This document shows positions 1-64,000 of a stretch of DNA of 64,000 bases, piece by piece. Source of the DNA: Loxodes magnus (taxonomy: Eukaryota; Ciliophora; Karyorelictea; Loxodida; Loxodidae); NCBI GenBank assembly GCA_946699065.1, contig CAMPDV010000153.1, positions 310,001 to 374,000 on the forward strand, given 5' to 3'. The notes beneath the pieces are model-generated. The model saw only the letters and a list, made by a program, of their open reading frames with translations, searched no databases and was not told the origin of the DNA. The translations under genes and the position numbers were made by a program. Within the stretch, counting starts at the first letter, position 1; every line of letters starts with the position of its first letter.

Positions 1-3000
1 AATTGATTTTAGATTTTTTAAATTAATAAAGTTAGAAATACCTTTATTTATTTAAAAAAATTAAATAATTTAAAAAAAGTTAAAATAATTATTAAAATAT
101 TAATTTATTTATCTATAATATAAATCTAAAATAATATTTTTATTTAATTAAATATTTCCCCTCAATAATTGTATAAAATAATATTATTTTTATATTTGAA
201 TCTAAAATATTTATAATAAGAATAATTTTTTAACTTAAAAATAAAGAAATTTAGCTATAATTAAATACTCTTGAATTATATTTAATAAAGTTATATCATA
301 AGCAATTATATTAATTAAATTTACATAAGTATGCAATTATATAAAATATATTATAACATTTATTTTTTACTAAGTTAATATTAAATATTTATATTATTTT
401 TATAATTATAAATAAATAAATAAATAATTTATTAATTAAATTAATAGAGCAAAATATTTAATTATTTAATATATTTAAATAATTAAAATTAAATTTTTCT
501 TAATTTAATAATTAAATATTATTTAGAAATAAATAAATCTTTAGCATAAATTAATATTTTTTAAGTTTATTAAATGTTTATTTATAAAATATGCCAAGAT
601 AATTGTATAACTTAAAACTTAAAAAACTTTTAGAGATATCAAAGTTACTTAGAAGATAAATTCACTTTAGTTAAATTTTTTAAATAAGATAATTTTAAAT
701 AATTCAAATTAAATTAAAAAGAAAACGAAGAAAATAGTAATTTGTTAATGTATATGAAATAATTTATATGATTTTAATATTTTAAATGTAATATATCTAA
801 TTTTAAAGGAATAATTTATTATTAGTGTCAAATAATTAATTTTATAATTTTTTAAATATAATATGAATATCTCTTACAATTATTTACAATATTTAAAGGA
901 ATTATTCTTTATAATTTAATAATTCCAATAATTAGAAAGCATATTATAAGGTTTTTAATCTTAGTTATTTATTTTTAATTTTTAATTTCAGTTTTATTTT
1001 AATAAAATTATAAGATCTTTCCTTTATAAGCATAAAAAATTCTAATTTAATAGTGTTTTATATCTAAAAATTTTTATTATTTTCATTATTTTTATTATAT
1101 AAAAGAGATATTTTACAAACTTTAAATAATTTTTAATTTTTAGAATTAATTAAAAATAAAACTTTAAAATATAATAAATTATTCTAAATTTCAGATTTTA
1201 TTTAAAAATATATCTATAATTAATTATAATTTACTCTTAAAGCTCTTCTTATATAAATTTAGTAAAATAAAATATTTTAATAAAACGTTAAAGTTAAAAC
1301 TTATTAATTAAGAAACTTAAAAACATTTTAATTTTTTTCTTATCTACTAATAATTTTATTTATTGCTAATTACATAGATAAAACTTAATTTAGATTGAAA
1401 ATCAATAGAGAAAGATTAAAGATTAATTATCAAAGGGACAATCTCCTTTCTCATTTTTAGTAATTGTTATTTTCAAAATTTGAATTTTCTATGAAATTCT
1501 AGCTATAAATTTTATTTTTAATTAATGCATTCAATTGAATATTTTCTTTTAGTTACAATTTTTATTTCAAGAAATATAAATTCTGGATCAAAGTTGTATA
1601 TGTTTTTATAAAGAATCTATTTCTATGATCTAATTTCGACGAATTTAAGATTAATTCTTTCGTAATTATATTATTTGTCTTGGTTTTCTTCCTTTTTGTA
1701 GTAGATAATATTAAATCTTAATAGAATTGTTACTAATACCTTCTGCTTTGTATAGTTTATTAACTAAAATTCTTTGAAAAGAAGCTAAATTAAATTGGTA
1801 TATAAAGCTATAAGATTATAAAATTATAAAATTGCTATAAAAATAGTTTTTCTTCAAAATCTTAATTTATCTCATGCTTGCTAAAAATTTAAATGATTTA
1901 ATATGCAATTATTTCTTATTAAGCAGTCATATTATATAAAAAGCTATAAGAAACTTCTAATTATCTTTTATTCTGGCTCAATATTTTTATTTCTGTTTTG
2001 ATTTATTTTGTTAGATGAACTACCTTTAATATTTTATAACTTACCAACAATTTAATTAAATTAAATTAAAAAAAAATTAATTTTGGAAAATTGTTTTAAA
2101 ATTATCTTTCAAATAATAAAGCATAGAAGAGAATGCTTATATAGTTAAGTTAACTATTAAACTAAGCTATAAAAAATATTAAATTATCTAAACCTTAAGA
2201 ATAATAATTTTACTTTATTCATCTTCATATATTTATCTATCATTATCTGTTTGCTCATTTATTTGATTTAAGCTTTTAAATATAATATAAAGTAGAATCT
2301 TCATATATCTTTGACTTATTTTAAGTATATTATTGTTGCTGTTAATATTAATGAAAATTACAAATATTTAAGATAAAATATACAATTTTTTTATTTGAAT
2401 CTTAGGTTTTTTTCAAATCATAAGATTAAGGAAATTTATTTTTTTCTTAAAGTTAGTTTCTCTTAGCGAAATTTCAAGATAATTTAAACTTTATCCTGAA
2501 AATAATTAAATTCATTCTTAACTTCTACACTTTACTTATTTTAGCTTTATATAATTTTTAATTATCATTTATAGATAAATAGAAAAAATAAAGAAATTAG
2601 AGTAATTATTAGTCTTTAATTTTATTAATTAGTTTTATCTTTTTCTTTTTCTTTTATTTTATTAATTTATAAATAATAATCTTTATTTAAATTTTATTTC
2701 AAAGTCAAGAGCATTTTCCACTCCTGCTTTTCATTTCAAAAATGAACTATAATTTACATTCCTTTATTCTTACAAATAGATCTTTTTAATTTAAACAAAT
2801 TTACTCTTCTATTTCTTAAATTAATTTTTTAAGAACAACAAAATTTAAACAGTAGAATGTATTTTAAAAATTCTTGCATAGATAAAATTAGCTAAAAGTT
2901 TAACTTTCTATATGAATTTAATATAAAAAAGATTAAAGGATTTTATATTTCTATATAATGATGGTTTCAATTAAATAGTCAATTGTTGATTTAATTTTTT

Positions 3001-6000
3001 CATAATTTATGAAAAAATTAAAAATTTATAAACTTTTAAATAAAAATAAATAGCTAATATAATTAAACTTTTTATTAAATAAAATTTTTATTTTATATAC
3101 TTTTAGATTATTTTTGAATATTTCTTAATCAAAGCAAAGGAATATACAACTGAATTAAATAAAACAACTTGCTTATTTTTATTTTCGGCACAATAAAAAA
3201 TAAAAATCATTAATATTTTTCAGACTAAAGATTTTGAAAGAAGCTGTAACAATGGTACCATTTTGCTGTCAGTCTTCAATCCTAAATTAAATGAAAATAT
3301 ATAAAAATTAGATATTAAGTTACTTTGATTACCTAAATGAAGATAAATCATATATAATTTATAAATCTTATTTTTATATACAAAATTAAAAATTTCCCTT
3401 TATTAAATTATTCAAAGCAAAATTTTATTTTATGAGCTCTTGAGTAGCAAAATTGAAAAATCATTAAAACTCTAAATATGTTTGCAATAATTGTTTCTTC
3501 ACCCTTAATTTATATTCTTTTTTATTTAAAAAGATATGCAAATAGGCATTAGATTTTACACCTTTAATAAATAGCTAATTTAAATTAAAATTTTGATAAA
3601 TTTCTTTAACTAAAAATTTAAAATTAACTTTTACCTTTCTTAAAGCTTATGAATATACTTTTAATAAAAATTTTACGATTGAATAGTTTAAAATATATAA
3701 TTTTTAATTTAAATTTTTTTGATAATAGAAAGAATAAAATTCCTTTAGTTTATTTTTTCATTCTACTATTAAATTTTTTTAATGAAACTTAAAGTATAAT
3801 TATCTGAAATAGATGAGGAGGAATCTTTTAGTTTATTTAAGCTATTTTAAAATAATTAAATTTTTAATATTTGTTGGTATTACATTGTTATTAAAAGGAT
3901 ACATTTCTATTAACTTTATCATTTACACTTTGATTAAAAAATTATAATTATTTGATGTCTAAACCATTCCAAAATATATATAGAGTTATAACAATTAATT
4001 ATCCTTATAGTTATAAATAGAAGGATAGCTAACTAGCACTTACTAAATTTAATTATATAGTTGATATAAAATTATAATTAATAACAAACTTTAAATAATT
4101 TAATTAAGCTAGATTAATACCTTCTTTAAGTTTTTATTAAGATATTCTTAGTTTATTCTTCGAATTCTACTTAAAGCAGATTAAAAAGACTCTGGAAGCA
4201 TTTAACTTCGCCTTTAAATTAAGATTTTAATTGAAAAATAATAAAGAATATTTTACACTTAAATACCTAGATAAAAGATTAATTATGATCAAGATAAATA
4301 AGAAATTTTAATATAAAACATTAAAATAATAAAGGCAAGATTAGTTACCTCATTAATTTATTTCAAAAATATAGGATAAAATCACTAATAAATTAAATAA
4401 ACATCACATACAAAAGTTTTTCAAATATGAAAGATTTAAATCTTGATTAGTAACAAAAAAGGATTAAAGGTTTGAAATCGCATAATAACTAAAATCAATT
4501 GTCTAAAAATAAAATTGTTTGAATGTTGTACAATTATAGCTTGATTAAAGCAAAATAATACATAGGAAATATAAAAATTTAGTTTTATCAGCTCCTTCAA
4601 AAATTAAAAAAGATATAAAAAATTAAATTTGTAATTAGCTTAGTAAATCTTCTAAAATGAAAATCGATATCAAAATTAAGTTTAGATATTTATCACAAAT
4701 AATTAAATATATTTTACAATTCTCTCTAAAATATAATAAAAGATGTACTTTATCTAAAAATAGATATCATATAATTAAAAAATAAAATAATTAAATTTAG
4801 AAAATAAATAATTCCTTAGTAACTATTATAAAACTTTAATAATTTAGAAATATCTATTTATATTTATTATAATTTAAATAAAATTTTAACTTAAAAAATA
4901 TAAATCTTAATTTAAGAGAAGACATTTTACAAAATTTTGCTAGATAAAATTTAAATTAAAGAGATTCTTAAAATTTGATATAGAAATAATTAATTATTTA
5001 ATTTTAGAGTAATGATAAATATTTTACACTAAATTAATAAAATCATGTAAATATTTAGATTATTATATGAAGTACATCATAATTAATTTTATCAAAAATA
5101 GTTAAAGAATAATTCTAAAAATAACGAAAAATCAATAAAAAATGTGAAGCTAAAGAATTATTATCATAATATTTAATAACTTAGCCATATATTTTGCTGA
5201 AAAGTTAAAGAACAACAATTTTTAATTACATTTTAATAAACAAACATTTTTATTTTATGCTTTTGAGATTTACTAAATACATTAAATATAATTTGAACGA
5301 AAATTTATTCTAAGATAATTATTAATTAATATATTTGAAATTTAACAAGATTATTACAACTTTCAAAAATTATTACAAATAATCAATTTAAAAGATATAC
5401 ACAATAATTTATAAAAAATATAATAATCTAATATAGTGTATTGCATCTAGAAGAGATATAAAATATTTACTTATATTTCTATTTAAGTTTTGCATTATTA
5501 TGCTTATTTCTTTAGGATACAATTTAAATTAGATTATTAATCTAAATTTATAAATGACACTCTTTTAATTTTAATTAAAAATATTCATTGCTAATTAGAT
5601 TTAATTTTAATTTAGCTTTGAAATTCATTAAAATAATAAAAATCCAAAAATAAATTATCTGGATTTATTAATATTTAAGGTATAGATTTTTAAAGATACT
5701 CTAATTTCTATAACAGATAAGAAAAATTAATTATTTTAATTAAGAATCAATCTTCAAACATCAAAATCTAAAATTAATTTTCATTTTATTAAATCAATAA
5801 AATCTAGAAAAACAAATTATAGGAATGTACTTATATTGAAATTTTAGAGAATTGAAATATATTTTTTATTTTGATATATTTTGAAAGCTTAAAAATTATT
5901 ATTTGCGGGATATATATCTAAGCTTTTTTATAAATACAAATCTAATTATTTATCAATGACACTTAAATAATAAAAAGTTAAGAATAGAAAAAAATTAAGT

Positions 6001-9000
6001 TTTAAGTAAAATAATTTATCGCTATTAAAAGAATAAAAATAAAAATTTCGTGAATCAAGTAAAACGAGCTAGTTTGCATACTTTATCAAAGTTTATTCCT
6101 AATTCTAAATTAAATAAAATGCTTTATATTACTAAAATAATAAATTTTAAACTTAAAATATAAAATTTATTAATATAATTTTATAAATTAATAAAAATAA
6201 AATATTTTAAACATTTTAAAATTAAAAAAGTTATTTTGATTTAAGAAATTAAATAAAGTATTTTATAAAATTTAAAGGAAGAAAAATAAAATAAAAATGA
6301 ATAATCACTTTATCATCATATTTAATGGGATAATATTTTCATAGAAAAAATCTTAGGATATTTGAAAATTAAAAAATACAAATATAATAAAAATGTATAT
6401 GAAAATTTAGTTTAATGAAAAATAATTTTTTATTTTGTAAATTAAAAGAATATTTATTTTAACTTCAAAATGCTTAATTTCATAATTTAAAAAGAATTAT
6501 TTTATAAACTCAAAGGATATACTCATAAAAAAATTATTTTTAATGCATTTATTTTTAGTTAATTTAACATTTAGAAAATTAAATTAAAGAAATCCTTTGA
6601 ATATATTTTTTTATAAATATATTAAGAAGTTGTATTTCTAAATAATTTATTTCTTGCTTTTCATAATTAAATTTATCGAGAGCAAGTTTATTAGCAACAA
6701 ATCTTTATTAAATAATTTTAGACTTCTATTCAATTGGGATTTTAAGCTTAAACATATTTATCTAATATAAAAAATTTAATTAGCTGCATAATAACTTTTA
6801 ATAGCTTAAATTTATTACTGTAAGAAAAATAAATATTCTCTAAAATTTATTTGATTCTAGTAATAATTAAAAATAATTTATAATTATAGTTATTGATATT
6901 TAGTAATTTATTTCTTAGTTAGAATGTTGGCTTGACTTGCTATAAATTATTTTTAATTTTTATTTTTTAAGATATTTTTTAGCTATGATTGGTTGCTAAT
7001 TAATTTAAAAATATAACAAAAATTATTAAATTTTTCAAATATTTTTCTCAATTTTTTAGACAAAAATCTTTTTTATTAAGACAGGATCACAAATTTAATA
7101 AAGTTTATTTGTTTTTTATGATTTTTAATTAACTAAAAATTATGATATAAGAATATTGATTTATATCTTATAGATATTTTGATTGATATTAAATTTGGTC
7201 TATTTAATAAATATTTTTTAATTGTAAAAGTAGAATTTTCTATGAAATTTCTATAAATTAATTTATTTGCTAAGTTGTTATTGATAGAGTCTAGTTTTTC
7301 TTTTATATAATAAAGCTAAAATATTTCAAATCTAATTAATAATTCTATTTTCAAGCTTTACTCTTCAAAACGTATTTGTAAAGTTACTCTTTACCCAAAT
7401 TTTTGACTAGCTAGATTTAGTTAGGTTAACTTGAATAAATAGAATTGGTATTTGATATTTAACTTTTATTTATTAATTGTTATCTACCCATGTATAATAT
7501 AAATTTAGTTGAATATATACTTTCAATAGATTTAAAGAAACAAGCTATATAATAGTTAATATTCTTTATACATAATAGGTTTAATATATTCTAGTCATAT
7601 ATAAAAATAACAAATTAATAATTCTTTATAGAAAGATAAAGCTTTATAAAATAAATAAGTACCTGCATTAATATTTTTCTATTTTAGATTTATTACTTTC
7701 TTAACCTTTTTAAACTTAAGGATATTAATTTTCTTGTAGAAATTATTATTATTTTATCTTATTGGTTTATATTTTCGTGTTTGCTTTTTATCTATGTCAA
7801 AATTCTTTTAGCTTAAGATTATTACTTACTCTTTAAAAATATAATTCTCTTTAATTTATCAGCTTATAATTGTTTTCGCTTTAGAATGCTTTATAATAAA
7901 TATAGGCTTATCATATAATGACGACATTTATAAATGGATAATAATAATTTTTGATTTATCCTAATTTTTGTTTAATTGTTAGTTTTATTATATTAATAAT
8001 AAAGTATCTATAACTATTAAATATTAGATTATTAATTAAGCATTTAATTTTAATCTTTTTTAAAGAAAGCTATTCTTATATCATTCTTTTTTAGCTAATT
8101 TAAGCTTTTTATTTAGATTATTTATTTCTATTTATTTTTTACTTTTACCTTTTTATTAAGCAAGTTATAAATAATTTTACCTAGTTCAAATTATAAAGCT
8201 CTTGATTATATTAATTATGATGTATATTAAAAGATTATTTCCTTGTAATTACTTTTAAAAATAACCAAATAAGCTAAGAATTTTATAACTTAAATTATTA
8301 ATCTAATCATTAATTATTTACCTTCATAAATTTTCAACTTTTGTGATCTTAAAAGTTTGATTTTATAATTTGATTTATTTAAACCAAATTATTTAGATAT
8401 GCTTAAATTTAAAAAAGAATAGAGAAACTTTATTTCCATAAAAGCATATTAAAGCTTATAGTTATTTTATATTTAAAAGCCTTAGTCTAAATTATTCTAA
8501 TTAGATCTAATTTGAATGTATATAACTATGAATACTAAAATTAAAATAATTAAATATAAGTATACTAGCCTTTTAAAGAATTCTTTAGTATTAATTAAAA
8601 AAGTAAATGCATTATTTTAAGCAAGTCATATATCTCTAATAATATAAAATTACTTAGAATAATTATTAATAGAAAAGTTTAAAGTTAGATTATATTATAA
8701 CTGAGACTTATTTAAAGTTAATTAATTAACTAAATTTAGATTTTTAAATTAGAAGAACCTATAATTAAATGAAGAATCAGAAAACTATTTATTCTTTTAA
8801 TATAATTAAATACATTATTAAGACAAAATACTAATAAACCTTATAATCAACATACATTTAAAATTATTTAAATTTAGTTTATTATTTACCATTTATTTTC
8901 ATTATTAGATGTATTTCTATCTTTCTCTTTTATTTTTGTTTCCTTTATTAAATCATTTTTGTCTTACCTTTGTAATTCTTTACTATATATCAAATTAAAA

Positions 9001-9429
9001 ACATATAAATTTAATAAAAATAGAACCACAAGACATCAACCATAAAATAACTACCAAAACACTATTTTCATGTTTCCTTTTTAATATAGAATGTTTAAAA
9101 TCTAAATTAGATTACATTTGGTTAGCATTCTTTTTCTTTTATTTTAGATATTAATTTATAAAATTTTAATTTAAGACTCAAAGAATTATTAAGAATTTAC
9201 TTATGCTCATTTAATCAGGCTAAAAGATATTATTTTAAATTTAGAATATTTATAAGAGCAAGTTTAAATTTCATTAGTTGATAAAGTTAAAAAATGTATA
9301 AAATGTAAATATGACTATTAATAAGCCTTTAATTTAAATAGTTAATTAGCTTGTATCATTTTATTATGATATTAAAGAATCCTATATTTATAAAATTGAT
9401 TTTCATTTCATTATTATTATAAAAACTTT
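1..9429. other. AT-rich stretch without recognisable genes
   Basis: I read this stretch on both strands with TAA/TAG as Gln and TGA as Trp. I found no protein motif, RNA gene or repeat of note, only AT-rich low-complexity sequence with runs of TTTA, TTAA and A/T homopolymers. It is probably intergenic DNA. Genes without strong motifs could be missed, because open frames carry no information in this code. Confidence 0.5.
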
Positions 9430-9798
9430 ATGGGAAAAAGCAAAAACAATAAAAAATTTAAAAGAAAATTCCTACTTTGTAGAGAAAGCCATGAGGAATT
9501 TTTTGATATTTTTAGAGATTATAACAAAAGAAAAAAATTAGAAACAAAAAACTATAAAAAGAGTCGAGCGCAACAAAATTAATTAAGATAATAAAATTAT
9601 TTTAGGAATTTATCTTAGAAGGATGATCATTTGAAGAGAGATAGTTAAGCTTAAAGAGAAATTTAAGCTTTCAAAATTATTTAGTCAATAAGAACTTATG
9701 ATTGAACAATAGAAGCATAGGAAAAAATGATTTGGTCAAATCTTAATTAAAAGAATAAGGGCTTTAAGATTTCTAGTTTCTAAGTATATTTAATTTGA
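9430..9798 (+). CDS. Possible small basic protein, unknown function
   Basis: Starting at the ATG at 9430, the frame reads MGKSKNNKKFKRKF and continues as a Lys/Arg/Gln-rich, largely hydrophilic protein. In-frame TGA occurs at 9703 (inside a context reading TYD-W-TIEAQ) and at 9796. If both single TGAs were stops, the protein would be 91 aa; reading the first as Trp gives 122 aa. The composition is more protein-like than the flanks, and it is slightly less AT-rich. I do not recognise a family. It lies just outside the 3' end of the copy C remnant on the opposite strand, so it could also be ancient mobile-element sequence. Confidence 0.3.
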
Positions 9799-10021
9799 TT
9801 TTCCTTTAAAGTTTCATATTGACTGTAATTTTAAAAAAATTGCTTAATTAAAAAAAAGGGTATGTTTAGAGAATTATTTAGAATATTAAGCCTAAATTTT
9901 ATTAGAATAAAAATTAAATTCGTTCTAAATAATGAAAAGCAAACTAAAAGAGAAGGATATTTAATCCTTTAATATAATTTTCAAATAGATCAAATTAGAA
10001 AGAGTCATAAAAGTTTTATCA

Positions 10022-10570
10022 TCACAAATTTTTCTCTAAATCTTCCATAACAGGTAAATTTTCTACATCTTGACTTGGTTTTTCCTTTTTTATTACAACT
10101 TTTTTTGCATTTTTTGATTTTTTAGCCTTTTTTATTCCTACTTCTATTTTTTATTCTATTTTTCTTTATTTTACTTTTTCTTCTATTTCTTCTAACTCTG
10201 CTTTTACTTCTATTTCTTCTAACTCTGCTTTTACTTCTTATTTTTCTATTTCTACTTTTTCTTCTACTTTTTCCTAATTCTATTTTTCTTTATTTTACTT
10301 TTTCTTCTACTTCTTCTAACTCTGCTTTTTCTTCTAACTCTGCTTTTACTTCTTATTTTTCTATTTCTATTTTTTCTTCTATTTTTCCTAATTCTATTTT
10401 TTTTCTCTTTTACTTATTTTCTCTTTTTTAACTTTTTTTGCTTTTTTAGGTTTTTTGTCTACTCTTACTTATTTTTCTTCACATCTAAATTAAGAACTTA
10501 CTTCTCAGTAACATCAGAGATCTTTTCTTCTTCTAAATGGATGCTTTAAATAAATAAATTTAAACTAAAA
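10022..10570 (-). pseudogene. Copy C: 3' end of a gene A paralogue (Lys/Glu-rich tail)
   Basis: On the minus strand this encodes the same C-terminal tail as gene A: a charged segment with the shared KKPKK core, a long run of Lys/Glu (repeats of the type KAELEE), then DVENLPVMEDLEKNL and a tandem TGATGA stop (10024-10019). Gene A ends in DVVNFPVIEDLEKNL plus TGATGA. Homology continues about 80 bp into the 3' UTR. A 17-nt intron (10485-10501) must be removed to keep the frame aligned with gene A. Upstream of ~10570 homology stops at the (TTTA)n end of LINE1, and no signal peptide, LamG or membrane part is present. It is therefore a remnant, not a gene. The Lys/Glu part contains imperfect ~27 bp tandem repeats (about 10197-10380). 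Confidence 0.75.
10485..10501 (-). other. 17-nt intron in copy C
   Basis: The minus strand reads GTAAGTTCTTAATTTAG. It matches the 18-nt intron of gene A at the same place. Its removal changes the frame by 17 nt and is needed to join the ...EEEKISDVTE segment to the ...CEEKQVRVDKKPKK segment in the frame that aligns with gene A. Confidence 0.65.
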
Positions 10571-10663
10571 GAGTTTTTTGATGTCTTTAATTGCAAGAAT
10601 TGCTTCTTTCAATTATAGACGTTAGTAAATGTTTTTAAATTGTTTTTTAGTCTTGTTTACATC

Positions 10664-13600
10664 TCATCATTTTTCTTTAATTAGTTCTTCTTTCTATTCA
10701 TCTTTAGCTTCTTCCTTTTTTACTTTCTCCATTTCTAGAATCTCAAGTCTCCTTGTCATTAGCTTCTTATGAAATATTTTGATCTATAAGTCTAAATATT
10801 CCAATTTAGACCTTGAAAATGAGTTTAGATATTCTTGATCGTATAGTATAAGGCGCCTTAAGTCTTAATTTCCGATCTTTTCCGATAATCAATTCATTAT
10901 ATTAGAATAGTACACACATTTAAAGATATGCTCGAAAGTTTCATACTCTCCACACATACAATAGAGATTATCAATGGGGTAATGACGATCTTAAAGATCC
11001 TTACGGAAATTATAAGTTTAGGTTCTAAGTTTATATATACTGATAATTTCTTGTCTATACTATTTGTTTAATTTAGTATAAGTAATTTGTGGAAATTGTT
11101 AAATATTACCAAATTATTCAGTATATACTTTAGCTGTTTTCATTCTCATAAATTTTTTAGTAGCTACTTTGTAGAAATATTGTTGTATTTTTTCTCTTAC
11201 ATGTTTAGTAAAAGTTTTAAGATTGGTATTATTCTATTAATTCTGCAGATCGATATTATAAAGGTCTGATAATTGCTACACTTAATCGTAGTATTGAAGT
11301 CCTTTTTTCCATATATTAATGAAAAGAGAGCCTATTGTTGATCTTGGAAAATCAATACTTTCTTATTTAATTTTATGGTAGAATCTGAAGAATTTTACAG
11401 CCATAATGTGCTTAAATTCAGGTCTATATAACATGATTCATTAAATGTTGAAGTTGCTACTTAAAAAGCTTTTCTTGAAATTAATCTCATGCTTTATTCT
11501 ATTCTGTTCAGAACTCCAGTTACTCCTTTTTGAATACTTCATGGCACTAAGTCTCCTCCATATTCTGCTTTAGGTAATGTAAAAAGTCTACATAAAGTTT
11601 TAAAATGTCAAGGAGTTACATTCTTATATCTCATCAGTTAAAAAACAGCTTTCTTCATTGCAGCTATATATTTAAATGCAACTTCTTTGCAATGGGGATT
11701 CAAGTTCTTCTTCTGATGTAGAATAACTCCTAAATATGTTACTTGTTCTTTTTAAGCAATTGGTTAATTTCCTAATCATAAATTTAAAATTTATTATTTC
11801 TGATTCTTCTTTAGAAATTAGATGCATTCAGATTTGGTAACATTTATCTTTAAATGTGTTCATGCAAAAACTTTATTTGCTTCATTTATTAAATTCTACA
11901 TCTACTTTGCAGATTTGGAAAGAAGAATAAGATCATCTGCCCATCCTCTACAAGCGAAGCTAATACTTGAATCCTGGCATTTAAATCCCAATTAATTACT
12001 TTTACTTTCCAGATATCTAATTACTATGTCATAATACAATAATGCTAAAACTGGTCCATGAGAACTTCCTTACATAACTCCATTGTTGAATTATAAAGTT
12101 CTGGTGCTCTTTCCATCTATGATAAATGAAGAATTTAGGTTTTTATAAAACGATTCTAAGGCTATTATTATTCCAAGTGGTAGTTTAACTCTCTTAAGTT
12201 AATCAAACAAGAGTCTTCTTTCTATTGAGTCAAACATTTTTTCAACGTCTATCAGTGCTGCTATCAATTTAGTCTTACCTTTAGCACATTTCCGATAGTT
12301 ATCAATTATTTGTTATATTATTCAAATTTATTAAGTTGTTTATCTGTTTTTCATAAATCCCATTTATGAAGGGTGAATCAAATTTCTCTAATAAATCAGA
12401 TTGTATAGTCTTTTTGTTAAAGCTTTATCATATAGTTTTAGAATAGTATTAATAAGAGAAATAGGTAGTCAATTTTTCCAATCATCTTTATTTCCTTTTT
12501 TAAATATTGAAATTATCACCGATATATTTAATTCCTAAGGGATTCTTCCAAGTCTTAGCATATTATTCAGAAAAGAATGAAGAATTATTAATAAATATTA
12601 TCCACCATATTTCAGAAGTTCGCCTTTTAATCCATCTGGACCAGTTGCTTTTCCATTCGGAATTTCTTTTATAATTTCTTATATTTCTTTTATGGTAAAA
12701 AGATCAAATCCTTACAAATACGAGAGTGGATAATCTTTAATTTCTTAAATATTATAGTATATTTTATCTATTTTTTAATTACTAAGATTTATCTATTCTT
12801 GAGTTAGATTAGAATGCTTGTTAAAAGCACAATTTTCCCATGATTCAATGAATTTATTTTTGATTTCTTAATTAAAGTTCATAGTATTTCTCTTCAAAGG
12901 ATTTAGTATTTTCTTAGCTTGTGAAAAAATTTCCTTAGAATCTCCATTAAGAAGTAGAAACTTCTTTTTTGCTTTGTTTTTTTTAAATTTACATAGATTA
13001 TACTCGAAGTCTTTCCAAAGTCGTTTTGCTGCCTCATGAAGATTAGTTACTTGTTAGTTTATTCTTCCAAATTTTATGTGAGTTTCCTTATATTCTGAGT
13101 TAGCTCTTTTTGCCTCTATATATTTCTTTGTGAGAGCTCGAGGAAGTTTGTTATAATTTGAGTCTGGAATAAACGAACCTAATGTTTGATCAGCATTGTC
13201 TTAAATATTACTTTTGATACATTCATATTAATCTTCAAGATTATCTTAATCTATTTAAAAGAATTCTAGATAAGTTTGTAGGAAATATTCTTAATATTTT
13301 TGCCTATCTATTGCATCTTATAACCTATTTATTTTATATTTTCTCTGAGTTATCTTTTCCCAATATACTATAGAATTATTGATAAAGTCGACAGTGATTG
13401 GAATATGATCAGAAAATAAACTATTATTATGAGCAGTGAAATTTGCAAATTAATTAACGTTCAAATGGTTATTTATAATGATATAATTATTACAATACAT
13501 TTTTCCAGTTCCTTTGTGAATACATGTATTAATGTTGCTATCATTCACTATCTCAAGATCGTTTTATAGTAAGAATTCTTATAGCCTAATAGTATTATCA

Positions 13601-14676
13601 TAAGCATCTTCAGGATTATCACCGAAACTTTATAAAAGAGCATTGAAATCTCCCATTAGTATATGTGGATTATCATTATATAAATTCAGCAATGTATTTA
13701 TTTGTTCATAAGCTAAATCTTTAACATCTTAACTTTTTCCACTATCAGGCATGTAACAAGACGTGATTAAAATATTATCCAGTTTAATTGTTATGAATCT
13801 ATTTATTTCTTTTTCAACTTATATATGTATTTCTGTACTATTAAATTCTTCTCCTACAATTAAGCATACACCTCCTCCTTTTCCTGAGTTCTTAAAATAT
13901 GTTTTAAATCCATTTATCAATATTGGAGGAAAGTAATCTTTTTATCAGGTTTCGTTTATTGATAAAATATCTATACTGTTATCTCTGATAAATTCTTCAA
14001 TATTCAAGCACTTGCTCGCTATTCCATTAATATTTATATGTCCCATCTTTATTTTTTAAATTTATTAGTCTTTTCTAATTTTTTCCGATCCTGCAGGTAG
14101 ACCACTTTCGTAAATGCAAATGCTTTTCTATCCTTATTGGTTAATCTAAATATGTACTAATCTTTTTCCATACTCAGGATGTTAATGATAATATTGTATC
14201 AAAATATATATTACTTACGTCGTATATTTTTTAAGTAGCTTTCTATCTATATCAATTTTACTTTTCACACTATCACATGTACCTTATTCTAAATCTTAAG
14301 TAACTGTGACATATCTACCCTATATATTTTACATTTCGTACTATGGACGTCTTCAAGTTTCGGATTTAATAAATTTTTAAAGTTATAGACTAGTCAGATT
14401 GAAATAACATATTATTTAATCGCACTCTTTTTTATTATTATGTTTACTCATACGTTTTGCTGACGGAATTGTTTTATCTTCTTCTTCATGTTTCCTTTTA
14501 AGAATATTAAAATTAATATTGAAAGATAAGGTTTAATTCTGATAAATAGCATCGATCGAATCTGTTTAGTTTTATTAATCTTTTTTTCATCTTTTAGTAG
14601 AATAATTAAATATATCTGTTTTCAAATTTTAATTAAGTTTTTAAAACTCTTCTATCTTCATCTCAAGTGTCTACAT
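10664..14676 (-). CDS. LINE1 ORF2: APE endonuclease-reverse transcriptase, frameshifted
   Basis: The ATG at 14676 is the first in frame; another at 14046 starts MGHININGI at the endonuclease. AP-endonuclease motifs run from ~14046 to 13390: ININGI, INET followed by TGA, GGGV, CYMPDS, GDFNA, SDHIPI. RT motifs follow: GKATGPDG (~12640), N-TGA-LPISLIN (~12470), LIDVEKMFDS (~12250), MQGSSHGPVLA (~12070), a GWADDLILL catalytic box (~11930) and TYLGVIL (~11730). A C-terminal CMCGEYETFEHIFKC motif (~10950) is shared with LINE2. TGA occupies Trp-like positions many times. One indel at a T run near 11467 shifts the frame, and LINE2 is continuous in the same region. The ORF ends with TGATGA. Confidence 0.85.
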
Positions 14677-14743
14677 AATTTGGGTACTTTAAATGAATTT
14701 TAAGTTGAGTTAGTGATATTAATGCTATAGTAAAACAAAATCT

Positions 14744-16519
14744 TCATCTGGCAATTTAACTTGACAGTATTAGTTATTATGTTATAATAGTATTAGTTTA
14801 TGCTTCCTATTAATTATTTTAAGTTTGGATTAACTTGTCTTGCTTGATTATATTTGTTTGAGTAAATTTTTGACATAAAAAAGCTGTTTATTATTTATTT
14901 ATATTATCTGTTTATATAATACTATCTTTTGTTTAAATATTTCCATATAATGTCTAAGTTTATGCATCTACAAATTACTTCTTCTAAAATAATAATTCTT
15001 TATACATTTGAATTTCCTTATTTTTTAATAGAATTTAATTTTGAAAAGCTATATTTATTTCATAGTTTTATTATCTTTACTTATCTAATTCGATTTTAAA
15101 ATTTAAAATTTCCATTTAAGCTTTCTATTCTTAATCTATAAATTACTTATTTTAGTTTTATAATTTTTAATATTAAGAATATAACTCTTGGAGTTAAATT
15201 TCGGTTATTATTTTTTATTAGGTAATTTGTTGAAGTAAATATTAGTTCTATTCTAATATAGTCTATTGATATCCTTGCTAAGTTTTATTTAGAAAGTTAT
15301 CTATTTCAATTTAAGTAAAATTTCTAATTTTATTAAAGTTTTGGCATAGTGAATTATTTACTCCTATCATTTAAGCTTAAGTAAAGCTTTAATTAGCATT
15401 GGCTTCAATTTGAATCTCTTAATTAGATTATATTTCATCTATTGAATTGACTTAATTCTCATATTTTTTCTATTATATCTAAATTTCTTGAAATATACTA
15501 ATTATTTCATCTGTTTAAACTATTTAGTTACTGTAATAAGTTGAGAAGTTTGTTTAAGTAATTTTATGAACTAGTTATTTTGATAGCATTTTTTTGTGAT
15601 ATTGCTATATATCAGATTTGATTGATTAAAAATAGTTCTATAATTGTTTATATTTCTAATAAATTTTATTTATATAAGTTTTATAATATATTTTGGATAT
15701 TTCTTAGTTACTTATCAATGTTTCAATATCTCGTTCATATTTTGCTTTTATATTAATTAGCATTTCATTTAATTATTGGTTTTTATCTATAAGTCTTTAT
15801 ATATTATGTTTAAGTTCTTTTATTTCTAAGGTAAATAAGTTCTCATTAGACTAATTAATTATTTGATTTTATATTACATTTCTTAAATCAGCAGTTTAAT
15901 TTTAAGGTTGTTTGCTCTGAAGATCAGCTAAATGATTATTTGAATTATCAGGATTAGTAATATTATTTTATTTCTGACTAATTTAGTTATTTGAAATTTA
16001 ATAGAATTGTTAATTAGTATTATTCAAAAATTAATCTTAAGTTTACGTTATTTTTGACTACCATAAAAGGATATCTTTATTTGAATTTTAATTAGGATTT
16101 GAAGGTATATCTTTAGAATTCTAACTATCTAAGATAATATCTTATTTTTGGAAAGATTTCTTAGGTAATCGTTTCATATCTTTCGCGGTATTATTTTAGG
16201 CGGTTAATCTATTCATCTATTTATAGGTTGATTTCACTTTCATAATACGCTACAATTAATATCCACGTTGAAGAGAGTTCCTAAGTAGTTTTAATGGGAC
16301 GCGCATGAATTTGTTTTCCGGTTTTTGACTACAATTTTTAAGTAGTTATCTTAATAAATTAATTATTAGGTTTACTTATTTAATTTGTAGTTACTCCAAA
16401 TCTTTTGTTTGGAGATTTTAATGCACCTGTCTATGCTTTTCCTATGAATTTGCAGCTTCTTTGAAATTAATTAAAGAAGAATCACTATTAAAAACTAGTG
16501 AATTCTATATTTCGTCCAT
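14744..16519 (-). CDS. LINE1 ORF1, coiled-coil protein
   Basis: From the ATG at 16519 the frame runs 591 codons to a TGA at 14746-14744, using TAA and TAG throughout as Gln. I found no TGA before the terminal one and only one TGG. The protein is rich in Gln, Asn, Lys, Ile and Glu, with long heptad-like stretches in the middle and C-terminal parts, consistent with the coiled-coil ORF1 RNA-binding proteins of many LINEs. I see no zinc knuckle or RRM. Its end overlaps the open frame of ORF2, which is offset by one base, as in LINEs that reach ORF2 by reinitiation or frameshifting. The function is inferred from position and architecture, not from a recognised domain. Confidence 0.65.
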
Positions 16520-16530
16520 TTTTTTTAAAA

Positions 16531-16861
16531 TTCTAATTATTCAGTTTATTATAAGAGTATTAGATGTGCTTAAAAAGAATTCTATGCTAAATGTTAATAA
16601 GAACTTTAAGATTTAAACATAATTCAAAGCAAAAGAACTTAAAGTGTATTTAATTTCCTTAAAGCATGAGATTATTAAGAAAAAGCTTATTTAATAAGAC
16701 ATTATTTTTAGAGAATTAGTCTGAAGAGAAGTCCTCAATTTAATTTTTAATGAGAATATAGTTCTATTAAATAATGTAAACCTAGCTATATAGAAAGAAT
16801 ATTTAATTCTATTAATTTTTTTAAAGAGATCATATAAGAAAAAGTCATAAAAATTTGATCA
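16531..16861 (-). other. Gene A 3' flank up to LINE1
   Basis: This short stretch lies between the gene A stop and the LINE1 5' end. The first ~80 bp match the 3' UTR of copy C, including an ATAAAAGTTTTAT-like self-complementary segment. No gene is seen in the rest. Confidence 0.5.
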
Positions 16862-19800
16862 TCACAGATTTTTTTCCAAATCTTCAATCACAGGGAAATT
16901 AACTACATCTTGAATTGGTTGTTTCTTTTTTATTACACTTTGCTTCGCTTTTTTAGTTTTTTTTATTTTTTTTGCTTTTTTTGCTTTTTTATCTCCTTCT
17001 TCTTCTATTTCTCCTATTTCATCTATTTCTCTTTTTTCTTCTTTTTCTCTTATTTCTCCTATTTCTTCTACCTCTTCTATTTGATCTTTTTATTATTTTT
17101 TTTATTTTTTTCCTTTTTTTATTTTTTTAACTTTTTTAGGCTTTTTGTCTGCTTTTTCTTTTTTTTCCTCTAATCTAAAATTAAGAACTTACATCTAAAG
17201 AGTATTAGAACATTTCATTTCTTCTGATTGCATGCTTTAAATGGATTCTTTTTATTAAGATTAAGTTTTTTAGGCTCATTTTTATACACTTGTTGAAGTA
17301 GCTATTATATTAAATAAGTTTTCAGTCTGGAGTTGATCAAATTGCTTATTTTCTTTTTGAGGCAACTATAAAATCTCAGGCTATTCTTCTTATAATGAAA
17401 TTTATGAAACATTAAGTGTTTTTTCTCGATCTCTATCAGAATTACTTTATGTTAGTCTAGATTAGTCATCAGGAAATGTTTAATTTAACTTTTTTAACTT
17501 TTTAATTTATCTTTAAATTCTACATTAGTGGATTATATCACTTATTGCGCAGCAAACAAACATTATTGCTGATAACGCGAAAAGTAAGACTGAGCATGTT
17601 ATAACTACAAGTCCAAACTTTTCATACTTGTCTGAACTAATAAGCATTCTTTACCCGCTTTAAGCTCCTTCAGTTACTATGTAGCAATAGAAATTTGTTG
17701 AAAACAGCACAGTCACCCAAATCTCAAGCACTAAAATAGTTACAAAGTTCAGTTTGCTTGTGAAAGGCCTATACTTAATCAGATAGAAAACTTAAGCCAA
17801 GTTAGTCAAAACCATCATTGTGATTTAAGCAATAGGCCACTGAGCAAAGCATGTAACGATGATGGATAAAATAATTCTTCTTATGCTGTAAAATGTATAA
17901 TATAGTATGGGAAACATTCCACTATTTAATTTAAGCTCATCAAACAGAGGTAAATGAGAGGCATAATAACTTCCAACTTCTGTATTTGTATCAAGAATTT
18001 AGATTTCATCTTTATTTTTGCAAATTTTTTAGAACTTAATTGCTTTTTTTGTAATTACAATACAAAAGCCTACTGAAAGTATCTAAAATAAAAAACTTAC
18101 AGAAAAAATAATAGAAAGTAAGAAGTTAATAATGTTAAATGCATTGCTGAAATTTGGATGACTTAGTTGTAGATAAACGGAAATATTTATATCAAGCAGC
18201 TTTGACAAAAGTAAGCTTAGAAGCATTCTATGTTTCACAAGCTCCAAAAATAATTTTTTTAATATCTTTTCAAATAATTTTATCTTGAAAATAATAGGCA
18301 TAATTATATAAACTACTAGCACGCAAGCAATGTAAATAAAGTGTAAGGCAAAGTTACACAAAAAGGAATAAACTCTATAATTTTGAATAAGCCAACAGTA
18401 TAAATCAATATTTTAGTGCTCAATTTCGTTTTCATCTACCAAGAAGAAAACATTATCTTTACCCGCGAAAGGCATTTTACTATTTGCCAATGAGAGATAG
18501 AAGCCATCTAAATTGTTTGGCTTCTTTACATTAATTAATCCATTTATACGAACTAACTAAAGAGCTACTATTAACTAAAATATTTTTTAAGCAGCCTGAG
18601 GAAGATAAAATCCAAAGAAACTTGCACCAATGGAACTCAAAGTTCACGCTATTGCAGTGCACAAGAAAACAGTTTCAAAAGTGACGGAGAATTGAATATA
18701 ATTTTTTTATCATTAAGGAATATCAAAATCTGATAGTGATTAAGGAATTATGGATTCTCTTTTCTCAGTTTCATTCGAAATAATGCATTATGAGCTTTCT
18801 AAAATATAGTTAGCTCCACACTCATAGCATTATTTTTGTTGATAGCTACAGTTTACGCAGTTTTTAAAAAGTTCTTCACAATCAATGCAGGTTCTATTAC
18901 CGTTATCAGAAGTTGATTCAGGACATGTTTTGTAGCATTCATTTTTATAAGATCTCATAGTATAATTGCACTCTTAACTTTAGTTTTATGTTTGATTTTA
19001 ATCATTAGTATCATTATTATTTGTATCCTTTATTTCTGAACATAAATTATTATAATCTATCTGAAATCCTTCTTCACACTATAAGCATATCTTTTATTCA
19101 CTGCTACATTTTTAGCATTTTGAAATTTCTTAGTAACAAAAACCACACTATACATTTTAGAAATAACTGAGTTCATCAGAATTATTGCTACAGTCTATAC
19201 AAGATCCACTCATATCATCATAAGTAAACTAAGGACACTCTTTTATACATTTTCCATTATAAAATTTACTCTAATCATCACATTGAATACACTAGTTCTC
19301 ATTTAAGCAAATATTACAGTTTTAAATTGATTTTTTGCAAGCGTTACATTAACCTTTCTAATCTAAGTAAAATCCTTCTTCACACTATAAGCATATCTCT
19401 TATTCACTGCTACAATTTTAGCAATTTGGAATTTTTTAGTTGCATAATCCACACTAAACGTTTTAGAAGTAGCTTAGTCCTTCAGGATTCTTACTACAGT
19501 CTATACAAGATCCAATCCTATCATCATAAGTAAACTAAGGACACTCTTTTATACATTTTCCATTATAAAGTTTACTCTAATCATCACATTGAATACACTA
19601 GTTCTCATTTAAGCAACTCTTACAATATGGTAAAGAATTCATTACAAGCTTTACATTAGCCTTTCGAATCTAAATAAAATCCTTCTTCACACTATAAGCA
19701 TATCTCTTATTCACTTCTACATTTTTAACAATTAGGAATTTCTTAGTTGCAAAAACCACACTATACATTTTAGAAATAACTGAGTTCATCAGAATTATTG

Positions 19801-22800
19801 CTACAGTCTATGCAAAATCCACTCATATCATCATAAGTAAACTAAGGACACTCTTTTATACATTTTCCATTATAAAATTTACTCTAATCATCACATTGAA
19901 TACACTAGTTCTCATTTAAGCAACTCTTACATTATGGTATAGATTCATTACAAGCTTTACATTAACCTTTCTAATCTAAGTAAAGTCCTTCTTTGCATTG
20001 TATACATTCCTTATGCTAACTTTTGCATAAATTGCAATTAGTAATTTCTTGAGTACATAACTAACATTCTGTATTCTAAGTATAATTCTAATGAGTTTAA
20101 GGACATTGATTTATACATAGATTGTTTAGAAGAATTGAATCAGGAAAGCATCTATCACATAGTTACTAATAATGATTACATTCTTTACAATTATTTACTT
20201 TACACTTGTTACATGTTATATTTGTATTATATCCTTCTTCACACTTAGTACACTAAGTTGCTTACTAATTACATTCTAAACATCTTTATAGTGTCTTATT
20301 ACATGCTTCACATATATGATCCTAGTCTAAATCTTACTGGTTATTTAGACATTACTCTTTACATTTCCTTTCTGAAAAGTAAAATGATTAATCATTGCAT
20401 TCACATGTATTAATTGATTTATTTAAAGTAGCATTTTCTCCACAAGATAAACAATTATACATTCCAGGACCAAAACATGTTAAACAAGTAGGATAACATT
20501 CTTAAACTGAGCAATCTTAAGATTAAGGACTAAGACAATATTTACTCTAACTAAAGCATTAAGTGGAACATGGATGCTATTAAAGCATCTATTGAATAAG
20601 TAATTTAGTGAATGCTACGTTATTTTTATAGAAACGAGGCTAAAATATAGATCCATTGAAAGATTAAGAGGGATGAAAAGGATTTCCTAAAGTAATATTT
20701 TGGTTTAGTTGAAAATGAGGAAATAGGAAAATGAGAATATCTTGAGTACACTGTATTTGATTAGACTTTAAGAATCCTACACATAAAGTTAGCTAATACT
20801 AATTTTAAGTTTAAACTATTTAACTCAAAGAAAAACTTATAAACAATCAATCATCTACAGACTATTACTTATTTGCTAAACTTTTATTTGCTAAAACTTA
20901 ATTTTAGTCATATAAGTTAAATTCTATTTAATCAGTCACAGAAAGCAAAAACTAGAAATTAGTTCCATCTATACTTAATATTTATCCTTAACTATATTCA
21001 TTAGGCTATAATCATACACTAAAACCAAAAGATTAATTAGAAGCTTAACTAGGATCATAGTCATAAAAGCTAAAGGATTAAGATAGAGATTATCATAAGT
21101 TTATTGTTTAGTTATTGGATATCAAGTCTATAAACTAAGGTTAGCATTCATTGTTTGATAGAGTAAATCCTTAATCACACTAGTAACATGAAGTACCATC
21201 TTTACTACATTTAATACAGCTTGGAATAGAAGTATCACATTTATAGCAATTGAGAGTTGATTGATAATAGAAATCTTAGGTACAATCATTTACACATATT
21301 CCACTTTAAAATATTTTATTTGGATCTTAACAACTACAAGTCTAAGTATTATAATCATAAGTACTAGTTACATCACATTCATAACATACTTATTCTTAAT
21401 CACATCATAAACAAGATGGATCACAATCATTTGATAAGCAATCTCATTCTTAAGGACCTTTACATTTCAAAGATAAAATAGGACATGTAAATAAGCAAGG
21501 ATAATTATCATAAACATATTAGAAGTCTTAACTTTTCATATAGTAATTATAAGTATAAAACTTTGTTTAATATAAAGTTCCTTAAAAGTTTTCTGAAGAT
21601 GATGATGATCCTAAATAAATTATTTAATCATCTTCAAATAAAGGTTATACTATACTTTATGTGATATTAGCTAGAACAACCAAATTCTTATTGAAAGGAA
21701 CTATATAACTTTCTATATTTGTTCCTATATTTACTGAGAAAGCTATAAATATTCATTCCTCACAAACAACTGATTAAGTAAAGATAAGAGGTGAAGTTGA
21801 TCCTATTTAAATAGTTAATTCTGCTTTTAGAGTATTAATGCTATAAGATACTTTTAGAATATTTGATTATTAAGTAGATAAAATAACTCCATTATTATTA
21901 CACTAAGATATTCAAGTACTAAATCCAAAAGATTTATTAGAGTTTACATTTGATGCTAAATATCCATATTATTTAAATGTTTCTTAATGGCTTCTTTAAT
22001 TATTAAGTTCATAAACATCTTATAAAGAAGGTAATAAACTAATTCACTAGAAGAAGCATTTATTATTTACTCAGATTAAGCCATTATCACATTTAGTACA
22101 AATATTTCCTATTTCATTACATTCTTAACAATTAGCAATTACTTTAGAGCATTCTTCACATATTTTATCCTTATTTTTATCTTAATTTTTACAACTACAA
22201 TTTTATACACAATCTCTATTTTCAAATTTCCAATCTACATTATTACATTCACATCTTCCAGTTATATACTTACCATTCTATCCACAATCTAAGCATTATA
22301 CATTACTAGATCCAAAACAATTTAAGCAACTACTATCACATTCACCTAAGCAATCATTTAGTTATGGACTTCCACAATATTTACTTCCACAACTTTAAAA
22401 GCAAGGATTTTCAAACCAAGCACTTCTATAAAACTCACTCTAGTTTTTATATTTATCATTTGCATAAAATCTCCCTTATAATATACTTCCTTACAAGTTA
22501 TTCTATGCATTAGATTATTCGCCAAAACATACTTAGTCATTTAACTCAAATTAAGGATATTAGATCTATATTAATACTTCAGCTTCACAAGTTTAAGTTA
22601 CATCTTCAAATATTCATAGACATGGTAGTCAGCTCTAAGGATTTTATGATGAAATTCCTAAGAAAAATCATTTGCTACATTAAGTTTAGTCTATTTGTTT
22701 CTATACTAAAGTAAATTAACTTTATTAAAGAGTTAAAGTTACTGTTATTTATTGCTTGTTATATTTAACTGAAATTTACTACTTATTTTACTAACTTACT

Positions 22801-24092
22801 GAGTCATAGATTTATAAAATTACTCCATTGAATAAACAGTTTTAATCTTCAAATCATAAGGAAATAGAAAAAGCCTTAGTAGAGTGTAAAGATGGATCAT
22901 ATTATAAAAAGTCGTTAAATGTTTTGCATATTGTTTAACTTTTTTAAATAGCTTAAGGAATTTCTTTATCTGTTAAGTTTATAAATGGATATTAAAAAGT
23001 AGTTACTTGTGTACAACTTAGTTTATCTTAGGATAAAGTATAACCTGGTAAGCAAGTTAAGCACTCTCATTAAGTAGTAACTTAGCAAGTATCACAATTA
23101 GCTATTACTTTACTACAATTGGTACATGCTCCATTAAGTTAATATTAATTACTTGAACATTAACTTACACATAAAGCTTCTGAAACTAGTTTATTAGTTG
23201 CTTATGTTGTACAGTTACATTTATTATTTCCAAAATTATCAAAATAAATCATAGTAGAACATTTTAAGCAATCACTAGATGAAGTTCCTTTACAATATTA
23301 GCAAGATTTATCACAAGTATTTCCGCAACTATCTTTTACAGGAGAATTACACATTTGATTAGGACAAGTTGGTAAACAAGGATTATACAAATAAGCTAAA
23401 TCTTATATATCTGCTTTTGAAAGTTCAGCATTTAAATAGTTGTAATATCTATGAGAAATAATTTATCCTTCAAAGTTTTTAGTTTTATCTTTACTTCCTA
23501 ATCAAAGATTATTAGCTGTCGAATGACTTACAATTCAATTTACAGGTGTATAAGTAAAATATTAGCAATCAATAGTAGTATAAAGTTTAGTAGAGCAAAT
23601 TTATAAATCATATTAGTTTTAAATAAGTTTTTGATAATTAATATTATTATGATTTATAGCTAAAAATTATCAATCACAACAAGGAGTACTAAAAGTATAG
23701 GTGAAGGATTTGGTTGGACTACTTAAAGCTCTATAAGTAGTGTAATTAGCTTTTAAAATATTTGAGGAGCAAATAATTTCAATTTTAACATATGTAAAAG
23801 GAGTTGTGTCGGATCTTTCAAAAATGGTTCCATTTGAACAATCTTTATTTTTAAATCAAGCACTCCAACTCATAAATTTATAATTATCTATAGAAAGATA
23901 TGATATTCCATAATTTAGATCAATTAGAAAATTATTAGATTTTGTTTTATCCATTGTATAAATATAATTATTACCACAACATAGTTAACTTGCAGCTGAA
24001 GTTCCACAGCATAAATTGAAGAAAGAGGGAACAGCTTAAGTTTAATAGTTATAAGTAATGATAAAAATTAAAATAAAGCATCTAATTTCCAT
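16862..24092 (-). CDS. Gene A: large LamG/cysteine-rich multi-pass surface protein, frameshifted
   Basis: ATG at 24092 (signal peptide MEIRCFILIFIITYNYQTQA), two 18-nt introns (18083-18100 and 17175-17192), tandem TGATGA stop at 16864-16859. The ectodomain is nearly identical to gene B: LamG-like domains alternating with CxxC-rich blocks, then tandem 102-aa repeats (CPQFTYDDMSGFCIDC type). There are three repeats here against two in gene B. After ~18738 it diverges into its own multi-pass membrane module and ends in a Lys/Glu-rich tail. In-frame TGAs sit at the same Trp positions as in gene B. A single +1 base insertion near 19636 in the second repeat shifts the frame. Codon phase is 2 above and 1 below this point, with the downstream module still well conserved. 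It is therefore a very recent pseudogene, an assembly error, or a frameshifted gene. Confidence 0.8.
17175..17192 (-). other. 18-nt intron 2 of gene A
   Basis: The minus strand reads GTAAGTTCTTAATTTTAG, with canonical GT and AG ends. Copy C has a 17-nt version at the aligned position. Length 18 keeps the frame either way, so the case rests on copy C, where removal is required. Confidence 0.6.
18083..18100 (-). other. 18-nt intron 1 of gene A
   Basis: The minus strand reads GTAAGTTTTTTATTTTAG. It falls inside a membrane segment, between LLSIIFS and ILSVGFCIV. It aligns with the 19-nt intron of gene B (41311-41329), whose removal is required by frame. Confidence 0.65.
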
Positions 24093-24165
24093 AGGTCTAA
24101 AAGAAAGGTTTTGATTTGACTATCTCTTAAATGTTTCCATTTATTTATAAACAATTAAAAGTTGG
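18738..24165 (-). repeat. Left arm of the gene A/gene B inverted repeat
   Basis: This segment matches 35525-40665 in inverted orientation, with near-identity over most of its length, including synonymous sites and ~70 bp of 5' flank. The two arms share an identical 183-bp stretch at 22358-22540 and 37172-37354. The arm ends abruptly at CCTTAATC, after which the two genes diverge. Confidence 0.85.
19050..19985 (-). repeat. Three tandem 306-bp (102-aa) cysteine-rich repeats in gene A
   Basis: The anchor GTCCTTAGTTTACTTATG recurs at 19849, 19542 and 19236 (minus strand), with spacings of 307 and 306 bp. The extra base in the first interval is the frameshift. Gene B has only two anchors, at 39863 and 40169, 306 bp apart. 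Each unit encodes about a dozen Cys in CxxC pairs. Confidence 0.8.
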
Positions 24166-25060
24166 AATTCTACTGTTCGATTTAAACTTAAAGAGAAAAA
24201 TTTAAAATTAGATTTTAAAATAATTAAGTGTTTAAGAAATATTGATTTTTATGATTAAATAAATATTAATAAATTATAGGTAATTTTTAATTTTTAAAAT
24301 TAATTAAATTATAAAAATGTTTAATTTATATTAAATAATGTGTTTTATTTTATCTATTAGACATATTTTAAATTATTTATTTAATAAATATTTATTTATT
24401 TTATTTTTAATTAAAGTTGCTAGTTTCTTCTTTTAATAAAAACTCTCTTAGATTAAAAAGCTTTTTAAATTTAAGAAATAAAGATATAAAGTATTTTTAA
24501 AATAATAATTAATTATAATTATTAAATTCTAAAATTAAGCAAATATTTTGTTTTTATACAGCATTCTAGATCACCAAAAGTACAAATAAACATAAATTAT
24601 TCTATCAAAGCTTTTTTATATTTTTATCTTTTATCTTAGACTTTTTCTTAATTTTAAATATAATCACTATAGAGAAGAATAAATTTTCTTTATATTTTTA
24701 TCTTTAAATAGTTCTTAGGATTTTTAAAAGATTTTAAAGATTTAAAAATGAATAAATTAAATTACAAATATAGAATTTCTAATAAATTTAAAAATCAAAT
24801 TTTATTTAAGTATGGAATAATTAATTAATTTAAATTAAAATCTCTAAATTAGAAGCTAAATTATTAGAAACTTAGCATAATTAAGATTAAGACTAATAAA
24901 TTCCTAATTTTAAATTTATTAAAATAAATTTAGTTAAATAAATCTGAGAATAAAGCTTCAAAAATTTAAATCAAGTATTTTTTTATATTTTCCGTCCAAA
25001 CAATTCTAAAGGATTGTTAGAAGAAACTTTTTATTGATAATTACTTTAAAGAATTATATA
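24166..25060. other. AT-rich spacer upstream of gene A
   Basis: Only AT-rich low-complexity sequence is seen here. It must contain the gene A promoter, but no distinctive element is recognisable. The ~70 bp immediately upstream of the ATG are conserved with gene B. Confidence 0.45.
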
Positions 25061-25061
25061 G

Positions 25062-26870
25062 ATTAAATTAAATTAAATTAAATTAAAAATAATATAGTTT
25101 GCTTAATAGCTTTGAAGTTTTAAGTCTAAACTCAATACACTTCTACTTTTAAGTACTCTTGAAAATGTTGTAGTATTTCTTCTTGTCTCATTAAGATTAT
25201 ATTTACTTGTCTTATTTTCATTAAGTTTTAGAAAGAATATATTTGTTTTCATGTTTATTTTATTCTGCTTCATGTAGATTTTATTATTCTATCAATTTGA
25301 TTCATATAGTCTTTTTTGGAAAATATTTAATTTATTATGTTTTAATTATATTCTAAGAGCTCTTGTTCTATATTTTCATAAATATTTTCTTAGTTTATAT
25401 TATTTTACACTTTATTTTTGCTTTTAATAATTTTATCTATTTAGGTTTTAATATTATCTATACTTGTTTGGTAGTATTTACATTTGATTATGTGTTAGAA
25501 TGTCTCTTTTTCTTGACATAAGCATTAATCATATTCTTAAGGAATATGTCTTTCTTGAAGATCACTTCTAAAAAAAAGTAGTTAAGTTCACAGTCTGAAT
25601 ATTAATTTTGATGGTTGCATTTTCTCTTTGTTCAATAAAAAGTAGGTTATAATTGGGAATTTTTCTACATTTTTGAATTACTTTGTTATAATTTTTGCTG
25701 TGATCATTTCTTTTTTTCTTTTTTTTGTTGTTTTTGCTATTCTCTAAAATGTTTAATTAAAAAATTGTTCTTTAATTTTTACATCAATTTTTTTATCGAA
25801 TTACATCATATTTAGATTTTATAAAGCTTTTAAATCTATTTTAAATTTCTTTTACATTTTTTTAATTTATTTCTGTTATTAAGTCTTATTTTTTTAACTT
25901 ATTTAGAATAATTGGATAAACTTTTCATCTTTATTCTTAGATTATTACTATTGATTATATAAGTCATTTAGTTTTCTATAAAATTTAAAATATCTTTTTG
26001 CAGTTATTTATTCAAATCCAAGTCAGTTAAAATCTATGTGTTGTAACTCATTTCAAGATGCTTATGGCATTTTCATATATTATCTTATAATTTATCGTTA
26101 ACTTACATGTATTTAGTTTTTCACCTTTGTTATTCCAGTTTGTATTCTATATGGAATTATTTCAGCACCATATTCTAATTTAGGTAGAATAAATAATCTG
26201 AATAAATTTTTGAAATTAATTGGGATCGTCTTATTAAATCTGCTGTAAAATTACTATTAAAATAAGTACTTGCCCTACTAATATTTATTTTGTACTTTTT
26301 GTATATGTGTAATTAATTAATTATTCTGATCAATTGTGAATCCTAAATATTCAACAGTTTTCTTTTATTAAATTAGCTTCCCTTATATTTTCAAATCTAA
26401 TTTTTTTTAGTTCTCTTATTTCTCTTTACTAATATTAATGCATTCAGTTTTTATTAAGTTTATTTTTAATTTTATTATATTGAATATTCTTTAAGTTTGA
26501 TCTATTAATTATTACATTCTTTAAGCGTTGTTGGAGATTAGCAATAAATCGTCAGCTCATGCTAATTTTGAGTATTATGTATTTCCTATCTTGTATCCTA
26601 ATTTATTATATTATTCTAAGTATTACATAGCAATATCATAATAAATTATGGCTAGTATAGGTCCTGATGAGCTTCCTTAAAGTATACCATTTTTGTAGTC
26701 TATTTTTCTAGTGATTTAGTCTTCTAGTTAAAAGTGTATTTGTACTTGAGAATATATGTTTTTCAATGTTTTTATTAAGTTATCGGCTATTTTAAATAAT
26801 TATACAGATAAGATTTCTTCTAAGTATATTAGTTTCTAGTTCTATCAATTTACATAATATCTCTTTTAAT
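25062..26870 (-). mobile_element. LINE2: 5'-truncated non-LTR retrotransposon
   Basis: A minus-strand relative of LINE1 that starts inside the RT domain (about motif 3-4) and ends in a (TTTAA)n tail at 25062-25085. Five-prime truncation plus a simple 3' tail is the signature of target-primed reverse transcription. The 5' junction is approximate. Confidence 0.75.
25132..26862 (-). CDS. LINE2 ORF2 fragment: reverse transcriptase with C-terminal Cys/His motif
   Basis: A single frame (first codon bases at multiples of three) carries IYLEEILSVQLF, then NGILQGSSSGPILA, YYDIAMQYLE, the catalytic box LAWADDLLLIS (~26557), TVEYLGFTID (~26370), LFILPKLEYGAEIIP, and the C-terminal DQCLCQEKETFQHIIKC (~25500). 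Each aligns with LINE1 ORF2. The Trp before the ADD catalytic residues is TGA here (26559-26557) and TGG in LINE1 (11943-11941). A TGA at 25134-25132 is the likely end. No N-terminal endonuclease or first RT motifs remain, so the copy cannot act by itself. No frameshift was seen in the retained part. Confidence 0.8.
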
Positions 26871-27033
26871 TTTTAATTTCCTTCTATTTTTTTCTAGTTA
26901 CTTAATTCATAATGGTTATTGAAAATTTATATAATTAAAATTAAGGAAAACTTTTCTTTAATTATTATAATTAAAATCAAATGTATTATAAAAATATATA
27001 ATTAATTAAAAAATTTAAATATATAATTAAAAA

Positions 27034-27330
27034 AATGGCAGGAGTTTAGCTATTCTCTGATTAAATTTCTAGTTTTATGGATAAAGCAAAGAAACTAACT
27101 GTCGCTGGGAAGGTCTTGAGCTAGAGTCAATCTCAGCAAGGGAACAAAATTATTCTGGTTATCCACTCTCGCTAGCAGCTTAAAGCCTGTCGGCCCAGAA
27201 ATATGTAACTCCTTATCTGAAGGTTATTGAATTAAGCAACGGGATATCTGCTTTATGTGCGTCAAGAGAATACCCTGACTCATTTGGCTCGGAAGGAGTT
27301 TCCAATCTCTCGAAATGTAAATTTTTTAAT
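27034..27330 (+). repeat. SINE-like GC-richer repeat, copy 1
   Basis: An abrupt island of mixed base composition in AT-rich DNA. It shares ordered blocks with the repeat at 35068-35370: CTGTCGCTG, AGAGTCA, AGGGAAC, GTTATCC/ATTATCC, GCTT(A/G)AAGCCTG and GGAGTTTCC. It is flanked by AT-rich segments that form short direct repeats (TAATTAATTAAAA at ~27000 and ~27330). No credible protein or tRNA structure is visible. Confidence 0.55.
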
Positions 27331-27574
27331 TAATTAATTAAAATAAAATTATAGATGAGTGGAATGATTTTAGATAAATAACTGAATAATTTTTATAATT
27401 ACTTCAATCTAATTATTTATTTATAATTGTAATTCTATACAAATAATTATTCTTAATTAATAAATTTAAATAAGCTATTTTCTTTATATTTAATAGATAT
27501 TTCTTAAAATTTAAATATTAATTCAAATGTTATACTTAGATCAAAATCTTATTGGCTTATAATAATAGTAATAA

Positions 27575-28220
27575 TAATATATTAATTTGATGTCACCTTT
27601 ATTTTATTTGTCGCGTATTAGTTTATAAAAAGTCTCAAAATTCATCGTAAGACTCGTTGAAATCGTCCTTTCATATCCAGGTTCATATTATTAATAACTT
27701 ATCTACTGCCGCATATTTATCCTTTCTTTTCTGTTTGTGTTTTATTCCAGTCTCGATCCTTACCAAACGTTTACTTGGTTCTTCTTCTTTGAGTATCTAC
27801 TACTTAGTCGAGTCATTTTTCTCCATCAAATATTTTCTTCGATATAATTCACCTTTAGATGTTAAATAAACCTTTGATAAGTTTTTTCAGAATTTTATAT
27901 TTTCCTAATTTTGAAATTTATGGTATTTTTAACAGTTCTTTTTATGTGGTCATATCTTTCAACAGAAGCAACAATAATATATTTTTATTTCTTAACTATT
28001 TATCTATAATTTTTATTTTTGAATATTATTTTGTTTTATTATTCAATCTCCATTGGATCATGCATAGTTTTAATCATAACTTGCTCGTAGTTCATTTAAT
28101 TGATATTTCGAATTTCTTATATTTTTACTTCTTTTATTTTTATTTCTTGATTAAATAGATATGTTGAAGTTTTTTAGCTTAATTATATGTTCAGTATTTT
28201 ATTATTATTTTGGAGTTAGT
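27575..28220 (-). pseudogene. G10: degenerate zinc-knuckle retroposon
   Basis: On the minus strand a DPMEIE motif (compare DPMDIE in G1 and DPMMIE in G5) is followed, one frame away, by the knuckle-like CCFCWKIWPHKKNC (~27990). The 3' part (27590-27870) aligns base by base with the 3' part of G2 (47180-47400), and the end is a (TTA)n tail (~27560-27580). The frame change between the two motifs shows decay by a small indel. It belongs to the ORF1-only family described for G5-G8. Confidence 0.5.
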
Positions 28221-28963
28221 TAATCTTTATATCTAGGCTGTTTATTTACAAAATTAGTTGCTACATTACGTCCTAAAGTTTTTTATTTTCAGCCTATAAA
28301 GATAAAATAAAATTAAGGTATCTTATTGCTAGTTAGAAGTAAATTAATTTTAGGTTAAATTGTTACTTAGATGCCATTTTATTTTATAATTTAGTAAGAA
28401 GAATATGAATTTATTTTTTCTTCAATTTATTTTAACAATTAAACAATTAATTATAAGAAAATTATTATAGATTTCTTAATTAACATAGTTTAATAAAATA
28501 GTTTAAAATCTTCTAAACATTAACTTCATTTTAAAGGATTATTATAAAAACCTTCTCTTTAATTTTTAACTAAAAATAAGCTGTATTAAATTAAATAAAA
28601 TAAAACTTAAATAAATTGTAAACTTTTGTATTTAAATTTAAATTTTATTTTAGTTTCTTAGATTGTCTTATTTACATTTTTATTTTAAATACAAGTTTTC
28701 CTCTTTATCAGTCATTTTATATTTAAAAATAAGCAAAAAGTTTTTTAAGTTAATCTATTTCAAGTCTTTAATACATTTTATAATTTATTCTTTTAAAAAA
28801 TTTAATTTGAAAAAAATTAACAACAACAATAGCCAGCAAAATTTTAAAATAAATTAGCAGATGAAATAACCTAATATAACCTCAAAGTCAGAAAGCTTAA
28901 ATAATTTTAATTTTATTTATTTTAATAAAGCTATAAATAATTTTATTTTATATAAATAAAAAT
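28221..28963. other. AT-rich spacer
   Basis: No gene or repeat is recognised apart from the A/T-rich tail of the hairpin element next to 28964. Confidence 0.4.
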
Positions 28964-29004
28964 GATTATAGAGCGCGTAGCACCTCATTAGCGCGCAGTT
29001 CTTT
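28964..29004 (-). repeat. 3' hairpin motif, copy H1
   Basis: One of four copies of a GC-rich imperfect hairpin, with arms of the type AGAGCTGCGCACC and GGTGCTACGCGCTCT around a 4-5 nt loop, followed by ATAATC and an A/T tail. Confidence 0.75.
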
Positions 29005-29375
29005 CAATATTAATATTTAATATTAAGAAAAATGTTCTCATGTTTCTTGTTAAAATTCTATAAGTCCAATGAGTCATGTCAGCTTCTCCAAATTGGGAAT
29101 CTTCTTATTAAAAATTATTCTTAAATTTTGAGTAAAATGCTTCAGTCTTCTTGAATAAGGTCCAAATAAGAATTAGTTATTAAGTCGGTAATTAGAAGGT
29201 CCGTCAGTCAAACTTTCATACTGCTAGAGAGAACTCTCGGGGTTAGGTATGTCTCAACGGAGTTTACCCACCCTTTCTGTGGTGGCATCTAGTGCGAGAT
29301 TACTCGCAATGCAGTATACACTGCACCAGATTACCTACTAGTTTTTCTGACGCGGCCAACATCCATTTTATATTA
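28964..29375 (-). mobile_element. S1: hairpin-ended SINE-like element
   Basis: Read on the minus strand, a GC-richer body (29375-29060) is followed by AT-rich sequence, the 41-nt hairpin (29004-28964), then a T/A-rich tail (TTTATTT). The body starts GTTGGCCGCGTCAG and holds a self-complementary stretch around GCAGTGTATACTGC. It encodes nothing recognisable. The 3' end is shared with S2, S3 and G9. Confidence 0.55.
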
Positions 29376-31082
29376 ATTATATAATAAAGTTTTATTTTTA
29401 CTTTTTTATATTTAAATTTATTTAAATGTTTTTTCTTTTAAATATATTAAATTTTGGATTAAACTACGATTTACCTTCTTTATAGATATTAATTTTTAAA
29501 GCAATTATTATTTTAAATGTTTTTTATTTTATATACTAGTGAAAAAAGACAAATATTTTTAAGTTAAGCTTATATTTAATTAAATTTATTCCTGATACAT
29601 TGCTCTCTATTTATTGATAAATAAAATTTTTTATTTTCTAAATTAAAATTTTAATTAGTTTCTTTATTATTATGATTCAAACTTTATCTACTTTAAGTTC
29701 AATATTTAATATTATTTTAACTATAAACTATTTCTTTGCTATTTTTAAAGAAAAATTAATTTTAAATAGATTAAAAAAATATATAATTAATTATAGTTAA
29801 TTAACTAGCAGCATTATATAAAAATTAAATTTAGTTATCTTATAAATTCTTAATATTTTATATTTAAATTTAAAGCTTTAAAATTATTTATCCATGCTAT
29901 TTTTTAATTAACTTACGCTCTTAAACTTTTAACCTTATTAGCTTTGTTAATTTAAATAAAATTTCTTGTGATATCTTAGATAATTTATTTATATAAATGA
30001 GAAAAAGCTATTAGTATTATTAATTTTTTTCATATTTTACTTAATTAAAAATATAATATAAATTTATTTTATACTGAAATAAATAAAGAAAAACGTAAAA
30101 TCCTGTGAAATTATTTGTATTGATAGTTAAATGATATAAATATACAACAAAATATAAATTTATAATATAAAAATAAAGAGAAATAGCAATTAAATATCTA
30201 TTAAAGCTTATAAATTTCTGATAAATATACTTATCCCTATTTTTGCTAAAATTAAATCTTCATATAAATGAATTTTGTTTTCTCTTTTACTTATTATCTT
30301 TTAAATTTCACTTTAAACTAAAGAATAAATATAAAAGCACATTAATATATTAAGTTATTTATTTGTGTTCTCCACAAAAGTTTAACTAATAAAAAATTTT
30401 GAAAATCCAAAGGATAAAAACATTTGACAGCAGCTGAAAAATTTATAAATTAAAATTAAATAAATAAAATTTATAAAAATTATGAATAAATATCTATAAA
30501 TTACAGTGACTTACAAACTAAATATTTATTTGTAATCCTAAGACTCTTATGTTTTACGCTAAATTTATTTAAAAATTCAGTGCTAAATTAAATATAAATT
30601 TCTTTTGATTAAAAATTATCCTGAATAAATTTAAACTCAAAGATCTTTTTATTAAAAATATAAAAATAAATATATCTAAATATCTTTAAGATTGCTGCTT
30701 CTTCATTTAAATAGAATAAGCATAAAGTAAAAATATAAATAGCTTAAGATTTAAGTAGTTATATGATATAACTGCTTATTATCTAATATTATAATTTTCG
30801 TTAACAAAAGTACATAAATTTTAAAATTTTGCTTAAAAAAGAGTTAATAAAATGAATTATTATATTTTCCAAATTTAAATAACTCTTTAGCAATAAAATA
30901 TGCATATTTAATTAAATTATTAAAAATTAGATTTAAATTTATTTATCTTAATATACATAAAATATTACTAAAAAGAATTTTTTTATATAAGATTTATTTT
31001 TTAATTATTATTTATTTCATAAAGCTTGAATAATTTTTTGATTAATTATTCTACTATTAAAAATAATTAATAAATTTAAACT
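29376..31082. other. AT-rich spacer
   Basis: I see nothing beyond low-complexity AT-rich sequence on either strand. Confidence 0.45.
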
Positions 31083-31098
31083 TAATAAAAATTAAAAA

Positions 31099-32040
31099 GA
31101 AAATAAAAATGGTAGAAGGGTTCAAGAAAGACTTTTATACACCTCCTAAAAAGGGGAGAGAAAGTAAGAACCCTCATCTTTAACTCACACATCTTCTTCC
31201 TAGAAATAATCTTCTTCTCAAAAACTTCAAGAATAATAGACTCAACTAGGAAATTCCAGATCAACCTAAAAGATGAGACAAAAGCGCTAAAAAGCTACCC
31301 CGATGACATCAACTGAAGAAGAAGGACCTAGAAAGGTGCTGGAGACGCAAGAAGCAGCAGCCGTGCGAGAGTTTGGGATGCCATAGTTCCAGGAAGAACA
31401 GGCATAATTTTAGTCGAATTCGCTGACCTGAAGGAGGAAGTAAAGAGGCTACGATTAGAGAATAGAGCTCTAAAAAATCAAGTTACTGAGCTCAAGGAAT
31501 GGAAAGAAAGATTCTGGGAAGTCTACGATCGAGAGCAAAACACTTTCTTCAGGGAAATGGGATTGCTGCAGCAGAGAACAACTGTGCTTGAAGAGAACAG
31601 CAAGTAGCAACAGTAGTAGGAATTCAAAGTTAGGACAATTCAAGATCCAATGGACATAGAAGGAGTTACTACGTTACCGAGAAGTCCAGACAAGAAATGA
31701 ATTAGGAATAAACCAAGATGGTTTGTATGCAAACAAACTGGACATAAATATAGACAATGCTAGAAATGGAAATTAATTAAATAATAGTACTGGAATAGAA
31801 AATAATAATAAAAATAATAGTACTAATATTAGGATAAGATTAGACGAGAATTCTGTAACTAATTTTATCCGTCAGGAGGTCAAATCTGCAAACCGAAGTG
31901 GTACACAATCCAAGGCGACTGAAGAAAGAGTTCTGAAGGGAGCTGGTTCCAGCCAGGTTATCAAACCGGTCCTGTGAACACGAGGTTGAAAGTCCTCCAA
32001 GTTCACTAAACTCCAATTTAAACTTTTTAATTTAAATTAG
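31099..32040 (+). mobile_element. G1: ORF1-only retroposon with 16-bp target-site duplication
   Basis: A 942-bp island of higher GC flanked by exact 16-bp direct repeats TAATAAAAATTAAAAA at 31083-31098 and 32041-32056. It carries one zinc-knuckle coding region and a 3' non-coding part. The ATG lies only 10 nt from the 5' boundary. Confidence 0.75.
31109..31922 (+). pseudogene. G1 zinc-knuckle coiled-coil protein, broken frame
   Basis: The ATG at 31109 begins MVEGFKKDFYTPP, matching MVEGFKSGFYT in G6. A Glu-rich stretch (MTSTEEEGPRKVLETQ, ~31300) lies in a second frame. The coiled coil LKEEVKRLRLENRALK (~31430) onward, DPMDIE (~31650) and the knuckle WFVCKQTGHKYRQC (~31720) lie in a third, which ends at a TGA at 31920. 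The usual first Cys of the CCHC knuckle is Trp here. The frame offsets could be decay or undetected introns; one candidate is a 40-nt GTAAG...CTAG segment starting at ~31174. The product would be a nucleic-acid-binding, Gag/ORF1-like protein (inferred from the knuckle). Confidence 0.6.
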
Positions 32041-32056
32041 TAATAAAAATTAAAAA

Positions 32057-33204
32057 ATTATTGAAAAAAATGAAATTTCTAAATAAACTTAAAATTAATT
32101 ATAATAAGAATATTTTATAAATTATTAAATATTTAGAATATTATAAATAATATATATTTTAATTAACTTATAACTATTAAATATATAATAGCTAAATTAA
32201 ATATAATAAATTTAATCTTAAATCAAGTGCTTATTTGACATATAGATTTATTTTACATTTATTTTTATCTTGATGATTCTTTGTAATAAGTATCTTTAAA
32301 TATTTTCTTTATTATACTTTTCTTTTTTATACTTTTATTTATTAGGTAGTATTTATTTAAATTTCATTTAATATCTACAAATTTGTTTATAATTATTAAT
32401 TTAATTTTTATTATAAACTCTTATCTAAAATTATTTAAAATTAAATTAATAGAAAGTAATAATTAATTTTTTACTTTTAATATCCTTTAAAATTAATAAA
32501 AAGCATGCAAATATATAATTACTTAAGATAAAGTTCTAGTACCATTTAAAAAGCTATTATGAAAAATAATTTAAAGTCTAATATATAATTAAAGCGTGCT
32601 TTCTTAATTATAATACACTAAATTGAATAAATACCTTATTTAATTTATTATTTCATCATAAACTGAGAAATTACTCTTACAATTCTAATATGAGCTCATT
32701 TAACTTCACATTAATATTTAATCAATTGCAATTTGTAAATGTGACTAAGATTTTAACGAATATGATCACATTTTTGATTGTCTTTTCTATGAAATTTATT
32801 TAATGAATTTTCTAAAAATTATTTACTTTTGGGAAAAGATTTGAAGAACTAAATTTATATGATTAGATTTATATCAATTAGAATTTCTCAAGAACTTAAC
32901 TTCCTAAATTAGATAAATTAGTAAAAGTTTTACATAAGGAAATATTGCAAAGAATATTGGAATTGCTCAGGCTGAAAAATAAAATTCAAATAAATTCTTT
33001 AAATGGAAAAGAAGAAATTTAAGATTAATATTTTCAAGTAAATTTGCAAGATAATATTGAAAAAGAAGTTTGATTAAGGTTTAATGAAAGTGAAAACTTT
33101 ATTTAAAATAATTTGCATTACATTCAATTTAACTATGCAATTATTCTCCAATATTAAAAATATTTAAATATTTATATCTATTTATATTATTATATATATA
33201 TTTT
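32057..33204. other. AT-rich spacer
   Basis: Low-complexity AT-rich sequence with no supported feature. Confidence 0.4.
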
Positions 33205-33695
33205 TTAAAACCGCCATAGTTATTGAAGGTGAACAACAAGGTCATCTTCATCAGAGTTTGGGGAAGTTAAGTACCCATAATCGACTTTATGTCTTCCTCT
33301 GCTTTGGTTTGGCCCCGAGACATAAGATTCTTAGACCTTCGGCACTGGCTTAGTTTAGTTTTAATTCTGGAATTAAAAAGAAATAATATTGCGAGCTTTA
33401 TCAGAGGTGGGAATTTAAATGCCCATAATTGACACATGTCGTCCTCTGCTTTGGTGATGCAATGAGACGCAATCCTGCCATGTCCTTGGACCTCCAACAA
33501 GTAGAAAAGATTATGATTATTATTAAATTATATCAGTATTGAGCTTTTTTATCAGTATTGAATAATTATACCAGTATTGAACAAGGTCTACCAGTATCTG
33601 ATAATTTTATCAGTAACAAACATTCTTGTCAGTATGAAACATTTTTTTTAAAGAGCTGCTCACCAATGAGAGTGCTACGCGCTCTATAATCAAAT

Positions 33696-33726
<31 letters not shown>

Positions 33727-33735
33727 TTAAATTTA
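33205..33735 (+). mobile_element. S2: hairpin-ended element with internal duplication and (TTTA)n tail
   Basis: A GC-richer body (33230-33500), a cluster of about seven CAGTA(T/A)-type short repeats (33528-33640), the hairpin (33651-33691) and a long (ATTT)n tail (33692-33735). The body contains two diverged direct copies: ATAATCGACTTTATGTC then CCTCTGCTTTGG at ~33280, and ATAATTGACACATGTC then CCTCTGCTTTGG at ~33425. Confidence 0.6.
33651..33691 (+). repeat. 3' hairpin motif, copy H2
   Basis: Plus-strand copy reading AAGAGCTGCTCACC, a short loop, then AGTGCTACGCGCTCT and ATAATC. It is followed at once by (ATTT)n. Confidence 0.75.
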
Positions 33736-35046
33736 AAATAATAGCTTTATAAATTACCCTTATAAAAATTAATGATATACTTCCTTTATTTTAGTAATTA
33801 ATAGTTATTCCTAACAAATTTTATTAGTAAAAGATTAGGAATAATAATGAAAGGTTTATTTATTTTTATTTTACGCTTTTAATAAAATAAAATAAAATAA
33901 TTTAAATGAACTCTGTTTTTAAAAGAAACAAATCAAAAATGAAACAAAGTAAGATAATAAGCCTTATAAAATAATTTTGCTTGAATTAAAAATTATAAAT
34001 AAATCTAATTCATAGTAAGGTAGACAAAAATATTCATATTAAACGATAAGTATAGAAGTTTTGAATAAACAACTAGTAAAACATTTATAGATGTAGGGAA
34101 TAATTAAAAGAATTAAATATGTTATCCATAAAAATTTAAACAAAAATCAGAAAAAATTGAATTGGCATCAATAATAAATTTTCATAATATAAAATAAAAA
34201 AATTAAAAATTTAGATTTTAAAAGTTAGGATTATAGTAAGAAACAAAATATTAAATAAAAAAATATAAAAATAAAAATTATTGATTACATAATAATTATT
34301 TAATCATATAAAGTAAAATAAATAAAAGAGAAAATATTATTATTTTGTTTAACTACAGTGTTATTTAAAGAAATAAATTACAAATGACTGAGTAAACTAA
34401 ATTAAGAAATATAAAATTATTAAATGTTTTATATTATTTGCTTAAAACCAATTAAATAAAAATATTTATCTTTTTAATAAACTTGCAACATTTAAAAAAG
34501 ATCACTAAGTATAAAAGATTTTTTAACTATTTTAAAATATTTATCATAAAAAATAGCTATTTTCATATAAAATAAAACATACTATTAAGAATTTAAGTTA
34601 AAAAATTTTATAATCTTTTGTATCTAATTAACTTGACTTTTATTTTACAAAATTTTAAGGATTAAAAATATTTAAGAAATTAAATATTTAAAAAAATTAT
34701 TTATTTATTTATTAACTTATTTTATCTTAAAATTTAAATTTTCTTAAATTCTATTAAAAATAAAGTGTTAATATGTTTTTATTTTAAAATTTTTTAAATA
34801 AATAATTATTTAAATTTTATATATAATAATCTTCATTTAGGAAAATTTTAATAAATTTAAATGATTTATAAATTTCTGGTCCATTATATAATATCTATTC
34901 TTAAAAATAAAAAGCTTAGTTTATTTAAATAGTATATTATTAATATAGAAATTTTCTTTACTTTAATTTAGATAAAATCTATTTTAAATATATTTTTTAT
35001 CTAAAACTATTTTTCATTAAATAATTTCAAAAAACTAAAATAAAAC
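33736..35046. other. AT-rich spacer
   Basis: No supported feature; AT-rich low complexity on both strands. Confidence 0.4.
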
Positions 35047-35067
35047 AATTAATATTTTTTAATTAAA

Positions 35068-35370
35068 TAATTGAATAGATGGTGGGAGCTGAGAATGACC
35101 TTCGTGACAACACTTTCTGGTTTTATGGGTAGGAACAAGTTCCTTTCCTGTCGCTGAGAAAGTCCCTGGTCAGAGTCATTTTCTGAAGGGAACGCTGTCT
35201 TTGAGATTATCCGCTCTTGGTAGGGGCTTGAAGCCTGGCTGCTCATAGCGATGGAGCTCACTAGCAGCTGTACCTGGAGCACAACAGGATATCCCCGTTA
35301 TTCCATAAAAAGAGAGCGTCGGGTCGTGCAATAGGAAAGGAGTTTCCGGTCAAAAACTTTTTTAGTTTAA
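35068..35370 (+). repeat. SINE-like GC-richer repeat, copy 2
   Basis: Paralogue of the 27.03 kb repeat (blocks CTGTCGCTG, GTCCCTGGTCAGAGTCA, GAAGGGAAC, ATTATCC, AAGCCTGG, GGAGTTTCC). It is flanked by a 21-bp direct repeat (35047-35067 and ~35374-35395) that differs only by one T in a T run, a probable target-site duplication. No protein motif is seen on either strand. Confidence 0.65.
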
Positions 35371-35524
35371 ATTAATTAATATTTTTTTAATTAAAAATAG
35401 ATTAAAAATATTTAAGAATTAAAATAAAATAAATATTACTTTAAATAGAAAAATTAAATTAAAAATAGATTTAAGTTAAAGCTTTGTTAAAAAAATTAAA
35501 TTAAAAATAACTTAATTCAAATAA

Positions 35525-38500
35525 GTTTAAAATAAACAGTATAATTCCAACTTTTAATTGTTTATAAATAAATGGAAACACTTAAGAGATAAATAAATTA
35601 AAACCTTTCTTTTAGACCCATGGGAATTAGATGCTTTATTTTAATTTTTATCATTACTTATAACTATTAAACTCAAGCTGTTCCCTCTTTCTTCAATTTA
35701 TGCTGTGGAACTTCAGCTGCAAGTTAACTATGTTGTGGTAATAATTATATCTATACAATGGATAAAACAAAATCAAATAATTTTCTAATTGATCTAAATT
35801 ATGGAACATCATATCTCTAAATTGATAATTATAAATTTATGAGTTGGAGTGCTTGATTTAAAAATAAAGATTGCTCAAGTGGAATCATTTTCGAAAGATC
35901 CGACACAACTCCTTTTACATATGTTAAAATTGAAATTATTTGCTCCTCAAACATTTTAAAAGCTAACTATACTACTTATAGAGCTTTAAGTAGTCCAGCC
36001 AAATTCTTCACTTATACTTTTAGTACTCCTTGTTGTGATTGATAATTTATAGCTATAAGTCATAATAATATTAATTATCAAAAACTTATTTAAAACTCAT
36101 ATGATTTATAAATTTGCTCTACTAAACTTTATACTACTATTGATTGCTAATATTTTACTTATACACCTGTAAATTGAATTGGAAGTCATTCGACAGCTTA
36201 TAATCTTTGATTAGGAAGTAAAGATAAAACTAAAAACTTTGAAGGATAAATTATTTCTCATAGATATTATTATAATCTAAACACTTAGCTTAGTACAGCA
36301 GATATATAAGATTTAGCTTATTTGTATAATCCTTGCTTACCAACTTGTCCTAATCAAATGTGTACTTCTCCTGTAAAAAATAGTTGTGGAAATACTTGTG
36401 ATAAATCTTGCTTATATTGTAAAGGAACTTCATCTAGTGATTGCTTAAAATGTTCTACTATGATTTACAGTGACAACTTCGGAAATAATAAATGTAACTG
36501 TACAACATAAGCAACTAATAAACTAGTTTCAGAAGCTTTATGTGTAAGTTAATGTTCAAGTAATTAATATTAACTTAATGGAGCATGTACCAATTGTAGT
36601 AAAGTAATAGCTAATTGTGATACTTGCTAAGTTACTACTCAATAAGAGTGCTTAACTTGCTTACCAGGTTATACTTTATCCTAAGATAAACTAAGTTGTA
36701 CACAAGCAACTACTTTTTAATATCCTTTTTTGAACTTGACAGATAAAGAAATTCCTTAAGCTATTTAAAAAAGTTAAACAATATGCAAAACATTTAACGA
36801 CTTTTTATAATATGATCCATCTTTACACTCTACTAAGGCTTTTTCTATTTCCTTATGATTTGAAGATTAAAACTGTTTATTCAATGGAGTAATTTTATAA
36901 ATCTATGACTCAGTAAGTTAGTAAAATAAGTAGTAAATTTCAGTTCAATATAACAAGCAATAAATAACAGTAACTTTAACTCTTTAATAAAGTTAATTTA
37001 CTTTAGTATAGAAACAAATAGACTAAACTTAATGTAGCAAATGATTTTTCTTAGGAATTTCATCATAAAATCCTTAGAGCTGACTACCATGTCTATGAAT
37101 ATTTGAAGATGTAACTTAAACTTGTGAAGCTGAAGTATTAATATAGATCTAATATCCTTAATTTGAGTTAAATGACTAAGTATGTTTTGGCGAATAATCT
37201 AATGCATAGAATAACTTGTAAGGAAGTATATTATAAGGGAGATTTTATGCAAATGATAAATATAAAAACTAGAGTGAGTTTTATAGAAGTGCTTGGTTTG
37301 AAAATCCTTGCTTTTAAAGTTGTGGAAGTAAATATTGTGGAAGTCCATAACTAAATGATTGCTTAGGTGAATGTGATAGTAGTTGCTTAAATTGTTTTGG
37401 ATCTAGTAATGTATAATGCTTAGATTGTGGATAGAATGGTAAGTATATAACTGGAAGATGTGAATGTAATAATGTAGATTGGAAATTTGAAAATAGAGAT
37501 TGTGTATAAAATTGTAGTTGTAAAAATTAAGATAAAAATAAGGATAAAATATGTGAAGAATGCTCTAAAGTAATTGCTAATTGTTAAGAATGTAATGAAA
37601 TAGGAAATATTTGTACTAAATGTGATAATGGCTTAATCTGAGTAAATAATAAATGCTTCTTCTAGTGAATTAGTTTATTACCTTCTTTATAAGATGTTTA
37701 TGAACTTAATAATTAAAGAAGCCATTAAGAAACATTTAAATAATATGGATATTTAGCATCAAATGTAAACTCTAATAAATCTTTTGGATTTAGTACTTGA
37801 ATATCTTAGTGTAATAATAATGGAGTTATTTTATCTACTTAATAATCAAATATTCTAAAAGTATCTTATAGCATTAATACTCTAAAAGCAGAATTAACTA
37901 TTTAAATAGGATCAACTTCACCTCTTATCTTTACTTAATCAGTTGTTTGTGAGGAATGAATATTTATAGCTTTCTCAGTAAATATAGGAACAAATATAGA
38001 AAGTTATATAGTTCCTTTCAATAAGAATTTGGTTGTTCTAGCTAATATCACATAAAGTATAGTATAACCTTTATTTGAAGATGATTAAATAATTTATTTA
38101 GGATCATCATCATCTTCAGAAAACTTTTAAGGAACTTTATATTAAACAAGGTTTTATACTTATAATTACTATATGAAAAGTTAAGACTTCTAATATGTTT
38201 ATGATAATTATCCTTGCTTATTTACATGTCCTATTTTATCTTTGAAATGTAAAGGTCCTTAAGAATGAGATTGCTTATCAAATGATTGTGATCCATCTTG
38301 TTTATGATGTGATTAAGAATAAGTATGTTATGAATGTGATGTAACTAGTACTTATGATTATAATACTTAGACTTGTAGTTGTTAAGATCCAAATAAAATA
38401 TTTTAAAGTGGAATATGTGTAAATGATTGTACCTAAGATTTCTATTATCAATCAACTCTCAATTGCTATAAATGTGATACTTCTATTCCAAGCTGTATTA

Positions 38501-40665
38501 AATGTAGTAAAGATGGTACTTCATGTTACTAGTGTGATTAAGGATTTACTCTATCAAACAATGAATGCTAACCTTAGTTTATAGACTTGATATCCAATAA
38601 CTAAACAATAAACTTATGATAATCTCTATCTTAATCCTTTAGCTTTTATGACTATGATCCTAGTTAAGCTTCTAATTAATCTTTTGGTTTTAGTGTATGA
38701 TTATAGCCTAATGAATATAGTTAAGGATAAATATTAAGTATAGATGGAACTAATTTCTAGTTTTTGCTTTCTGTGACTGATTAAATAGAATTTAACTTAT
38801 ATGACTAAAATTAAGTTTTAGCAAATAAAAGTTTAGCAAATAAGTAATAGTCTGTAGATGATTGATTGTTTATAAGTTTTTCTTTGAGTTAAATAGTTTA
38901 AACTTAAAATTAGTATTAGCTAACTTTATGTGTAGGATTCTTAAAGTCTAATCAAATACAGTGTACTCAAGATATTCTCATTTTCCTATTTCCTCATTTT
39001 CAACTAAACCAAAATATTACTTTAGGAAATCCTTTTCATCCCTCTTAATCTTTCAATGGATCTATATTTTAGCCTCGTTTCTATAAAAATAACGTAGCAT
39101 TCACTAAATTACTTATTCAATAGATGCTTTAATAGCATCCATGTTCCACTTAATGCTTTAGTTAGAGTAAATATTGTCTTAGTCCTTAATCTTAAGATTG
39201 CTCAGTTTAAGAATGTTATCCTACTTGTTTAACATGTTTTGGTCCTGGAATGTATAATTGTTTATCTTGTGGAGAAAATGCTACTTTAAATAAATCAATT
39301 AATACATGTGAATGCAATGATTAATCATTTTACTTTTCAGAAAGGAAATGTAAAGAGTAATGTCTAAATAACCAGTAAGATTTAGACTAGGATCATATAT
39401 GTGAAGCATGTAATAAGACACTATAAAGATGTTTAGAATGTAATTAGTAAGCAACTTAGTGTACTAAGTGTGAAGAAGGATATAATACAAATATAACATG
39501 TAACAAGTGTAAAGTAAATAATTGTAAAGAATGTAATCATTATTAGTAACTATGTGATAGATGCTTTCCTGATTCAATTCTTCTAAACAATCTATGTATA
39601 AATCAATGTCCTTAAACTCATTAGAATTATACTTAGAATACAGAATGTTAGTTATGTACTCAAGAAATTCCTAATTGCAATTTATGCAAAAGTGATTAAA
39701 AGGAATGTATACAATGCAAAGAAGGATTTTACTTAGATTAGAAAGGCTAATGTAAAGCTTGTAATGAATCTATACCATAATGTAAGAGTTGCTTAAATGA
39801 GAACTAGTGTATTCAATGTGATGATTAGAGCAAATTTTATAATTGAAAATGTGTAAAAGAGTGTCCTTAGTTTACTTATGATGATATGAGTGGATTTTGC
39901 ATAGATTGTAGCAATAATTCTGATGAACTCAGTTATTTCTAAAATGTAAACTGTGGTTTTTGTAACAAAGAAATTCCTAATTGTTAAAAATGTAGCAGTG
40001 AATAAGAAATATGCTTATAGTGTGAAGAAGGATTTTATTTAGATTCGAAAGGTTAATGTAACGCTTGCAAAGAATCAATTTAAAACTGTAATATTTGCGT
40101 AAATGGAAACCTCTGCATTTCGTGTGATGTTTCTTTCAATCTATATAACGGAGAATGTTTAAAATAATGTCCTTAATTTACTTATGATGATATGAGTGGA
40201 TTTTGCATAGACTGTAGTAAGAATCCTGAAGGACTAGACTACTTCTAAAACGTTTAGTGTGGATTATGCGACTAAGAACTTCCTAATTGTTAAAAATGTA
40301 GCAGTGAATAAAAAATATGCTTATAGTGTGAAGAAGGATTTCAATTAGATTAGAATAATATATGTTCAGAAATAAAGGATACAAATAATAATGATACTAA
40401 TGATTAAAATCAAACATAAAACTAAAGTTAAGAGTGCAATTATACAATGAAGTCTTATAAAAATGAATGCTATAAAACATGTCCTGAATCAACTTTTGAT
40501 AACGGTAATAGAACCTGCATTGATTGTGAAGAACTTTTTAAAAACTGCGTAAACTGTAGCTATCAACAAAAATAATGCTATGAGTGTGGAGCTAACTATA
40601 TTTTAGAAAACTAATAATGTATTAATTCGAATGAAACTGAGTAAAAAGAATCCGAAATTCCTTAA
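35525..40665 (+). repeat. Right arm of the gene A/gene B inverted repeat
   Basis: Inverted match to 18738-24165. It covers ~95 bp upstream of the gene B ATG and the entire ectodomain-coding region, and stops near the start of the membrane module. It is about 300 bp shorter than the left arm because it has one fewer 306-bp repeat. Confidence 0.85.
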
Positions 40666-42115
40666 TCTTCATATTAAAAACAAAAATTGCCACACTCACT
40701 TTAAGACTTCAATTTATCATAAAATGAATATTAATCTTTATAATTAGCTGAAGTTACTTAAATCATTCTTAAATCAACGGAATATCTTGCTGTTATTAAT
40801 TCAGCAGCAATAGGTAGTAACGTGGATTTTACATTTTTCTGGGTAACTTGGTATATTGATGAGCTAATAAAGATAACAGGCTTTATTAATGTTAAATTGC
40901 CTTAGTTTTTGTAAGGATTCTACTTTGTTCAATTTAATTTTGTGGAAAACTTATTACAAAAGTTTGGTATTAATTTAAATTCCCAAGCTGATTCTCAATA
41001 AAATGTACCTTATAACATATAACTACAAAGTACTTCTACTTCTACATTCCTAGCAAATTCCTTAGAGTTCTTTTGGAATTTAGTTTTACTGTTTGCTGCT
41101 TTTATTGTATTCAATTTAGTTAAACTAATATAAAAGCAACTAAGATAATTCCTCTAAAGAATATTAAGTAGACTAGTGTGGTCTGGAGTAATAAGAAACT
41201 TTATGAATTACTTGGTTACACTTTTATTAGGCTTATTTCTATAGACTTAAAATCCTGACTCATCTGATACTTATATAATCATTAATTTAGTATTATCCTA
41301 TCTAACCTTAGTAAGCTTTTATTATTTAGACTCTCTTAATTGGCTTCTTTATATGGATCGAAATTAAAATTCACTAATTTTATAAAATTTAACTTCAAGT
41401 TTAAAGCGAGCAAAGTAAAGATTTAGTAAGATAGTTTTAGAGAAAGTTTGGAGTGTTAATAGATGAAATGAAAAGCGAAAATAATATCTGGATGATATAC
41501 TTTTATCCCTTATTCATAATAAGAAGAGCTTTAATTTGTATAATCCTTATATTTGCTTAAGACTGTCCTAAACTATAAATTATCTCATGCACTTTGCTAT
41601 GCTTCCTCTAGTTCCTATATATAGCTACTAAGTAACCTCATAAAATCTCTAGAATCAATGCAGTCTACTTAGTAAATGAACTGTGGGTCACTATTATGTT
41701 TGCTTAAAATTGGATTTATTTAGAAGCAAACTAAGATTGGCATAATGATTGGGCATGATTCGTAGTTAATGTTACTTATTGCTTGGTTATAGCCAATCAT
41801 ACAGTGGTATGAGCAAATGTAGTGCAAAATACTTATAACTATTTTGAGCAAAAGTATTTTGATCGAAAAAGCAAGAAGCGAGCATAAATAGGATAATAAA
41901 GGATGTAAAATGAAGAAATTAAGGAAGTAGTAATGAACTTAACTTAATCATAAAATGTAACTACTAATAGAAGTGAAATTAGTATTTAAAATCCTTTTAA
42001 TACTTCTTAGGTTATATTAGAGGATTAAGATTTGATGTTTTAAAGAAAAACAATAGAAAAACCAGAGAAAAAGCAAAAGAAGATTAAGGAGAATGCATCT
42101 AAAACAATAGGATGA
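35620..42115 (+). CDS. Gene B: large LamG/cysteine-rich multi-pass surface protein
   Basis: join(35620..41310, 41330..42115), 2158 aa. A signal peptide (MGIRCFILIFIITYNYQTQA) is followed by four LamG/concanavalin-like domains (about residues 45-225, 365-570, 685-865, 985-1175). They alternate with Cys-rich CxxC blocks, the last long (1175-1670) with two 102-aa repeats. Each LamG domain has two signature Trp, and all eight are TGA (for example FGFSV-TGA-LQP and VDD-TGA-LFISFS). The C-terminal ~400 aa hold six or seven membrane segments, including PLFIIRRALICIILIFAQ. One 19-nt intron is needed for frame. The likely role is a surface receptor or adhesin (inference). The end is the first single TGA after the membrane part; a Lys/Arg-rich frame continues to ~42890 if that TGA is Trp. 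Confidence 0.85.
39863..40475 (+). repeat. Two tandem 306-bp cysteine-rich repeats in gene B
   Basis: Anchors at 39863 and 40169 (CPQFTYDDMSGFCIDC) are exactly 306 bp apart. Both units contain EIPNCQKC/ELPNCQKC and ICLQCEEGF. Gene A has a third unit. Confidence 0.8.
41311..41329 (+). other. 19-nt intron of gene B
   Basis: GTAAGCTTTTATTATTTAG. The frame upstream (codon phase 1 from the ATG) and downstream (phase 2, FGVLIDEMK and the membrane segments) join only if 1 mod 3 bases are removed. The 19-nt GT-AG segment does this and gives a continuous membrane helix, LSYLTL joined to TLLIGFFIW. Gene A has an 18-nt intron at the aligned site. Confidence 0.8.
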
Positions 42116-43124
42116 TTGGATTTAAAATTCTATAACTTATATTAAAAATTTGAGCTTTAAAAATATTTATTTTTATTAAATAGAAAAACTTTCTTTTAAG
42201 TAAACAAAGAAATATACATAGTTTTGGTTATTATATAAAATGAAAAATCTTCACTAAGCTTTATTTCATAAATCTAAAATCCAGTTAAAAAATCTTAAAT
42301 TAGCCTCACAGAATACAATTGAAAACCAAAAAATACAACTACAAATTAAATTTTGAAAAGTATATTAAATACCTTAATGTTAAAGTATCTTATCTGATCA
42401 TGGATATAGCAAAACACCAATAGTTGTAAATGAATAAATTTAACCTTATAATTCCCTTAGTAATTATATGGATACAGAATCTATAAATCTTACTTGCTAT
42501 AAGAACGAAAAAGAGATTTAAGAAGTGTCGTAAGGCAAAAAAATAGGACATTCGGTAAGAAACTGGAGATTTTTAAGAAAGAAAAAATAAGAAAAAAAAA
42601 GATGTTTTTCTAAGTAAAATATATTGTGTAAAGTAAATTATTTAAAAGAAAATAACTTTTAAGCATGGAAATATTATCTATACTGATAGTCACAGACAAA
42701 AAGCATAAATAACCCATGCTTGAAGATTAACCATTTCGGACAAAGCTAAAATAGAAGGAAAATTTATCAAAAAGATTAAGAAGCTTTCAAGAATCTTAAT
42801 AAGCACGTATTTTCCAGAAAAATGAAAATATTAGAAATGTTTAGCTTTAAAGTAGTTAACCTATTAAATGTGAAATCATTATAATCAATTATTATTAAGG
42901 CTTTTTTTAATTTTTAATACTTTAAAAATTTATTAAGCCATATAAAGGGAATTGTATTTTAGTAAGTTTTATTTCTTAAAAAAATATTTACTTAAACCTA
43001 CTATTTGTTTTATTTGAAAAATAGTATAAAATTAACGAACTAAACTATTAATAAAAAATAAAAGTAGCTATATTTTCCTTTTATTTTAAAAATCATTTTT
43101 TCATAAAAAAACAAAAAAATTTAT
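42116..43124. other. Gene B 3' flank, possible C-terminal extension
   Basis: The gene B frame stays open to ~42890, interrupted only by single TGAs at four places. It encodes Lys/Arg-rich stretches (for example GKKLEIFKKEKIRKKK). Gene A also has a long charged tail, so part of this may be coding. The composition falls to that of the AT-rich spacers, so I favour UTR. Confidence 0.35.
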
Positions 43125-43163
43125 ATTATAGAGTGCGTAACACCACAATGGCGCGCATTTCTT
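43125..43163 (-). repeat. 3' hairpin motif, copy H3
   Basis: The most diverged copy (AAATGCGCGCCATTGTGG then TGTTACGCACTCTATAAT). It shares position, spacing and flanks with the other three. Confidence 0.65.
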
Positions 43164-43905
43164 ATTAGAATGTTACTAGAATTAATATTCCTCCAATAAA
43201 ATACTTGGTAGAAGATAATAATATTTTCCTTATTCTTTTGTATTGCTTTCTTGTTCAACTTTTTCTTCTTTTAAAAGTATTAATTTATCTTATTATCTTA
43301 AATTATATTATATAAAATATGTTAAGCGTAATCCAATCCTTGTAATTAAAATAATTTCATGGTTTTATTAGAGTTTGGCTGTAAAGTAAGTACTTAAATA
43401 TTATGATGAATTGAATAATAAGGTATGGCTGCTATAGTTTATTTATTCTAAGATTAGTTATTTAAAAAATTGACACTTCTATAGCTTAAAGTTTTTTTAA
43501 AAGGCTTCCCCTCCATCTTATGAAATACTCTTAATATGCATAATCTGATTGGAGGTAATATCTTAATGAAGGCTTGAAATATTAAATAGATATATAAAAA
43601 AATTACAAATATAAGATTTATTATTTATCAACATTTAATTAATTAGTTACTAAATTTTAATGTTAGAGGAAGCTAACCTCCCCTCGTACTGCATTCTCTG
43701 AACGATCTCTTGACGAATGTGGCGGAGATATTCTGTTAATCAGTTTCAGCTATTAGGGCCACTATAAATATGAATGTATACTTAATGGTTATCAACTTAC
43801 AGTCCTTACAAAAGACTGATAATATTCAAATTTGTTCCCTTCAAGATCTTAGATCCTACCAGAGACTTTCCTAAGGATTGGAGATATAATAACCCAATTT
43901 AAAAT
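43125..43905 (-). mobile_element. S3: hairpin-ended SINE-like element
   Basis: On the minus strand the body (43905-43660) shares GGAAAGTCTCTGG and CTTGAAGGGAAC, in order, with the repeats at 27.03 and 35.07 kb. AT-rich sequence follows, then the hairpin at 43163-43125 and a T-rich tail. It links the GC-richer repeat family to the hairpin 3' end. Confidence 0.55.
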
Positions 43906-44840
43906 AGCTCCAATAATTTATTAATTATTATTAATCACAATTAAAAATTATGATATAATTTAGATAAAATATACTTATATTTTATCCTTGTCTATAAAGA
44001 GTTAAATTTTAAACTTATAATCTGAAATTTTATATGATATAACTTAAATTTCTTTAATAAATATTTCTATTTTTAAATAAAAATTGCATCAATTGTATTT
44101 TTGCAGTCTATTATAAGTTTTATATATAATAATGATACTATTACTCCTAGTATATTAGCACAGCTTAAAAAGTACTTAATTTAAATAATGAAAGATTTGT
44201 AAAATTTATAGAACTAAATATCATTTGTAATTGAGAAAGATTAATTAAATACATTTTGGGAGATATTTCCTTCAAGCATGTCTATAAAATTAAATGAATT
44301 ATAAAATAGTTTCTCTTAGAATTTTTAATTAAATTGATAGCTCTCTTAATTTACTTAAATTTTAAAATTTTATTGGAATAATTGCAGATTATAAAAAGTT
44401 TATATTTGATATATAATTAAAAAGATATTTTAAAAATGAATATATTTTCTTAAGAATAGGACTGTGAATATCTATTTTTTAATTATTAATTATAGCTTTA
44501 AATTTTAATTTGAAGGTAATTTTTGCTCTAAAAATATTTAATTATTAATCACTCGTTAATGTATTAATTAAAAGTTTTAATCTCTCATTACTAAATACCT
44601 GATATATATTTAAACATTATAGCTTTAGATTTTATTTAATAAATAAAAGTACAAAAGTTATTTAATATTGATATTATTCAAATAAATCATTCCTATTTTT
44701 AGAAGTTTATTATGAAATTAGTTAATTTGCCACTGATATAAGAAACAATATTAAGTTATAAATATATAATGTAGTAGATGATATTTTATAAAATATTATT
44801 ATATATTAATTATATACATTGCTTATAAATAAATAAATTT
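43906..44840. other. AT-rich spacer
   Basis: No supported feature. Confidence 0.4.
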
Positions 44841-44881
44841 GATTATAGAGCGCGTAGCACCTCGTTGGTGCGCAGCTCTTT
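44841..44881 (-). repeat. 3' hairpin motif, copy H4
   Basis: The best-paired copy: arms AGAGCTGCGCACC and GGTGCTACGCGCTCT around AACGA, then ATAATCAAATTTATTTATTT. Confidence 0.75.
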
Positions 44882-45900
44882 ATAATAAAAAAAGGATAAA
44901 ATTAAGTTTATAGTCTAAGAAGAAAATTTTCGCTCTCTCCCAAAATAATGGATTGCGAAGGACTTCGTTAATCCGCCATCCTTATCTCCCCCAAGATCCA
45001 TTTTTCCTTCTGGTTTCTTCTTTAATTGTTATTCTATTTGTATATTCTTGAATTATAAAATTTCTTCCTCTATATTAGGCTGTCCTTGCTGATAAAAATA
45101 TAAAAAGTTCGTCTAATATTTATGCTTATTATTTCTTTCAATTTCAATTTTCTTTCAGCATTTTTTCCAACAAAGGATCTTCTAACATATGTAGCACCGA
45201 ATCTTTCTACGATAGAGCTTCATCTTATTTACATCTTAATATTATTATTCAGATTCAATTTAAATTGGAAGGCTTGATTACTAATCTTACTTTTTAAATT
45301 GCTGCTTTTTATTATTCTTACTTTTCTTAAAGTTATCTTATTTGATATTAAAATTAAAAGAATTGGAACTAAAATATTTTAGGAACTTCTTAAATTATTT
45401 ATCAATTTATTCCAATTTAATTACTATTTAAAATTAAATTTTATCAAGAGTTTCTTCTTTGGATTGGAATTATAGATCTAGTTATTCAATCAATTTTTCT
45501 AGCTTATTTTATAATTTTTCTGTCCTTTACTTTGTTATTTTAATTCTTATTGTATATTAGTTATTAATTGCTACATTGATTATGCGAAAGCTTCCTAAGA
45601 TTATATTTTTAATCTTATTGAGGGTCTTATTCAGTTAGATTAGATAACTTTTCTTGTTTATTAATAAATGAGTCAAGAGAAGATAATTTGTTAGGTGCTG
45701 TTTTATTAATAAAATAAATTTGAATATCTTTATTATTAAGCTATTTATAGGTTGTTTTGATTTATTAATTTTTTAAATATTTAAAGATTTTCTTATTTAA
45801 TAGTATCTAATAAACTAAGCTTTTTCCAATCTTATTTTCGATCTTCACTATGAATACCTATTAGCTTAATTTAGAGTTTTAAAGAAATGTTTAAACTAAA
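44841..45900 (-). pseudogene. G9: zinc-knuckle element with hairpin 3' end
   Basis: On the minus strand a Gln/Lys-rich coiled-coil region (~45870-45280) leads to KIRCYICQKILCWKKCW (~45215), a knuckle whose expected His is replaced by Cys and whose spacing is one short. It compares with RCFFCQRNGHIFKNCW in G2. A GC-richer stretch (45000-44930) follows, and the element ends at hairpin H4 and a (TTTA)n tail. It joins the zinc-knuckle protein family and the hairpin 3' end in one element. The 5' end and exact frame are uncertain. Confidence 0.5.
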
Positions 45901-47149
45901 TTATCTTAAATAGTTTGTTATTTTAAGAAATTGAATGGTTTAAATTTGAATTAACATAGTTATAGAGGATAAATACAAATAAATATAAAAATTGGCTTCT
46001 GATTAAATAATTTCTATTTATACAAATATTTGATTATTCTAAATTAATTATTATTTACATATTTTAATTTATTAGAGAAATTAAAAATTAAATAAATAAA
46101 GATAATCTTACTAATTATTAAGCCTTTTACTAAATATAACTAATAACATTTCTCTTAAGCTTTCATTTCTAAAATTTATTGGCCAAATTTAATTTAAATT
46201 ACTTCTTTACCTCATCTAATTTATTATTTTCATCTGTAAATTCTATGATTTTATTTGTATACTCTATTTTCTTTTATACTGACAACTAATATGAAGCAAA
46301 AATAATTAGTTAGGAACTAGATGAATAGAAAAATCTATATATATTGACTATTAAACTAACTTAGTTGAATTAAATTTTAAATACTTATTATTTAAATTAA
46401 TGGCTAATTATCTATTACTAATCTATTTTAATTCTTATTATTTATTACTAGCATTTAGAATAACTATTAAGTATCTTTTATTTTAAATTTACTTAATTAG
46501 AACTACCTATATAATTAAATATATCCATTTATTATTTATAAACTCCACTCTAATAAAAAACATATAGTGAAAAATAAAACCATCATTTATTTAGAGCAAT
46601 AAAATTAAATACTTAAGATTATTTTCTTATTTAGTACTTAAAATTTGTATACATTTAGATTTAACTTTAATTAGGAAAAGTATTAAAATAAAGATAAATA
46701 AAGATAATAATTAATTAAATTAGATTAATAAGGAGAAATATTAAACTTAATACAAAGACTATTCCAAGATAATTATTTAATATCTTATTATTTTATTTCT
46801 TATTTTAATATTAAAAACTAAATTAATACTTCAAATAAACCTAATTATTTAATATCTATTCAACCTTTAAGTTTAAACTATTACTTTTTAAAGTATTAAA
46901 ATTCATTTATTTATTATCTTTATACGATTTAAAAAGGTATCTTAATATTAAATTTCGATATTTTTAATTTTTAGAATAAGTCTAGCTATCTATAGTTATT
47001 TATAATTTCTATGATAGTTCAAGTTTGTAGATATTAAATTTAAATTTAAAATTAAAATTATTTATATTTTTGCTTAGCTTACTTATAAAGAATGAAATTC
47101 CTAGAATATTTTTATATCTAAAATTTAAATATAATAATTAATAATAATA
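45901..47149. other. AT-rich spacer, may include the 5' part of G9
   Basis: AT-rich with no distinctive motif. Part of it may be the decayed N-terminal coding region of G9. Confidence 0.35.
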
Positions 47150-48760
47150 ATCTATTTACGTGACTTTTTCTTTTGTTAAGTTAGTCACGGAATCAGTTTA
47201 TAAGTTTTCTCAAATGTTCATGGGTCACTCCATTCTTCTCTCGAATTACTAGATTCGCATTCTTCTATTACGTATCGACTCAAGGTAATTTATTCCTTCT
47301 TGACAGTAGGAATCTTGTTTCAGTCTCAATTAGGTCCAAACATTTGTCTCGTTCTTCTTTTTTGAGCGTTTACTATATCCAATAGTAATTAATCTCCACC
47401 ATATGCCTTTTTCTTTAAAGTATTCCTTCTGGAGAACAGTATAACTTAGACATTTCGTTTCATAACTTTGACTTGTTTATTTTTGTTTTCTCTAAAAGTG
47501 CCAGCAGTTTTTAAATATATGTCCGTTTCTTTAACAAAAGAAGCATCTTGTTGTGCAGTTTTTGGAGACATTTCCTTATTTTTGACATTTCCTTATTTTT
47601 GACATTTTCAACATTTTTTCCATTTTTAATATTTTTTCCGATTAGAAAAGGTTTTTGAATACTGCTCTTCCTCAACCATATGATCATTATGAGGAGAAAT
47701 AAGTTATTCAGAATTATATTTTGCTTGATATTATCTTTAAGTTTTAACTTCGTTTTTCCAGTTTTTAGATAAGTTAAGAATTGGATGTTTTAGTGATGAT
47801 TTCCATTTTTAATAATTGATTTTCATTTTATAGTTGTTGCACAGTAAAAGTTAGAGAATCTAATCGTTAAATCAAGTCTAGAATTGATTGTTACAATTTT
47901 TTATTTTCAGCTCCTAGGAGTATATTTCAATTAGAGAGTTTATTAATCAATGTCCTGTTAATTTTTATTTGATTATTTCTTAGGAGCCATTTTATATAAT
48001 GTATAAAAAGGATTAAACCTGATCTAAAGAAAAAATAAAAAAATAAAATCATGAAATACTAAAAAGAAGTATGCTTGCTTTTCTTAGAGAATCAGACCTA
48101 AAAATTTAAATCATGGAATTTAATGAAAAATTGAAAATTTTACTATATGCATAGGCGAAGATACAACTTCCTTGTAGAAGCTTTTTTGCATTTTCTGTCG
48201 CATAAAATTTTGTCAATTCGTCACACATTCTATAGTTTTCTTGTTTTTAAAGTTCCAATAACTTTAAAATTTTTGCATAAATAGTTAATTGAATAATAGA
48301 ATCCTCACTTATTTACCTTAAAAAATTTTCTCTTGAGCATTATTTTATTTTTCAGGCGTTATTTTCAGTCAGTTTATGATTATTCGGTTTTTTAATTTTT
48401 TAATTTTTTCCTTCAAAATTTGATTTTTCCTTTGATCATTTTGACTAATATTTGATTGGAATTTTATGGAAGATTATTATTCTGCAATATTTCTGCTTTA
48501 TATTAATTATCTTTGCAGATGATATGTCTCCAAATCTAAATCTTCAATGTTGTGAGTAATTTTCTGATTAATTGGGGATAGTTTCATTTTATTTTTCGTC
48601 TTTTTTTTCATTACTTAAATTTGATTCTAAAGTTTTTTAATGGTATCTGAGTTCTTCTATATCCTGCACTCTTTCTAAATGTTTACCTTTTTGAAGAGGA
48701 AGGAATTTAGGGAGATTTCATTTTTTTCTCAATATTAAATCTAGCTTACTTTTTTTGTGT
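47150..48760 (-). pseudogene. G2: zinc-knuckle retroposon, decayed
   Basis: The minus strand carries a textbook CX2CX4HX4C knuckle, CFFCQRNGHIFKNC (47545-47514), preceded by coiled-coil segments such as DQRKNQILKEKIKKLKN (~48420) and LELQKQENYRMCDELTKF (~48240). These lie in different frames, so indels or unrecognised introns interrupt it. The region downstream of the knuckle aligns with G10, and the element ends in GATTATTATTATTAATTA at ~47150. I found no convincing target-site duplication. Its product would be a Gag/ORF1-like RNA-binding protein. Confidence 0.55.
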
Positions 48761-50389
48761 TTTTGATCTAAATTTTAGTCAGCTTAATAGCTCTGCATAT
48801 TTTAAGCCTAGAGAAAATTTTAAACTATATTAATCTTCATGATGTTTACTTACTGGTTGCAATTAAATAAAGTTATTGCTCTACTAGTTAATTAATTCAA
48901 ACAGTATCATAATTTTAAGATATGCTTCTTGATATTATTAATCTTAAAATCAAACTCTTTAGAGTAAATTTCTCTAAAATAGCAAAATATTATTAATCTA
49001 TAACTTAATTAATCTATGGATCATCAACAGATACTTAAACTAGCATATTAATTTTAATAAAATAAAGGACTAACTAGCTTAAATAAATAGTTTATAAACC
49101 ATGAAAGTTGCTAAGATTATACTAGAATATGAAATATAATTACTCTATAAATTTACCTAGTTTAATTATATAGATTAATAATATCTTAAATCTATTTCAT
49201 TTAGTAATAGGATATTTATATAAATCATTTAAATATTTGCCTTACATTGCCATATTTAAAATCTATTTGCTTCTTTTATTAATATTAAATAAAAGCAGGA
49301 TAGAAATAATAATTTAATAGATTTTAAATAATTACAGAGAAAATAAAACTAAAACTATACTTAATATATATAACTTTGATTTAAAAGATAAATAAAGCTA
49401 ATAAAATTAAAATTTATTAATTGAAATAGAAAACTTAAAGAAAATTAGATTATGAAATATTATAAAATAAATAATCTTTTAAGATTAAAGATAATCAATA
49501 ATTAAAGCTTTATTTGCTTTAAAAATATAATGTAGTTTATAATTTTAAATATGTAATTATTATTGTATAAGAATTAATTATTTAGATTTACTTAGAAAAT
49601 TAAGTTAACTTCCCTTTGCTATAGATTATAATATGATTTATAATAAAGACACTTCAAAATTAAGTGTTCTGTGATTTGTATCTGTGGAGACTTTAATATT
49701 TCTTTAATATTTAATCATATGAAGCTCCTGCAAAATTATATTTAGGAATTTCAAGATTTAAAAATTTTTGGCTTACTAAAGATTATAGCATATAATCAAA
49801 GTTATCTTAGTCTTAATTTTCATAATTGAAAGCAGTTAAACGAATCGATTTTAAAACTAAAAAATTTCCTAAAAATTACTTAGTAGAAGAAGAATTGAAT
49901 TCTCAAGTGAAATGATTAACTATATAATGGTTGAATAATCTGAATTAAATTGAAGGAATATAAGAAAAAATAATCAATAAGTAAAGAAGGACTAATGAAA
50001 AAAATTAAATAATCACAACTTTATAAACATTGCAAAAAGAAACATTTATAATAGTTTTATTAATAAACCAAGCTATTAAATATTCTATTTAGAAATAAAG
50101 TATATGCATATTAAAAATTTATTTCTAAATTTAAAAATTAAAATTTTATTATTTTATTAGATATAATAATAATATTTTAATATTAACATTAAAAAATTAA
50201 AATTAAAATTTGCTTTGTTTATAAAATTTAGGATTTAGGAAGCATTTTATTTAATATTATTGGATAATTTCTTCTTTTTATAAAGATTTAAATTCTGTAA
50301 TAGATTTATTTTAAATATAGTTTTATTTAATCTTTAATAAAATTTTTAAAAAATTGAAATGAAATTTAAAAATTATTTAGGATTTTAGA
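48761..50389. other. AT-rich spacer
   Basis: No supported feature. Short open stretches exist on both strands but show no motif. Confidence 0.4.
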
Positions 50390-50755
50390 TAGTTTTTAGA
50401 TATAGAAAGGAGTTTTCTTTCCTTATTTTGATTATAATCATTTAATTGGACTTTTTATAGATCATAATCTTGTAATGAAAAGGATTAACTATGAATTATT
50501 GAGAAAAGCTAAAATCTCCTCATGCTACTTGCTTTGATTAATCTTTTAATGAACATAACTGAGATATTCTATTAATCTTTTTCTGAAAACAAGAATCATC
50601 ATGAATAATGAACGTATACTCTATAATCATAGACTTCAAAACTCCTACCAAATCTGTCTAATCTTTTAGAAACGTTTTCTTCAAGATCTTGGATTAGCAA
50701 GGAATTTCGCCAAGGTTAGAGGTATAATCAGTCAATTAAAAATCTTGCTTCCTGT
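50390..50755 (-). repeat. SINE-like repeat, diverged copy
   Basis: The plus strand here reads CTTCAAGATCTTGGATTAGC and AAGGTTAGAGGTATAATC, matching CTTCAAGATCTTAGATCC and AAGGATTGGAGATATAAT in S3 (43842-43895) in the same orientation. It is slightly GC-richer than its flanks. No hairpin copy or target-site duplication is visible. Confidence 0.4.
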
Positions 50756-51861
50756 CATTCTTTTGATTATCTTATATATAATCTTAAATAATCTGTATTT
50801 TAAAGACATAAATTATTGTTTATTCCAGCGTATTTCCAACTAAAAAATAATTTATAATTTCCAAATCTTTTAATTTGCTGAGGTTTCTTTTGACCAATTT
50901 AAATGCACTCTTCTATTTATAAGGGTAGCTTCTTAATTAAATTTTAATAAATTTATATGAATAGTGAATGTTTTTAAAATTTTAGCTATATTAGATCTAT
51001 TAAAAATTATTTGTTCTGCAATTACAAAAGTATAAAGGATTTTATTATTCAACTATTTAAAATTCTAAGTTATGAGGCTATATTTAATTGAATATCTCAC
51101 GAAGAATTATGAGAAACATATAATGAAAAGTATTAATAAATTATAATATTACTTAAATTAATTTCTAGCTTTAACTTTATTCTAATTAACTATAATTAAT
51201 TTAAACTTAGTTTTATATAATTTTTAAGATTATTTTTGTATTTTTATTTATTTAAGCAAAGGAATTTATAGCAATTTAAATAACATTTTTTTCCTTTTGA
51301 CAAAGAATGAGATAAATATTCCATCACTTTTTTAAATTAAAAACTTTAAAAGAGGATATTGTAAAATCGAGACCATTTAAAATGAGTTAATAACATATTG
51401 GAAAGAGCAGCTATAAATATAATTTTTAATATAACTTATAATTAACTATTTGAAGATAAAAGTTTATAATATAAAGTATTTATATTATTGCTAAATTATA
51501 AATTTTAATGAAATACTAAATTAAAAGATTTAAATTAAAAATATTTAAGAACTATTAGCAAAATTAATAAACTATAGTAACTCTAATTATGTCTCAATTA
51601 TGCTTTATTCAATTAGTTTTATAATTTTGTTAACTCATAAATTATAAAATAAATGTAAATCTGTAATAGATAATTAATTTAATAATTAATTACCTAATTA
51701 GTAGATTTTATTAATAAAGCAATGTATTTAAACTTAGTACTAATCCTATTTTATTTATAAATAGTTAGCTACCAAATATTTTATATTTTTACTTATTAAT
51801 AACTTGTAAATTATATGATTATGTATATTTTATTAAATTATTATATTATTTCAAAAATTAA
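50756..51861. other. AT-rich spacer
   Basis: No supported feature. Confidence 0.4.
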
Positions 51862-52430
51862 ATGCCACCGCAAGAAATACCTGACCTCTCTCAGGGAATA
51901 CCTAAAAAAATTTTAATAAAAATCTAATTTAATCGAATAATCACCTTAGTCGGATAAAGGACTATAATCTCAGGAATACTTTGAATAAACAGTTCAGTAG
52001 AGGATATCAAATATATAAAGCAACATATTCTAAAGATTGAAAAAATAGATGAAGAACTAATCCTTTAATTTCCATCTATAGAAGATGCAATAAATAGCAT
52101 ATAATCGTAAATGGGATATAAACTAGATGAGATTGATAAATAATTTAGTTAAATTCCATAAATGTTTAAATTTTAGCTTTCTTAACTCCAGTTTCAAATA
52201 AAAGAACTTTGAGAAAAATAGGATAATCAATAAGAAATATATAAAGAATCAAAGGATAAAAGGGAAGTATTCCTATGTATATCGAACTCAATGAATAATA
52301 ATAAGCATTAGAAGATACGCTGTTATGTATTTTAATAGTAACATCATTATAATAGATTCTGGTGAAGAAACCAAATCTATGAAAGCAATAGAAAAAATAT
52401 AATAAAAGACCTATTTCAAATATGGCCAAC
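51862..52430 (+). pseudogene. G3: zinc-knuckle protein with a ruined knuckle
   Basis: From the ATG at 51862 one frame reads MPPQEIPDLSQGIPKK and then Ile/Gln/Lys/Glu-rich heptads. These end in KIRCYVFQQQHHYNRFW, at codon phase 1 throughout. Aligned to CX2CX4HX4C, the first Cys and the His remain, but the second Cys is Phe and the last is replaced by Trp. In-frame TGAs fall in GIL-W-INSS and KEL-W-EKQ contexts. It is either a diverged relative or a dead copy; the end is approximate. Confidence 0.45.
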
Positions 52431-53390
52431 TCAAAAGGTTAAAATATAGGGGAAATTTTTTATAAAAGTAATATTAAGAATTTTAAAAGTAATTTTTAGA
52501 TGTAAAAGACTTAATCGTTAAATACAAATTATAAATACGGATAGCTGACTAATGAAATCCTAAGCCACCCTTCAGTTTAAAAGAAGAATTTTTCAAATTT
52601 ACTGGATGCAAAATCTAAATTTTGAAGCTATTAACTCCTTTCAACCATTTTTAAACAATTATTATAAATTATTTTTTATGATGTATCTTTTCTTAAAAAT
52701 GTATCACTATAAACTTTAGCATTAAAATAAAAAAAATTGAATTTTATAATTAAAAAATAATACATAATAGATGAAAAATAATAATTATATATTTAAGCTT
52801 ATAGCTCTAATGAATTTGAATAGGAAATAAGGATTTACTAAATATATTAATATTACTTAATGAAAAATAATAATTTTAATAAATTAATTTGAATATTTTA
52901 ATTAATAATTTTATAATTTATTATATATGCTACTTTAGCTTCCAAAGTTTATTTATTTATTTTATATTACATTTAATTTTTATTTACATACATATTTTAA
53001 TATAAATTCATAAATATACTTAAAATAATTAAATTTCTTTATTTAGAACTTTTTACATTTCAAAATAAGCTAAAGATAATTTGATGAATTAAAGGTAAAA
53101 ATGAATTATTTATTTATTTAATGTTCATAAATATTTATTAAGATAAATTAACTCTTATAAATAAGAAATGCTATTACATTTAAAGCAAAATTTAAGCTAT
53201 AGATAAATGTAACTATTAATTGCAAAGCTTTTAAGCAATCCCTAATAAAAAGTACTAATTTTATTTAAAATAACCAATATTTACAAATGTATTAGTTTTA
53301 TATATTCATAAATAACTAAAATCATTTTATATTATAATTAATAAAAGCATATAAATAGAAAATAGCAAAGAATCAAAAACCTAACAAAGA
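52431..53390. other. G3 3' region and AT-rich spacer
   Basis: The first ~200 bp are probably the G3 3' end. The rest is AT-rich without features. Confidence 0.35.
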
Positions 53391-54180
53391 AAGACTATAG
53401 GATAACCCAGATTAGCTCAGCAAAAACAAAAGTCACTGGAATTTTCGTCATCAAATGAAGGCAAAAGATTACAAAGTAGTTAGTCAACACCTCAATAATA
53501 GAATAAGAAAATGATTTCGTATATGGGTTGGGTGACAAATTAAAAACATTTTCTTAACAAGCAGGATGAGTTTATCTGCAATATTACATAAAGAATAATA
53601 CTTCTGACAGATTTAAAAAATCAAACTTAGAAAAATTGTACTTAAAAAAGTAACTTGCTAAAATAAAGTAATAATTGGAGAACAGCTTTGACGTTAATCT
53701 TAATTCAACTAAATAGAGCAAGTTCCTAAGATTACTGAAAAATCTAAGACTGAGATAATGATTAGTTAATCAAATTTTTAAGGAAAAATTAAAAGAACTA
53801 AAATAATAAGAATATTGGATAAACTTGAAAACCTTATTCTTCCAAAATAAAAACAGAAATAAAAGATAAAGAATCTCTGATATTGCAAATTTTCCCAATA
53901 TCTAATAAAACAATACTTTTGCTTATAAAAGACAAGAGGATTAGATAATCTGAAGAGAATTAGCATGAATTTTTATAAATAGCAATAGAATCTACAAAAG
54001 CAGATTGGAGATAGAAGAGATCTAAATCAGATAGGGTAAATTAGTAGCTATACACATAAAAAAATGGGCGAAGAATCCAATCTGATAAAAAATAAATATC
54101 TGAAACTGGTTAAATCCATGGAAGGCAAATATTTCTTAAATTTTTAGTTGATAATAATAATTACTATTAATAAACATTTA
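53391..54180 (+). pseudogene. G4: decayed relative of G7
   Basis: The segment RLAQQKQKSLEFSSSNEGK (~53415) resembles QLLKQQKLEEKSSSSSEGK in G7 (~59130). It is followed by Lys/Gln/Asn-rich sequence whose best frame changes more than once. No proper knuckle remains; YFCLQKTRG at ~53910 may be its relic. The end is rich in TAATAA. It is a GC-richer island between AT-rich spacers. Confidence 0.35.
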
Positions 54181-54998
54181 ATTTCATAAAAAAGGGTAAA
54201 TTTATTTCTTTTTTAAATTTTAATAAAATAATCAATTAAATATTTCTTGCTAATGTTATTGAAAATAAAAAATATTGTAAAATATGAAATTGAGCAAATA
54301 TCTAGAATTTGATTGAAAAATGATAAAAATTATCTTAAATTTAATTATAAGATAAAAAGAATAAATTTTAAATGGAAAGGGTTATATTCTGTATTCTTTG
54401 TATTTTCTTTAAAGAGGTTAAAATCTTTGAATAATAATAATAATTATTAATTATAGTTATATCACCTACAATTAGGTTTATCACTAAATAAATGATTAAA
54501 TTTATTGAAAATAATATTCCTAGCAGAAAGCTTCAAAGTCTTACTTATTTTTGTTATATTATGACGTATCAACTTGTGCTCTTTTTCGCCTATCTTGATT
54601 TTAGATATTGAATTGAAATTCAAATTATACCTAATATTTATTAATATTTACATCTTTAAACTTCCTTAAAACTAGTATTAAAATATTTTCCATTTATTAT
54701 CTTAAATATATAAATACATCCTAAGAGTAACATGCAGATTACTTATTTTATTTCAGAGTTTCTAATTTTCAGCCTTTTGCTATTTTGAAACTCTCAGAAG
54801 AATCTTACGAAATAGCCAGTCTTTTTATAATACTTGCCTTTATGTCTTTTTTCTTTCTTATTGTCTATAGTGTTGTAATTCTATCTCAATGCCAATGGAA
54901 TTATTAAGGATAAGCTTTTAAAAATAAATTTTCAGAGCTCTCAAAATTGATTTATCTTTTGTCTTTATAATAAAATTGCATAATAATAATACTATCTA
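54181..54998. other. Spacer, mildly GC-richer in part
   Basis: 54545-54620 and 54760-54910 are less AT-rich than usual spacers and may be old retroposon relics. I could not assign them. Confidence 0.35.
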
Positions 54999-55011
54999 AT
55001 TCTAGTGATAT

Positions 55012-55935
55012 CACGATGTTTTTGCATCACCTCAATAAAGTTGGAGAGGAAATCTGAATCCAATCTCGGCCAGTCGTTTTTTTCTTAATCTTAACCTTTT
55101 TCTTAATCTTAACAACCTGGAATTCAAGCAGGATATGACGAGCAGAAGAAATCCTAAAAGGCGACTCACGTAATAAGTCCTACATCGGAGGAAAAGCCAA
55201 AAAGCAGTTGAAATCTGCTCTTTACCAGGAGGTGTTAGAATTTAATCCTTCATGCCAGATGAGCATGGAGTAGCTCTTCAAAGTGGTGCTGCATCTCCAG
55301 GAAGAGATTTGGAATCTGAGGAAGGATAATAAGAAGCTTATGAAACATTTCAGCCTAGCGGAAGGAATAGAATCCAGACTTATATCCTAAGAATGAGAAC
55401 TAAGCACTTTCTGAAGCATATCCTAAGACCAGAATAACTAATTCTAAAATTAGCTTCAGAAACAATCTGATCTGAGTAACAGACTGGAAAAATTAGAAAA
55501 GAAGCTAGACGAACAAAGGGGAGATCCAATGATGATTGAAGAGACCAACATGAAGACTTGTGTTAAACCACAAAAATTAGTGAAGAATTGTTACTACTGC
55601 AAATCGACAAAATATTGTGAAGACGCTGGAAGAAATTCCAAAATTTCAAGACGTAGTACTGGAATAAATAAAGGAATGCAAGCACAGCATAGAAAGAAAA
55701 AACAAATTAAGTAGAGACAAATCAGAGAGAGATTATACTTAAATGAACTATATTTCATCTACAAGAGAAAATCTGATTAGAAATGAAGATAGAATTGGAA
55801 ATGACATGAGCAATGTGAGGAGAGAAGAAGAGAGACTTTTAAAATTTTATTTTTAATACCGGATCAATCTGGAATCCAGTATGAAGAGGTGAAAATCCCC
55901 AATAATTGCTAAAGTTAATTTATCCAATTATTATT
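55012..55935 (+). mobile_element. G5: ORF1-only retroposon with 13-bp target-site duplication
   Basis: A 924-bp insertion bounded by ATTCTAGTGATAT at 54999-55011 and again at 55936-55948. It ends in AATTATTATT just before the second repeat. It encodes only the protein below. Confidence 0.8.
55016..55786 (+). CDS. G5 coiled-coil zinc-knuckle protein
   Basis: The ATG at 55016 is 4 nt after the target-site duplication. One frame runs 256 codons to a TGA at 55784. The order is: variable N-terminus, EVLEFNPSCQMSMEQL (~residue 75), a long coiled coil ending LEKLEKKLDEQ, DPMMIEE (~172), then the knuckle NCYYCKSTKYCED (~190) and a basic tail. The expected His is Tyr and the last Cys is missing, so metal binding is doubtful. 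In-frame TGAs replace Trp; STF-TGA-SIS aligns with NAF-TGG-NIS in G6. It is the closest relative of G6, which lies inverted next to it. The likely role is RNA packaging like LINE ORF1 or Gag (inference). Confidence 0.65.
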
Positions 55936-55999
55936 ATTCTAGTGATATAACCTTCAATTAAGTTCATAACTGCCTAAAATATTATTATTTTTGTAATAA

Positions 56000-56963
56000 T
56001 AATATTAATTTTAAGTTTTCCGTTTTAGGGATTTCCAACCCCGTCAGGAATACAGTAGTTCATGCTCCCTGCTGTTAAATATAAAAGTTCGGGTCGTCCA
56101 ATTCTAGCAAGATTGGAAACTCGGATTTTTCCAGGTTTTCCCTCCTTTAACTTGCTTTGTTTCCATCTTAATCTTGTATATTGAACCATCCGGGTTGCAA
56201 TACATTCTTTTCATTCTTGCTTCTTTTTTTTTCTTCTTTTTTTGTTCTTTTATCCAATAGTTTCTTTATTTCTATTAGAATTTCTAACACTTCCGATAAA
56301 AATGTCATACGCTTCGACAGCAGAAACATTTCTTTTTTATTTTGAATTATTTTCCTTGATTTACTTGCTCTTTCTAGGCTTCGATTTCCATTTGTATAGC
56401 TCCAGTTTCGCTTTACTTTTTCTTAAAAGTTTACAATTTCTCTTCTAATTTTCCGAGTCTGTTATCCAGTTCAGTCTGTTTCTAAAGCTAGTTTTAGGAT
56501 TCGTTAGTCTGACTTTGTGAGATATTCCAAAAGGCGTTAAGATCTCTTTCCTAGGATATAAGTATTGACTCAATTCCTTCTGCTAAGTCTAGCTTTGCCA
56601 TCAGTATATCATTGTCCTTCTTCAATCTCTTGACCTCTTCCTGTAGGTTCAGTACCACTTTGATGAGCTACTCCATGCTCATCTGGTCAGAAGGGTTGAA
56701 CTCTGATACCTCCTGGTGGAGAACAGACTTCATCTATTTCCTCGGTTTCTCGCTTGAGGTTGGAGTTTCCATGTGTATATTCTTCAAGGTTGCTTTCGTT
56801 CGTTTTGTTAGATTCCAAGTTGTTAGTTCAGTGTTGGTTAAGGTTGTGATAGAGAAGATTGTTAAGATTATTAAGACTTGGTTTCTTGCTTCCTCCCTTC
56901 CTTTTGGCTTAGGAAGAGATGGTATAGAAGCCTGACTTGAAACCTTCAACCATTTTTTAATTA
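56000..56963 (-). mobile_element. G6: ORF1-only retroposon with 19-bp target-site duplication
   Basis: A 964-bp insertion between exact copies of ATTATTATTTTTGTAATAA at 55981-55999 and 56964-56982. It lies only 33 bp from the second G5 duplication, so two related elements sit nearly tail to tail. Confidence 0.85.
56044..56953 (-). CDS. G6 coiled-coil zinc-knuckle protein, intact CCHC
   Basis: The main frame holds EVSEFNPSDQMSMEQL, a coiled coil (LNLQEEVKRLKKDN to LGKLEEKL), QMEIEA and CFCCRSVWHFYRKC (~56316). This is a perfect CX2CX4HX4C with the Trp written TGA. The frame goes on through a Lys-rich linker to a TGA at 56046. The ATG at 56953, 10 nt from the 5' edge, starts MVEGFKSGFYT, which matches G1 but is one base out of phase with the main frame. 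G1 shows the same phase difference. Either a small intron or frameshift is shared, or both copies lost a base. G6 keeps all zinc ligands, so it is a good candidate for a recently functional copy. Confidence 0.65.
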
Positions 56964-56982
56964 ATTATTATTTTTGTAATAA

Positions 56983-59030
56983 ATTATACTTCCAATCATC
57001 ATCTAGATAATTTTCTCTATGCACATATCTATTTGTAATGCATTGGTCCTTTTTTTATTTGGTATCTTGCTTCAGTCGGCAATAATTTTTGGCCTCTTTT
57101 TCATTGTAAAATTCAATTTTCATCAAGAATTCACTTCCTTTATACATATTTTTTCTATAAAATAGTTCTTTTTAAGTGCAGTATAGACTAATTATTGACT
57201 TTCATATCTTAGAACTATAAAATTTTGATTTTTATATGAATCTGCAGCATTATTTTAAAATGTATTCATATTTATTGCAATTCCAGCATTACTTTCTTCT
57301 CTTTAGAAGAAATTTTAATTAGCTAAATATCTGCTCCAAATCCATGGAATCATCAGATATATACTTTAAGACATAAGCTTACAGCTAATAAGCTGAATTA
57401 AATATTGAAATAGATTTTATAACAAATGGTATATAAATGATGAAGAAAGCTTAATATAAAGTAATTAAAATAAATTTATAAACTATACAAATAAAGTTTA
57501 TATTACATACTTAATCTAAGAAGTTTACTATTTTTTAAATATAGCATTAATACTTTAATAATTAATATTTAAAACTTAAATTTTAAAATTGATAAGCATA
57601 ATATAATAACTTCAAAATCTAGTGAGTAAAATTACTATTTTTAAGTAGATTTAATTAAATAGTTTAAATAAATTAAAGATAAATTATATAATTAGTTTAT
57701 TACAAGAATCTGAAATTAATTAAATATAATAATTATCTTCTTTATTATATAATGAAATAAGTTTCTTCAAAAATATCCTAAAAATATTTTAAAATAAAAA
57801 AGTTGTAAAGAGTTAGAGTAAAATTTAGTTAAAAGAAAATTAATTATTAATAAATAAATTTTAATTAAATATTTTATTTTTAAATTTAGCAATAATAATT
57901 TTGTTTTAAAAACTAGGAAATTAATCTTCTCATATTCAAAGTTTTTTTAAACTATTTATCTATGGAAGCTAGATCAACATTTGGTTAGTAATATATAAAT
58001 AATTTCTTTAAAAAATTCCTATAAAATAAATTAAGAATTTATAGTTCCTAATATTTAAATAAACTTTTATAAATCTAACCCATAATAAACAAGTTAGTTA
58101 ATATGAAAAATAATTAAATTAAATAGCTTAAGATTAATATTAAATTTAAGATATTAAACTTAAAAATGATTATTTTATATAGCAACTATAGCAGCAGCAT
58201 AATAATTTTAATGAAAGAATAATCATTTTTTTTAAATATATTAATATAAGAATAATTTAAATTCTTTAAAAATAATTTTATTTGCTAATAATTTAATAAT
58301 TTTTAGTTATAGCTATTGCTTTTTAGTAGTTGTTGGTATTAACTAAAAATTGCTAGATTTATATTTATAATCATTTGTAATATTTTTATTTTTATCTTTA
58401 TCTTTTTATTTATTTTATTTATTTTTTAGCTTTATTTGATTATTTAGTAATTAAAAGTATAAAAAGATAAACTTAACTTAAAAAACAATTAATTAATTTT
58501 TTATTTTAAAATAACCTTCTTTTAGTTTAAATTTAAATAATAAATTTTAATAAATTTTGTTTAGCTTTTATGAATTTAACTAGCTTAATTTGCTATAAAA
58601 ATAGTTGCTTTTGTATTTAAAAACTATTTTAGTAATTATTTTATTTATTATATTTATCTAATATTCCTAATTATTAATATCGAATTATTGCTTTGAACGT
58701 AACTAAAGTTTCAATTATTTAATTTTTTAATTGTTATCATTAGTCTTTTTTCTTTTTTATAATACTTTTTAAGTTATTTATTTATTTATAAAAATAATTA
58801 TCTTTTTCTAGTTTTACTCTCAAAGTGAGATTTTAAAAGTAATTTTTCTAATTAATTTAAATATTATATTTTCAAATATTTTAATTTAAATAAATATAAC
58901 TATAATTTATTATTTATTTTTTATTATTAATTTATCAAATCTAATATTAGATACCTTTTAGTTAAATTTATTACATTTCAATCATTTAAAAAGCAAGCTT
59001 TATCTTAATTAATACTCTATATCTTCAATC
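56983..59030. other. AT-rich spacer
   Basis: No supported feature. The first ~380 bp (to 57360) are somewhat less AT-rich and may be an old insertion I cannot classify. Confidence 0.4.
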
Positions 59031-59045
59031 TATTATTTTTCCAAG

Positions 59046-59881
59046 CTATAATATAAAAAATGGAACAGACTATTCGCCTTTCCAAAAACTTAACTAGAAA
59101 CGCAAAAAGGAAAGCGGCGAAACAATTACTTAAATAACAAAAACTAGAAGAGAAATCGAGCTCCTCATCAGAAGGTAAAATTATGATAGGAACAGCTCAG
59201 AATAATCCAGGTAAGATTGGAGAGAATTCAGAAGTTTTTTTACAGCTCGATTAAATGAAAAATAAAATTTCTGAGTATCAAGAAATAATTTACAACCAAG
59301 GAGAAAAAATCAGAGAATTAATGAACTTCATAGATGATCAAAATAATGAATTGTTAATAATTAGACGTCAGTTAATCCAGAATAATTTAGTAACAGAACA
59401 ATAATTATACTAATAGTCTCAAACGAACCTTAAACAAGATCAAGACATGATCATTGAAAAGGAATTAATTTAAAAAGATGTTGCAGAAAAATAGAAAAAT
59501 GAAAATATTGAATAAGATTTAATAAAACGAATAAATCAGCTTGAAAAAAAAGTATTTTAGAAAAAACCTTTGAAAAGATAAACCAAACAATGTTGGTATT
59601 GCAAGTCAAGATGATATTTATTAAAAAATTGTGGTGTCTGAAAATAAATATAATTAAAAGAACAATTAAGAACGTGAAAGACTCTTAATAGGCTATGAAT
59701 TACTGAAGCCGGAGTCTATAAAAGAAAAATATTTGCTGGAAACTCGGAAGATTTTTAGTGGTTACCTCCCACGTAAAAAACTTGGTCGTGGTATCCATCC
59801 ACGTTAAAAAAATGGCAGCAAGAAACTGGTTGAGATTCCAGGTATTGCAAGACTTTTAAATTTTAAGTTCATTATTATTAT
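59046..59881 (+). mobile_element. G7: ORF1-only retroposon with 15-bp target-site duplication
   Basis: An 836-bp insertion flanked by TATTATTTTTCCAAG at 59031-59045 and 59882-59896, ending in (ATT)n. The 3' part (59640-59860) is non-coding. It contains CTCCCACGT and a repeated TCCACGT that could form a structured tail. Confidence 0.85.
59060..59641 (+). CDS. G7 coiled-coil zinc-knuckle protein
   Basis: 193 aa from the ATG at 59060 (14 nt inside the element) to a TGA at 59639. A basic N-terminus (MEQTIRLSKNLTRNAKRK) and a Ser/Glu patch SSSSSEGK are followed by a ~110-residue Gln-rich coiled coil. The end is CWYCKSRWYLLKNC, where the second Trp is TGA and the zinc-ligand His is Tyr (one transition away). 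The frame is intact throughout, so only the His change argues against function. The architecture matches LINE ORF1/Gag: coiled coil for trimerisation, knuckle for RNA. Confidence 0.7.
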
Positions 59882-59975
59882 TATTATTTTTCCAAGTTAT
59901 TTTTAAAGATAAAGGTTTTAATAAATCCTTATAGAAAGATAAAGTATTCTTTAAATAAACATAAAACAAATGATT

Positions 59976-60794
59976 ATTAAATTAAATTTTAAGGTTTTAT
60001 GGAGTGTTCCCTTAAAAGATCCATAACTCCCTGTATTACCTTTTACAGGGTCTCGGACTCTCCGGTGTCTCCACCCAAGTTCACTTCCGAGCTTTCCGAA
60101 CGGTCTTGGAGTTATCTTCTTCGCCATAATTAACCATCCGAGGAAAGATAAAACATGGTCAATTAATTTCAAATCTTTTTTCTAATTTCCTTATTTCCCT
60201 AGCATCTTCTTCAAAGATGATATTGACTACCACATATGTAGCACTTTTTTTTGAAGTATTTTTCTTAAGTCATGGGTTGTTCTTCTATTATCATTGAATC
60301 TTGATTTTTTTATGGCTATTAGCTCTCTAATTTCTCTAACCTTTGCTTAATTTCTTTAACTTGCTAAAAGGCATTTTCATATTTTTAAAAGTCTATTCCC
60401 ATTTATTCATCTAGTCTAACAATATCGCATTCTATTTCTTGATATCTGTTATTAATATCCTATTTTGTAACAAATTCAGTGTGTGGCTTCTCATCGTCCA
60501 CATGATCTTATAAATCTTGTTATAAACTGATAACATAATGCTCGAGATTCTCGACTTTATGAGTGTAGTCGAAAATAATCTCCACGAGTTATTCTTTGTC
60601 TAAATTCATTAGTTGATTAAATGTATGCCTCTTTTTATGAATTTTTGCAGGTAGTTATTTTTCTTCTGATTTTTAGCAATATTTTTTCTTTTAAATCTTA
60701 ATTGGTGTTTGTTAATTTTAGAAAGATTGATCAATAGTATTACGAGTAATCTTTTCGATAAGAAAACCTTTGCTCCAAATCTCCATTTTTTTTT
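59976..60794 (-). mobile_element. G8: ORF1-only retroposon with 15-bp target-site duplication
   Basis: An 819-bp insertion between ATAAAACAAATGATT at 59961-59975 and 60795-60809. It lies only 64 bp from the G7 duplication and in the opposite orientation, so the G7/G8 pair mirrors G5/G6. Confidence 0.85.
60169..60786 (-). CDS. G8 coiled-coil zinc-knuckle protein, intact CCHC
   Basis: 205 aa from the ATG at 60786 (8 nt from the 5' edge) to a TGA at 60171-60169. The N-terminus is basic, followed by an acidic coiled coil (EIIFDYTHKVENLEHYV, then VKEIKQRLEKLES), the DSMIIEEQP motif and the knuckle CYICGSQYHLWRRC. This has all four zinc ligands and a Trp encoded by TGA. No other TGA occurs before the end. 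The protein belongs with G5-G7 by motif order but is diverged in sequence. The ~190 nt 3' of the stop are GC-rich (TCCAAGACCGTTCGG, GGAGACACCGGAGAG) and may be a structured recognition tail. Confidence 0.75.
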
Positions 60795-60809
60795 ATAAAA
60801 CAAATGATT

Positions 60810-62569
60810 GTAGTAATATTTGATTATGTTTATATCTAATGGTTTTATTTGCTTTTTAATTTGAATGTATTAGCTTACTCTTTATACTACTTGTTGTTAT
60901 ATTAGCAAAAGTTAAATTTTGATGTTTTTGCTTTATCTTTTTATTTTTTACTAAACTCGCAAGTATTATTTTTAATTTTAAAGTGGTTTTTTCTTTAATA
61001 TATGAGATTAGAATTGATTTTTGTTGATATCCCTTTACTTTGATCATAAATATAGACTTAATAAGAAAATTGATTATAAATAGATAATTAGAATGACCTA
61101 TTTGTTTTTAGGGTTGAATTAAATAGTTAGCTTTGATTATACTTATAAATAAATCTGTATAATTAAGAAAGATTTTAGATTAAATCTAGTATTAAGTTTA
61201 TATAGCTTGCTTTATTTTTTAGTTTAGCTATTCTTTTAACATTTTTGATTCTAGCTATTTTAAGCTTTTTAATTAGGTAAATATTATCCTATTCTCTTCA
61301 ATTTAATTTAACTTTTTTCATAAATACAAATGCTAAAGCATGCTTAAACTATTCTGTATTAATAAGTTTTAGAGACTTTAGTTAGCTGATATGAGAATAA
61401 TTAAGTCTAGAGCATTAAATAAAAATAATTAAACTTATTAAGCTTCTTAAGAAAATTATATTATATATTTAATTAAAATCCCTCTAATTACTTAATCAAC
61501 ATCATTATGAAATAAATGTTTATTCTTTCATAAGCTATTCATGTATTATTAAATCCTTCTAGATAATTAGCTGCTTTTATGATAAAATATAGAAATAAAA
61601 TGATTTAAGATATAAGATGGGTATAATCTAAAATAGAAAAGTAACTATTTCATTTAGTAAAAATGATACTTTATTTTAATACTTTAAAGATCTTAGACTT
61701 GATAATTCTTAATATACCTAATTTTAGTGTAATAAATGAAAATAATTGAATTAGAAATAGACTTTCATATAGATTTGTTAATTATTTATTTTAAAATAAG
61801 TCTATGTAAGCTAAAGTTATTTATAAAGTAATTAATTCCTTAAATTATTATAAAAATTTAATTTATAATATATCTGAAATTGCTTTAAAGCTATTTAGCC
61901 AACTAGAATTTAATTGTTTAAATAATATAAGCTATTATTTGAATGATAAAATCCTTTATAATGATTAAATAATTTATTAAGCAAAATACTAATAATATTT
62001 ATAACTAACTAACACTTAAATTAATTTAGTTTAATTATCTAGGATTTATTTTCATTGCCTTATGTATTTTCTATCTCTATTATTTTATTTTTATCTTTTA
62101 CTATATTTTTCGTCTTATCTTGCTTAGCCCTGCAAATACAGAATTTAAAAAAGATACAAATAGGAATAGAAGTTAGAAAGTTATAATAGCAATCTTAAAG
62201 TCTTGAATATTTTATTTTTATTGTTTATTATAGAATGTTTAAGATATCAAAATACATTTGATATATAGCATTTTCCTTTAATTCTTAGTATTAGATTTGA
62301 CTATCTAAATTTATAAAATGTAAAACATTTAGTATGATATTTACTAAACTGTTTAAATTAAGAAACAATAATTCAAATTTAGCTTGTATTTATTAAAGAG
62401 ATATTATTTGATAGTTATATGAGCAAGTTTCAAATTTCTAAGCTTGTAGAATTTAAAATTATAAGTAAGCATATTACTATTAATACTCTTAGAATCTAAA
62501 TAACTAATCTATAAATATCAATTTCATATAATCATTAAGAATACTATCATTCATTTATTATTATTATGA
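60810..62569. other. AT-rich spacer
   Basis: No supported feature on either strand. It ends in a short (TTA)n run (62555-62567) directly against the RT fragment. Confidence 0.4.
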
Positions 62570-64000
62570 GAAATCATCAACTAATTAGCGAAATTAAAAG
62601 CACCAGGACCTGATGAAATGCAAGTAGGCACAATATTAGTAGGCTGGAAAAAACTAACAGAAGTAACATGTAAAATGATAGTTAAGATGATTTAAGAGAG
62701 AGTAATACCTTAAGAGATGAAATAATAATACATAATATTAATATACAAAAAAGGAGGACAGATGAACCCGGTGAATTATAGACCAATCTCTTTACTGAAT
62801 CATGCTTTAAAAATAGTAGATGCATGAATTTTCTAGCAACTATAAGGATATCATCATAATGATGAAAGCGAATATTAATATGGCTTTAAAAAAGGGAAAT
62901 CATGCTCACTATAAATTTTCAACCTAAGAACAGTATAGGAATGATCAATACGGAACAAAAAAGATGTTTTCGTAATATTTGTTGATATTAAAAAAGTGTA
63001 CGACTCGGTGCAAAGAAAAGATATATGATAAATCCTAAACGATCTAAAAGTACCGGAATAGATAATTAAACTCCTAGCAAACTTCTACTGTGAAGAAGAA
63101 ATTAAACTTAAAATCAATGAATAAATAGCAAAATCATTCACGACAAATAAAGGACTAAAACAGGGAAGCATAACGTCGCCAAGACTATTTAACTTAATAA
63201 TAGCAAGACTTCTCCATAGCTTGGAAGATTAAAAGCTAGGAATTACGATAGACTTTAAAAACTAAGAGGGATGAACACAAGAAATATATGCAGGATGTTT
63301 TGCATATGCAGATGACCTAGCCTTAATAAGAGAATGAGATTAATTAGAGGAAGTAATCAAAAATTTAACCTCATGGGCAGAAAAATACAAACTGGAAATT
63401 CCAGATAAAACAAAATGAATAATATGAAAAGCAGCAGAAAATAGAAACTGAGAAAATATAGGCAATATTATTGAGGTGGGAAATTTAAGAATCGAAAGAG
63501 TAACGTCCTCTTAGTACCTAGGGCATATAATAGAAGAGACCATCAGCTTTGAAAAACACATGGAGAACAGACTAGAAGTAGCATAAAAGATGTAAACATG
63601 AATACTGGGTAAAATAACAATGAATAAGGGATTAACACCATATAATGCAGGAATAATGATAAAAACGTTCGTAAACTCAGTATTCAGCTATGGGACAGAA
63701 GTTATCCCATGTTGTGAATAATTTGTAGGAAAATAAGTGATGGAACAATTAGAAATAATATAGAGAAGATCTTTACGAGCAATCATAGATGCCCCTTTCT
63801 AAGTGTAAAATGAGATGCTAGAATACGAGTTACAGTTTATGAAATTTAAACATTATCTATGGCAGAAAACGCTGAGATTAAGAGGCAGACTAATAAGTAA
63901 CTAAGGAAAAACAGTAGATGAATTAATGTTCGACCTAAGTAAAGAAGAGAACTTTATTTTTGAACAATACTGCACGACAATAAAATTAGAATTAAAAATT
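62570..64000 (+). CDS. Reverse transcriptase fragment (third LINE), runs off the window
   Basis: One uninterrupted frame to the window edge carries LKAPGPDEM, NYRPISLLN (~62780), YGFKKGKSC, VFVIFVDIKKVYDSV (~62975), GLKQGSITSPRLF (~63155), the catalytic CFAYADDLALI (~63300), SSQYLGHIIEE (~63510) and NSVFSYGTEVIP (~63680). I count nine in-frame TGA, each at a Trp-like place such as RKDI-W-QIL, and three TGG. It has FAYADD rather than the WADD of LINE1 and LINE2, so it is another lineage. It begins abruptly inside the RT domain after (TTA)n and lacks an endonuclease, so it is 5'-truncated. The absence of frameshifts suggests a recent insertion. Confidence 0.85.

Follow-up and report, generated by a model that had tools for sequence, protein, structure and literature searches.

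Karyorelict ciliates such as Loxodes and Parduczia use a nuclear code (NCBI table 27) in which UAA and UAG encode Gln and UGA is Trp or stop. The choice between sense and stop is described as set by proximity to the poly-A tail, with short 3′ UTRs and a depletion of sense UGA over the ~20 codons before the stop, and sense UGA is put at 0.120% in Parduczia. A Trp-tRNA with a 4-bp anticodon stem raises UGA readthrough, an increase shown for the Blastocrithidia and Condylostoma tRNAs and cited for Loxodes (PMC13092985, PMC12005148), and changes in both the TASNIKS and YCF motifs of eRF1 are needed for UGA-only recognition, according to PMC4695839. Our comparisons draw on these papers and on PMC11441545 (the L. 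magnus genome), PMC4967479, PMC12153298, and PMC6879139.

Here, we analyzed a 64,000-nucleotide window that is almost certainly L. magnus macronuclear DNA, written in the karyorelict nuclear code and decoded by the tRNA and eRF1 mechanism proposed below. This explanation joins codon meanings, tRNA genes, eRF1 motifs, and TGA at gene ends, all of which we observe. Together they support UAA and UAG as Gln and UGA as Trp within coding sequence and stop at its end. The original prediction, that all three standard stops are sense and UGA is Trp, holds for the codon meanings, which conserved genes outside the window, the tRNA set, and eRF1 bear out, but it omits UGA as a stop. The code itself is already published, and our analysis is mainly confirmation, together with probable decoding parts; the two Trp-tRNA arrays and the uneven use of UGA are possibly new.

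Signature Trp codons of gene B

The following features of gene B and its relative gene A were examined:

35620..41414, + strand: gene B exon 1, encoding four LamG-like domains, Cys-rich repeats, and after these the first portion of a hydrophobic C-terminal region
35854..36042, + strand: LamG-like domain 1; both signature Trp codons (35854, 36040) are TGA
36856..37044, + strand: LamG-like domain 2; both signature Trp codons (36856, 37042) are TGA
37798..37959, + strand: LamG-like domain 3; both signature Trp codons (37798, 37957) are TGA
38698..38865, + strand: LamG-like domain 4; both signature Trp codons (38698, 38863) are TGA, and W scores highest among the 20 residues tried
41415..41430, + strand: inferred 16-nt intron, GTAAAGATTTAGTAAG, predicted from sequence and frame; it puts the downstream frame in register
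41431..42115, + strand: gene B exon 2, inferred stop TGA at 42113-42115
18738..24092, − strand: gene A, a near-copy of gene B in inverted orientation; its extent follows the similarity, and its start was placed by mirroring that of gene B

The eight signature codons in these four domains are all TGA, as predicted, and the chance that 20 random sense TGAs over 2159 codons would cover all eight sites is 1.1e-17. The alignment of the four domains, which was built with TGA already read as W, has 15 invariant columns, and both Trp columns are among them. When the TGAs of domain 4 were read as each of the 20 residues against the LamG profile, W scored 26.6 bits, ahead of F (18.8), Y (18.6), and a neutral residue (15.5). 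The LamG profile search proposed at the outset thus favored Trp in the one domain tested, but Pfam detects only one of the four domains. The PF13385 match reaches 27.3 bits, just under the gathering score of 27.6, while Foldseek matches (model pLDDT 62.5) extend to LNS/LamG folds, among them neurexin LNS, agrin G3, Gas6, and laminin; we therefore call the domains LamG-like. In-frame TAA (147) and TAG (44) are frequent in gene B, compared with 34 CAR codons. Published L. magnus introns have a mode of 17 bp, with those below 16 bp negligible (PMC11441545).

Gene A had been offered as further support because it carries the same TGAs. It is 97.2% identical to gene B over 4836 bp in inverted orientation, and as an inverted copy it adds no independent evidence. 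Near 19.64 kb it has a frameshift caused by a single additional base.

Reverse transcriptases and paired arms in the window

The remaining window features concern three reverse transcriptases (RTs) and the G5/G6 pair:

11422..14487, − strand: LINE1 RT frame, box TGG-ADD at 11932-11943
25900..27999, − strand: LINE2, extent of the region searched; its RT frame carries the TGA-ADD box (26548-26559) and gives RVT_1 46.8 bits with TGA read as W
55409..55423, + strand: F-TGA-SIS (G5), present
56518..56532, − strand: F-TGG-NIS (G6), in the homologous arm
62600..63952, + strand: third RT, RVT_1 112.9 bits with TGA read as W; nine TGA in frame

The predicted contrast between F-TGA-SIS and F-TGG-NIS is present, and the arms that carry them (55206-55503 and 56438-56735) are inverted copies with 74% identity. 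Neither Rfam at gathering score nor ARAGORN found an RNA gene in the window.

In RTs, Tyr or Phe usually precedes ADD in this box. The TGG-ADD and TGA-ADD boxes of LINE1 and LINE2 are both there as predicted, but RVT_1 prefers Tyr (51.0 bits) or Phe (47.8) to Trp (46.8) at the LINE2 TGA, with a neutral residue at 42.6; among five readings of the LINE1 box, Trp was best (97.3, followed by Tyr 94.9, X 93.0, Phe 92.7, and Leu 91.9). Similarly, the RT at 62.6 kb has the nine in-frame TGAs that had been placed at Trp-like sites, but its profile does not favor Trp: TGA read as W gives 112.9 bits, neutral X 114.4, and the best residue, Ile, 118.8, and Trp is outscored by 17 of the 19 other residues, with only Gly and Pro lower. 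A reading of UGA as some other residue (Cys, Arg, Tyr, or another) could appeal to this ranking, in which Ile, Met, Ala, and 14 more stand above Trp, and to the Tyr preference of LINE2. It deserves almost no credence, given the lead of W in LamG domain 4 and the conserved proteins described below. Across the assembly, RVT_1 gave 3403 candidates at first look; 150 were scored, all matching, and each carries 3–9 TGAs. This abundance agrees with the many LINE RTs published for L. magnus (PMC11441545).

Codon meanings outside the window, and gene ends

We aligned seven conserved proteins, from genes outside the window, neutrally to PDB chains (one homologue each) and tabulated the residue opposite each TGA, TAA, and TAG. 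Of the 17 TGA sites, 7 lie opposite Trp (background 0.9%; p 6e-11), and by BLOSUM62 the best residue at these 17 sites is W, with a sum of 52 and the next residue at 0, which argues for Trp over any other residue. The homologue has a non-Trp residue opposite the other 10 of 17, compared with 5 of 13 for TGG. TGA meets the homologue's Trp in beta-tubulin, a second tubulin, UBE2V, kynurenine aminotransferase (KAT), and a kinase; the last three were selected after a TGA at a Trp-like place had already been noticed, while the two tubulins were fetched by TGA count alone and have TGA opposite Trp at 3 of 6 sites. A third tubulin was left out of the table, as no PDB chain matched it at E 1e-40. In agreement with the predicted Gln-like positions, Gln lies opposite 21 of 65 TAA sites and 6 of 21 TAG sites, and Q is best by BLOSUM62 for both.

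These alignments also bear on a Tetrahymena-type code (table 6), under which UGA would be stop only and in-frame TGAs would be explained by pseudogenes, introns, or programmed readthrough in a small number of genes. The frameshift in gene A would fit such a code, as would the lack of TGA in the 30 best-scoring tubulin domains and in the body of eRF1. With TGA at the homologue's Trp in five conserved proteins, at all eight LamG Trp codons, and 3–9 times in every one of the 150 scored RT matches, however, we give it hardly any chance.

To place the stop, we looked at ten gene ends. TGA lies at or just beyond the C-terminus in nine; the tenth, that of the kinase, could not be placed. At seven of the nine placed ends, a small sample, the stretch from the last matched residue to the TGA has no UAR. 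The S27 and KAT ends have a UAR codon two codons ahead of the TGA, so a UAR stop may serve there. A Condylostoma-type code (table 28), in which UAA, UAG, and UGA are each sense and stop, shares the same sense meanings and could claim these two ends, but TGA marks all nine placed ends, seven of them with no intervening UAR. The TGA at the gene ends examined therefore favors table 27, and we consider table 28 very improbable. The original prediction of a karyorelict- or Condylostoma-type ciliate, which left the two tables open, is borne out for the karyorelict type.

tRNAs for UAR and UGA

A pattern for tRNAs with UUA and CUA anticodons gave 258 matches compared with 0 for its control, and these tRNAs are probably charged with Gln. 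A broad tRNA pattern (785 matches, control 173) yielded seeming CCA, CUA, and UUA tRNAs that, at the loci examined, are register slips on tRNA-Gly(TCC), tRNA-Arg(TCT), and tRNA-Lys(TTT); the array on contig C67 is genuine. Among the first 100 of 451 matches to a UAR-anticodon pattern (control 104), most are the same Lys/Arg slips, and another tRNA pattern gave 9 matches and 9 for its control. Of two seeming CUA tRNAs, that on contig C353 has no full anticodon by ARAGORN and that on C3149 is Arg(TCT); a candidate on C362 gave no tRNA. An RF00005 search returned 63 matches crowded by one Lys-tRNA family.

For Trp-tRNA, a pattern with the first anticodon base left free found 126 places in the genome. 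All 100 of these that were listed have a CCA anticodon and a 4-bp anticodon stem, 48 with an A27.C43 mismatch and 52 with U27.C43, in two arrays, and an exact G27-C43 pattern had no match in the genome. The tRNA has a 7-nt anticodon loop, with 27-43 unpaired and 28-31 paired with 39-42, and ARAGORN folds gave A27.C43 in 5 copies and U27.C43 in 2; by our own count on the U27.C43 sequence, positions 9 and 24 are G. Regular spacing is also seen in Lys tRNAs (contigs C103 and C78), UUA tRNAs (C214), and CUA tRNAs (C130), so the Trp arrays are no special evidence of dosage for UGA. We found no description of Loxodes Trp-tRNA arrays in the literature searched, which covered the main text of PMC11441545, where the word "tRNA" is absent.

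The simplest way to read UGA would be a cognate Trp-tRNA(UCA), either encoded by an unassembled or unlisted gene or produced from the CCA tRNA by C-to-U editing, which is invisible in DNA. The UCA-anticodon search proposed with the original prediction gave 3 matches compared with 19 for the control, none of them a tRNA by ARAGORN. The pattern requires a standard T-arm whose loop is preceded by GG, and other tRNAs, including this genome's UUA and CUA tRNAs with AG there, would escape it. Since the 100 listed of 126 Trp-tRNA places all pair CCA with a 4-bp stem that is reportedly enough for readthrough, we think a cognate tRNA improbable.

eRF1 and a model for decoding

The eRF1 encoded by a gene pair on contig C196 carries the motifs RAQNIKS and FLCENTF and Ala70, identical to the Loxodes striatus row in Table 2 of PMC4695839. 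As these TASNIKS and YCF changes are needed jointly for UGA-only recognition in that account, eRF1 also speaks against table 28. The top PF03463 match was set aside as a pelota-like protein on reading its sequence.

In the model that we prefer, UAR would be decoded by the UUA- and CUA-anticodon tRNAs, which are abundant and of the Gln type, and UGA near-cognately by Trp-tRNA(CCA) with its 4-bp anticodon stem (A27.C43 or U27.C43 mismatch). An eRF1 altered in TASNIKS, YCF, and Ser70Ala would ignore UAR and recognize UGA weakly, and termination at UGA would win only close to the mRNA 3′ end. Readthrough by the 4-bp tRNA, weak UGA recognition, and the role of the 3′ end are suggested here by analogy with the systems described in the literature.

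Uneven use of UGA

In gene B, codons 1-1680 have 18 TGA and 3 TGG, and the codons after them 2 TGA and 10 TGG (p 1.6e-4). Other A- and G-ending codons also shift along the gene (p 7e-5), and in KAT, of which 396 residues were translated, TGAs occur at 239 and 288, so we dropped UGA polarity as a general rule. The last sense TGA of gene B is 101 codons upstream of the stop, which fits the UGA depletion before the stop in table 27.

A broader reading, which we advance tentatively and with the balance somewhat against it, is that the whole Trp-tRNA supply of L. magnus is unpinned (4-bp) and that sense UGA is graded by the cost of misreading. The supply would consist of two separately homogenized tandem arrays, A27.C43 and U27.C43, on different contigs, and would have no 5-bp copy, so that one near-cognate population must serve both UGG and UGA. 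UGA would then be absent where errors cost most, as in the best tubulin domains, present in the majority of divergent tubulin matches, and commoner than UGG in RTs and the LamG part of gene B; in gene B, a surface-type gene, it would be avoided throughout the final 480 codons and not just the final 20. If this all-unpinned set and graded use held genome-wide, the cost of an ambiguous codon would be measurable inside one genome.

Discussion

A code in which every codon is potentially sense is confirmed here from raw DNA, and its likely decoding parts (UUA/CUA suppressor tRNAs, unpinned Trp-tRNAs, and a Loxodes-type eRF1) are found together in one genome. Many genes here would be broken by gene calls with the standard or Tetrahymena code. 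The expectation that such gene finders miss genes is right, and the problem was already known: the authors of the L. magnus genome built a special gene finder (PMC11441545).

Compared with table 27 as described for Loxodes and Parduczia, the codon meanings do not differ. Sense UGA is commoner in the genes examined, with 20 among the 2159 codons of gene B, than the 0.120% of Parduczia, in a comparison that rests on few genes, non-randomly sampled. Condylostoma magnum has the same potential for all 64 codons to be sense and a 4-bp Trp-tRNA, with no UCA Trp-tRNA found in the accounts consulted, but all three codons are also stops there, whereas here TGA lies at 9 of 9 placed ends. The Trp-tRNA of Blastocrithidia shares the CCA anticodon, the 7-nt loop, and the loss of the top anticodon-stem pair (unpinned), and eRF1 position 70 is changed in both, to Ala here and to Gly in Blastocrithidia. 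The two systems differ in the mismatch (A27.C43 or U27.C43 here) and the two large arrays seen here, in the meaning of UAR (Gln here, Glu in Blastocrithidia), and in the stop codon, which is UGA here and UAA there.

Codon meaning in the window and in conserved genes

The window (C153:310001-374000) comes from a 7843-contig assembly totalling 705,730,643 bp. Given a 16-nt GT..AG stretch at 41415-41430 that we infer to be an intron, and if the final TGA at 42113 is the stop, gene B (forward strand, four LamG-like domains) forms a single 2160-codon frame (35620-41414 and 41431-42115) with 20 sense TGA, 13 TGG, 147 TAA, 44 TAG and 34 CAR codons. Both signature Trp columns of the LamG-like domains are invariant across all four, and the codons at these columns are TGA in 8 of 8 cases, confirming the original prediction. 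Against PF13385, domain 4 scored 26.6 bits with TGA read as Trp; the runner-up among the 20 residues was Phe at 18.8, and a neutral X gave 15.5. A Pfam search of gene B detected one LamG domain, with a score slightly below the gathering score. An AlphaFold2 model of the domain, built from the four, is an all-beta sandwich predicted with modest confidence (pLDDT 62.5, pTM 0.66). Foldseek matches to this model were weak (TM-scores by query about 0.5 or less); the first was the pilin 7oa8 (E 5e-6), and the best 25 included neurexin LNS, agrin G3, Gas6 and laminin LG as well as unrelated beta proteins.

Two other lines of support fared less well. The TGAs of gene A add nothing, because this gene duplicates gene B in inverted orientation (97.2% identity over 4836 bp). 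Across the 1577 codons compared, 38 of the changes are synonymous and 64 are of other kinds; gene A also has one extra base, located near 19.64 kb from frames and repeat spacings. The inverted gene duplication pairs window positions 18738-24190 with 35522-40667, with three 306-bp Cys-rich repeats in A and two in B. The reverse transcriptase (RT) at 62.6 kb had been said to carry TGA at Trp-like sites, but its RVT_1 score with Trp (112.9 bits) fell below those for neutral (114.4) and Ile (118.8), and among the 20 residues tried only Gly and Pro scored lower. Aligning 11 RTs, of which nine are near copies, gave 19 TGA-bearing columns; one of these, the ADD box, also has TGG. For this box, in the RT frame LINE1, W was the best of five readings (97.3; Y 94.9, X 93.0, F 92.7, L 91.9), whereas for the TGA of LINE2, Tyr was preferred (Y 51.0, F 47.8, W 46.8, L 43.4, X 42.6). 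A first look at the assembly gave 3403 RVT_1 candidates, of which 150 were scored, matching; a passage in PMC11441545 gives about 2,700 RVT_1 copies for the 706-Mbp Loxodes magnus macronuclear assembly.

For a neutral test outside the window, all three codons were set to X and seven proteins were aligned to PDB chains, one homologue each: kynurenine aminotransferase (KAT), 6-phosphofructo-2-kinase (PFKFB), UBE2V, eRF1, a protein kinase and two tubulins. An eighth, tubulin L094, was without a PDB match at threshold and was excluded from the tally. TGA faced Trp at 7 of 17 positions (the rest I 2, L 2, S, F, R, D, G, P; binomial p 6e-11), in a set for which KAT, UBE2V and the kinase were selected after a TGA at a Trp-like place had been noticed; in the two tubulins, picked by TGA count alone, the figure was 3 of 6. 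By protein, the counts were KAT 1/3, PFKFB 0/1, UBE2V 1/1, kinase 2/6 and tubulins 2/3 and 1/3, eRF1 being without any TGA. In the same alignments TGG faced Trp at 8 of 13 positions, TAA faced Gln at 21 of 65 (binomial p 1e-14) and TAG at 6 of 21 (binomial p 9e-5), and neither TAA nor TAG was paired with Trp; background frequencies were 0.86% for W and 3.7% for Q.

Gene ends and eRF1

We inspected ten gene ends and placed nine (two eRF1, beta-tubulin, UBE2V, KAT, S27, centrin, SHMT and one PFKFB; the kinase end was unplaced), and all nine have TGA at the C-terminus or just beyond. The terminal TGA of UBE2V coincides with the end of the aligned yeast Mms2 chain, those of eRF1, KAT and S27 lie a few residues beyond the aligned region, and for the remaining placed genes the position of the C-terminus is our estimate. 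S27 and KAT carry a UAR codon two codons before the terminal TGA. These ends fit NCBI table 27 (the karyorelict code), in which UGA is the only stop, better than table 28.

Both eRF1 genes on contig C196 (L010/L074 and L011/L075) encode RAQNIKS for TASNIKS, FLCENTF for YLCDNKF and Ala at Ser70, exactly as entered for Loxodes striatus in Table 2 of PMC4695839. We take the source organism to be Loxodes magnus (Karyorelictea). For Blastocrithidia, PMC12153298 associates a changed Ser70 of eRF1 with UGA readthrough. The closely similar pair lies about 35 kb apart (C196:17000-23000 and 52000-58000; L074, L075), and both genes end in TGA with another in-frame TGA within a few codons.

Candidate tRNAs for the reassigned codons

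A Trp-tRNA with a UCA anticodon or a modified CCA type had been suggested. The UCA form was not found with a pattern that demands GG before the T-loop, which tRNAs without GG there would escape: it matched fewer places (3) than its reversed control did (19), and none of the three was called a tRNA by ARAGORN. A Trp-tRNA(CCA) is present, with a mismatch at 27-43, in two arrays of near-identical genes:

C67:482293-491213 (L072), Trp-tRNA(CCA) tandem array, A27.C43, 4-bp anticodon stem
C148:155454-169431, the part listed (L092), Trp-tRNA(CCA) tandem array, U27.C43, 4-bp anticodon stem

The C67 array holds 48 genes spaced about 187 bp apart; the 40 copies scored are identical over 72 nt, and A27.C43 is unpaired in all five folded. 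At least 52 copies in C148 have U27.C43, two of which were folded. Assembly-wide, the Trp-tRNA pattern with up to 3 mismatches matched 126 places, the first 100 of which all have a CCA anticodon, A or T at 27 and C at 43; the exact G27-C43 pattern matched 0. Two arrays differing in their mismatch, with the paired form not found, may be new. Others have shown that a 4-bp Trp-tRNA increases UGA readthrough, and such a tRNA is cited for Loxodes and Blepharisma (PMC13092985, PMC12005148).

For UAR, the UUA and CUA tRNA pattern matched 258 places versus 0 for the control, with ACTTTAAAT or ACTCTAAAT at the anticodon position in the 100 listed of the 258. Their putative identity as Gln tRNAs rests on the codon tally and on their likeness to Gln tRNAs. 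Regular spacing is also seen for CUA/UUA tRNAs and tRNA-Lys (C130:557670-566519, C214:232621-237622, C103:669738-672972, C78:681122-688206), and tandem amplification of tRNA genes appears to be a general feature here.

From the tRNA finds, the eRF1 changes and published readthrough results follows a proposed mechanism in which UAR would be read by cognate tRNAs and UGA by near-cognate Trp-tRNA, eRF1 would fail to recognise UAR and respond weakly to UGA, and stops would be decided by the published 3'-end effect.

Uneven use of sense UGA

Among 150 tubulin hits, many of them mutual copies, the 30 best-scoring domains are without TGA, while 116 of the remaining 120 have one to three and 4 have none (for example C64 and C237 versus C441, C629 and others). 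This sequence pattern suggests avoidance of UGA in tubulin copies that are conserved and may be highly expressed. Eight RT copies have 8-10 TGA versus 1 TGG per 310 codons. Codons 1-1680 of gene B include 18 TGA and 3 TGG, and the last 480 include 2 and 10; in this last part third-position G is up as well and the domain type differs from the 5' part, and other A-/G-ending codons shift in the same direction, less strongly.

The code of the window is an already known one, which the original prediction, with all three stop codons as sense and UGA as tryptophan, read correctly. The uneven use of sense UGA, a lead from few genes, may be new: a passage in PMC11441545 describes sense-UGA depletion in Loxodes magnus over about 20 codons before the stop, and the scarcity in gene B extends beyond it.
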